64,000 nucleotides of DNA from Hirudinaria manillensis. Lineage: Eukaryota; Annelida; Clitellata; Hirudinida; Hirudinidae. A model generated the notes under the pieces. The model was given only the letters and a program-made list of their open reading frames with translations. It ran no database searches and was not told the DNA's origin. Both the position numbers and the translations under genes were made by a program. Location: assembly GCA_034509925.1 (NCBI GenBank), contig CM067531.1:5426001-5490000 (forward strand), written 5' to 3'. Below are positions 1 through 64,000 of the stretch, piece by piece; within the stretch, counting starts at the first letter, position 1, and the number at the start of each line of letters is the position of its first letter.

Positions 1-310
1 GATAAGTTTAAAAATCTTTAGGAGCAAACAAGTTTATTTAAACTTTTCAGTATTTTTAATAATTTCTTTTTCAACAAATACAAGAACAATAATTGAATGG
101 TGGAGTTACTGGTAAAAGAAAATAATAATAGAAAGTTAATGGGAGATCTTGGAGATTGAATCAAAAATATGGAAAGCTCCTAAATTCCCAGCAAGAAAAA
201 GCATTTATTCTTCCTTTTGATCGAGATTGCTTCAAGTACAAACCTGCTCCTATACAAATCCAGGCAACGCCACCAAGTTCCTCGACTTTATCAGCGCTAT
301 ATGAATATTA

Positions 311-350
<40 letters not shown>

Positions 351-2840
351 ATTGAGAAATGAATATACACATTCTTGAAATCACAAGTAGTTTTTAGAGT
401 CTTGAGTTCAATGTATTTCATGGCACTTATTGAGACTTCAATAAAAACAATGTAAATATGATGTTTAAATGCTGTTAAATGTAAATTATGTTATGTTTAA
501 ATAATGGTCTCGAAATTAACACGAAATTGATGAAACAATTCATTGCAATCAAAGGACTTGTTAATTGAATTTTAAAGGATCCAAAAGGCTCTACTCGACT
601 TTAGTCTTTGAAAATATCCTCAGTTTTTGATAAATAATAGTATTATTAATAAATATTATTATTATTATTAAATATTTGCAATAAATAGTGAGCAAAGTAA
701 GCACAATAAACCAGGTTATTTCAAAAATCGTGATCTCGTTTCGAACGGGTTTATGAGCCAATATGTTTTATTAGAAGAAAACCCGATAAAAGTGTTTGCA
801 TAGGCAGACATGCTGGCCTCGGTTCTCTTTAGAAAATTATTGTCCAATTTTGTCCTGTGAAGGAATTAAGATGAAGTGCCTTAACGGGTCAAATGAATTT
901 AAACTGAACTCTTGATTAATTTCGAATAAATTCTCGTTCAATTTTTGTAATATTTTTTTCTTAAATTGTAGAAATGTTTTTCCCCTGATTTTTGACTGAG
1001 AAATCGTAAAAGAAAGTCAAGTTATTGCAAGTCGTTTGGAATTTACGCTTGCCTCAACTTTCTGGCGCTTCCTTGAGTCTGGGTTTTATGAATCATTTTT
1101 CAGGTTCTGCGTGGTTAAAAAATGAAGGATGGTGGTGTGAATGATGCTGGTTTAAAATAAACGTTAGATTATTAATAGCAAATTATTAAATATTTAACAA
1201 CGGCCGATAAATCGCCAATTAATTTAGTATTTAGAAAAAAAAAAAAATAGATCAACATGCAAGTAATTCTCGAAAGACATTTTCATTCCTTCGCATGTTG
1301 CTGAAGACGCAGAGAAATGTGGACATTTCGTTTAAAGAGGAAGTTGCTGTTGTTGTTGTTGTTGTTGTTGATAGATCGCTCTGAAGCTAAGAAGACATCC
1401 GCCCATTCTCGCTCAATTCTCTGCTGCATGGTCTTTGAATGGCTGGTTATCTTACTTGGGCTTTAATGGGTCCCATTATAGCCGAGATTTTTCAGGGAAT
1501 TTTACGTATGAGTAGTTCTTAGGAGCCCTGATCCACAGAACATCATCATACTTTTTCCGTACTTTTGTAACATTCACACAAATGGATGGTGTCATCAACA
1601 ACTAAGGAATATTACTGCTTGTAATATGGAATAGTTTTATTTCTGAATATTTTCTGATCAGATATGAATAATTGGGGAAAATTTTCCCTGAAAATGATTG
1701 ATCCAATGGAGATCGGTTATCAGATTCGTTCGCTTCATTAGTTCCCGCAACCGAAGCATCCTTCCACTCGTGGGTGTACGTTTTCAATGGCATACCGTTC
1801 TATCACATTCTATTACGACCGGAACGAATTCAAATTGAAAATTATCCAGCTTTTTTGTTTCTGAGATCTTTTGTTGGTGTTTTGTTGTCGTATTTTGTTG
1901 TCGCCACATTTTGTAAACCTTCGATTGAATATTTATCGATATTTTCTCCGGTCCAATTTTTTTCCATCAAAGTTTTGGCCTCCTCCAAAAATCCGCTACT
2001 GCTTAGTCGTCAGATTTTTGAGGCAAAAAAGAACAAAAAAGGCTTTTGGTCTCACGAGTTGGTTGAGAAGTTTGATTAAAATTTGGAAGAAAAAACGAAA
2101 ACAATGTTTTCAGAACATAAAGTTTGAGTGATTTCTGAGACTTTGTTATCATTTTATTTATTCATCAAAATGAGTTTCAAGCGAAACCAAGTTTTTCTAC
2201 GTACTTGTGAAACTCCCATAAATTCATAATCATGTTTTCGCTCGCATTCTTCCGTGCCATCACTCAAGAGCGCCAAACAAGGAAATGTTCCACAATCCGC
2301 CTCCTGACGTAAACTTGGAATTTCTCCTCACATCAATCCCATTTTCTATTATCACAAGTTGTGGAGAAGCAACGGCAAGGATCGCCTGCAATTGTTCGCA
2401 GTGGAAGGAACATTTGGCTGGAAATAATTGCATAAAAATAAGGAAAATTGATGAATTAATTGAGAAAACTGAATCGTTTTTTTCTTTGGAACATTTTCTG
2501 GAGTCAGGTTTATCGTCGGTGCAAGTTCATGGAATAACCAGAAAAAAGCATTTCCTCTCAGCAACTCAATTGAGAGCGATCATAACACGCAACGACGATG
2601 CGATGTGCCATCGAATAAAAACGTTAAATGAAGATTTATTTCCACTTTTCTAATCATTTCACGCAGCGTAAACCACGATTTGTAACCTTTTTGAGGTAGT
2701 TTCATATTTAAAAATCGTATTGTCTATTTCTAACTATATTTATATTACTAAGACATAAACATCTCCTAATCTTCCCTACAAAAACACAGGCGATGCAATA
2801 ATTCATAATTTTTTGGCACCCACGACATCGTATTTAATCG
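1..2840. other. Intergenic or far-upstream SK-gene region, no supported gene
   Basis: AT-rich sequence with short tandem repeats: an AAAT run near 313-350, an ATT run near 648-672 and a GTT run near 1344-1370. Open frames at 1602-2131 and 2285-2653 (122 codons) have no recognisable domain and no clear splice or promoter context. I treat them as chance. The missing 5' exons of the SK channel gene could lie here or to the left of the window; none could be identified. Confidence 0.5.
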
Positions 2841-2860
2841 AAGGTCAATGGAGCCATCAG

Positions 2861-9259
<6,399 letters not shown>

Positions 9260-11033
9260 ATGACTCGAAATTCATTAGAAAACTCGCTGTCTTCCAATCA
9301 TTCAGCGGTCCACTTTTAATGACAAACGTTTTCCATTTCGGCGTGTTTTTTTCTTTCTTTTTTTTGTTTTATTTTTATTTTGTTTTTAAGTTCTCAACAT
9401 TCCAAAAAAAAACATTTGCAAAAGTTGCAGTCGTTGTCTGAAACCGCCTGGCTCCTACGTTATTATCCCAATGATATGAATCGCCGTCGCAACAAAGTCA
9501 CGTGCCTCACCTCATCCACCGACCATCCATCCATCTATCCACCCTTGTGTTGAATATTAAACGTTTCATTTATGAGCGTTGTCTTCAAAGGATTGAAGGA
9601 AATTATTTTAAATTAAACAAACATCGTTCATTTCGTTGGTAATCCTGGTTGTAATCAATGTTTATTATGTACATTTATTTATAATTTTATGCACATATAT
9701 ATATATATATTTATGTTTATATTCATATTATATGTATATTTATACGCATGTACAATTACATCAACCAATCAAGCATTTCATGCAAAACGCAATTAAAAAC
9801 ATCGTTTATCGAGGAAAATCTCAAATCTTTTCACCAACATTCAAACAAATTATGAGTTATTTTTGTGACCAAATTGTTTAAAATTCTTTATTCTTAATAG
9901 AAATTAATTCAAAGTTATTAGCAACTGGTCCTGCTACACACTTGTCTCCTTCCTTACTCCTGCGTTTGTCCCCAACAAACCTTAAAATAAAATAAATATT
10001 TGCACTTCCAAAACACGGGCCAAAACTTTTTCTGATTAAATTTTTTGTTTCTCCAAAGAATGCCTCGTTGTCAGATCCGTGATAAGCCAACGTTTTGCAC
10101 TCGTTTCCTGATAAATGTTTTAGAATTCTCTCCAGTTGCAAAAAAAAATTAACTTTTAGTTTTTAAATCCATTCAGAAAACACGAAAATGAAATGAAAAC
10201 CAACAACATGACATCAACAACAACTTTAAAATTTCACGATTTAGGAAAGAAAACAAGTCGTTTTCGTTTCTATATTTAAAGTATTTTTTTAATTAAATAA
10301 TAAATGTTACAGATTAAATATTAAAATTTGATATTAAATATTTGAATATATTAAATATTTAAATGTAATAAAATATTAAAAACATTAAAATGTTTTTATT
10401 TGTTTCTATTAACATTCTATTCTTCGTGTTGGCTTAATTTTCAGCAGAGAAAGGGAACTTATAAAAGAAAAAAATTTGATGAATATTTGAAACACGAGCA
10501 GCAACATGACACCTGAGCATCGAATCACCTTCCAACACAACATTTCATGCCAACAACCACAACAACCACAATAACTACAATAACGACAACAACCACAATA
10601 GCATAAACCACAACTTCAATAACTACAACAACTACAATAACATGACCCACAACTACAATAACTCCAACCACAGCAACAACAACAGTGACCACAGCCTCGT
10701 CACTCCACCTGTAACCAAAGATCATCAAACATTCAAAACTTTTCGCTGGAAATCAATATTTCATCTAAATGATTTCTTGTGTTTTCAGTGGAAAAAATGA
10801 CAAAAAATAATGGAAATTACATTTTAAAACTAAATTTTGAAAGAAACAAATTTTTTCGTAGTTTTTTTTTTTAATTTCAAAATATTTTCAGAAAAACAGA
10901 AAAGAAATTGTTTCTCTCGAGACTCTCGCAAGAACACAACTTCTTTGACTTGCAAAGGAAAATAAAGTGAACAAATATAAGGTCTTTCAGATTAACTTTT
11001 TGAAAACATTTGAATCTTATCAATTTTACATCA

Positions 11034-11196
<163 letters not shown>

Positions 11197-12210
11197 ATAA
11201 TCAATATCATTATCATTATCATTACTATTATAATTACAATTATTATTATTCTTGTTATTGTTATTATTGTTATTATTCCCAGTAATTACTAATTTATTGT
11301 TACTAATTTTATGACATTTAAAAAACTTATGAGTCAAGAATTAGTTCACGAAATCGAGTTTTAACAATTGTTTTTGAATTGAGTTTTAATTTTTTAATAT
11401 TTCATCTTCACCTGTGACCTTCTCCATTTGGTCACCTCGTCCGATGAAAGCAAAACTAAATAATAATATTTCACCTTTAATGTATAAATAAATTAATTAA
11501 TTAATTAACGTTTGTAAAAATAATATTATTGTTATTTAATATTATTATTGTTTATATAAATTATAATATTTCATCTGTTAATAAATTAATAAATTAACGT
11601 GGGCATTTATCGTGAGCATCGTGGTCATAAATTGGAATTTGTAAAATGTCAACTGGTCTCGTTGATGCAAAATGAAAATAATTGCTAAAATAAAATAATA
11701 AAATTGACAAATCTAGGCAATAAAACTATAAATCCAAGTAATAAATTATATACCCATTTATAATAATAGATCCAAATAATAAATTAATAAATACATTTAA
11801 TAAATTAATAAATCTAAATAATAAATCCAAATAATAAAATAATAAATCGAAACAATAAAGCTATAAATCCAAATAATAATGTGAAATAAATTCAAATTAA
11901 GGTCACAAAAAGAAAACTTGAAACCATTACTTTTAGGAAAACCAAAAAACTTGGATTTGGTTTAATAATTGGAAGTTTAAGTCTAAAATACGAGTTGATT
12001 TTATCTCAAACGGTGTAATTAAATTCATTAAATTATAAATCATTGAAATTGTTAAACATTAAAATTAAATTATTGAATAATATATTATGACATATTAAAA
12101 CTGGTCCACTTTGGCGTAATCTATCCATGATTTGTTTTTTCGTGATTCTATATTTGATTTAATTAATCTATTAATCTCATTTTATCCTCCAAATCCTTCA
12201 AAATTCGACA

Positions 12211-12257
12211 CAAAACTTAAGAATCGCTTGATGGCGCTAAGCGATTCTTAAGTTTTG
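12211..12257. repeat. Perfect 19-bp inverted repeat (hairpin, 9-nt loop)
   Basis: Arms at 12211-12229 and 12239-12257 are exact reverse complements (first arm CAAAACTTAAGAATCGCTT). They are separated by the 9-base loop GATGGCGCT. It lies in the spacer between the SK and CUB genes. Confidence 0.9.
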
Positions 12258-12811
12258 AAGTGGCTTTGAGATAGACTTTCATTTCTTTTGGAACTATTTA
12301 TATATTTTGTGTTTATTTTGTTCCTTTTTTGTATTTTTATTTGTATATTTCACTAAGTAACGTTGGAGCAAACTTTGAAAATAATAACTGAAATAATTAT
12401 TGGAATAATTATTGAAATAATTATTGAAATAATTGTTGGAATAATCGTCTGCCAATGGGACAAAGACAAGGGGACCAAAATCCAACGAAATCTTTCCATC
12501 AATCGCTGTCCATCAATCGGCGTCCGGATTCAAAGGATCGAGTTTCGATTGAAAACATCACACGGAGATGGACTTGGAGATGGAAACAATTCTTTCGGAC
12601 TTTATTTAACTTCATTTAACTTTAATTCCATTCAATTTCACTGCCGTCTGACATGCCTCATGGAGTAAATTTATTTAAAATTAAAAGATAAAACAATCGC
12701 GTCACGCATTTCCTCGAGTCAATTGATTGAAATCATTTCAATGCGTCACCTAATTTTCTGGAAAAGTTCTGAAAAAGCATGAAAAGCATGAAATCCGTGC
12801 AGAATGAGGTC

Positions 12812-12819
12812 TATAAATA
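12812..12819 (+). promoter_or_regulatory. TATA box of the CUB-protein gene
   Basis: TATAAATA lies 142 bases before the initiator ATG at 12961. A start about 30 bases downstream would give a 5' UTR of roughly 120 nt. Position fits a core promoter; no experimental support. Confidence 0.6.
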
Positions 12820-12960
12820 GATCGGTGCGTGCATCGAGTGGAGCATTCTGCCAAGTTCCAGCAGGTCACGCGGTTGAAGACGAAAGTTCACTCATCCGTT
12901 CGTACGTTCGTTCGTTCACTCCGTGCGTTCTCGGAGAACGGATGCCTCGTGACTTCCGGT

Positions 12961-14957
12961 ATGCTGTTCCATCTTCAACTCGTCGTGGTCGTCTTGGAGA
13001 TGACCTGCGCTGACACAGGCAAAGGTGAGTGCAAACGTATGACGCAGATTGAACGGCCACCGAGAAAACTGGATTTATGCGCTAGATGGCAGCGCTCAAA
13101 CGCAGGCGCCTGTTGTGTCTCGGGGATGGTTCGTGGAAGATCGATAAATGAGCGATGAATGAATGGATGTCAAGTGATGAGGAGCTGGATGACTAACCGG
13201 TAACGCTAGTAATACGATCAGGAAACGCTGGATCGACGCAGATCACACTGTAGTAAGTGTGATGTAATGTCATCATCATCGTGATGTAACGAATCAGTAG
13301 CTTAACATGATCGAATCACAACACCTCAGTTGCTTATGTTGCGAGTAATTAACTCTCGATTAATCACATTTATTCCTGGTAATGATGCTCATTTAGATTT
13401 TAATTGGAATCTCTTCGGTTTGAAACATCATTTCACTATCAGTCTCTCCATGGCTTCAGTACTTGAACTCGTGAGGATGTCAGGATTCCTTTCAAACTAA
13501 TCAGTGCTATTATATTATATTATATTGTATTATATTATATTATATTATATTATATTATATTATATTGTATTATATTATATTATATTATATTATATTATAT
13601 TATATTATATTATATTATATTATATTATATTATATTTCTAATAATGATGCTCATTTAGATTTTAATTGGAATCTCTTCCGTTTAAAACATCATTTCACTA
13701 TCCGTCTCTCCATGGCTTCAGTGCTTGAACTCGTGAGGATGTCAGGATTCCTTTCAAACTAATCAGTGCTATTATATTATATTATATTATATTATATTAT
13801 ATTATATTATATTATATTATATTATATTATATTATATTATATTATATTATATTATATTATATTATATTATATTATATTATATTATATTATATTATATTAT
13901 ATTATATTATATTATATTATATTATATTATATTATATTATATTATATTATATTATATATATGTTATGTTATGTTATGTTATATTATATATATATATATGT
14001 GTGTGTATGTGTCTGTCTGTCTGTGTCTGGTAATTTTGTATTTCTATCTGGTAGGAAATTCTGTTCAAGCAAAGTGTTTCGTGGTTAAAATTGATGTGAT
14101 TAATGACTTTGTCTTCCAATTTTATTGCCTCGTGTTTTAAATTTTACTTTCCGTTTGAATAGCTTTAAAAAATAATAAATTTAATTGTTAGCTTAATTGT
14201 GCAATGCAACCACGTTGTCCAGTATTTCGGCAGAAAATACCACACTACGACATTAACACTGATAAATAGGATTTTAATAGCAGAAATAAAAATGATGCTT
14301 CACACTTATTTTTCATTTTGTGTGATAAATGATCAAACAAGAATTGTTTAATAATCTCTTAAATAGTTGAATATATTTTGTGAACATTTTATTTTGATTT
14401 TGTTGTTCTTTAAAGAAAGACTTCAACAATTGCATTCACACAACGAACAGGCATCGTTTATTTTCGAATATTTGCTCGAATTTAACAAAGATCTTTTCCA
14501 AATCACCCTCCACGTTTTTATAAATAACATTTTTGGCATTATTTTGTCATTAGTTCTGATTGATTCTGATAAACAAATTTCAGACTTAATTCTGATTCTT
14601 CTTGACGTAATTATTTTATTTTATTTTATTATTAAGGAGAAAATTATTTTATTTCGTCGTAAAACTTCATCAAAAATTGAACTCAGTCTTTGAAATCAGG
14701 CGAGCATCTCAAGTGAAGCAGTCACTCACAATTTATTATTCTCGGATATTCTCGTGCATTTAATATAATATTATTTACCGTCAGCCGTGATTATAAGTGA
14801 AGTATAAATATTACTATTTTCGTCTTTATACGCCAAATTATAAACATGACCACCCCGCTATTTCGACTAAAAGAACAGCATCCCTCAATTATCGTGAATG
14901 CAAGACGTGGGAATTTAACAAATTGTTGTCGTCGTCGTTGTTGTTGCTGACGACGAC

Positions 14958-15029
<72 letters not shown>

Positions 15030-17876
15030 GACGACAATGATCAACGACATCCTAGATGCTTCCTACATGTTGCTCTCACATTCCTTTCCCGTTTCCGGTC
15101 TAGGTCAACTCAATCAATCATCATCATCATCGTCGTCGTCGTCATCATCATCTTCTTCATCACCACTACCACCATAATCATCATCGTCGTCGTCGTCGTC
15201 ATCATAATCATAATCACCACAGTCGCCATTCTGCCGTAGCAGGCATCGCACGAGTTCAAATTCATGAGGTTAGGGACCCCCTATGGCCACGTGTGGCTGT
15301 TTGTACCTAATTATTCGTGGATGAAAACCGTTCATCAACAGAAGCACTCAACTTCAGGGAACAAAAAAAATGGCGATTCGCTCCTTCACCTGTTTATTTT
15401 CGTCGTCGTCGTAGTTTGCTTTAAAATCGTTTCAGATATTTATTGAAATTGAAATTTTAATTATTTCTAATTTGTCATTCAGAAATTATTAAATTCTTTT
15501 GTGCTTTGGAGTGAATATCGAATGGACTATAAAAAAAAGGAAATGCTTCATGACAGATTAATTTATATGGATTAATAAGCATCGCATTTATTTATAAGTA
15601 AACAATAAATTAATGGATTCGTAAATATGAAATGTACTAATAAATAATGAATTAATGTATGTTTTATGAGGCAAATGAATGCTTCATGGCGATAATTGGA
15701 ACCTCCAGGAAACAAGCGAGATGTCTTATCTCCGCCTCCATCACTCAAATGTCCGCTAATTGCTTCCCCTTGTGCTAAGCTGGTGTAGAAAGATCTTCCG
15801 ATGGAATTGGAATGCTTGATTGAAAGAATTGATTGAACGAGTTGATTGAACGAATTGATTGAACGAATTGATTGAACGAAGTGATTGAACGAGTTGATTG
15901 AACGAATTGATTGAACGAAGTGATTGAACGAGTTGATTGAACGAATTGATTGAACGAGTTGATTGAAAGATTGACTCGATTGATTGAACATTGGACTCGA
16001 TTTCTTGAAAGATTGATTCAATTGATTGAAGGAACCTTAGGCGAAGAAATGATTGGAAAATTCGAGGCGGAGGAAGTTACATTCCAGAGACACGAACTCG
16101 CTCCTCTGAGGTTTCATTTCCAATGTTTTTGTTTTTCGACTTGGAATTTCCTTTTTAACGTCACACGCCGGAACGCGATTGTGAATTATGCGCCATCTTG
16201 AGACTTTCAGACCAATCAAATCAGTCACGTGTAGATAATTATCTTTGGCATGCTGGGAATTCCCAGCTTTCGAAAACCGGAAGTACAATTTCAACCTTAT
16301 TAAACAGGTCCATGGTCGAAACACAGTACCAAACACATCGCCACAAAGTACATTACCACAGACAACAGCACATACAACAACACATGCAACACTACACACA
16401 GCAACACAACAACTGGAGGAGGAAAAGATTGGTCGAAGGAAGAAGAAAGAATGAAAGAGACGAAGTATTTCTTGATAATGGTGGACATTTTGTACTTAAT
16501 TTCATGCACTTATTATTCCCCCATCACTTGGAATTCTTCAAATATTAAATGGACATTGAACAGTCAAGATGTAATTAACAGGAATATATTATAATTTAAT
16601 AATATAAACTACAATTTAATTTAATTTAATAAGTTTAAAATTAATATTAATAAAGTTAAACTGAAAATGCGAAATTAAATTAAGAATTTAAAGAAATTTT
16701 AAAATTAAAAATAATCAGAATATTTAAATATATAAATTGAATATTTAAGATTTTTGAACAATATTAGATTTAATATTCGATTAATATCATATATTAATAT
16801 TAGTTCTCATATTTAATATCTGATTTATAATTAAGTTAAATCAAAAATTAAAAATAATCAGACGACTTTAAATCTTAAATTTCAGACGACGAAGAACAAT
16901 TGCTTCCTTATGGACATCCTGAAAGAACTGATGGACTCCTGAGGAACACAAGTCAATATCGATTTTGATGATGATGATGATGATTTGATGATGACGATGA
17001 TGATGATTTGATGATGACGACGATGATGATGATTTGATGATGACGATGATGATGATGACGACGATCAATAATATTCAATCAATATTTACCCGATCAGAAT
17101 AATTTCATGATATTAGACACTGCAATGTGACAGATGAGGATAGGATATTATCCTTCAACATACATTTCTTTAATATTTATTCGCATATAATGCATAACGA
17201 TAACATTAAACAAATTGTGCTTTCATTATTATTGCTATATAAAATATTATTACTAATTATATTAGCTTTACTATCAATATTATTAAAAAGGTCCAAATTA
17301 TGGACATAAGCGAACTACTGTAATAGTGACCCAGAATTGTAATAATAATTATTATAATTATAAATTAAAAAATTAATTACAAAAGCTTAAATTAGTCGTA
17401 AAGATTTCGGTACTATAATGCATCATCAAAGGTCAATCGTCACGTCGCGTTGCAGGTTGTGATTGGATGATCCCAGTTGACGATTGCGTTGGACACTGCA
17501 ACATTTTGTCTCCGGTGCCAACTTCTAAGACGTGTACCTACCTCTTCGTCAGCTTTGACGAGTCGAGGATCGAACTCAAACTCACTGGAACCAACCTCCT
17601 CAAAGAGTTCGATGCATTTTTTCTCTGCCTTTCACAACGACTCACTACGACGGCTGTGATAATGACGACGACGACGAGGATGATGAGGATGATGATGACA
17701 TTATATCGCACGATAATGAAGTGACCATCAATCAAATGCTAAACTATTTCTCTGACGCTTCCAGCATCTTAAAAACATTTACTTGCCTACAAATTCCGGT
17801 CTGAAATCTACCACAAAAGAATAGAAAGCCGAAGAAAGACGTGTCGAGAATTAAATGCGTTTAAAATTAAACATCG

Positions 17877-17910
<34 letters not shown>

Positions 17911-19518
17911 TAATAAGCAAAGTTTATTAACGATCGGTAAGAACTTTCATTAAGAAAAAGATTGTTCACGTCCACAGGAATGAAAGTTGCATTTGGACCA
18001 TTGAAGTTTACGATGGTATCACAACCTCGGATCTTTTCGTGGGTAGGTTTTGTGCTTTTCAGGAAGCAGATGCTCAGCCGATGCACTTCATCTCGAGTGC
18101 TTCGTCTATGGTCCTTAGATTTCTGCCAAACTCGGTACTGGCAAATTCCAGTTCTGTTTCCTTCCAAGCCATGGAAAAATGGAGATGTTCGCATTAATTT
18201 CGAATAAATTTAAATACTCGAGCTTGAATTATAAGCATCGGAATATGCATTCTTATTTTGATTGGTTTGTTTGTTTATAGTTCATCCGGATCAAGCAGAA
18301 GTGGTTGGATCAACGCAATGCGATTGGTTGTTTCGATCGAGCAAATCGACTTCCGGTGACCTTCACACTCCAGATTTCTATTTAAACGAAGCTACGACAT
18401 GCAATTACAAGTTCCTCTGCGATTCAGAACACGATGCCAGGGAGCTTCAAATAGTGCTTCAAGTCAACATTTTCTTTCGTTACAAGTTCGGATGACTTCA
18501 TTCACTACATTTGTTCAAATAAGTCTAAATTCATGAAAAAATAGACCTTAAATTATTCGAAAAGCAGCCTGAAATATTCTAATCACATTCGCAACCTTTT
18601 TGTTATGGTGATTTAAATATGTGCTTAAAGCGGGAAGTCAATGAAGCATAAAAATACAAGTAAATGCACGTAGATGGTAACTCTGAGGAAAGATAAACGA
18701 TGAACCCTACAGATATTTACCTCTTCAGGAAACATGACGGTGAATCCTGCAATGAAACTTTGACGCTGACAGATGGAACTGAGGAAGTGGAAAGATTCTG
18801 CATCTCAGAAGTTGTTGAAGACGCTCACCATAGGTACCACTTCGTGCACAATTCCAGTTTCCATTGGGCAACTGTTACTTTCGAGAGGATAACCAAACAA
18901 CTTTCAAATCCTGAACCGACGTGGATCAACTACAAATTCAGAAGGAAAGACAAGCAGACACGCTTTTCTCAGATTCCTTCAACTAGTATTTACGGGATGT
19001 TTTTTCGAAAATTATTAGTAGAGTTAATAAAAATCTTTTAGTCAAGTAATTGTTTTAGAATTTATTTGTAAGATTTTAACAATTGAAAAACCTTTTTCAA
19101 TTTGTGAAGTCGACCTACGACATTTTAGGCACTGTAACCCTTTCTTTTCACACTTTTGAATAAAATCTATAAAATAAATGAACATAAGAACCCATATTTT
19201 ACCATTAAACCTAACTAATACGTATATTTGATTAAGGTCTAACATTTAAATTTGTACTTAACATAATTTTATTGCGCCACCGAAAGCTGTCACTATACTA
19301 CATTCCAATACATGGCTCCAGCCAAACTTTTCTACATATATAGCAAAATGTGTTAATTTGACACTGATTTACTGCATTTCATTTGTTTATTGTTTTCAGG
19401 TACTGTTCAGACATCAAACTCAGCCATCACAACCCTCTGGCCACCAAACTGCCTTCTTTATGCAAGTGCCATATTGCTAATCATTTCCAAACTTCAAAGA
19501 ATTCCATTGACATACTGA
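12961..19518 (+). CDS. Secreted or membrane-anchored protein with two CUB domains (7 exons, 356 aa)
   Basis: Exons 12961-13024, 16886-16951, 17456-17606, 17978-18186, 18281-18485, 18729-18985 and 19400-19518 total 1071 bases, and every junction phase matches. Residues 1-18 or so form a hydrophobic signal peptide (MLFHLQLVVVVLEMTCADTG). CUB1 starts at CDWM and contains IWTIEVYDG, GRFC and SSASSMVLRF; CUB2 starts at CDWLF and contains CNETLTLTDG, ERFC and FHWATVTFE. The C-terminus is hydrophobic (CLLYASAILLIISKL) with few residues after it, which suggests a GPI-anchor signal or a single membrane span. CUB proteins act in extracellular binding, including receptor clustering at synapses; no closer role can be given. 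Weak donors (GTCAAT after exon 2, GTTCGA after exon 3) are the least certain points. AATAAA at 19589 follows the stop. Confidence 0.82.
13380..13960. repeat. Duplicated 137-bp unique segment alternating with (ATATT)n arrays
   Basis: The stretch starting AATGATGCTCATTTAG occurs at about 13380-13516 and again at 13642-13778, period 262 bp, with only a few substitutions. Each copy is followed by an ATATT array (about 13508-13636 and 13770-13957, the first with ATTGT variants). The second array ends in TGTTA and TATATG/TGTG repeats (13958-14030). Confidence 0.9.
14956..15200. repeat. (GAT)n and (CAT/CGT)n microsatellites
   Basis: GAT/GAC array at 14950-15030, then ATC/GTC/TCT-type triplets at 15118-15205, all in the first intron of the CUB gene. 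Confidence 0.9.
15818..16030. repeat. 13-bp minisatellite TTGATTGAACGAA
   Basis: About 14 tandem units of 13-14 bp with variants (GAACGAGTTGATT, GAACGAAGTGATT), becoming degenerate near 15970-16030. It lies in the first intron of the CUB gene. The Asn/Phe/Ser-rich frames across it are repeat artefacts. Confidence 0.9.
16965..17066. repeat. (GAT)n microsatellite with TTGATGATGACGA variants
   Basis: Runs of GAT separated by TTTGATGATGACGA units, immediately downstream of the second CUB-gene exon, within its intron. Related short runs lie at 17660-17700 and an (AAT)n at 17878-17908. Confidence 0.85.
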
Positions 19519-19868
19519 AAAGGATGAACAATCACAAAGTATTAGTCGTCAAGTTTTAAACATAACCCCGTGTTGGCTCAGGACAGTCAATAAAATCGTT
19601 CAATGCTATACAAAACAAAACTGCATCATAAAATAAATTAATTTAGAATTTCAAAAGACCCTGAGTCAGAATGTACTTCAAAATCTCGAGAGTTTGTGTC
19701 ATTTTATATTTTTTAGCATGGAAGTACTCAAAACAAATCAGTTTTCCAAGAAATCACATAATATCAAAGATGTAAAGTGGGTTATAAAGCACCTTCGAGA
19801 ATACAAACAAAAACCTGAACTATGGAAGGTTTTAATGAACAATAATGGTGAATACTGCAATACTGCTT

Positions 19869-20431
19869 TTATCGTGTGCTCAGGACAAACTTTGTGATTT
19901 CAAAAGTAAAAAAACCGAGCCATATGGTGTAAATCCAAAATTCCTTCCGCGTCCTCCACCTATTTTCATCCTCCAAAAGCTTTATTTGCTGAGAAAGTTT
20001 GGCAAGCTGGACTTGCATGGTCTCGCTATCAACAGAATTCCTGCGATATATGAAGTTGTGAAGGTCATTCATTAGTAAGAAGTTACAAAAAAATATTCCT
20101 AACCTAGCAGACAACTGCCTGTTAAAAATATGTGAAATGCTTGGTTCTTCAATGAACAAACTGTCCACCTGTGACTCTTGAACTGTTGCAGTTTCTGAAA
20201 ATATCAGGAATTGAAACAAACCCAGTCAAACTCTGGTACCATTTGATTACCTTTTGCCTTGGGTTCAACAAGAGTAACAACTTTATCTTTGACACCACCA
20301 ATCATAATCTGATAATCAATTCCTATTGGATGAAGCCTATCAGGCACATGCATGTCCTGACATATTTTGGCTGTATATTCAAGATCAGCTCTGCCATTAA
20401 TCCCTGTTCTTAAGTAACTCTGTGATGCCAT
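19869..20431 (-). CDS. Mff: Mitochondrial fission factor Mff/Tango11 (3 exons, 147 aa)
   Basis: Tail-anchored outer-membrane receptor that recruits dynamin-related Drp1 to mitochondria and peroxisomes. Exons (reverse strand): 20431-20251, 20194-20104 and 20040-19869, 444 bases, phases consistent. The N-terminus has the conserved Mff motif region (LEYTAKICQDMHVPDRLHP, compare the MRVPEKL motif of vertebrate Mff). The C-terminus has a coiled coil (SETMQVQLAKLSQQIKLLED) followed by a membrane anchor (WIYTIWLGFFTFEITKFVL) and a short basic tail. It is much shorter than vertebrate Mff, lacking most of the variable middle. The start chosen (20431) lies just after an AG that looks like a splice acceptor, so a 5' UTR exon is likely. 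The gene is convergent with the CUB gene. Confidence 0.85.
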
Positions 20432-22897
20432 CACTGAAATTTTCAAGATGATGAAACAATTTAAAACATGTGCCATGAACATTAAAAACTCTTGTTCAAA
20501 TATACTTTGAAAATATATGTAGAATCATCTACCTAATATGTGCGTTGTATATATACTTTATAAACTAATGTTCGCAAATATTTAACGGATTTAGGGAAAC
20601 TATTCTCAATTCTCAATGCAATAAAGCCAAAACAGCTGAGATTACCTCAAATCAGCCCTTCCCTTCGGAAAACAGCCCCAAGTTTTCCAAGTTTTATTCG
20701 TAATATCGGTAATTCGATAGAGTGCTCCCTGTTTAGTATTAATAAAACTTAACTCCGCCCAATGTACGGCCTTAGGGATTGCCCATCAATGTTGACACTG
20801 CAATATATATTTATTTGTTTAAATATTTATATCTAAATATAAATAAATATTTACACCTCTTGTTTGATATTAAAAAATATTTTGATTTTTGTAGGATTAT
20901 ATATAATGTTGCATAACATATTTGTTTTTTACAGCTGGTGCTTTTTGGAGGGGATATATTTCATATTTACAAGTTACAATTTTAATATTTAAGAAACCTT
21001 TCCTTCTTGAGCTCAGATAAAAATTCTAGCTCTGATTATTAGTCTAAGTTCCAAATGTAAGTGTTACAGTCAGAAGTGTGCATGGTAAGAGATGGGACAG
21101 GAATGCCCGCCATTACAGGTTTGAATGTTGCTAGAAAAAATAAATTATTTTTCGATTTATTTTTTAAATTAATTTTTGTAATCGCCTGCAAATACGTAAT
21201 TAGAACGTAAACATATTGGCATCTTAACTGTCATTCATATGGTGGGCGGAGCCGAATATTTAACAGGATTTTACTTTACCGGAAACTCCATAAATATCTA
21301 CAACTCAGATTGTAAACAAATCCAACATCCACATGTCGGTGATACTTAAGGTTAGGGTTTGACGACACGGTTTCTAAGTTATTACATATTCATGAGAGGC
21401 GGAGCTATGTGTTCAATATAAATTGCACCAACCTTTACTATGGCTTCTATTAAATTTTGATTATTATTATTATTATTCTCACATTTAGGTAAAATAACAT
21501 ATATTTTTGCCTTTCTACATCAAACGCTTAACTTATATGATTCAGTGTGAATCATTTATCAATGATTTTTGTGCCCTATTGTTCAGCTTAGTTAAATGGA
21601 TCCTGTGCTGGATCACTGTTAGCCGAAGTATCTCTTGTCAAAAATTGTGGTGAAGAATAAATTTCATTTATTTAATAGATTTGGATTGCCCTTAGACATG
21701 TAACACAATAAGTTGGAGGTTGGTACCTGGAAAACTGTCAAGCAAAAGTCAACTCATGGAGCAAATTTTAGTTATTCGTGGATTTCCAGAATTATAGAGA
21801 CTATCTCATATATACTATCTCAGTAAGTAAGGTTGAGTAAGGTTAAGGTAAGGTCAAATTTTTAAATTTGTTTACTAAACCGCTTCTCATTAATATGTAT
21901 TAACCTGGAAACCGTGTCGTCAACCCACGGTCAATATTTAATAGCGAATTAAATAAAAAAAAAAGAAAAGCGCTAAAAAATTTTCAAATTTTTTAAATTA
22001 TTTAAAAACGCCATATTAGTGTTATAACAATAAATTCAAAAATCATATTAAGATTATTAATGTGATGTCAAGGTAATGAATCCATCACTTTGATCGGTGC
22101 TAATTTGATGTAACACTTTCGAGAAAATGCTCAACTGGCTAACAGCGATTAATTTCTATGATCGCAGGAATTCTCATTCATTATTTATCTCCATCTTTTG
22201 ACACAGGATCGTCACTACCGGGAGAACAGCCCATTCCACCAAGTGTACAAAATAAAGTTGACGATGGCTTTTTTCTGGACCAAATAGATGTTCTTTCATT
22301 TTGCTTCATAAAAGCTCCAGTTAATGCGTTAATACGTTTATTTTTATTGCATGTACTCTCGTTTATTTACAAAGATCGAATGTAATTTACTGTTTAGGAA
22401 TTCTTACTCCGGAAATTATTATCTCCATAATCTTATTCTTAAAATTAAAATCACCGTTTCGAAGATTTGCGTAATTCATAAAAACCGAATTCGAATTCAT
22501 TGACTGAAGACAACATTCGTTATAGGATCAGTTGATGGATTAATAACATTTCAAAGAGTAATAAGTGCCACATAAATTAGCGTTGAGATTTCTAATTCTA
22601 ATGTTTTGAAACATTTTAGGTGAGTGGTTTAGCAATGTAAAATATTCTTTTCAGTTTTAGGTTGTTAGAGATGAATTGTTTTAAATAGTTCATTAATTAC
22701 TGACGAACTAGGTCACTTAGATTAATTTAATTAATCAATTTAAATGTGTTTGCAGTCTAAAAACTTTATATGGTTTTTAAAAATTATAATCGGAAGCCTG
22801 TTTTTTCTACCGAAACAAAGTCTTAGGTAGGACGACCTTTGCTCCTTGATGGAGTTGATACCTTGAGAATACTGACCTGGTTAGTCTCATCCAATTT
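20432..22897. other. Intergenic; contains a MITE-like inverted-repeat element
   Basis: No supported gene. AT-rich, with the inverted-repeat element at 21361-21921. An open frame at 22158-22385 has no family match. Confidence 0.55.
21361..21921. mobile_element. MITE-like element with ~42-bp imperfect terminal inverted repeats
   Basis: Left arm 21361-21402 begins GACGACACGGTTTCTAAGTT. The reverse complement of 21880-21921 begins GACGACACGGTTTCCAGGTT. I count about 5 mismatches in 42 bases. The ~480 bp between them are non-coding. No target duplication could be defined with confidence, and GGGTT/AACCC flanks may extend the arms. A non-autonomous DNA transposon is the likeliest reading. Confidence 0.6.
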
Positions 22898-24452
22898 CTA
22901 TCCTTTTTTTGTATACGACTGAACGTTATTATCCTCACATCCGGATGGTTTAATTCCGCCTAAAATTTGATGTCTACTGACATTCGGCGCTTCTTTTTTC
23001 TGAGGATTGTTTGCAAAGAGATTATCGTTTACTTTTAATATATCGCATGCTGACGCCAACTTCCTCGATAAACTTTCTCCTGAAACTGTCTTGGAAGATC
23101 CTTTACTTTCTGAAGCAGGTTTATTCAATGCGAGTGACTTTAAATCGGAAACATTCGCCGTGTTTGAAGGAATTACATCTTTCAAGATTGGACTGGTACA
23201 AAGATCAACGCCACTAGGATCTCGTTGTGGCAAACCAACTCTATCGTCTCCAAGATCAGAATTGAATTCTTTTTTTGCCTCAGTTCCCCGATTCTTTGAC
23301 TTCAGAAGTGCGTGGTGCCTGATGTTCAAATAGTGTCTTATTTTAACTAGCAGATACTATACTGTAAAAATAAAGTCACGTGTTTTTATGAAATCTAGAA
23401 ACCTATGTTTAGTATCTGACAATCAAACATATTAATGCCTAATAATAGCTAATAATCATTGACAGCAAGTTAATTAAATAATACCCAAATATTACAAACA
23501 TCCCAACAAAAAACTGAAAATTAACACTGAGAAGAAAAACAGCCTTGTTTACTTACTTGTAAATGTTTGTAACTAATTGGTTGCAATCTGGGTCAACCAT
23601 CATCCAATTGAAATTGTCCAAAAGTGGGCACATCGTCTTAATTTCGATCTTCTTCAAGTCCAACTCTTTGAGAAGTTCGTGGGCAACTGGAAGTCTCTCG
23701 TCCTTCATGAATTCAACCCACTTCATGACTGCCACAAATAGGTCGGTATTCTTTGCATTCAGCTGCGGATGTCGTAAAATTTCTTGCAGTTTCTCTTTGG
23801 TCATGAGAGGAAAATGAGGATGGGTATAAATTTCATCGAATGACTGAGAAATAACTGAAAGTAAAAGTTCTTTAGTGCCCTGAAGGGAGCTATTGTAAGC
23901 CACTGAGTAATGCAAAATAATGTTGTCAGGATCAGCAACCTGTATCAGATAGTCATCGCAGACCTCAAGCAATATGGGTAAATCAAGCAGCTTAGCGCAG
24001 TGGATGACCTGCTCTAGAATCCTGCAGTTCAGTCTCAAGTCAGTCGTATACAAGAAGTTCAGAACATGGGCAGCGATTCTTTTCGAAACATCGGGTAAGT
24101 CGATGGATGCTATGCAATGGACAGCATTCTGTGCAAACAAGGAGCTCAGCTTTGGACTGTAGGCGCTTAAAACAGATTGGTGGCTCATTAGAAAACCATC
24201 TGAGCAGTTGATTCTGACATCGCATAAAGTTTGTTGAAGCCACATTTCGTGCATGAAGATCAAGATGTTCCTGCTGCGCTCCCTGCAAATCTCATCGCTG
24301 AGAAAGTTTTTGCTGCTTTTGTAAAACAAGCGATGGAGAAATAGTGAACAATCATTAGGGATGCCGCAATCGTCTGCAGGTTTTTCTGCCGCTTTATTTA
24401 AATTTTGTGGTTTCCTGATCGGTGGTATCTTTACCTTTTCAGGATCGCACAT
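22898..24452 (-). CDS. BTB-BACK domain protein without Kelch repeats (2 exons, 438 aa)
   Basis: Exon 1 is 24452-23557 and exon 2 is 23318-22898. The donor GTAAGT follows ACAA, the acceptor is CAG before GCACCAC, and the phase fits. A BTB/POZ domain at about residues 75-185 (CDVRINCSDGFLMSHQSVLSA, then DLPDVSKRIAAHVLNFLYT) is followed by a BACK domain (about 190-295, including YSVAYNSSLQGTKELLLSVI and FVAVMKWVEF). BTB-BACK modules usually serve as substrate adaptors of Cullin-3 ubiquitin ligases in Kelch-like proteins. Here the 140-residue C-terminal exon is hydrophilic, Ser/Lys/Asn-rich and shows no Kelch motif. It is therefore either a non-Kelch BTB-BACK protein or a truncated Kelch-like gene. 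Start taken at the first ATG of the long frame. Confidence 0.85.
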
Positions 24453-27400
24453 TTCTTGGATTTTAATCTACATTCGATAATTACTAGGTCGATCGCACAT
24501 GGAAAAGAGATGTTTACGCAGCTAACAAGTCAAAAGTTGTGACGACAGAGCAAAGAATAAAAATGTTATAATTCATTCTATTTAGCACATATTTATTAGA
24601 GTAATAAATTATCTAGAAATTAATTAAATCTAAAACAAATTCATTGGACAAAACGAAAAAACAATCTTTAAAAAATCGCTTTAAAAAGAATCTCAAGTGA
24701 TTTCCCATTTATTCAAGAAATTCTCCATTTTTATGTTCGAATCACTTGAAAATCCGTTTCAACCAAGGAAAAAACGATCCTATAAACTTTTCCTTTTCTG
24801 TTTTAACGGGCATCGTCGTCGTCGTCATCATTGTCAAGGATAAACAAGGCAAATCACAAATTTAACAATGATAATTATTAATATAATAACGATGCACTAA
24901 TGTAATTGTTTGAATTATTATAATTATATAAGTTATATAGGAATAGGAATAACAACCTGAGAGTATAACGACCTTGGGACATAGGATAAAACCATACTTA
25001 CTGACAAAACAATTATAGACATGATCAGACTAAAGAATTCTAATAAAGATGGAAACTGTGTTTGATTACAGATATATCGACCTCAGATTACTTTAAGCAG
25101 TTTGAAGAAAAAAAAACTTGGAAAAGTGAACAACTACGGAGACTTACATGGATTAATAGAAAATGCAGAAATCGTGGGACGGCGGAGCGAATCGATAGCA
25201 GTGGGTTCACAAGATACAGTGAGTGGAAAATTCTGCTTAAAACTTGGATGCCTTCTTCCATCAAACCACCATCGATGACGGAAAATTGCATCGCTTAGAA
25301 CGACCGAAATCCTGGTGGAAATGCAAAGATTAAAGCAACTTTAATTAGTCCCAAGGAGGAGCCTAGGGACCGTAGGTCATGGATCCGGTTGACTGTGGGA
25401 TATGAAAGCACCATTACTTCCAGGTCACCAGGAAAAATATGTTTGCTTAAAATATATAATATAAACAATATATTATAATCTATTACTGTCCAATGTTACT
25501 TAATAATATATCATGTTATTAATTCGAAATTTTATAAACGCGAAGTTAAAATCAAATTTGATTGATTCAATATTTGACGCAAGGGTGTGAGATGATATCG
25601 GATGAAGGCGAGCGAAGATGAATGTAATGGAGGAGCAATAAGGACTGAGTCACGTATCATTGCAGCTGCTTGCACGGCTTTCCTGCATGGAAATGTCGCA
25701 TGCTGCTTATAATCCAATTGCAGAACTCACTTGTGTGGATCGATGGTTGGAATTTTTCTCTATAAATGGATATTTAATCTTGACAATCAACGATCAAGGT
25801 TTAACGTAAATATTTAATGTTTAGAAATTGAGTTCGTAACTGGAATGCATTAAATTTAACTGGAATTATTGGCTCATCTTATAGAAAATTCGTCAGGAAT
25901 CATTTGTGGTTTCGGATGAATTCGAACGAACAAGAAAAGCGCAGGTAATTCCGTCTGGTTTAGTTGAACGTTTAGTCGTGTATTTATTTAGAATTTTATC
26001 AAATTCTTTCTAAGAAGCTCATTCTGGTATCTAGAAATTGTTGCAAAATTTGATACTCCATTTAAATAATAAATATTAATTCTATAACTAACGTTTATTA
26101 AACTTAAATTTATCAATTTACGAATTAATGATCAAAAAGCATTGCTTTGATTTCAATCACAACTTTCTCTTGATTCTCTTCATATTTGTGCTTCTTGGTA
26201 ACACAAAGTAGGGAACTCAAGACAAGCAACTTGAAATTGTTAGTTTGTTTTTGGACAATGCATGATAATTACATTGCATGAGACTAAATTATTAATCGTC
26301 ACCGCTTGATCATCACTTATTATAATAATATTATAAAGCATTTTCATAGCATTCATTTCATTTAATCAAACAATTTATATCAATCTCTAAGAACATCCAA
26401 TTTCTCTAAAATACCGCTATTACAATCAAAACTTTCGCCTAATGTTTACATTAGGTCCTAATTTTAATGTAAATTTAATATAAATTTGTTTCTTGCATCA
26501 AGTGATTATTCGGCTTTTTATTCCTCATCGGATGCTACAAAAGTGAATTTTGGAGGAATTGGTAAAGTTATAAAATGGTTAAAAAATTAATTCAAGGAAG
26601 GGAAATGAAAACAACTTGGGTAAGAATCCATTTGGATCGAGGTGGTACGTAGAGTGCCTCAAAGATTAGAACGGGGATCCATTTTCTTCATCTGTACTTC
26701 ATCAGTAGGATATATATTTGTATGTTCATTTTGTTATAAAGTCCATGAGGGAGATTGTGACTTGGCATTATGACATGATTTAAACATCATGTACTGACAA
26801 ACGTATGACCATTCGTATGGGAAGATGAAGCAGAGAAATTAGCATTAAGTTAAAAGTGAAAAGGTGTGGCCGTATGGTCGACTGAAAAATGGAGTGATTT
26901 TTTAATATCCGCAGAAGCGGAATGTCCGTGGGCTGAAGCAAAAAAAAACCCCAATAAGGTATAATAAAATAAACTAGAATGCGGGGAAATGGTATTATCT
27001 TGAGAGTACATGATATTTCCTAATAACCATCACTGAGACTCCATCGATAACATTACTCGTCTGCATGGAACCCATCCGATATAAGCAAGATAACTTCGGA
27101 GAAAGTGCAGAAAAGACAAAAATTTTAAATAATTTTAAACATATCAGATGTAAAATATCGTTTTAAAATCAATGGAATTGAAAAAATATTTTAATATTAA
27201 GAATATGTTTATAGAAACTAAATCGAATGACGAATAAATTTTACCCTTCAGAATTGAATGCCATTCCATGTCTTAAAAGTCGCTCAAATACGTGGTTTTG
27301 CGAATCTTTAATTTTCATGGATTTGTTCCCATGAGTTCCAATAGGTGACGTTATTTCAGCTTCAGCCAGGGAGTGGATGGTGGTGGGTGCAATTTAAATC

Positions 27401-27528
27401 TCCGGCACTCTGATGCTCCCTGTCCGAAATTACTGATAATAATTCCTGTTAATGTGAAAAATAGAAATTATTCAATTTAATAAAAAATATTAATAAAATT
27501 TATTTTTCAAGACTACTGAAGATTTGAA
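24453..27528. other. Intergenic, no feature seen
   Basis: AT-rich spacer between the divergent BTB-BACK and HLH genes. Open frames at 25062-25298 and 25532-25717 show no family features. Confidence 0.5.
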
Positions 27529-28289
27529 ATGCCAACGAATAGAAAACTATCAATGCTCGTGAAGGCAAGATTGGTGGCAGGAAGGAGAATTGCCCGCAAA
27601 TATAGGCAAGTACACATGAGGTCGCTGCAGAGGATGGAATACAAAAGATTGAGGGACATGGTGCCATGGCTTAGACGCAAATCACAGCTAAAGAAAAAAA
27701 TATCTAAGGTGTGCTCATTTGCGTATAAATTGATTGAGGGAGAGTTTTAAATATCGTGTAAATGATTGTTCAATAAAAGGTTCAGATCATTGAAAACACG
27801 ATCATTTACATCGATCAACTCCACAAAGCATTGGCGGAAAAAATTCATCAACAACAAGGTTCGATTTGTTTGGCTTTTTTTTTTCGTTTGAATTTATAAT
27901 CAGATTTATGAAGAATATATTTTTTTTTTATAAATATTATTTGATTGAAACCAGTTGTGATAAAATATAATAAATCTTAACTCTCAGCTGCTGAGAATTT
28001 CATCAGCTCAACGGAAGCAGGAGAAATAGCAAGGTTGATGTTTGTCGGAAAAAACTTTGGAAAAACTCCGTCAATGCCATCATCGCATCCTTTATCGCAG
28101 TTGTCGTCATCCTCACCATCACCACCAACAACAACAACGACAACAACAGCATCAACAACAACAACAACAAAATCGTCAACAAATGGAAGGTGGAACGTGT
28201 GCATGAAGGAAAGAACGTTACCATCCTACCTCTTACAATCCAAAGTTCTTCATGAAATGTCGGACAGCTACAATTCTAACAATACTTGA
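27529..28289 (+). CDS. Small helix-loop-helix protein (3 exons)
   Basis: Exons 27529-27708, 27780-27858 and 27988-28289 join with phases 0 and 1. Exon 1 carries a basic N-terminus (VKARLVAGRRIARKYRQ) and HLH helix 1 (RMEYKRLRDMVPWL). The exon 1/2 junction falls at the start of helix 2 (KISK, then VQIIENTIIYIDQLHKALA). Exon 3 encodes a Ser/Pro/Thr-rich tail from CATCACCAACAACAAC-type triplets. HLH proteins dimerise to control transcription in the nucleus. The stretch before helix 1 is basic but does not match the E-box reading ERxR pattern. It may be a divergent bHLH or an Id/Emc-like factor. The first in-frame ATG is used. Subfamily unknown. Confidence 0.75.
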
Positions 28290-28812
28290 TGACTTAATAA
28301 TCAATTATTTTCCTAGCTGCTGCTTGAAGTATTTTCAATAATTACTTTATTAGTCGTTCAAATAATAAGCAAAGATTAAATTGAACAAGTCATTTCCAAC
28401 TGTCAAATAATACGAACTGAAGCCTCTATAAACTCTATATTTAAGTTTATCTTTATGAAAAAAATGGATTTTGAGGGAAAGTATGATTTGTAAATAAATC
28501 AATGTGTCCTGCAGGAGAGAGTATAACTTTTGTCGAACTTGTCTTCAGATATTTGACTGTTCAGTTTCATCAAATTATTTCTTTTCGTATTCCTTGGAAA
28601 TACGAAAGGATTCAAGTCATCTTAAACTTTTCTTGACCTTAATTCTTAATATTGCATCTCACCTTTTGAAGGGGAGTGAAACTGAAAACTTTCACGGATT
28701 CACTTGCGAAATAGTTCAAATTAATTGCACATTTAAGAGCTATTAAATATTTATATGTTATTTTAGAGCTTCATTATTTCATGCTCTAATATCGTGCTGT
28801 GCCGTAAATATA

Positions 28813-29205
28813 ATGACAAGTAGGAAGTCCTGTCTAGCAAGACGTTTTAGATCAATGAAGTTGAACAAATACAACGTAGTAAGTTTGTCAATGTAAAGTC
28901 TCATTCTAAATTTTCTTTTTTATTTTTTATTTCCATTTCGAATGATTATCCGTCAAACATAATTGGCATGTAATTTACTAAAGCCTTAATACTTTAGTCT
29001 TTCAAATAAAAAATAAACTTGGTAAATTTAAAAAAAAAAGAGAGACTTAATTCAGGAAAATTTTCGAAAGCTTCACCGAAAGTTGCCTCCCATGTTGAAG
29101 TATGTGAGACGTCAGTTCATGTACCTTCCGAAAGGGTATAAATATTATTTCCTTCCTTCTCATCGAAAAAGTTCAGTTCATTAAACAAGCATATGTAATC
29201 GATTA
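28813..29205 (+). pseudogene. Possible decayed paralogue of the neighbouring HLH gene
   Basis: About 0.5 kb downstream of the HLH gene. A short exon-like frame 28813-28878 (MTSRKSCLARRF..., donor GTAAGT) and another from 29056 (NFRKLHRKLPPML, resembling helix 1) are followed at 29170 by bases TTCAGTTCATTAAA... aligning with the helix-2 exon of the intact gene (TTCAGATCATTGAA...), giving VQFIKQAYVID then a stop. The second junction does not splice in frame and helix 2 ends early. It looks like a degenerate tandem copy. Weak evidence, by eye only. Confidence 0.35.
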
Positions 29206-31719
29206 ATGAGCTACCGTACCTTCATCCTAAGCGATCCGTGGTTCTGGCTTTAAAATCGATCGCCCGAGGGAGGATTAGGAATCTTTTCATATTTTAGTCA
29301 ATGAAACTTGTTTTGCCTCTCACACTGTCATAAATGGCTTATTTTAGCCACTCAAGGGGTCTACTGGCAGACGCCTGCCTCTCCTCCATGGCCAGGCCAC
29401 TGATCCCACATTCAATCATAGTAGCATGGAATAGTGGCAGCTTCCGTAGTAGTAAGCGATTGTATTTAAAGTTTTATATTTTAATCAGGGATTTCAAGAG
29501 GGCGTTTTGGAAGATCAATTTGCTGGGGCTAAACAGAATACAAAATCTTGAAATAAACAAACAGGAAACGAAGCACCATTTAAAATAGAATTCGTTTTCT
29601 TCAGAATTGTGCCTTTGTTCATTTGTTCTATTTATTTTATCATATGCCTCTCCGCTTAGCAATTTCTATAATGAGAAGCAAACTTCTTGTAAATAAAAAA
29701 AACCAACCTTACCGCTCTTTTGATGAAACTTCAAAACTTTCCTTTAGTTGCAGAGGATGACCACTGTCGCAATAAATAATGAACCACTTTTAAGTTTGGA
29801 AAAAGACCTTATTTCTCGATTAAAACTGTTGCCAAGTTGCAATTAATTATTTTAATTGTGGATTACAATGTATTGACCATTATCTCTAACCACTCCTGGT
29901 GGTTACGTATAATCTTATCGGTTGGCAAGAATGCAGAGTGACATAAACACGACCTCAGAGAAATATGTGAAATGTTTCCAAAGCAAACTCGCTCACAAAT
30001 GAACGAAAGAATTATTTTTCGCGTGATAAATTCCCAAAGATCTCTGCAAAATGGTACGATAAACATTCAGGACAAACCAGAGTTTGTACAAATCCAAAGT
30101 AGGGATAAATGTTTAGAGAAAGTGGTAAGAGGTTGGATATGACATTAGTGTTGTCCTCCGGAGAGGCTTGAGTAGAGAGACTCGGTCACAGCAGAGAAGA
30201 CTTCGTTCATGTTGAAAGACTAGGAAGAAAATGGCACAGGGCAGGCAGGCCTCTTACACGTTGGGATTGTTGGAGTAGAACGGAAGCTAACATATGCTTT
30301 TCTCACTCGGATTGATTTAAGGCTATCTGAGGCTGCAGAAGCGACCTCGTTCTAGATTTATGTGGCACATGAGAAGCTAGAAGGAACCTTCGTAGTTCAA
30401 TATAGGAAACCCGGGAAAATGCATCGATCACCGAAGATCCAGAGAAACTGCTGTTTGTGCAACTCCTAGGACGAGAGACAAACTCGCAACTCACGGTATC
30501 TGGATGAGTGAAAGCAAAGACAAATCACGGGCACAAGTTTTATCGGTTTACCGTGGATTTCAAGAATCAGATTTTTTGCAGATATGGAAGGAGGAGAGAT
30601 CTAATAAAAATGTGGATTATTGCAAATTTCAATTTTGTTAAATCAAATGGTCTAAAAAATTTTGATTACTTGCTGGAAAATGCAAATGAGGAGGGTTAAA
30701 ATGAGCAATTTTTGCGGACGTCTTTTATTGAATTATTCATCTGAAAATAAATATTTTATTACACGTTAGTTTTGCAGCTGAGATTATGCTACCATTAAAA
30801 TATCTATGTGTGGAGCCCTTATTTTGAACAGGGATGTTGATGTACTTGAGAAAGTAGAAAAAAGATTATCAGAATCATGAATTATAAAAAATTATTTACC
30901 AATTTTCGCATTAGGAATACTGCTAAAGAGACAAAAATCACAACAACTTTGAGTCGGTTCCTACAAATGTTTCGCAACCATCAAACGGCCATTTTCCCAG
31001 CTTATGTTACGTTTATGATGTGATTTAAAGTAAAATGAATCTCATTGTTGAGGCTTATTAAAGATCGTTACATAAGTAAACGAAAAGAACGGTGCTACCG
31101 AGGACGGGAGTGGGACAAATCTGGGGATGGGGTTTCATAACCTTTGGACCAAGCGGGGTACGAATCTCTTTGAATCTTTCGTTGCTTTCCGCCATTTGCC
31201 AATGGCTTTTTTAAAGAAATTGAAGAACTAAAAAGCCAATAAAAAAGCTGTCGGAAAGTTAAAGAATGTTTAGGGTTAAAGTTTTATTAGGTTTTCTAAC
31301 TACTTGTTACAAAATAATAACTTCCAACATAAATTTGAGCCCTCGCTTTAACCAATTCAAAAGAGAATTTCGGAATAATTTCGCTAAGTTCCTATATAAA
31401 ATGTCACAATAAGATCCTCTTATTAATTGTTTTTTTTTGTCAAGAGTGGCCTGCCTAGGTCTTTGTGATAGTGATGCCTTAAACAAAACATAACTTTTAT
31501 TATTTGTTTCTTGTTTGCTTTATTAATAATTATTTATTGAATAAAGTCGTTACTTTAATTAGTCCATTTAAATTATTTTCCTGTGAAATTTTTTGCAGTT
31601 TTCTTTGGAAAGAGTTGAACGGTTGGAAGGCAGAGCGACCGAACATTCATTCCCCAATTTTTCAATTTCCAATTATTTATCCATAACAAGTGAATCAATT
31701 CTCAGAATGAAGCAAATCG
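29206..31719. other. Intergenic, no supported gene
   Basis: No gene recognised. Open frames at 29334-29588 and 30508-30699 lack family features. A purine-rich stretch of moderate GC lies at 30080-30500. Confidence 0.5.
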
Positions 31720-31725
31720 TTTATT
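31720..31725 (-). terminator. Poly(A) signal of the myomodulin-like precursor gene
   Basis: AATAAA on the reverse strand, 37 bases after the stop codon at 31762. Confidence 0.6.
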
Positions 31726-31761
31726 TGAAAACTTCTAAGGAAAGTCGAATTAAGTCTTGGA

Positions 31762-32335
31762 TCAACGACCCATCCTGAGCATGTCGAGGGACCTTTTCTT
31801 ACCCATCCTTAGAAGGCTGACTGCTTTCTTCTCGTTTGTGTGACCATCCTCGTAGCTTTCGCTTTCGGGTCCGACGTAATAACCTGGCAATTTCTTTCCC
31901 ATTCTCAGGAAACTGACGGATCTCCTAAGCGGAATAACTCCGTATTCTTCGTCGTCGGATGATCTTCCCATGCGCAACATGCTCACTGCCCTCTTTGATT
32001 CCTCTTCCAGTGGTTCTTCCATCACTCTGATGATTTTGTCCCTGGAGAGTTGAGGATCGCTATTGGATTCCACCAAGTATTTGTTATACTTCTCCAAGAT
32101 GGCATCTTGTTCGTTTGAGGTTTTCGCCTGGGTAACCTGAGCTGCTCAACAGAAATTAATTAATAAAATTTACTTCGAAATATTTAATTGTTTAATAAAG
32201 TAGTTTAATCGAATATAATCAGGAATTAGAATGAATTTCAAAAATAGCTACCTATTACAAGATTTGTAACGACTAGGCAAATATTCAGCAATTAATACCT
32301 AAAAGAGTGACGAGGAAGACGACGATGAGTTCCAT
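31762..32335 (-). CDS. Myomodulin-like neuropeptide precursor (LRM-amide peptides; 2 exons, 138 aa)
   Basis: Exon 1 is 32335-32299 and exon 2 is 32141-31762; 417 bases, phase 1 junction. Signal peptide MELIVVFLVTLLAQVTQA. The C-terminal half holds four peptides bounded by dibasic sites and followed by an amidation Gly: AVSMLRMG, SVSFLRMG, AVSLLRMG and SLDMLRMG. Processing by prohormone convertase and peptidyl-Gly amidation would yield AVSMLRM-, SVSFLRM-, AVSLLRM- and SLDMLRM-amide. These resemble molluscan myomodulins (ending MLRL-amide) and the echiuran member ending MLRM-amide, which modulate muscle contraction. Acidic spacers (SSDDEEYGVIPL and another) separate the copies, as in classic precursors. 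The final peptide ends right at the stop with one Arg, so its C-terminal processing needs only a carboxypeptidase. Confidence 0.88.
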
Positions 32336-32392
32336 GACTTTTACTCTTCAGTCAAGCTCTTTTCAGATCTTCCCTAGAAAGGCTTCTCGATT

Positions 32393-32401
32393 CCCTTTTA
32401 T
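32393..32401 (-). promoter_or_regulatory. TATA box of the neuropeptide gene
   Basis: Reverse strand reads CTATAAAAGGG about 58-66 bases before the ATG. The implied start about 30 bases downstream gives a short 5' UTR of roughly 30 nt. Confidence 0.7.
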
Positions 32402-34296
32402 AGACTCGGAGACGACAAAGACTGCAAGGGATTGGCTGAGAGTGGCTGGAGGAGATGTTTAATTGATTCCTAAGCAATATGATTGCTCCACGGGTGACTG
32501 AGTGGAGTTTTGAGAGTCAAGAAAACGATTCAATTATTGGAGAAAATTGCCGAAAAAAGTTCAAAAAGAAATCTTAAATGAAGTCTGAATGCCTCCAAAC
32601 AAATTATACTTTGAATGGACAATGAAGACGAAAGCGCGGCTAAATGTAACATTCACATTACTTATCAGCAACAAATTATAAGGATTTAAGAAAATATTTT
32701 GAATTTATAGATGCAAGATCTGCGATTTTATGGAAAATGTCTGACCTCATTGGATTCTGGACACGATCGACAAACCAATTTTCCAGCTGTTTATTCACAA
32801 AATTACCAAATTTTATAACAAATTTTTGCTATTTCATCTGACATCAGAAGACAAAATATCGGGTACAATTTATGAAGTAACGAGAATATTTCACCCCTCA
32901 TCATTTTAATTATTTTTGTATTACTGGTGAAGTGACTAAATAATATTAATATTGATGTTGATTTATCTCTTAATTTAAAAAAAAAAGTCTATTTAATTCA
33001 CAATTAACCCATAATTCACAGGTTGGAAAGCCAATTTTACTTCAAAAGTTATTGCCATCAATTATTTGAAGAAATGTATTTCGATTTAGTGTGCACTTTC
33101 ACTAAGTGCAATGTCATGCTTAATCTTTTTCGGCTCATCTCCGTAAGAGTTCTCTGATATTTCGTCTGATATTCGTGTTTCATATGAAGAAAAAGTCAAA
33201 TCTTGTCCGGTTTTGTTTGTTTTTTTATTTACATTGTTTAAATAAAATTCATTAAGCTGTTTAGGAAAAATGTGTTCGAAAGAAATTTAACCTAAATATT
33301 TAAATTTGATTAAAAAAACGACTTTGCATATTTTCAATTTTGAAGCAGATTGGCAGCTTTTAGAAGTGTCAGCCTCATAGTGATAACAAACTGTCGAGAG
33401 CATTGCAAATATTAACTTTCTTGAGGACTCCTCTTCTAATCATCCTAATCTTAGAGTTTTCCCCTAAAAACGTCAAATCGTGTAATGACGTGGCCCTATT
33501 GCCTTCGAGGAAATTGCAACTTCCTACCTTCATCTCCTGGGATTGGTTTTGGCTGAGGAGGGATAGTTTCGGTTAGAGTGGTTGATTGAAATAAGGGCAA
33601 TAATAGTATTGATGAAGTTTTGTATTTACGGTGCGTTAGTTTCAAACTTTTATTTTTGGCTTGCTTATAGCTAAATGTTTGTATTGGCAGACTTTCATCA
33701 TTTTGTTTTGTTATCATTCGTGATCCAAAGGATTATTTCACGCGTCAACCTTCAGTCCGAAAGGATTGTTGTTCTGCCCGTGGAAGTTCTAATGACCTCA
33801 GTTAACAAGTGTTGCAGAAGAAATGCAATCTCAACTTCAGTTTCCTCATTGCCATCACGATCGCGTATAATCTCCACTTAAAGCAAGAATATGACGGAAG
33901 TCCTTACGTGCTAAGAAATAAAATGGGGAAGGGCGGGGTGAATTAGCGGGGCTCCGAAACGCTCCTCTGTCCAGACGATTACAAAGACCATTCATCAGAA
34001 ACGTCTTTATGTTCCATGCTCAATCGAGCGAACTTCACTTCCAGAAGACACTAATTTCTGCAAGCAACCGCTGGACACGATCACCCAATCAACATAAGTT
34101 TAAGGACACGACACATTCAGGTGTTTTTGTTATCGGTATTTTTGCTGACGTTCTACTTTTTATTTGGTTAAGGGTGAGGAAACCCGTATTTTGATTCAAA
34201 GAATATCCGTAAAAAAACTCAACACTTTTTATTGACAAATAGGCCACAAAAAAAGCATATAAAATCAAATAAATGTTCAAAAAATGTTAAAACAAC
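32402..34296. other. Intergenic, no supported gene
   Basis: No recognised gene. The 33496-33881 open frames on both strands lack domains. A short G-rich stretch (GGGGAAGGGCGGGGTG) lies at 33925-33941. Confidence 0.5.
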
Positions 34297-34302
34297 TTTA
34301 TT
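34297..34302 (-). terminator. Poly(A) signal of the sorting nexin gene
   Basis: AATAAA on the reverse strand, 106 bases after the stop at 34408. Confidence 0.55.
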
Positions 34303-34407
34303 TATGCGAGATCAAAAGATGACTAGAGAATGAATTATTGACTCATTACTGACGTCGATGCAATTCCAAAACAGTCTGTGACGACGACTTAGCAGTTGGA
34401 CATTTCT

Positions 34408-37400
34408 TCAAGACAGACTTCCATACTGCTTTAATGCATGCTCCAATTTTGAGGTTACCTTAAATTCACATTTAAAATCTACGAGATTAACAAATTTTAT
34501 TGATTAAACTCGTTTCTTATGAGTTTAACGAACCTGCTTGTAAAAATCAATTTGAGCCTGAAGATAATTCTGCATGATCCTGGAAAAGTCAGAGACTCTG
34601 TTTTCCTGGAAGTGATGCATTTCTGCTAGTAAGGTGAATGTAATTACATTAGCACGACCCTGAACTTTGCCAACATCCTGTCTCGAAAGCTGACCAGCAG
34701 TTTCTTGAATTTTATTAGTTATGGACTGCAAAGACAAAAATTCATTCAAAGACATTGAAACAACTCTATTCTCTGAAACCCAACCCTCTGAACTAGCAAA
34801 ATATCAGGAAATACAGACAAAATTCCTTTATATTCTGTGAGTGCTTCAATCAGTTGATCCAAATCTCGACTGGGCTGCACCAAAAACAAAAAATTGTTTA
34901 TTTACAGCCTTGTCCATTATTATGGGCCCCATAAACGTATTTTCCTTAATTAATATTTATTCAACAGATGCCAAAAATAATCAATAACATCTAGGTAGTA
35001 ATAACAAATGTGAGTAACTGAAAATCATGAAGATTGACTATTTTGACATAAGAGTTTGGAAAGCTTGGAACAATAAGATTTGGAAAAACCAAAAATGTTT
35101 CACCTGGACACCAAACAACATTCCAATCTCATTGTAAGTTTTTCCAGTATACGAAAGAGCTGAAGATAGCTTCTTCGATTCTAAAAGATTTGAACATGAA
35201 ATTTTATTCTCACAAATTGTGACCTTATAACCCAAACATTCGTTAGCCATCTTACCACTCCTCAAATCTAATTCAAATGACTTGGAAAGATCATCAAATG
35301 ATTTTCCCAATTTGCAGATCTCTTTCCTAAATTCTAAATTTATATAGATAAAATTTAATAGGAATTGAACCGATACAAAATAATACGAGCTCCTACTGCA
35401 TCTGCGGTAGACGGCAACTTTGCGGCAAATGCCGAGCAAGTGTTTTATGCTGTCGTCCATGCACCTGATGAACCTTTCAAACTTATCAAGCTGCAGTTCT
35501 CTGTAAGGTCATCACACACAAAGATTGTGAGCACGAACTCCCTCTATTCAGAACCAACAAGTTTAAAAGAAGCAACATTATAAACTATGTACGTCAAACT
35601 TACTATACAAATAAATTATTATATATAATAATAAATTATAACTTGATTAAATTAAATACATGGAGATTGGATCGAGATTGAGGCTTGGTGTCTTCACAGT
35701 GTAATAAAAAAATGCTCCCTTGAACTTATCTTTTTCTGCAACCCTTTTTCCAATTTTCCATTCCTAATTGGATTAATTTGATTGGATTAAACTATGTTAA
35801 TAATAAATAAATTTAAATCATCAATCACTCGAAAATAAACAAAACCTCAACATCTCCACAACGGATGAAAAGTTTGAAAACTTCCGACTGCGAAATGACA
35901 GGATGTTTGCACATTCTCGTCAACCACATCTCTAATTGTCGGAGTCTGGAACTTATAAAGTCCTCTTCGAACCTTCCTGAAACGTGATAATAAAAATTAA
36001 TTAATCACATTAATGAAAAAAAATGCCTTAAAACTCTAGAAAGATGCAATTTCTTGTTTTAGCCATTTTTTTTATTTAATTTATTTACAAAAAAAACGAA
36101 CAATGACGTTATTGAATCTAGACTTTAAAACAATCATGGAACCGTGGATACCAAAACTCCAGTCACGATATAATATTTTCTTATTTTCAAATTTTATAAT
36201 CAAAATCTTATCGTTTAAACAATTCCAATTACATTTAATAAAAACATGGAGTCAATTCATTCAATAAACATTCAATATTATAAAATAAACCAATGGGATT
36301 TTAATGGTATTTTCCATTTCCTGCAATCACCTGATATCTGCTTGCAAGGAAGAGGAGGCACGACCAAAGTCAGGAACTTCCTGGTAAGTTGAGCATGTAG
36401 CCAATCAAAATGTTTGTACCTTCTATAAACAGGTACACTTTCATCTTGCTTCAAATATTCAGTACAAATTCAACATGATTGAAAGTTGGTCATAATAAAT
36501 ATTGAAAAATATAACTCAAAATATATCAAGAGATTGCAATATATCAAGTAGTTGGACAATTTACAAACTGATGCTGTAATTTTGTAGGAGATGAAACTTT
36601 TGATGCCTCGAAATTTTTTTTCCTTCCTTGGCGAGCCGACGCAGCAGGAATAAACCGGAGATGAGTTCGTGGACCAAGCAGGTCCATCTGGCCATCCCTG
36701 AAAATGAATTTCATTCCCAAACTGAATTACTGAGTAAATCAACATAAAAAGAAACATTGACTCACAGTTATGCTGACTGTCTGAACAGCTTCTGGCAATG
36801 GAGGGGGATTGACTTCAAATAAATAAAGATCAGTGCTGCCTGTCATCAAGCCAATAAACTTGCTGCTTTTGAATTCTTCCAAATCCTCATCATCTTCATC
36901 ATCATCATCTTCATAATCATCAGATTCAAATACATCTTCGTGTTTCTCAACATTTGTGCAAGTTTCAAAAGGTGAATTAGAAATCTAAAATGATCAAAGT
37001 GTTTATCATTTTGCATATTTTTCAATGCAACACTCAACTTTAAATTCATTTTTAAAAGTATTACATATTATTATAACTTATTATAATAAGAAATTGATGA
37101 TAACTTCATTTATTGCACCTGCATTATTATGAAAATTTAAAACAAAATTGGAAAAAGTTCAGTTGAAAAAACATACTGAGGCATAGATATCTGATGTGAT
37201 CGTGGAATCCCACTCCGCAGCAGAACGTGGAAGCTGTTGTTGCCTCAGAGGTTTAGGTGGGGGACGTGGCGGAAGACAAATGAAAGGAATTGAAGATGAA
37301 GATGAGGAAGAGGATGTTGATTTTTGTGGAGATGGTGATGCCGTTTGGCACTTGGTATCAGTTTTGGATTGTGCCTTTGAAACATGGTTTACAATGATTT

Positions 37401-37782
37401 TATAATGTAACATTTAAAACAATTGCTTGAAGTAAAAGATAAGGATAAACTGCACATTTTATATCTAAGTACAATATGTACATTAACTTCAAGATGTCAA
37501 AACCAACTTTGAAATATGACCTCGGTATCAATCCGATTGTACCTTCAGAATTTTGTGCCTCCCACCAACCATTACCAACATCCTATGAATAATATTAAAT
37601 GTGGTTTTATTCAATTAATTTTAATCTTTAGTATGACTGAGACAAAGTGATAGGTAAAATAAGCAATTCAACATGACAAACAATGCAAAATGACTAACTA
37701 CTGAGGTCACTGTCATGATGTCATTTGCATGAAATGACAATTCACCTCTGATGCTTGTTGCAAAATCATACAATGCAATGGC
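34408..37782 (-). CDS. SNX9: SH3-PX-BAR sorting nexin of the SNX9/18/33 family (first exon missing)
   Basis: Endocytic adaptor: SH3 binds proline-rich partners (dynamin, WASP), PX binds phosphoinositides, BAR senses or bends membrane. Exons on the reverse strand, approximately: 37782-37702 and 37582-37508 (SH3: AIALYDFA, then [21 protein letters not shown]), 37374-37177 (Ser/Pro linker, LPPRPPPKP), 36984-36766 (acidic linker), 36697-36569 and 36448-36333 ([24 protein letters not shown]), 35976-35846 ([19 protein letters not shown]), 35490-35395, 35333-35104, a small exon near 34874-34786, one ending near 34533 ([16 protein letters not shown]), and 34458-34408 ([12 protein letters not shown], stop). 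Boundaries may be off by 1-3 bases. Phases agree where counted. The initiator exon, expected to encode only a few residues before SH3, was not found. The symbol denotes the family; the vertebrate paralogue is unresolved. Confidence 0.92.
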
Positions 37783-38458
37783 CTAGGCAAAAATTTATAT
37801 TTATAAATAATATCAGTACTTATTTTTTTTATAATCATTGAAGAAATTCAATCCATTATTGTGATTGTCTCATTGGCATCTGCATTTAGACTCTTGCAAG
37901 CAAAGTTAAAGTTGCAGGCACTGGCAACCCAAAAGGTACAATGTTCCTACAAAGTTCCTCTAGGACACAGAACCATATAAAAGGTCTTCCTATAAAAGCT
38001 CTCCTGATATTTATGATTGTGATGATACATGCAGATGATACACTTATACACTATTAATATTTCAAGTCCCCTGAAAGGTTTCTAAAGGAAATACCCATAA
38101 ATGACAATGTTTTACTAGAATGTAATGTAATATAAAATAATATAAAACTCTAAGATCTATTGAAATCTGTAATTCCACCAATTTCAAGTCTCCCTTTCTA
38201 CCAACAAAAGGTTTAAATGGAATAAAATATATAAAACAGCATAATGAGATGTAGCAAAAACTTTTAATAGTTGTCAATCAGATGATGCGTCAGGCCACCT
38301 TAACAACTTATTTACAAAACACGAATCTGATGCCATACTTTCCTTTCTGACTATACTAACTAAAAAAACTACAATAAGTAAAGTATTAGAATACTTGCAT
38401 TGAATTTTTAGAATATTTTATTAACGTTAAACTGATTTAAAGTAGTTGTTTACAGACC

Positions 38459-38581
38459 CGAAACAACGACATCGCAAAGCGCTCCTGGCAGACTCCAAGA
38501 AGCCAAGTCTAACGATGTGCTAAAGCAGATGCAGAAGGAGACTGGAGTCACCAGAGTCAGATTTAGAAATAAAACATTCTA
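38459..38581 (+). CDS. Possible 3'-terminal exon of an unidentified + strand gene
   Basis: An acceptor-like TTTACAG is followed by an open frame of about 41 codons (PETTTSQSAPGRLQEAKSND, then VLKQMQKETGVTRVRF) ending TAA at 38579. AATAAAA/TAAATAAAAG signals follow. No family recognised and no upstream exon could be joined; a short open stretch at 37870-37936 before a GTACAA is only a weak candidate. Confidence 0.3.
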
Positions 38582-40143
38582 AATTAAATTTAGCAAACCA
38601 CGCCCTCTAAGATTAAAATAATTTATATAAACATACTATATTAATATAAAAAGGATAGTTTGTGTACAATATGTATAAAGTAGATATAAATAAAAGATTA
38701 ATACAATTTTACAATAAAATGTTCAAGTAGTTATATTCTGTGATTTAACATCGTCATAGATTCAGGACCAAAAAGTGCTAAACGTAACTATAAAGTGTTA
38801 ATATCAATACATTTATTTTTATGGGCATTCTAATGACCTTAAAGACAGGTTGCTTGTGACAATAGTTGTGATGTAAATGCTGATTTTTAAGATATCAGAT
38901 AATTATAAATCGTTGACCAGGATTTTCTTCGCAGTTTCGTTTTTATATCATTGCTTGGAGTCCTTTCTCAATTTTATAGAATGATTCGTAACCTAACTTA
39001 AAATTGCTTATTAATTAAACCAGGCCACTTAGATATGATATTTAGCTCACTTTTTTTCAAATTGAATTTTGCAATTTTTGCCATTTTGTCACTCACTAAA
39101 GTACCCACAGTGAAGATTTACATTTAGTCACATTTAATTACAATTAGTTACATACAAATCCTTCAAACACATGTAATTTAAATTTTGGTGGTTTACTTTA
39201 CTCTCTAGCATTTCAAACTATTTTAGGTTCATTGAATCACAGAGATTCCCATGCTTTTGGTAATTGTTATTGAATTGGTGATGAAGCTCATTTGGCTTGG
39301 TACGAAACATTTCTTAAATCATCACAGGACATTACTCAAGGTGGTTTAATGTTGATTGATTTAAAATGCTTACTTCATAATTACTTATTCTTTAAATATT
39401 TCCCAAGCTTGTACTCTTTTGTGTCATGTTTTCTGAAGCAATTGTACTGGTGGTTTGTCAGCCCATCCACTTAAGGGTGACGAGAGCACTTCGTCTCCTG
39501 TATATTGGATTCGTTCTATTGTAGAAACAACATGCATTGGGAGAGCTAGGGATGTTGACTATAATGATAATTCAAGTCAGGAGAGGAGATTGAGTCGAGA
39601 AACAGGATGTACACGATTTTGGCGCCTGTACGTGAATAGGTGATGGGTGACCTCGTGGATGTTTGGTGACTGTCTGGTTGGGGGTTTAGTGTGAGGGGGT
39701 GTGTAATGTGATCAAGAAAGTGATCAATGGATGATTTGTCGATTCATGCGTGAAAAATTGATAGCATGGCAACCGCTGACGACGGGGGAAGGCTGACGGC
39801 ATCGTTGTAGGTGCCGGTATCAATATGAGTATTCGAGGAGGTGGCGTCATGACGGCGAGAAAACCAGGTGGAGGAGAAGAGTGACAACCAGAGGAGACGC
39901 ACAAGAAGACACACGAGGAGAAGACCAAAGGGGCGGAGAAGAAGAGGAGCATGACTGGAGAAGAATCACGAAGGCGAGGTGAGGACCCAGAAGAAGATCA
40001 GGAATAGAAGAAAAGAGTCTGGAGGAGGTGAAAGACGGGCGCTGGTGGAAGTGGAGGGTCGAAGCAGCTGATTGTGTTTCCTTTGAGGGGGGAGGTCTCA
40101 GTCTCCGGTCTTCCTTTCACCGCGCGGAAACTATGTGAAGCGG
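38582..40143. other. Intergenic; composition becomes GC- and purine-rich from ~39.5 kb
   Basis: No supported gene. From about 39,620 to 40,080 the + strand is unusually rich in G and A (GAGGAGAAG-type tracts). Confidence 0.5.
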
Positions 40144-40210
40144 CTCATTAGCATATTCTCGAACGTTCGATTCGCGTATGTAGATATGCTAATGAGTCCG
40201 TATATAAATA
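40144..40210 (+). promoter_or_regulatory. Octamer-like palindrome plus TATA box
   Basis: 13-bp inverted repeat CTCATTAGCATAT (40144-40156) / ATATGCTAATGAG (40184-40196), enclosing the self-complementary TCGAACGTTCGA, followed 4 bases later by TATATAAATA (40201-40210). ATTAGCAT resembles POU-factor octamer sites. A donor-like AGAAAGTGAGTG lies near 40523-40534, so a non-coding first exon of about 300 nt could start here. No protein frame is evident and the downstream DNA is transposon sequence. Confidence 0.4.
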
Positions 40211-40755
40211 TTGTTGCCATGAGGCGGGAAGCTTCCCAAGCGACATTCTGTTTGTGGCTCTGTTTTGGTTTTTGATTAAGCTGCCAGAGAGATGCAGTTT
40301 GTCGTGGCCGGTTTGAATATAAGACCCAGACCAGTTACAGGCTTGGCGCAGTCGACCGGATACAGCGATCAAACCGGCAGAGGCGAAGAACTCGACGAGA
40401 AAGCAGTGACACGGATGATGATGATGAATGGTTTAAAGTCATAACGAAGATGGTCAAGACTGGCACATAAATGACATCGAGGTTGGTCAAGTTCGTTTTA
40501 TCGAGTTGCCAAGAGAGATAGAAAGTGAGTGAACATGGCGGGGGTCAACACCGACGAATATTTCTTTGAACTGGCTAGAATACTTATAATAGAGTTAGGG
40601 TTCTGCCCATGGAATTTGTTATATTTACGTTTTTAATTTTAAATTTACATTTACATGTGTTTTATGACTGCTTATGTCTCCATGACAAAGACATAAACAA
40701 AAAATAGGATAAATAAATCAAAATTAAAAAAAAGTAATGCATATATATTTATAAT

Positions 40756-40938
40756 TGTTATATCGTTCAATCGAAAGATAACTAGTCTAAGACAACGTTT
40801 AAGTAGCTTTATTCACTAATCACAGTATTACGACATCGAGATACAAAGAGCCCAAGCGGAATAGCTACAAGGCTATTTATAGTGGCCTTACACAATAGGA
40901 TTGCCGCGCCTCGCTCCTATTGGTGCACCACCACAACA
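40756..40938 (-). repeat. 3' LTR of the Gypsy-like element
   Basis: 183 bp, TG...CA, identical to the copy at 44203-44385; preceded (element orientation) by a polypurine tract. Confidence 0.95.
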
Positions 40939-40947
40939 CCTCCCCCC

Positions 40948-43900
40948 CTAACAAAACTGATACTTCTTCCTTCGAGTGTCCATCTCCAGTCGTCTGGGTG
41001 GTCGGCGTTTTCGCTGTTGCCTTGGAATATGCTCCGGCCCAACAGGAGCATTTTCCTCATGTCCTGTGATAGTCTCTTCAGCATCGGGACTGTTATCTTT
41101 CGGTTCCCTCACTGGGTTGATGAGGGGCAGCAAAGGCAGACTGAAGGTTTCTAACATCACGTTGAGGGCATTGTCCACTGCTCTGGGCCTCAACTGATTG
41201 GCATGCCGTCTGACAATCTTATTGTTGGACCTCACCTCGTAGAGCACTGATCCCAGTCTCCTGACAACCACTCCTGGAGTCCATCGACGTCTAGGATCTT
41301 CGTATGTCCTCATGTAGACTGTGTCACCTTCAGCAAAGTCCCTGCGGTGAGCCCTGTGCTTCTCTTGCACTTTCTCCTCCACCGCTTCTTTCTGTATGTG
41401 ACCCTGTAACCGGAGGTCACTTATCGGCGTCCTCAATGTTCGTCCAATGCAGTTTTCTGCAGGTGTCTTCTGACCTCGAAGTGCTTTGATGTCCTTTTCA
41501 ATCTTCGCGATGATGACATCCTCAGGTTCAGGCAACTTCGAAGCAATGAGTCGGGATAATGCATCGGCTTGTCCAAAGTGGCTCGTCTTTCTGTACTCAA
41601 TTTGGAAGTCGTAACTGAGTAAAGCAAGCTCCCATCTTTGCAACCGATTCGCTGAATGAGCGGAAACTCCTGTCTTCGATCCAAAGATTGACAGCAGGGG
41701 TTTGTGATCCGTCAACAGCAAGAAGCGTCGTCCATACAGGTATCGATGAAATTTCCTAACACCGAAAACCAATGCAAGAGCTTCTTTTTCTATCTGCCCG
41801 TAGTTTTGTTCTGCTGTTGTCAGGCTTCTCCCAGCATGTGCTATGGCCTTTTCCGTGCCGTTTGGAAACCGGTGTGAGATCACAGCACCCAATCCATACT
41901 CACATGCATCAGCAGCAACCACGATGTCGATTTCAGGTCTGAAATGCGTGACGAGCAGATCTGACTGTAGCACCTTCTTCAGTTTGTCAAAAACCTCCTG
42001 ATGCTTATCAGTCCACAAATATTTTTCTTTCTTCTCCAGATCATCCAGAAGTCCTCTCATGGATCGCATCTCTGGAACAAAAGAAGAGTAAAAACTAATC
42101 ATGCCCAAGAAGGATTTTAACTGCTTCTTGTCCTTGGGCGGAGGCATTTTGGCAATCGCGTGAATTTTCTCTGGGTCTGGTCGACGTCCATCCTTGCAAA
42201 TCAGATTTCCCAGGAATTTGATCTCTTTCTTCGCGAACGAACACTTCTCCATTCGAACACGGAATCCACATTCTGCGATCCTCTTGAAAAGAGCATGGAC
42301 ATTCTGATTGTGCTCCTCCAGTGTTGTACCCGTTACGGTGATGTCATCAAGGTAAGCTGCACAACCTTTCAATCCTGCGAGCATGCAGTCCATGGCCTCT
42401 TGAAAAATGCCTGGTGCGCACTTGACTCCAAAGGGTAGTCTCTGGTACTGGAACAGTCCCCTGTGTGTGTTGATCGTTACCAGCTCCTTTGAGTCTTCAT
42501 TGACTTCCATCTGCAGATATGCATCTGCCAAGTCAATTTGAGTGAACCATGCGCCCTGGTTCAGGTGCGAGAAGATTTCTTCTGGGGTCGGCAGTGGGTG
42601 TCTATGTGTCTCGAGTGCATCATTCAGGCCTGTCTTGAAGTCAGCACAGATTCTTACAGTTCCATTCTTCTTGTGCACGATAACTATCGGTGCAGCCCAA
42701 TGACTGTAATCTACTTTCTTCAAAACTCCTGCTTGCACGAGACGATCCAATTCATCATCCACGGCTTTCTCCACAGCGAAGGGAATCTTCCTTGGCCTGC
42801 AGAAGATTGGGCAACTTCCTTCCTTCACCTTGAATTCTGCCTTCTTTTTGGTGCATCGGCCCAGTTCCTCCTTGAAGACGTCAGGGTGTTCATCCAACAA
42901 TTGCTTTGTCAGATCCCCTACTTCAATTGGTCTGCGTTCCACTTGACAACAGATGGCATTGAAGGCTTCAGCAAATGGTGGTAACTGGTCCAACCACTCG
43001 ATGCCCAAAAGTTGATCCACTTCCTTGGCCACGAAGCAGCGACCATGGCCGGAGTATCCTTGGCAGCGAAATTGCACATCAAAACAACCAAGAATTTCAA
43101 TTGGGGTGCCGTTTGCAGCTGACAAAGTCACTGAAGATTTGTCCAGTTCTGGAGCTCCAATCTTCTCCCAAGTGTCGAAGTTGATGATGGTAACATCAGC
43201 TCCGGAGTCCAGCTGCATTTCAATCTTGGTGCCACCAAAATCGATTTCGGCAAATTTTCTGTTTCCTTTCCTCTGGTTGTTCTCAATCTTCTTCACTCTC
43301 ATCTTCTTCGGACAACTCTTCGCCAGATGAGTCGTCTCGTCACAGATGAAACATTTCCGTGCAGTTGAAGGTCGGACAGGTTCTTTGCTAGGGAACGCTG
43401 GTCGAGGCTTCTTTCTGCTTTTTCTCTGCACTGCTTGTATGACATTCGGAACCTCTTCGATGATGTTCGAATCATTTCGCAATGACACCAAGTGTTCACA
43501 CTCCTGGCACAAATCCCTCAATGTGCAATCTGGTTGCAACTCTATCTTTTGAAGCAACCTTGTTCGAAACTCTGCATACATCTTCTTCAGCCCCGCAACG
43601 AACAGTAGGCATTTAAACTGATTTGCTGTCATCGTGTTTGCCTGTGCTAATTCTGCTAGCCTGTTCACGTTCGCAGAGTAACTTTTGAAGTTCAAATCTA
43701 GAGCCTCCACTTGAATTGCGTTATAGCGTCGTCGGAAGAGACTAACCTGCTCTCCAAACAATGATTCTAGGTTCTCCCTGATTTCGTTGTACTTCAAATC
43801 TTTTGTTGACTGCGGTCGGATGTGGGACCTGAAGATATTGTAGACCTCTGTGTCGAGTTTCGTGAGGAGTATCTTGGCTCTGTCTTCGTCGGACAGTAGT

Positions 43901-44187
43901 GATCCGTGAGGGGCGACTGTATCTTCAAAACGCTCTATCCAAGATGTGAATGTGCCGCCACATTCGGGATCAAACTTGAACATTTGGGTCTTGCTGATCA
44001 GTTCCGTGATCAGTTCTTCCCCATGGCGATTTGTGGAGTTAGATACCGTTATCTTCTCCAACAGTTGCAATAACACGTCGTCTCTTTTTCTAGACTCTTC
44101 GTTTCGGAGACGATTTTCTTCATCGCGGCGGCGATTTTCTTCAAGGAACATCGTCATCAACGAAACGAGTTTATCCTCCGATCCCAT
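40948..44187 (-). CDS. Gag-Pol polyprotein of the Gypsy-like element, lacking the integrase catalytic core
   Basis: Single uninterrupted frame of about 1079 codons from the ATG at 44187; an open frame 10 codons longer runs into the LTR without an ATG. Order: coiled N-terminus (ENRRRDEENRLRNEESRKRD), gag, a CCHC zinc knuckle (CFICDETTHLAKSC), aspartic protease (LDSGADVTI), reverse transcriptase with the YxDD box (AAYLDDITVTG), RNase H (VAADACEYGLGAV, TDHKPLL), then an abrupt change near plus 41480. There RNase-H/connection sequence (KIEKDIKAL) is joined to the typical end of integrase (KTPAENCIGRTLRTPISDL) and its C-terminal domain (DTVYMRTYEDPRRRWTPG). The HHCC finger and DDE core, normally some 250 residues, are absent, yet the frame is kept. 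It should make particles and cDNA but cannot integrate alone. Confidence 0.93.
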   Translation of the reverse strand: MGSEDKLVSLMTMFLEENRRRDEENRLRNEESRKRDDVLLQLLEKITVSNSTNRHGEELITELISKTQMFKFDPECGGTFTSWIERFEDTVAPHGSLLSDEDRAKILLTKLDTEVYNIFRSHIRPQSTKDLKYNEIRENLESLFGEQVSLFRRRYNAIQVEALDLNFKSYSANVNRLAELAQANTMTANQFKCLLFVAGLKKMYAEFRTRLLQKIELQPDCTLRDLCQECEHLVSLRNDSNIIEEVPNVIQAVQRKSRKKPRPAFPSKEPVRPSTARKCFICDETTHLAKSCPKKMRVKKIENNQRKGNRKFAEIDFGGTKIEMQLDSGADVTIINFDTWEKIGAPELDKSSVTLSAANGTPIEILGCFDVQFRCQGYSGHGRCFVAKEVDQLLGIEWLDQLPPFAEAFNAICCQVERRPIEVGDLTKQLLDEHPDVFKEELGRCTKKKAEFKVKEGSCPIFCRPRKIPFAVEKAVDDELDRLVQAGVLKKVDYSHWAAPIVIVHKKNGTVRICADFKTGLNDALETHRHPLPTPEEIFSHLNQGAWFTQIDLADAYLQMEVNEDSKELVTINTHRGLFQYQRLPFGVKCAPGIFQEAMDCMLAGLKGCAAYLDDITVTGTTLEEHNQNVHALFKRIAECGFRVRMEKCSFAKKEIKFLGNLICKDGRRPDPEKIHAIAKMPPPKDKKQLKSFLGMISFYSSFVPEMRSMRGLLDDLEKKEKYLWTDKHQEVFDKLKKVLQSDLLVTHFRPEIDIVVAADACEYGLGAVISHRFPNGTEKAIAHAGRSLTTAEQNYGQIEKEALALVFGVRKFHRYLYGRRFLLLTDHKPLLSIFGSKTGVSAHSANRLQRWELALLSYDFQIEYRKTSHFGQADALSRLIASKLPEPEDVIIAKIEKDIKALRGQKTPAENCIGRTLRTPISDLRLQGHIQKEAVEEKVQEKHRAHRRDFAEGDTVYMRTYEDPRRRWTPGVVVRRLGSVLYEVRSNNKIVRRHANQLRPRAVDNALNVMLETFSLPLLPLINPVREPKDNSPDAEETITGHEENAPVGPEHIPRQQRKRRPPRRLEMDTRRKKYQFC

Positions 44188-44202
44188 CCTCGTCGCCAAA
44201 TA

Positions 44203-44385
44203 TGTTATATCGTTCAATCGAAAGATAACTAGTCTAAGACAACGTTTAAGTAGCTTTATTCACTAATCACAGTATTACGACATCGAGATACAAAGAGCCC
44301 AAGCGGAATAGCTACAAGGCTATTTATAGTGGCCTTACACAATAGGATTGCCGCGCCTCGCTCCTATTGGTGCACCACCACAACA
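44203..44385 (-). repeat. 5' LTR of the Gypsy-like element
   Basis: 183 bp, identical to 40756-40938. On the reverse strand it carries TATAAATAG and, downstream, AATAAAG. Confidence 0.95.
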
Positions 44386-44436
44386 ATAATCAATACCTCA
44401 AATACCACGGACATTAAGAGTTTACATCTTTAAACC

Positions 44437-44968
44437 CTTTGAAATGCATTAATAACAGAGTTATCAAACAAATTTTAAATTACAGCAACAATAACTTTGA
44501 AATTCATTTATGTCATAGATTTCGGCCTAACTAAGCTTTTGATACATTTCCAGTAAATGTAGCAGGCATTAAGTAAGAGTTTTTGAAGAAAAATAATATC
44601 GAGTTATTTGAATTTCAATGAAGGGATGCGATCTATTTTAAGTCTCAAATTAATATATTGAGACGGTTTTCTGGGCCCATTTTCAGATATGTTGTGTATT
44701 AATCATATATCTCTCTAATACCAAACTTTCGGCTCCCAATTTGTTGTGGTTTTAGAGTAAATTGGAAATAACAAATCACAACTTTTGAGAATCGAGTTCG
44801 GCGATCAAGTCCAGTGACTCGGATTTGCGCCCTATAGGCTCTTTTTCTCAATTACGAAAATTAGAAAAAAATTAAATTCAAAATAATTTAGGCAATAGGT
44901 TAATAATAAGAAATATGAATGATAAAGCCGAAGTTGGGACTTCTAAAGTGAATAGTTTTTCTTATGTG
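44437..44968. repeat. ~530-bp dispersed repeat, left inverted copy
   Basis: Closely matches the reverse complement of about 62255-62790 over its whole length by eye. Shared landmarks are GCATTAATAAC..GAGTTATCAAAC, the GGGCCCATTTTCAGATATGTTG block and the GATAAAGCCGAAGTT block. A more diverged third copy lies at about 54390-54860. The Gypsy element inserted about 50 bp outside its left end. It overlaps the last codons of the Ulp1-PHD gene. Confidence 0.85.
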
Positions 44969-47900
44969 AACAAGACCAAAAAATGGCCGGTTTTGACGAC
45001 TAAATCTGGAACTTGCTGGCAGTACTGGAGGTACCACCGTTCACAGAGCTCACATTCTACCATGGTTTCGTGATCTTCTTTGGCATCTCGAATCCAGTTT
45101 AAGTTGCAGTCACACCACAACTCGACAAAGATGAACCCATAGTTTGGACGATCCTTTAGATTTTAGGACACATTAGTTTAAATGAGCTTGATTGAATCAA
45201 GTGTACTGCTATCATAATTGTTACCTTCATTCTCATGAACGGTATGTCTATCTTCTCTTCCTTGAAGGACCTCACTATGACCTTCCTCAGATCTTCCTGG
45301 ATGTAACTGCAGCCTCTAGGGTCGAAACCTAAACACAATGAATATGTGTAGGCAATGGCCATAGGGCCGCAGTCATCACACCCAGTTTGATGCTGAACCA
45401 TCCTCCGGATAATTTTGAGTTCCTTGCCCCGAATACAATTTCTAGCCATATAGGCTATGGACCTTTGAGCTTGTTCGTTGATAGCAAAATTTAAGCTATC
45501 AAACAAACACACCTCGTCTGGTCCGCAATTGATATTCGAGATGGTGACCCAATGTGCACTAACATTCAAAATTTGAACAAATTCACCCGAAGGAGGTTCA
45601 GCGTTGAAGTTATGAGGAAGCGGTGTCAGCAATACTGCGCTTTTGACGTCGGTATCATAGAGGCTGCAAATAAAATTGAAATTACGTGATTGTATAACCA
45701 TGTAAAATAAATCCTTTTACCCTCCAATTGTTGGAAAATTATTTTTAAGCAGCATTTGTGCCAAGTTGATGTGCTGCGAGGAAAACCATGCCTTCTCTAG
45801 TAATATGTCGAATTCCGATGGAATCTGCAAAGGAAACGCTGTTTTACATGATTTGTCATTATTTGAAACGTACCTTTCATCATCAATAACGATGATGTGG
45901 TCTTCAACGGATTTGTCTTTTGCTTGTTCCTTCTTCGTGAATCCTCCTCTCTCAAATAAGTAGATGTCCTCATTGAACTTTAAAATAAAAGTCGTGATTA
46001 ATGGCTCTCTTGTAATTCAGTGAATTGAGTACCTTCTCTGCAGACTTGACGGGATATTTAGGTCCGCAATTGATATTCGAGATGGTGACCCAATGTGCAC
46101 TAACATTCAAAATTTGAACAAATTCACCCGAAGGAGGTTCAGCGTTGAAGTTATGAGGAAGCGGTGTCAGCAATACTGCGCTTATGACGTCGGTATCATA
46201 GAGGCTGCAAATAAAATTGAAATTACGTGATTGTATAACCATGTAAAATAAATCCTTTTACCCTCCAATTGTTGGAAAATTATTTTTAAGCAGCATTTGT
46301 GCCAAGTTGATGTGCTGCGAGGAAAACCATGCCTTCTCTAGTAATATGTCGAATTCCGATGGAATCTGCAAAGGAAACGCTGTTTTACATGATTTGTCAT
46401 TATTTGAAACGTACCTTTCATCATCAATAACGATGATGTGGTCTTCAACGGATTTGTCTTTTGCTTGTTCCTTCTTCGTGAATCCTCCTCTGTCAAATAA
46501 GTAGATGTCCTCATTGAACTTTAAAATAAAAGTCGTGATTAATGGCTCTCTTGTAATTCAGTGAATTGAGTACCTTCTCTGCAGACTTGACGGGATATTT
46601 AGGTCCGCAATTGATATTCGAGATGGTGACCCAATGTGCACTAACATTCAAAATTTGAACAAATTCACCCGAAGGAGGTTCAGCGTTGAAGTTATGAGGA
46701 AGCGGTGTCAGCAATACTGCGCTTATGACGTCGGTATCATAGAGGCTGGAAATAAAATTGAAATTACTTGATTGTATAACCATGTAAAATAAATCCTTTT
46801 ACCCTCCAATTGTTGGAAATTTATTTTTAAGCAGCATTTGTGCCAAGTTGATGTGCTGCGATGAAAACCATGCCTTCTCTAGTAATATGTCGAATTCCGA
46901 TGGAATCTGCAAAGGAAACGCTGTTTTACATGATTTGTCATTATTTGAAACGTACCTTTCATCATCAATAACGATGATGTGGTCTTCAACGGATTTGTCT
47001 TTTGCTTGTTCCTTCTTCGTGAATCCTCCGCTCTCAAATAAGTAGATGTCCTCATTGAACTTTAAAATAAAAGTCGTGATTAATGGCTCTCTTGTAATTC
47101 AGTGAATTGAGTGCCTTCTCTGCAGACTTGACGGGACATTTAGGTCCGCAATTGATATTCGAGATGGTGACCCAATGTGCACTAACATTCAAAATTTGAA
47201 CAAATTCACCCGAAGGAGGTTCAGCGTTGAAGTTATGAGGAAGCGGTGTCAGCAATACTGCGCTTATGACGTCGGTATCATAGAGGCTGGAAATAAAATT
47301 GAAATTACTTGATTGTATAACCATGTAAAATAAATCCTTTTACCCTCCAATTGTTGGAAAATTATTTTTAAGCAGCATTTGTGCCAAGTTGATGTGCTGC
47401 GAGGAAAACCATGCCTTCTCTAGTAATATGTCGAATTCCGATGGAATCTGCAAAGGAAACGCTGTTTTACATGATTTGTCATTATTTGAAACGTACCTTT
47501 CATCATCAATAACGATGATGTGGTCTTCAACGGATTTGTCTTTTGCTTGTTCCTTCTTCGTGAATCCTCCTCTGTCAAATAAGTAGATGTCCTCATTGAA
47601 CTTTAAAATAAAAGTCGTGATTAATGGCTCTCTTGTAATTCAGTGAATTGAGTACCTTCTCTGCAGACTTGACGGGACATTTAGGTCCGCAATTGATATT
47701 CGAGATGGTGACCCAATGTGCACTAACATTCAAAATTTGAACAAATTCACCCGAAGGAGGTTCAGCGTTGAAGTTATGAGGAAGCGGTGTCAGCAATACT
47801 GCGCTTATGACGTCGGTATCATAGAGGCTGGAAATAAAATTGAAATTACTTGATTGTATAACCATGTAAAATAAATCCTTTTACCCTCCAATTGTTGGAA

Positions 47901-50900
47901 ATTTATTTTTAAGCAGCATTTGTGCCAAGTTGATGTGCTGCGATGAAAACCATGCCTTCTCTAGTAATATGTCGAATTCCGATGGAATCTGCAAAGGAAA
48001 CACTGTTTTACATGATTTGTCATTATTTGAAACGTACCTTTCATCATCAATAACGATGATGTGGTCTTCAACGGATTTGTCTTTTGCTTGTTCCTTCTTC
48101 GTGAATCCTCCGCTCTCAAATAAGTAGATGTCCTCATTGAACTTTAAATAAAAGTCGTGATTAATGGCTCTCTTGTAATTCAGTGAATTGAGTACCTTCT
48201 CTGCAGACTTGACGGGACATTTAGGTCCGCAATTGATATTCGAGATGGTGACCCAATGTGCACTAACATTCAAAATTTGAACAAATTCACCCGAAGGAGG
48301 TTCAGCGTTGAAGTTATGAGGAAGCGGTGTCAGCAATACTGCGCTTATGACGTCGGTATCATAGAGGCTGGAAATAAAATTGAAATTACTTGATTGTATA
48401 ACCATGTAAAATAAATCCTTTTACCCTCCAATTGTTGGAAATTTATTTTTAAGCAGCATTTGTGCCAAGTTGATGTGCTGCGAGGAAAACCATGCCTTCT
48501 CTAGTAATATGTCGAATTCCGATGGAATCTGCAAAGGAAACGCTGTTTTACATGATTTGTCATTATTTGAAACGTACCTTTCATCATCAATAACGATGAT
48601 GTGGTCTTCAACGGATTTGTCTTTTGCTTGTTCCTTCTTCGTGAATCCTCCTCTCTCAAATAAGTAGATGTCCTCATTGAACTTTAAAATAAAAGTCGTG
48701 ATTAATGGCTCTCTTGTAATTCAGTGAATTGAGTGCCTTCTCTGCAGACTTGACGGGACATTTAGGTCCGCAATTGATATTCGAGATGGTGACCCAATGT
48801 GCACTAACATTCAAAATTTGAACAAATTCACCCGAAGGAGGTTCAGCGTTGAAGTTATGAGGAAGCGGTGTCAGCAATACTGCGCTTATGACGTCGGTAT
48901 CATAGAGGCTGGAAATAAAATTGAAATTACTTGATTGTATAACCATGTAAAATAAATCCTTTTACCCTCCAATTGTTGGAAATTATTTTTAAGCAGCATT
49001 TGTGCCAAGTTGATGTGCTGCGAGGAAAACCATGCCTTCTCTAGTAATATGTCGAATTCCGATGGAATCTGCAAAGGAAACGCTGTTTTACATGATTTGT
49101 CATTATTTGAAACGTACCTTTCATCATCAATAACGATGATGTGGTCTTCAACGGATTTGTCTTTTGCTTGTTCCTTCTTCGTGAATCCTCCTCTCTCAAA
49201 TAAGTAGATGTCCTCATTGAACTTTAAAATAAAAGTCGTGATTAATGGCTCTCTTGTAATTCAGTGAATTGAGTACCTTCTCTGCAGACTTGACGGGACA
49301 TTTAGGTCCGCAATTGATATTCGAGATGGTGACCCAATGTGCACTAACATTCAAAATTTGAACAAATTCACCCGAAGGAGGTTCAGCGTTGAAGTTATGA
49401 GGAAGCGGTGTCAGCAATACTGCGCTTATGACGTCGGTATCATAGAGGCTGGAAATAAAATTGAAATTACTTGATTGTATAACCATGTAAAATAAATCCT
49501 TTTACCCTCCAATTGTTGGAAATTTATTTTTAAGCAGCATTTGTGCCAAGTTGATGTGCTGCGATGAAAACCATGCCTTCTCTAGTAATATGTCGAATTC
49601 CGATGGAATCTGCAAAGGAAACACTGTTTTACATGATTTGTCATTATTTGAAACGTACCTTTCATCATCAATAACGATGATGTGGTCTTCAACGGATTTG
49701 TCTTTTGCTTGTTCCTTCTTCGTGAATCCTCCGCTCTCAAATAAGTAGATGTCCTCATTGAACTTTAAATAAAAGTCGTGATTAATGGCTCTCTTGTAAT
49801 TCAGTGAATTGAGTACCTTCTCTGCAGACTTGACGGGACATTTAGGTCCGCAATTGATATTCGAGATGGTGACCCAATGTGCACTAACATTCAAAATTTG
49901 AACAAATTCACCCGAAGGAGGTTCAGCGTTGAAGTTATGAGGAAGCGGTGTCAGCAATACTGCGCTTATGACGTCGGTATCATAGAGGCTGGAAATAAAA
50001 TTGAAATTACTTGATTGTATAACCATGTAAAATAAATCCTTTTACCCTCCAATTGTTGGAAATTTATTTTTAAGCAGCATTTGTGCCAAGTTGATGTGCT
50101 GCGAGGAAAACCATGCCTTCTCTAGTAATATGTCGAATTCCGATGGAATCTGCAAAGGAAACGCTGTTTTACATGATTTGTCATTATTTGAAACGTACCT
50201 TTCATCATCAATAACGATGATGTGGTCTTCAACGGATTTGTCTTTTGCTTGTTCCTTCTTCGTGAATCCTCCTCTCTCAAATAAGTAGATGTCCTCATTG
50301 AACTTTAAAATAAAAGTCGTGATTAATGGCTCTCTTGTAATTCAGTGAATTGAGTGCCTTCTCTGCAGACTTGACGGGACATTTAGGTCCGCAATTGATA
50401 TTCGAGATGGTGACCCAATGTGCACTAACATTCAAAATTTGAACAAATTCACCCGAAGGAGGTTCAGCGTTGAAGTTATGAGGAAGCGGTGTCAGCAATA
50501 CTGCGCTTATGACGTCGGTATCATAGAGGCTGGAAATAAAATTGAAATTACTTGATTGTATAACCATGTAAAATAAATCCTTTTACCCTCCAATTGTTGG
50601 AAATTTATTTTTAAGCAGCATTTGTGCCAAGTTGATGTGCTGCGATGAAAACCATGCCTTCTCTAGTAATATGTCGAATTCCGATGGAATCTGCAAAGGA
50701 AACGCTGTTTTACATGATTTGTCATTATTTGAAACGTACCTTTCATCATCAATAACGATGATGTGGTCTTCAACGGATTTGTCTTTTGCTTGTTCCTTCT
50801 TCGTGAATCCTCCTCTCTCAAATAAGTAGATGTCCTCATTGAACTTTAAATAAAAGTCGTGATTAATGGCTCTCTTGTAATTCAGTGAATTGAGTGCCTT

Positions 50901-52333
50901 CTCTGCAGACTTGACGGGACATTTAGGTCCGCAATTGATATTCGAGATGGTGACCCAATGTGCACTAACATTCAAAATTTGAACAAATTCACCCGAAGGA
51001 GGTTCAGCGTTGAAGTTATGAGGAAGCGGTGTCAGCAATACTGCGCTTATGACGTCGGTATCATAGAGGCTGGAAATAAAATTGAAATTACTTGATTGTA
51101 TAACCATGTAAAATAAATCCTTTTACCCTCCAATTGTTGGAAATTTATTTTTAAGCAGCATTTGTGCCAAGTTGATGTGCTGCGATGAAAACCATGCCTT
51201 CTCTAGTAATATGTCGAATTCCGATGGAATCTGCAAAGGAAACGCTGTTTTACATGATTTGTCATTATTTGAAACGTACCTTTCATCATCAATAACGATG
51301 ATGTGGTCTTCAACGGATTTGTCTTTTGCTTGTTCCTTCTTCGTGAATCCTCCTCTCTCAAATAAGTAGATGTCCTCATTGAACTTTAAAATAAAAGTCG
51401 TGATTAATGGCTCTCTTGTAATTCAGTGAATTGAGTGCCTTCTCTGCAGACTTGACGGGACATTTAGGTCCGCAATTGATATTCGAGATGGTGACCCAAT
51501 GTGCACTAACATTCAAAATTTGAACAAATTCACCCGAAGGAGGTTCAGCGTTGAAGTTATGAGGAAGCGGTGTCAGCAATACTGCGCTTTTGACGTCGGT
51601 ATCATAGAGGCTGCAAATAAAATTGAAATTACGTGATTGTATAACCATGTAAAATAAATCCTTTTACCCTCCAATTGTTGGAAAATTATTTTTAAGCAGC
51701 ATTTGTGCCAAGTTGATGTGCTGCGAGGAAAACCATGCCTTCTCTAGTAATATGTCGAATTCCGATGGAATCTGCAAAGGAAACGCTGTTTTACATGATT
51801 TGTCATTATTTGAAACGTACCTTTCATCATCAATAACGATGATGTGGTCTTCAACGGATTTGTCTTTTGCTTGTTCCTTCTTCGTGAATCCTCCTCTCTC
51901 AAATAAGTAGATGTCCTCATTGAACTTTAAAATAAAAGTCGTGATTAATGGCTCTCTTGTAATTCAGTGAATTGAGTACCTTCTCTGCAGACTTGACGGG
52001 ATATTTAGGTTCCACGCTGTAGATACCTAAACATTTATTAACGGACTTGCTTCGTTTTCTCTTTCTCCACTGCTCGACGTCGTACCATATGTGCCTTTCC
52101 ATCCTGTCATTATTTATGCATTGGAAGAGTGAATTGACTTGAACTGAACTGCTGCGTTTCGAGTTCGATTTTGACTCAACACGCTGCAGAAGGGTCCATG
52201 TTGTTTTTAGCATCGTGAACAAAATGGGTGGATTTGCAAGAAAATGTAAACGACGAAAATTGTAGAGGATAGTTTCATGATTTGTTTGATAGCCTCGAAG
52301 GTGGTTTTTTGAATAACTCGTTGGGTAGACCAA
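44962..52333 (-). CDS. Ulp1/SENP-type (C48) cysteine protease with C-terminal PHD-like finger; 12-fold internal exon array
   Basis: Reverse strand. An upstream exon (~52333-52008; start uncertain) ends ...YSVEP and runs into 12 tandem units (45520-52008). The terminal part is ...HWVTISNINCGP then DEVCLFDSLN, RMVQHQTGCDDCGPMAIAY up to MRMK at 45225, donor GTAACA. The last exon 45153-44962 encodes DRPNYGFIFVELWCDC...MVECELCERWYLQYC, stop at 44962. The C48 catalytic set is visible: His (HW), Asp (FDSLN), Gln (VQHQ) and Cys (GCDDCG). Such enzymes cut ubiquitin-like conjugates; many invertebrate copies belong to DNA transposons. The PHD-like finger has CxC and CxxC pairs but Leu where the ligand His is expected. 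Whether this is a host gene or transposon cargo is open; its position between inverted repeats favours a transposon. Confidence 0.8.
45520..52008 (-). repeat. Tandem array of 12 intragenic 540/541-bp units
   Basis: The marker GGTCCGCAATTG starts at 45520, 46061, 46602, 47143, 47684, 48224, 48765, 49305, 49845, 50386, 50926 and 51467; the array ends near 52008. Eight units are 541 bp and four are 540 bp. Each unit holds an intron of 55 bp (54 in three copies) and one of 57 bp, leaving 429 exonic bases (143 codons) in frame. One unit (48765-49305) has lost a base in an exon near 48980. Unit identity is very high. Blocks of three units (47143-48765 and 48765-50386) look like a higher-order duplication. 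Confidence 0.95.
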
Positions 52334-54170
52334 ATTCTTTTATTTGGATCTGATATATATACACAACCGAAATGGAACCATTCGATACAGCTGCCGCACT
52401 CGTTGCAGCTATCTGGAGAGGTGGGAACTCGACATAGTGTTTTTTTGGCAGTTTGGGCATATCCGAATGTTCATTTTTTGTGCTGTGCTACTGCAGGCAG
52501 AGGGCTCTGCCAAGCCTGCTGTGGCAAGGTTACCTTCAAAATGTCTAGAACAACCACTTCATTCATGAGAGATGTGGGTGAATTTTCTACCTTCATCTTG
52601 AAGTCTTACGGTTCAATGGGCCTTTTAGGCCATATGTCTTCGGTACTTCTTCTTTCCCTTACTAACATACATCCCAGAAGCACCAAAATTATCAAATCGT
52701 GCTTATTAAAATATTTTCTAATGTAAATGTAAAACATATTTGTAAATATATAAATTTTTATCAGAGATGGTAGTAATAAGTTCTATAAATTAATTCCATG
52801 GTAACATGTTAAATCTAAAAGCATGACCAATGTAAAGATAAGGAATTATTAAACTGACCTGTTAGCCACTGCCTTCATGATGTGACTAGAGTGTATTCCA
52901 TGAAGTGTGTTCACAGAAATTTTCGCATTCTCTATTAGTCATTACTTTATATGACTTCAAGATATCTTGAAAGAGTAAATTTATTAAATTCGAGGGTGCA
53001 TTTATCAGTGTATATGAAGTCGGTGACAACTACGGGAGGAAATAACATAAGCAGAAAGTTGTCTTGATGAAGCAAGAAATCTTGATAATTCTCCACAAAT
53101 AACTTTACTTGCATTATCGGTTGTGACAAAGTTGCACGCTGAAACATTACATCCATTCAACACAGTACTGTATAAACATATGGGTTTCTGCCACTCGAAT
53201 CTCTTAATTATACCTCCTTCTAAGCTTCTGGTTTGGTTGAAATATACAATCGAATGATCTTCAAGTTGATTGAAGATAAACCTCATGAATGGTGTAAATT
53301 ATTACCTTGCATTCTATGAAGTCTTAGAGGAAAACCCTCTTTGGCTATCTATGTTAGTCCCACTATATTAGTTTTTGGCACATATCCATGAGGTTGGTTG
53401 GCCATTCTTCAAGTCATGGGTAGGTGTGCATGAAAATTCATTTCATTTGGGTGAAAATAATAAGATGTGTCTGAAGACTCTATGAGAGAATTTAAGGGTA
53501 ACACTTCAGTATGCAGAAATAGTGGATGACGTAGAGCAGGAGAGATATACTCATCAGCTTAACCCTTGAAGTACAAAACATAAGTATGAATTAGGGGACT
53601 TAGATGTTTATGGTAGGGATAGTCATATACTAATGGTGTATTAGAGATGTTCAACATTTAGAGCCTGAATGGAGGAGATTTGGGAAGTGTTCCACTGTTT
53701 GTTCAAGTCCTTTGTAGCCCATTCATGGGTTTCATTGCACTGAACAGTTTGTTGCCAATTTTTCTGTATATTCAATGAGTTTGGAAGAACTTTATTGTTT
53801 GCAAAAGTTCTTTAGGGTGATTATTATAACTGGTTTTGTTCTTGGGCTTGGGAAGATTGTTTTTTTACAAGGTCAGATTACCTTATTATGGCATTTTGTT
53901 GTTTCTGGTAGTGATCGACTGGGACCCCGGACCGGCTGAACCCCGGCGTTTTTTACCACCGGGGTCCTGGCCCCTGTCCTGGCTTTTTAACATTCCCCGG
54001 TCCCGGCTTAAATTCAACCAGGGTTTAGCCGGGGGTAAACAAAAGTCGAATTTTTAGCTTTGTCAACTTAAATAAAATTTATTCATCATCCCACGAATCA
54101 TAAATTATGTCGTTCGGAGAGTTAAAGTCCTCAGGTACAGCCGGCAAATTAGTGGAGTACGATAGAGCTC

Positions 54171-54207
<37 letters not shown>

Positions 54208-54900
54208 CTTGAATCAAATAACGCATGTTAAACCTGGTGACATTCTACGTGCACTCAGTCCGGCAAAGCGACGAATTTTCAAGAAATAATTTTTACATAA
54301 TAAGATGCTTCACAAAAAGTTACCTATTTTAAACATAAAATATATGACTAAGTAATTTTGAAATTTAAATGATCTCTCGCGATTTGTTTTCTTAACTTTC
54401 GCGCCAAATATACATTTTCGGGATTATAAGGAAACCTATTCACTTTACAGGATCCATCTCCGAGTTCCCCACTCCTAATGCTTATTATTAACCTATTATT
54501 TAGTTTTAAATTTAATTATTTTTTGATTTTCAAAATTGAGAAAAAAGAGCCTATGGGTTAATAACGAGTGCAACTCGACTTGTTGGCCGAACTCGATTCG
54601 CAAAAATGGAGTTCGGTGAGCAATTTCAAATTTACGTCGAAACTACATCAAATTTAAAACCGAAAAAAACGTTAATGAAAAGATACATGTCTAGGCTTCA
54701 ACATGTATAAAAATGAACTCTAAACTCTAACGAGAAATATTAATTTTCGGCCTTAAATGAACTGCGTCGCTTAATTTAATTCAGAAAACTCGCTATTATT
54801 TTAGTCTTTTCGGCCAAATACTCCCATTTAATGTTTGTTAAGTACTTTGAAAAATATTTTAAAAGCTTATTTGCACCAAGATAATTGACATATGTGAATT
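52334..54900. other. No confident gene; possible upstream exons of the Ulp1-PHD gene
   Basis: A reverse-strand frame at 53286-53005 (93 codons, start MRFIFNQLEDHSIVYFNQTR) may be an upstream exon of the protease gene or transposon remnant; no family recognised. A GC-rich 120-bp island lies at 53915-54040, an AAT run at 54172-54204 and a diverged copy of the 530-bp repeat at 54390-54860. The + strand frame at 54107-54289 is not recognised. Confidence 0.4.
54390..54860. repeat. Diverged third copy of the ~530-bp dispersed repeat
   Basis: Same orientation as the copy at 62255-62790. Shared landmarks: TTTCGGGATTATAAG followed by CTATTCACTTTA, CTTATTATTAAC, AATTGAGAAAAAAGAGCCTAT, GAACTCGATTC, and TTCAGAAAACTCG(C/A)TATTATTTTAGTCTTT. 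Many substitutions and gaps. Confidence 0.6.
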
Positions 54901-55006
54901 TCAAAATGGTTAGAATGATAATTGAATTGAATTGAATTGAAAAAAAATCAGCACGGGCCAACGGCCCCTCGCCGAAACCAAAAACAAAAACCAGTGCACC
55001 GACCCC

Positions 55007-56587
55007 TCAATCTAAATTGTAAATTCTATTAACAAAAAAACCGTCCAAGTTTCTCTTAAATTCCTCCACATCCCTTGACATCACAACTTCCTGTGGCAAA
55101 CTATTCCATTCCTGGACCACTCTGTTGCAAAAATAAAACTTTCTGCAATCTTTGTGGGCCAGTCTTGTCATCAGTTTTCTTTCATGTCCTCTGGTCCTGG
55201 AATATGTGCAGACAGAAAGGGAAGGACAAACTAAATCTTTCATTCCACTTGTCAACAACTTAAACAACAAAATCAAATCAGCTCTTTTTCTTCTATAACA
55301 CAAACTTGGCAATTTCAGTTTCTCTAGTCTCGATTGGTAAGGAAGGTCCCTACAGGATTGTCTTAATCTTGTAGCTCTTCTTTGTACTCCTTCAATCGCA
55401 TCAATCATTCCCTGTCTATAAGGGCTCCACACCTGTACTCCATACTCCAACTGAGACCTCACCAAAGACTTATACAAACTCACGAAAGCAAAATCCGACA
55501 GATATCTAAAATTTCTTGCTATGATACCCAACATCATATTTGCTTTCTTAACCCTTGAGAGAATGTGTTCTTTGAATTTTAAATCTGAATCTACAATAAT
55601 TCCAAGGTCCGTGAACGAGTTGTAAACTGGAATTTCATATTTTGTTCCATCTGGGTCTGTTAGCTGGTAGCTACTCAAGTGGTGTCTCCCCCCTACATGC
55701 AGTGCACAACATTTGTTCATATTAACTTTCATTTGCCATCTGTTGAACCAATCAATTATGTTATCCACATCCACCTGTAACTTGCTGCAGTCCTCCTCTT
55801 CGCTAATAACTCTATATATTTTTGTGTCGTCCGCAAACAAGAATAAGTTTTCACAAACAGTGTATATGTCGTTAATATATATGAGAAACAGCAATGGACC
55901 AAGTACGCTGCCTTGAGGGACTCCGCTAGTCACAGGCAACGAGTCTGACAGCTCCCCACCGACCCTCACCTGGAAACTCCGGCCCGACAAATAGTTACCA
56001 ATCCACACTACAACCATGTGGTGCACCCCATATCTCTCTAGCTTGAAGACTAGCTTTTCATGCGAGATCTTATCGAAGGCTTTTTCCAAGTCCGTGTAAA
56101 TTACATCAACTTCATCTCCGTCCTCCACCGCACTGGTAAGCGTATCCATAAATCTGAGCATTTGGAGAGTCATAGAACGAGATGGTAAAAATCCAAACTG
56201 ATTTTGAGCGAAAAGATCGTTTCTTGAAAAGTGAGCTATCAGATGGTCTTTAATGATTGATTCTAATATTTTGCTACAAACCGATGTCAACGACACAGGT
56301 CTATAGTTTGAAACTACACTTTTTATTCCTTTTTTGAACAGAGGAACCACATAGCTAGATCTCCAGTCTTCCACCACCACCCCTGACTGAATGGAACAAT
56401 CGAAGATGTGTTTCAAGTAACACTTTATCGATTCCCGTGTCTCTTTTAAAATTCTTGGATGAATTCCATTTGGTCCCGCTGATTTACTGCTGTTTAGATC
56501 TTTCAACATCCCGCACAGTACATTTATGTCGATCCGAACCTCCTCCATCTCGACTCCCGGAACTGTGGGATTGAAAACAGGTGTCAC
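55007..56587 (-). CDS. LINE reverse transcriptase, intact open frame
   Basis: 526 codons. Non-LTR reverse transcriptase motifs in order: LNSSKSAGPNGIHPRIL, SNYRPVSLTSVCSKILE, QFGFLPSRS, DLEKAFDKISHEKL, GVPQGSVLGPLLFLIYIND and the catalytic FADDTKIY. The thumb and C-terminus (LGIIARNF, SLYKSLVRSQLEYGVQVWSPY) match CR1/L2/Rex-like elements. No RNase H domain. The frame probably begins inside the original polyprotein, since upstream pieces are frameshifted. Confidence 0.92.
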   Translation of the reverse strand: MTPVFNPTVPGVEMEEVRIDINVLCGMLKDLNSSKSAGPNGIHPRILKETRESIKCYLKHIFDCSIQSGVVVEDWRSSYVVPLFKKGIKSVVSNYRPVSLTSVCSKILESIIKDHLIAHFSRNDLFAQNQFGFLPSRSMTLQMLRFMDTLTSAVEDGDEVDVIYTDLEKAFDKISHEKLVFKLERYGVHHMVVVWIGNYLSGRSFQVRVGGELSDSLPVTSGVPQGSVLGPLLFLIYINDIYTVCENLFLFADDTKIYRVISEEEDCSKLQVDVDNIIDWFNRWQMKVNMNKCCALHVGGRHHLSSYQLTDPDGTKYEIPVYNSFTDLGIIVDSDLKFKEHILSRVKKANMMLGIIARNFRYLSDFAFVSLYKSLVRSQLEYGVQVWSPYRQGMIDAIEGVQRRATRLRQSCRDLPYQSRLEKLKLPSLCYRRKRADLILLFKLLTSGMKDLVCPSLSVCTYSRTRGHERKLMTRLAHKDCRKFYFCNRVVQEWNSLPQEVVMSRDVEEFKRNLDGFFVNRIYNLD

Positions 56588-56934
56588 ATCAGAACCTGAA
56601 TCCGTAATATATACACTGATGCAAAAAAGTCCGCAAAAGCCTGTGCCTTCTCCTTGCCTCCAATCAAATCAGTGCCGTCCACTGAGATTGTACTGATTGC
56701 ATCTTTACTTCTTGTTTTCCTTTGTACATGATTCCAGAATAATTTTGGATTTGATTTGAATTTGATTGCTAATTGATTCTGGCTTTCTATATTTAGCTTC
56801 ACAGACAATTTTTTACTCTTTTTCTAAGGTCTTTGAATTCGTTGATTCTGTTCGTGTCACCATACCTGAAGATCTGTCTCCAGCAATAGTGTTTCCTCGT
56901 TATTAATTCATGAAGCTCTGGTGTCATTTTGATT

Positions 56935-57606
56935 CTAAACTTTTTGCACAGTCTGTGGGGTATGTGTTTTTTTTGTCAGCTCGTTTAAAGTATTTTTAAA
57001 GGCTGTCCACTTTGATTCAAGAGTCAAAGAGGGTCCCAAAACATCCACCAGCTTGTTATCAAGTTCAATATTTAAACTGGCATAATCTCCTAAATCATAG
57101 CAGGGCTTACTTCTAGCTCTGGCGCTATCTTCAACATCACATATAACATTGAACGAAACAATAGAGTGGTCGCTACTTCCCAATGGTGCGAGGCAAACAA
57201 CATTCTCTACTATATCATTTGATATCACCGAATCAAGGATATGTGCAATTTGTCCAAATCTAAATCTTGTTGGTTCCATGACATGTTGAGTCAGAAATCT
57301 GTCATCCAAAAAATTCAAAAATCTATTTTCAATCCTTGTTGTAGAACCTGAACAACCTGTCATTAACCAATCAATATCTGGGAAATTAAAATCTCCTATG
57401 AGCAAATGATCTCCTTCCAAACAAAAAAATTCCCCCAGCAACTGCATTAATTTGTCATTGTTGTCTGATGAACTATTTGGACTTCTGTAAATCATCAGTA
57501 CATTGAGAAATCCATGTGAAGTTACTACTCTGACACATAATTTCTCCAGAAATTCACTCTCCAAAATAATTTCACTGATCAAAAGGCTTTCTTTGTGATA
57601 CAACAT
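56935..57606 (-). pseudogene. Partial LINE endonuclease domain
   Basis: 223 codons with DFNFPDIDW and SSDHSIVSF, the latter half of an APE-type endonuclease. The N-terminal catalytic residues are missing by 5' truncation, and the frame ends early at a frameshift after PQTVQKV. Confidence 0.85.
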
Positions 57607-57620
57607 TATCCCTCTAATAA

Positions 57621-59160
57621 TAAATGTTTGTGTTTGATAATTTCGCTAATAATGAATTTTAAGTAAAACCAATTATAAAAAAACATTACTGATAATTAAA
57701 TCTTTATTTTGAGTAATATAATACTTGTTTTGAGTAGATTTGCTATTTTAAAATTATCAGGCCGAACCCAATGAAAACTCAAAACATGTTAGGGGTCGTC
57801 CATAAAAGAAGAGGCGGAGCGATGGTAGCGTGGCTTGTATTACTTCGGTGTCGAGAATTTGTTTTCGAGACTGCTGCATGAAATTCGAATTTGGTTTCAA
57901 TTGGAATTTATGTTTGAGTTTAAAATTTTTCTTTTCATGTTTGTTTATGACATCAATTCTCTTCCTAACATATTTTCTGACTTTTACATAGCAAACAATA
58001 GTTACAACAATCCTTTCTATTTCTTACGTAACACTCATGAATACAGTTTTTCTTTTGCTAAATATGCTTTTAAATTGTGTTCTATGCAATGTTATGGCCT
58101 CAGATTATACGATTCAATATCAGAATCAATTAAGGAGTTAACCTATTTGCATTCTTGCCCCTTTGAGTTATTTTTGTTTGTGTTTAAAAAATTGTGTAAG
58201 TCACATATAGCGAGAGTTGTCTCAGTTGTTTGAGTTTACATGTTCGTGTTATATAGATTATGTTTTTCAGGGCCAGTCTGTCTAACGGAATCTTGCGCTT
58301 ACTTAAGACTGACCCTAGGAGTTTATTTTTGCTTGTCTTAGGTCAATTTGATTCTTTCTATTATGCACGTAATTGTTTTTTTTTTAATTTGCTATTTAAT
58401 TGCTTCAGTTGCTTTGACACTTTAATAAACTCATTAAAAATAAAATAAAGACCCAACAGACTTTAAAAAAATTTCCCCATTTTTTACATAAAAGGCTGCT
58501 TTTTTAAATTTGATTTTTGAAAGATTGTTTATCATGTGTTTGATTAGGCTTTAGGTTCTTCAAACTAATTGCTCCAAAAACATTAAATTAAATATGGAAA
58601 TTTTTAGGAAAAATTTAAATTCTCTATTAAATGTTGGATATTAATTCTATTTATGGTCTTAAGTGAAAATAACTTTACAAATAATAAAACTACAATACAA
58701 ATTCATTACAAAAGAGTAACTAGCAAAACACAGTTGTTCAGTAGTAACTTAAAGAAATTTTATTCCATAGCATTCCATGTACATAAAAAAAAAATAGAAT
58801 AAAACAGTGTTCCTGGCTGTACACAATATTTAATTAAAATGGGAACTTAAGCTAGAAATCATAAAATTAACTAAAATTGTACTGCATATTTTAATAAATT
58901 GAAAGTTCAAATAAAAAGTATATTACAAGAACAAAAAGTGTTAAATCTTAAAATTCTGCAGACAAGTAAATACATTCATTGAAATTGAAATTTCAATAAT
59001 AATTATATAACTAATATGACCTAAGTTGAAATTTACATGAAGCTTTTGACTCTGCTTAAAACAGAATAAAACAATTTTGTTAATTCCACTTGCTTATTTA
59101 CATTTATACCCCTTGCATTGGTCAATTTTTCAAAAAATTCTTTGTCTGATTTTAATGTTT
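57621..59160. other. AT-rich spacer inside the transposon cluster
   Basis: No recognised gene. The frames at 57835-58233 and 58260-58448 (+) are Phe/Leu/Ser-rich and unassigned. GTTAGGGGTCGTCCATAAAA at 57788-57807 recurs at 62101 as GCTAGGGGTCGTCCATAATG. Confidence 0.5.
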
Positions 59161-59162
59161 CT

Positions 59163-60925
59163 CTAATTGCAGGCAAGGAAGGCACTTTTTTTTATAGTTA
59201 TGAAATGATTAAACAATGCCCTCAGATGCTGTAAATGTTCATCATCCCAAGGCACTCTCTTTTGGATGCTTCTGGCAATCTTTGATCTGTGATGATCTAA
59301 GATAGTTGCTGCTATGGATGTTGATGCTGATATTGAAGCTGATGTTGAGGTTGAAATTGATGCTGATATCGAAGCTGATGTTGAGGTTGAGGTTGACATT
59401 GATGCTGAGGGACCCAAATTGTATGCATCCATCAGAATTTCTCTTGCTTCATATGCTACATCCCTTTTAGATGCAACAGCATAATGGGCCTCTGCAGTTG
59501 CTGTTGAGTGTCCCATATGTCTTGCCAAAATCTGTCTTTTATCCGGTGCATGTTTGGCAACTGCTGATGCAGCCATCCTCCTCAGTGTGTTACCACTCAC
59601 TTTGTGAGAAAATCCTTGTCCCTCGAAAGCTTTTGATAAAATGTACCTAATATTATCTGCCGTAATAGGGCTGCCTCTGGTGGTCGGAAATACCCATTGG
59701 CAATCAGGGGCAAAGTCAGCAACAAATATATTTCTAGCCTTTAGATAAGACTCAAATAGCTGGCTCAAATCTGGGCCCATTGCCAGAGTTGTTGCACCAT
59801 AACTTGATGCAGTTTTGTGCTTGGCAATTGAGTAAAAAATTACTTCATCTTTCTCTGATTTATTTTCTAATGCAGACATTGCAAAATTTTTCAAGACGCA
59901 GGGCCTGTTGGCATTTTCGACAGAGATCTGGACAATCATATGGTCCCTCTATTTAACAAATTCTTTGTGGCTAATTGGTGCAGTCTGTAAATTAAACAGA
60001 TCACTTTCTAATTTTATGATATCTGGGGTATGTAAATAACTGGAATAAAATTGTGGGCTTAACAATGTCCTCATTTTTTTCTCTTCTTTTATGCCTTCAT
60101 ACAGTTTCAATTCTTTTCTAGCTGTTTGCACCCATCTTTTTATTGTAATTTCCCAACGGGGGAAATCTAATGCATTGTTGTCTATTTCTCCAGTACTCTG
60201 TTTAATGCTTATGAATTCCATAAATGATTTAAGAGAATACACATAAGAAATCATTGTAGATGGTTTCAAGGCATATTCATTTGATGATTTAAATACTTTG
60301 TTGAAATAAAGTTCTCCTACTCTTTCTGGTTGAAGCATGTTAATGTTGGTTCCAACCACTCTGATTATATTTTTAATTTGGCTCAGGGTATGGTTGGCAT
60401 TTGATTTATTTCCTCCACTGAACGACTGCAGATAGTTAAGGAATTCAGTCAAAAATTCTTCATTCACTTCTTCTCCTTGTATTTCCATTTCTGGACTTTC
60501 AATTTCTAAGTTATCGGATGTATTACTCGGCTCAAATCGAATAATGTTCATTACAACGGGAATCTCTTTATTAGACGAATGTTCTGAGGAAACATCATCA
60601 ACCATTGCATGTTCTGCTGGAATATATTGTTTGTAATGTGAAGAATATTGCCCTTTAATAATGTTCATCTTTTGTTTTAAATCATCTCCAGTCAATCCAT
60701 GAGAGTTTTTTAGATGTTGCTGAGGGCTAGTAAAATACCTCATACAAACTGGATACATTTTCTTCATTTTTTCAGATTTTGTTCGGTAATGAGGAAGGGC
60801 TGACACTAAAGCACTTGGTTCTTCAATTTTATGAATTCTGCTTTTTAAGTGCCTCGTCAGCCTCTGCACCATCTTGTGACACAAAGGACACTCTTTAATT
60901 CTACCACTTTTCTCCTAAAAAATGT
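59163..60925 (-). pseudogene. Crypton-like tyrosine recombinase, one in-frame stop
   Basis: Reverse strand. An N-terminal C2H2-like finger (ECPLCHKMVQRLTRHLKSRIH) begins upstream of the first ATG at 60884. An acidic linker and a core-binding region follow, to EFVK, then a TAG at about 59951-59949; the same frame resumes at RDHMIVQISVEN. The catalytic domain shows the first Arg (NANRPCVLKNF), the Lys (AKHKTASSYG), an Arg in GNTLRRMAAS, HMGHSTATAEAHY with its His and the nucleophile Tyr (HYAV). A Ser/Thr/Ala-rich repeat tail (59300-59410) precedes a C-terminal KRVPWDDEHLQHLRALFNHF segment. Tyrosine recombinases of this type move Crypton-class DNA transposons. The single TAG makes it a recent pseudogene, unless read through or removed by splicing. 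Confidence 0.8.
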
Positions 60926-62254
60926 ATTAGATCAATTATAATTATTCTAATTATTTCTAATTATGATATGAACAACAGTCACCCAAACAATTGGAGTTAT
61001 GGTGCAATAGAGAAGAAGTTGTCTATAGTAAGAGATAAATTAATGTCTGAACTTGACATTATTATATGTTTCTTGAAATTTCTAGATGAATAGATATTTT
61101 TAGCCTAGATAAAAGGCAGTGGACCTATCAAAGGAAACCTATCATCTTAGAGAAAGATAGATCACATTATTAGCAAAAGATACAAAATTTCCTATGACCA
61201 ATCAGAAATTGCACCAAAAGAAAGTGCAGAGCAAAAATAATTTGAAATCAATGGCTTAGACCATTCTCATATATTTTTGGGGCCAATCATAAGATATGGG
61301 ATTTTTGCCATTATTGCATTATTCCATATAAATTGTGATTGAGCAAACAATGTCATAGAGCAGCATTTTAATCTAAACTACAAAAATGTATGTTTCACAG
61401 TATACAATATTCAAAGTTCCCTTTATCTATTGCACTTTGTCTCCAATGCATTAAGCCATTCATTTCAATATAATAATAATAATAATAATAATTACTGGAT
61501 TTGATTCCTCAAAAATGACTTTCACTGCTTCACAATTTTCTTCTATATCCATTGATATTTTTGTAATATTCTATAAAATAATGAAATCGTTTCTAGCTGC
61601 TCCAAATAATAACTTAGCACTGTTTATGATAACTTACAGAAGAGCTTTCCTGAGTCTCCGAAATATCAAATAAGTATAAAATATGAAATTTCTATAAAAT
61701 TCTTTCAAGGAAGATAAAGGAATGTGGAACTAAAGTTCAAAGCCAACCCTTATATCTAACGATGAAGACAAGTATTCAGCATGGCTGCTGTTCCAGTTAT
61801 ATCATTGCGAAGCCAAATTTCCCACATCTACTGGCGAATTTGGAGGATGAAATTCCCAGTAATTTTTAAAAAAGTAGAATATTTATAAGTGCTTCCTGAA
61901 GTTTTTTGAAGAAGTTTTTAAAGCACCAAAAAATGCTCATGAAACTGTGGGCTGTCCTCCCTCCTATCTAAGTAATGTCTATAAATACAAATAAATCTAC
62001 TTGAACAGGAACAATTGGACAAAAAATAGATGAATCCAGGATGAAACAAGCTTTAAGAGTTTTTTCAAGGTTTTGAGCGGAACGAAATGTTTCAAAACAT
62101 GCTAGGGGTCGTCCATAATGAACTTTCGCGGATGATTTGATCATTTTTGTCCACAAAAGTCCGCTATTGATAGCAAAGTGATAGTAAAGCATGCTTTATC
62201 AAACATTAGGTTTTACAATTTTTCAAAGTTTCGTGCCCATCTTATATTTTCGAG
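60926..62254. other. Spacer, no gene recognised
   Basis: AT-rich; a short AAT run at 61470-61492. No domain found in either strand. The reverse frame at 62192-61968 overlaps the repeat edge and is unassigned. Confidence 0.5.
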
Positions 62255-62790
62255 ATTATAAGAAAAACTATTCACTTTAGAAGTCTCAACTTCGGCTTTA
62301 TCATTCGTGCTTCTTATTATTAACTTACTACCTGAATTATTTTAAATTTAATTTTTTTATAATTTTCGAAATTGAGAAAAAGAGCCTATAGGGCGCGAGC
62401 TCAAGTTACTCGACATGATCGACGAACTCGATTCTCAAAAGTTGCGATGATTTGTTATTTCCAATTTACACAACAAATTGGGAGCCGAAAGTTTGGTATT
62501 GGAGAGATATATGATTAATACACAACATATCTGAAAATGGGCCCAGAAAACCGTCTCAATATATTAATTTGAGAATTAAAATGGATCGCGTCCCTTCATT
62601 GAAATTCAAATAACTCGATATTATTTTTGTCTTTTTCTTCAAAAACTCTTACTTAATGCCTGCTACATTTACTGGAAATGTATCAAATGCTTAGTTAGGC
62701 CGAAATCTATGACATAAATGAATTTCAAAGTTATTGTTGCTGTAATTTAAAGTTTGTTTGATAACTCCGTTATTAATGCATTTGAAACTA
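62255..62790. repeat. ~530-bp dispersed repeat, right inverted copy
   Basis: Reverse complement of the left copy at 44437-44968. Outermost bases read GTTATTAATGCATTTGAAA on the + strand against GAAATGCATTAATAAC on the left. It sits directly downstream of the splice donor of the hAT-like exon. Confidence 0.85.
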
Positions 62791-62900
62791 CGCCGATTTT
62801 GGAAAATATTACATAAAGCAATTTCTTCACCAGCCCTCTCACTCTAAAATACAATATTATTCAGAGAGGGAATATCAACAATAACAATTATATGACATAC

Positions 62901-63805
62901 TTACTTTGCTGATAACATTTTCAACTCGTCCTCCTGGTTTAGAGAGTTTGTAACAATCAGATGTAGAATATGGCAAAAGCAACCTAATCCTTCATACCCT
63001 GCTTTATTTACACCCTGGACCATATTGTTTGCGTTGTCCCTTACAACAGCATGTATCTTGCTCAATCCCCAGTCTCTAGTGATGTTTGTCAAAATATCCG
63101 CTATGTTGTCTGAGGCATGTGAGATTTTGAAAGGAATGCATCTCAACATGACAAACTTTCTATCAAAATCCTCGGTTATCCAATGAGCGGTGAAAGAAGC
63201 AAAGTAGTGCTGACTAGGGGGCGTCCAAATATCGGAGGTGATTGCAAACGCCCCATCCTTGTTTTTCAGTATTTCTTGTTTGACAACATATTGTATGTTC
63301 CGCGAAAGATCAGGAATTAATTTCGTCCTGATAGTCTTTTCGGTAGGAACTTTGAATTTTTTGTTTAAATGATGCACGAAATTTAAAAACTGATCATTTT
63401 CCACTTCAGCATAGGCATTCATACTGGCACACAACCAATAAGTCAACAATCGTTCTCCCAAAATCTGATCGTGATGAGTTGGATCCCAAGTTTTTGCAAT
63501 AGATTTTGAGATAGACAAGAATTCCTGCAGAGTAGGTTGTGTGGGAATTTCAGGCCTAACTACGATTGTGTGGCTACTCCCTTCTTCATGTTCTGCCATC
63601 CTCTTCTTCTCTTCAAAAGAATATTCTTCTGGGTGTTTTGCTTTCAAGTGACCCCAGAGTGATTTTGTAGAGTAAAACTCTTACTAGAAGCACCATCAGC
63701 TCCTCGTCTAATTTTAGTCTGGCAAAGGTTGAATTGCGCAATTTCTGGGAGAATCGAACTCACCACATAGTAATTCCACACTGCTGAAGTACTTTTCTTT
63801 GCCAT
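62901..63805 (-). CDS. hAT/ZBED-type transposase, first exon only, with a BED-region frameshift
   Basis: Reverse strand from the ATG at 63805 (MAKKSTSAVWNYYV). The BED zinc-finger region is damaged: the first Cys position reads Phe (AQFNLC), and the frame must shift near 63675-63685 to reach SLWGHLKAKHPEEY. From there 62901-63647 is open: hAT core start (AITSDIWTPPSQHYFASFTAHWI, first catalytic Asp in TSDIW) and VRDNANNMVQG with its Asp, then CFCHILHLIV. It ends LSAK at a clean donor GTAAGTATG near 62911-62903. The following exons (insertion domain, final Glu, dimerisation region) are not found downstream; the 530-bp repeat occupies that place. A TATATAAG box lies near 63870. Confidence 0.75.
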
Positions 63806-64000
63806 CGCATAAAAAACTTAAAAACACTGTCACGTCACTGACAGTCAAACCACCATCATCATTTCGTCCTTATATAGAAATCCTCACACCCATTCACCAA
63901 TAATCTTTCATGGAACTTTCTGGAAAATCCATCAGTCATCCTAGATATCCAATCTCCTCATAGCTTTTAATTTAAAAAAAAACATTACTGGGTTCCTCAA

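Follow-up and report, generated by a model that had tools for sequence, protein, structure and literature searches.

Tandem amplification of a two-intron segment within a transposon-like Ulp1-PHD protease gene of Hirudinaria manillensis

A coding segment repeated many times over within what looks like a single protease gene raises the question of whether the copies serve as modules of a repeat protein, as alternatives for exon choice, or as neither. Such a segment is found in a window of 64,000 nucleotides from the annelid Hirudinaria manillensis (assembly GCA_034509925.1, CM067531.1, here contig 6, positions 5426001-5490000), in which a first-pass annotation had described a unit of 540/541 bp, repeated 12 times inside a Ulp1/SENP-like gene with its reading frame preserved, and had left the three options of repeat protein, exon choice and non-functional sequence side by side. 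Searches were run against the whole genome (148.4 Mb in 23 contigs).

The twelve-fold repeat is borne out by direct anchor counting and by alignment. The units stand head to tail, start at positions 45520, 46061, 46602, 47143, 47684, 48224, 48765, 49305, 49845, 50386, 50926 and 51467 (a spacing of 540 or 541 bp), and are 98-100% identical, with 11 variable columns among all of them. Because the gene lies on the minus strand, the unit at 51467-52007 (u12) is the 5' unit, and the one that starts at 45520 (u1) is the 3' unit. A DNA search with the unit gave 12 full-length matches, which are the array itself, and one further near-full-length match of 86% identity on contig 9; TRF, with periods up to 500 bp, did not list the array. 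The repeat itself is confirmed, and it is very unlikely that an assembly artefact has inflated a true locus of one or few units. The near-identity of the units, with u1 and u12 the same over 541 bp, would be in keeping with such an artefact, but the units comprise nine different sequences, arranged without periodicity, as well as two diverged types and a block duplication, and the array takes up just 6.5 kb of a contig of 11.46 Mb. The observed order of units would be hard to produce by an assembler loop.

Each unit starts near the end of one exon and finishes with HWVTISNINCG. In a two-intron gene model, which is plausible, intron 1 is 55 bp long, but 54 bp in u5, u8 and u10, and intron 2 is 57 bp long (Table 1). 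Splicing then leaves 429 nt in 11 of the 12 units, as had been stated, and 428 nt in u7, which has a separate 1-bp exonic deletion outside intron 1. The intron sizes proposed earlier stand, with the correction that the donor of intron 1 is GT in seven units and GC, not GT, in the other five (u3, u6, u9, u10 and u11); similarly, the statement that length variation falls mostly within intron 1 holds for the three 54-bp introns but not for u7. As the 1-bp indels sit within homopolymer runs, sequencing errors may account for them. HWVTISN closes the unit in 11 of the 12 spliced translations, that of u7 being out of frame, and the half of the enzyme with the Asp, Gln and Cys motifs follows u1 only, both in agreement with the first description. 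The exon part upstream of the array has one base more, at one place, than the related loci L015, L016 and L021.

Both intron places coincide, when read by eye, with introns of two distant relatives, L033 and L034. These relatives have an additional intron, ending right before VSPFAH/VSPFGH, the counterpart of the exon start IPSEFD in the window. At this place all 12 units hold a 49-bp stretch with GT and AG ends, and its acceptor matches the intron end in L033/L034. Since 49 is not divisible by 3, removal of this stretch as a third intron would break the frame, and the figure of 143 codons per unit thus hinges on the gene model chosen. Intron 1 was also considered as coding sequence, one frame being open for 179 aa in u5, u8 and u10; this reading was rejected, given that the form without the deletion is present in L015, L016 and L021 and that L033/L034 are interrupted by an intron at this place.

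Table 1. Features of the amplified gene and its flanks, in window positions
Feature	Position	Strand	Basis
High-copy dispersed repeat piece, 3' side of gene	44438..44965	-	Genome matches
Last exon; partial PHD finger under Pfam cut-off, end unlike L016	44962..45153	-	Translation, Pfam
Catalytic half, single copy (Asp, Gln, Cys motifs), after last unit	45225..45519	-	Splicing; alignment with L016, L033, L034
Array, 12 units of 540/541 bp	45520..52007	-	Anchors, lengths, alignment, splicing
u7, 1-bp exonic deletion and premature stop	48765..49304	-	Alignment, splicing, variant pattern
Intron 2 of u12, 57 bp, GT-AG, repeated in all units	51611..51667	-	Splicing; place common to L033/L034
Intron 1 of u12, 55 bp, GT-AG, repeated in all units	51925..51979	-	Splicing; place common to L033/L034
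5' exon part, possible start codon to array, 95 nt	52008..52102	-	Reading frame
High-copy 145-bp repeat piece, 5' side of gene	52146..52290	-	Genome matches

What protein could such a gene encode? When all 12 units are included, the two-intron translation stops at 848 aa with five copies of HWVTISN; the frame ends there because of the exonic frameshift in u7, and the idea that up to 12 copies are encoded end to end is not supported. A splice that leaves out u7 is open for 1766 aa and has 11 HWVTISN copies, and a splice from the first donor directly to the acceptor of u1, the last unit, gives an open frame of 336 aa, in which all four catalytic motifs (His, Asp, Gln and Cys) are followed by a partial PHD finger. 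The suggestion that any copy can splice to the next is upheld by the translated splice models, in which a unit can join a later unit in phase. A real repeat protein, with N-terminal-half modules in series or with a Dscam-like alternative choice of units, would suit the 429 nt found in 11 of 12 units and the long frame that opens when u7 is dropped. We nevertheless regard it as scarcely probable, since u7 stops the full-inclusion frame, five of the 12 intron 1 donors are GC, a single unit is without the Asp, Gln and Cys motifs, and the arrays of two related genes are not open (see below); moreover, the units differ at just six residues, so that exon choice would add little.

The one-unit translation contains, in this order, HWVTI, FDSL, VQHQTG and DDCGP, which we take to be the His, Asp, Gln and Cys catalytic motifs; in a comparison of four relatives H, Q and DCGP are invariant, and Asp is replaced by Asn in L034. 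The window protein is not matched by the Pfam C48 profile, even with E values up to 1 admitted, and its nearest relative, L016, scores 13.7 bits, below the cut-off of 20.7; L033, at 25.4 bits, is above it. The Ulp1 assignment therefore stands on the 48% identity between the window protein and L033 and on the motifs, and with these the Ulp1 part of the earlier description is sustained. L033 has both C48 and PHD above the Pfam cut-offs, and L002 has C48 above and PHD at the cut-off. A profile made from the four relatives had a single PDB match, a Ulp1-like SUMO protease (E 0.025).

The notion of a SENP-type host gene, by contrast, gives way to membership in a dispersed, transposon-like family, as seen from the scattered matches, the layout of L016 and the high-copy flanks. 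The unit DNA has 33 matches in the genome, namely the 12 window units and 21 others, which we group into 18 places, at 71-92% identity; this, together with the flanks, points to derivation of the unit from a dispersed multicopy element. The catalytic half, searched as protein, has 64 matches, 12 of them in the window, and stops fall within 21 of the 64. L016 is located on the same contig and is 91% identical to the window protein over 147 aa and 93.7% identical in DNA over 899 bp; it has transposase-like frames at approximately 995-3729, followed by Ulp1 at 4217-5354 and PHD up to 5527. The window matches L016 up to position 530 of the latter and, immediately next to this, from 4183 onwards; the window copy thus lacks the transposase-like part. 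Six frames from L016 and L029 were compared with Pfam and matched no transposase family, their resemblance to transposases being judged by eye, and for this reason the superfamily is left unnamed. The word transposon is drawn here from copy number and architecture, the transposase-like frames being without a Pfam family and element ends with a target-site duplication not being established.

Both flanks of the gene are repetitive. The piece on the 3' side has 40 scored matches among 139 candidates, window included, at 95-100% identity, and the 145-bp piece on the 5' side has 182 genomic matches, window included. At least 14 of the 40 scored copies, window included, have a typed 145-bp copy within 9 kb, a lower bound obtained with 46 of the listed 145-bp places; in 11 of the 13 pairs outside the window the two pieces are 1.1-1.7 kb apart, a spacing as expected for parts of one short mobile element. 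A pair of inverted segments of 68% identity (44496-44965 and 54426-54905) was considered as terminal inverted repeats of a 10.4-kb Ulp1 element and rejected, because 44438-44965, 54281-54922 with 57619-57806, and 62082-62812 all match one and the same repeat in L016, L025 and L033; the second and third of these are more copies of the repeat found next to the gene. The copy at 54281-54922/57619-57806 is split by frames at 55007-57645 that look like those of a LINE. Beside the 3' side of the gene there is a single frame of 1103 aa within 40756-44385 that looks like the gag-pol of an LTR retrotransposon, together with 100% identical direct repeats of 183 bp (40756-40938 and 44203-44385). Two frames at 59163-60914 resemble a tyrosine recombinase of the Crypton/DIRS type.

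The differences between units allow parts of the history of the array to be read. Three pairs of units are identical (u1 and u12, u5 and u8, u6 and u9), and u4-u5-u6 differ from u7-u8-u9 at 2, 0 and 0 columns, respectively; these are a duplicated three-unit block. With L015, L016 and L021 as outgroups where alignable, u1 and u12 have new states at columns 113, 223, 323, 375, 394 and 418, whereas u5 and u8 have old states at these six columns and new states at 6, 76 and 281, which shows that two diverged unit types are intermixed in the array. All four combinations of states are present at columns 30/281 and at 76/113, implying recombination or repeated mutation. The units had been said to be either very recently expanded or under homogenisation; both apply, as the units are nearly identical and recombinationally mixed. 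At the edges of the array, the sequence reads GGAACC/TAAAT on the 5' side and GGACC/AGACG on the 3' side, and the junction between units reads GGACC/TAAAT; by the match of boundary and junction, the two duplication sites have ACC in common.

Amplification has also taken place elsewhere in the family, in two loci to which the protein matches of the catalytic half led. In L029 (contig 2), a third Ulp1-PHD lineage, a 287-bp unit with the Gln/Cys part is present four times at approximately 3893-5034, with 0-5 differences between copies; its length is not a multiple of 3, and there are stops in all three frames. L032 (contig 9, 5170500-5180400) is a nested composite of approximately 1413-bp units that include the Ulp1 His-to-Cys half, with blocks 99% identical; all five blocks counted have stops in all three frames, the last block extends past the regular part, and one open stretch of 403 aa spans two Ulp1 segments. 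Other frames inside the approximately 1413-bp unit look like a reverse transcriptase. The three lineages thus have arrays over different parts of the enzyme: the N-terminal half with the His motif, 12 times, in the window; the Gln/Cys part, four times, on contig 2; and the His-to-Cys half on contig 9. Since these arrays cover other Ulp1 parts and are not open, amplification in the family has been repeated, with no sign of tuning to the frame. That such amplification is a recurrent and perhaps favoured fate of the family, in which incomplete or repeated modules act as decoys or silencing triggers against active elements, would agree with the three lineages, and we give it very little credence. 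A piece of 84 bp is repeated in L016 at a distance of 304 bp.

Tandem growth as such is not rare in this genome. The background sample of 308,722 bp comprised the window and 28 loci, 23 of them chosen by a Ulp1 match and five arbitrary 10-kb stretches, and an array was counted when it had at least three copies of a unit of at least 100 bp, a rule that missed the approximately 1413-bp period of L032. The rule returned the window array and those in L016 (134 bp, 4.9 copies), L025 (104 bp, 9.5 copies), L029 (287 bp, 4 copies) and L038 (138 bp, 4.9 copies), the last being the one array in the five arbitrary stretches; the sample is too small to claim an enrichment in Ulp1 genes.

Is the frame of the array under selection? 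By our count under the two-intron model, exonic substitutions among the units are six replacement and one silent, too few to decide the matter. Compared with L015, u12 differs at 8/55 positions in intron 1, 13/49 in the 49-bp stretch and 13/104, 14/104 and 20/144 in exon parts; the introns are no more diverged than the exons, and intron 2 (3/57) is below its flanking exon parts (the last two values). Frame preservation had been presented as meaningful. The related arrays speak against this: as both have stops in all frames, 429 = 143 × 3 may be a one-in-three chance. Over 145 codons the catalytic half, which is in single copy, differs from L016 by 13 silent changes and 14 replacements (dN/dS 0.26), a constraint that may date to either branch or to the time before the array; taken with the open 336-aa one-unit splice, it suggests that the gene may have worked recently. 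It is conceivable, then, that the gene is expressed and the array harmless, splicing from the first donor to a late-unit acceptor yielding one ordinary Ulp1-PHD protein whatever the neutral number of copies. The constraint on the catalytic half would fit such a role, as would the one-unit frame with its four motifs; however, the PHD end is unlike that of L016 (FLVLFT in the window, FWSCSHC in L016), and the nearest copies are mostly broken, and we consider the harmless array rather unlikely.

Of the three options initially offered, non-functional sequence fits best, given the u7 stop, the GC donors and the related arrays that are not open. Most probably, the locus is a recent tandem amplification in a decayed, transposon-like Ulp1-PHD protease gene, a young satellite-like repeat the frame of which is unselected. 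As judged from the junction, one tandem duplication would have fused two exons across the ACC, the His-motif exon at its middle and an earlier exon at its end; the variant pattern then points to unequal exchange or conversion, which probably mixed the two types, copied the three-unit block and brought the array to 12 units, presumably with no selection on the coding frame. Any protein would most likely come from splicing that bypasses the extra copies, or else none may be made.

The Tetris foldback element is said to be a case of tandem repeats born from part of a transposable element. In two reviews, coding parts of transposable elements are among the listed sources of tandem repeats, and microhomology and unequal exchange are among the mechanisms proposed for repeats and satellites that arise from such parts (PMC12628747, PMC9659126). 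As in the satellites covered there, part of a mobile element is amplified head to tail here; unlike them, the unit is a coding segment of a Ulp1-like protease with two introns, the array has 12 copies at a single locus, and related genes bear independent arrays elsewhere in the enzyme. Ulp1 and PHD domains have been described in transposases of the Ginger1 and Mutator types, Ginger1-9_HM being listed with both (PMC2836005), and the portion of that account available to us describes no array. The family studied here likewise has Ulp1 and then PHD beside transposase-like frames, but these match no Pfam family, so that it can be assigned to neither superfamily. Leucine-rich repeat (LRR) genes of Tetrahymena have phase-keeping arrays of exon/intron units near mobile elements, attributed to unequal crossing over (PMC6564038). 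Both cases are arrays of intron-bearing exon units that keep phase; the LRR genes, however, encode proteins built of repeated domains, to which further modules can sensibly be added, whereas here the unit is part of one enzyme domain. In Dscam, tandem exon copies are used in a mutually exclusive way, and diversity results; the present gene resembles it in having tandem exon copies, and differs in that its units vary at just six residues.

Among known kinds, the nearest is the tandem repeat that arises from a portion of a mobile element, and the two-intron protease unit with arrays in three lineages is a neat example rather than a new kind; among the literature titles none on Ulp1-segment arrays was found, which is not proof of absence. 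If transcripts do include several units, half of an enzyme would here be repeated as serial modules, which is unusual. At this locus the growth of a repeat within a mobile-element gene can be followed, with unique flanks, two types of unit, mosaics and a duplicated block all visible. With phase-matched splicing, the protein could be unaffected by an array, however large, and this is a possible reason why such arrays might persist in genes.
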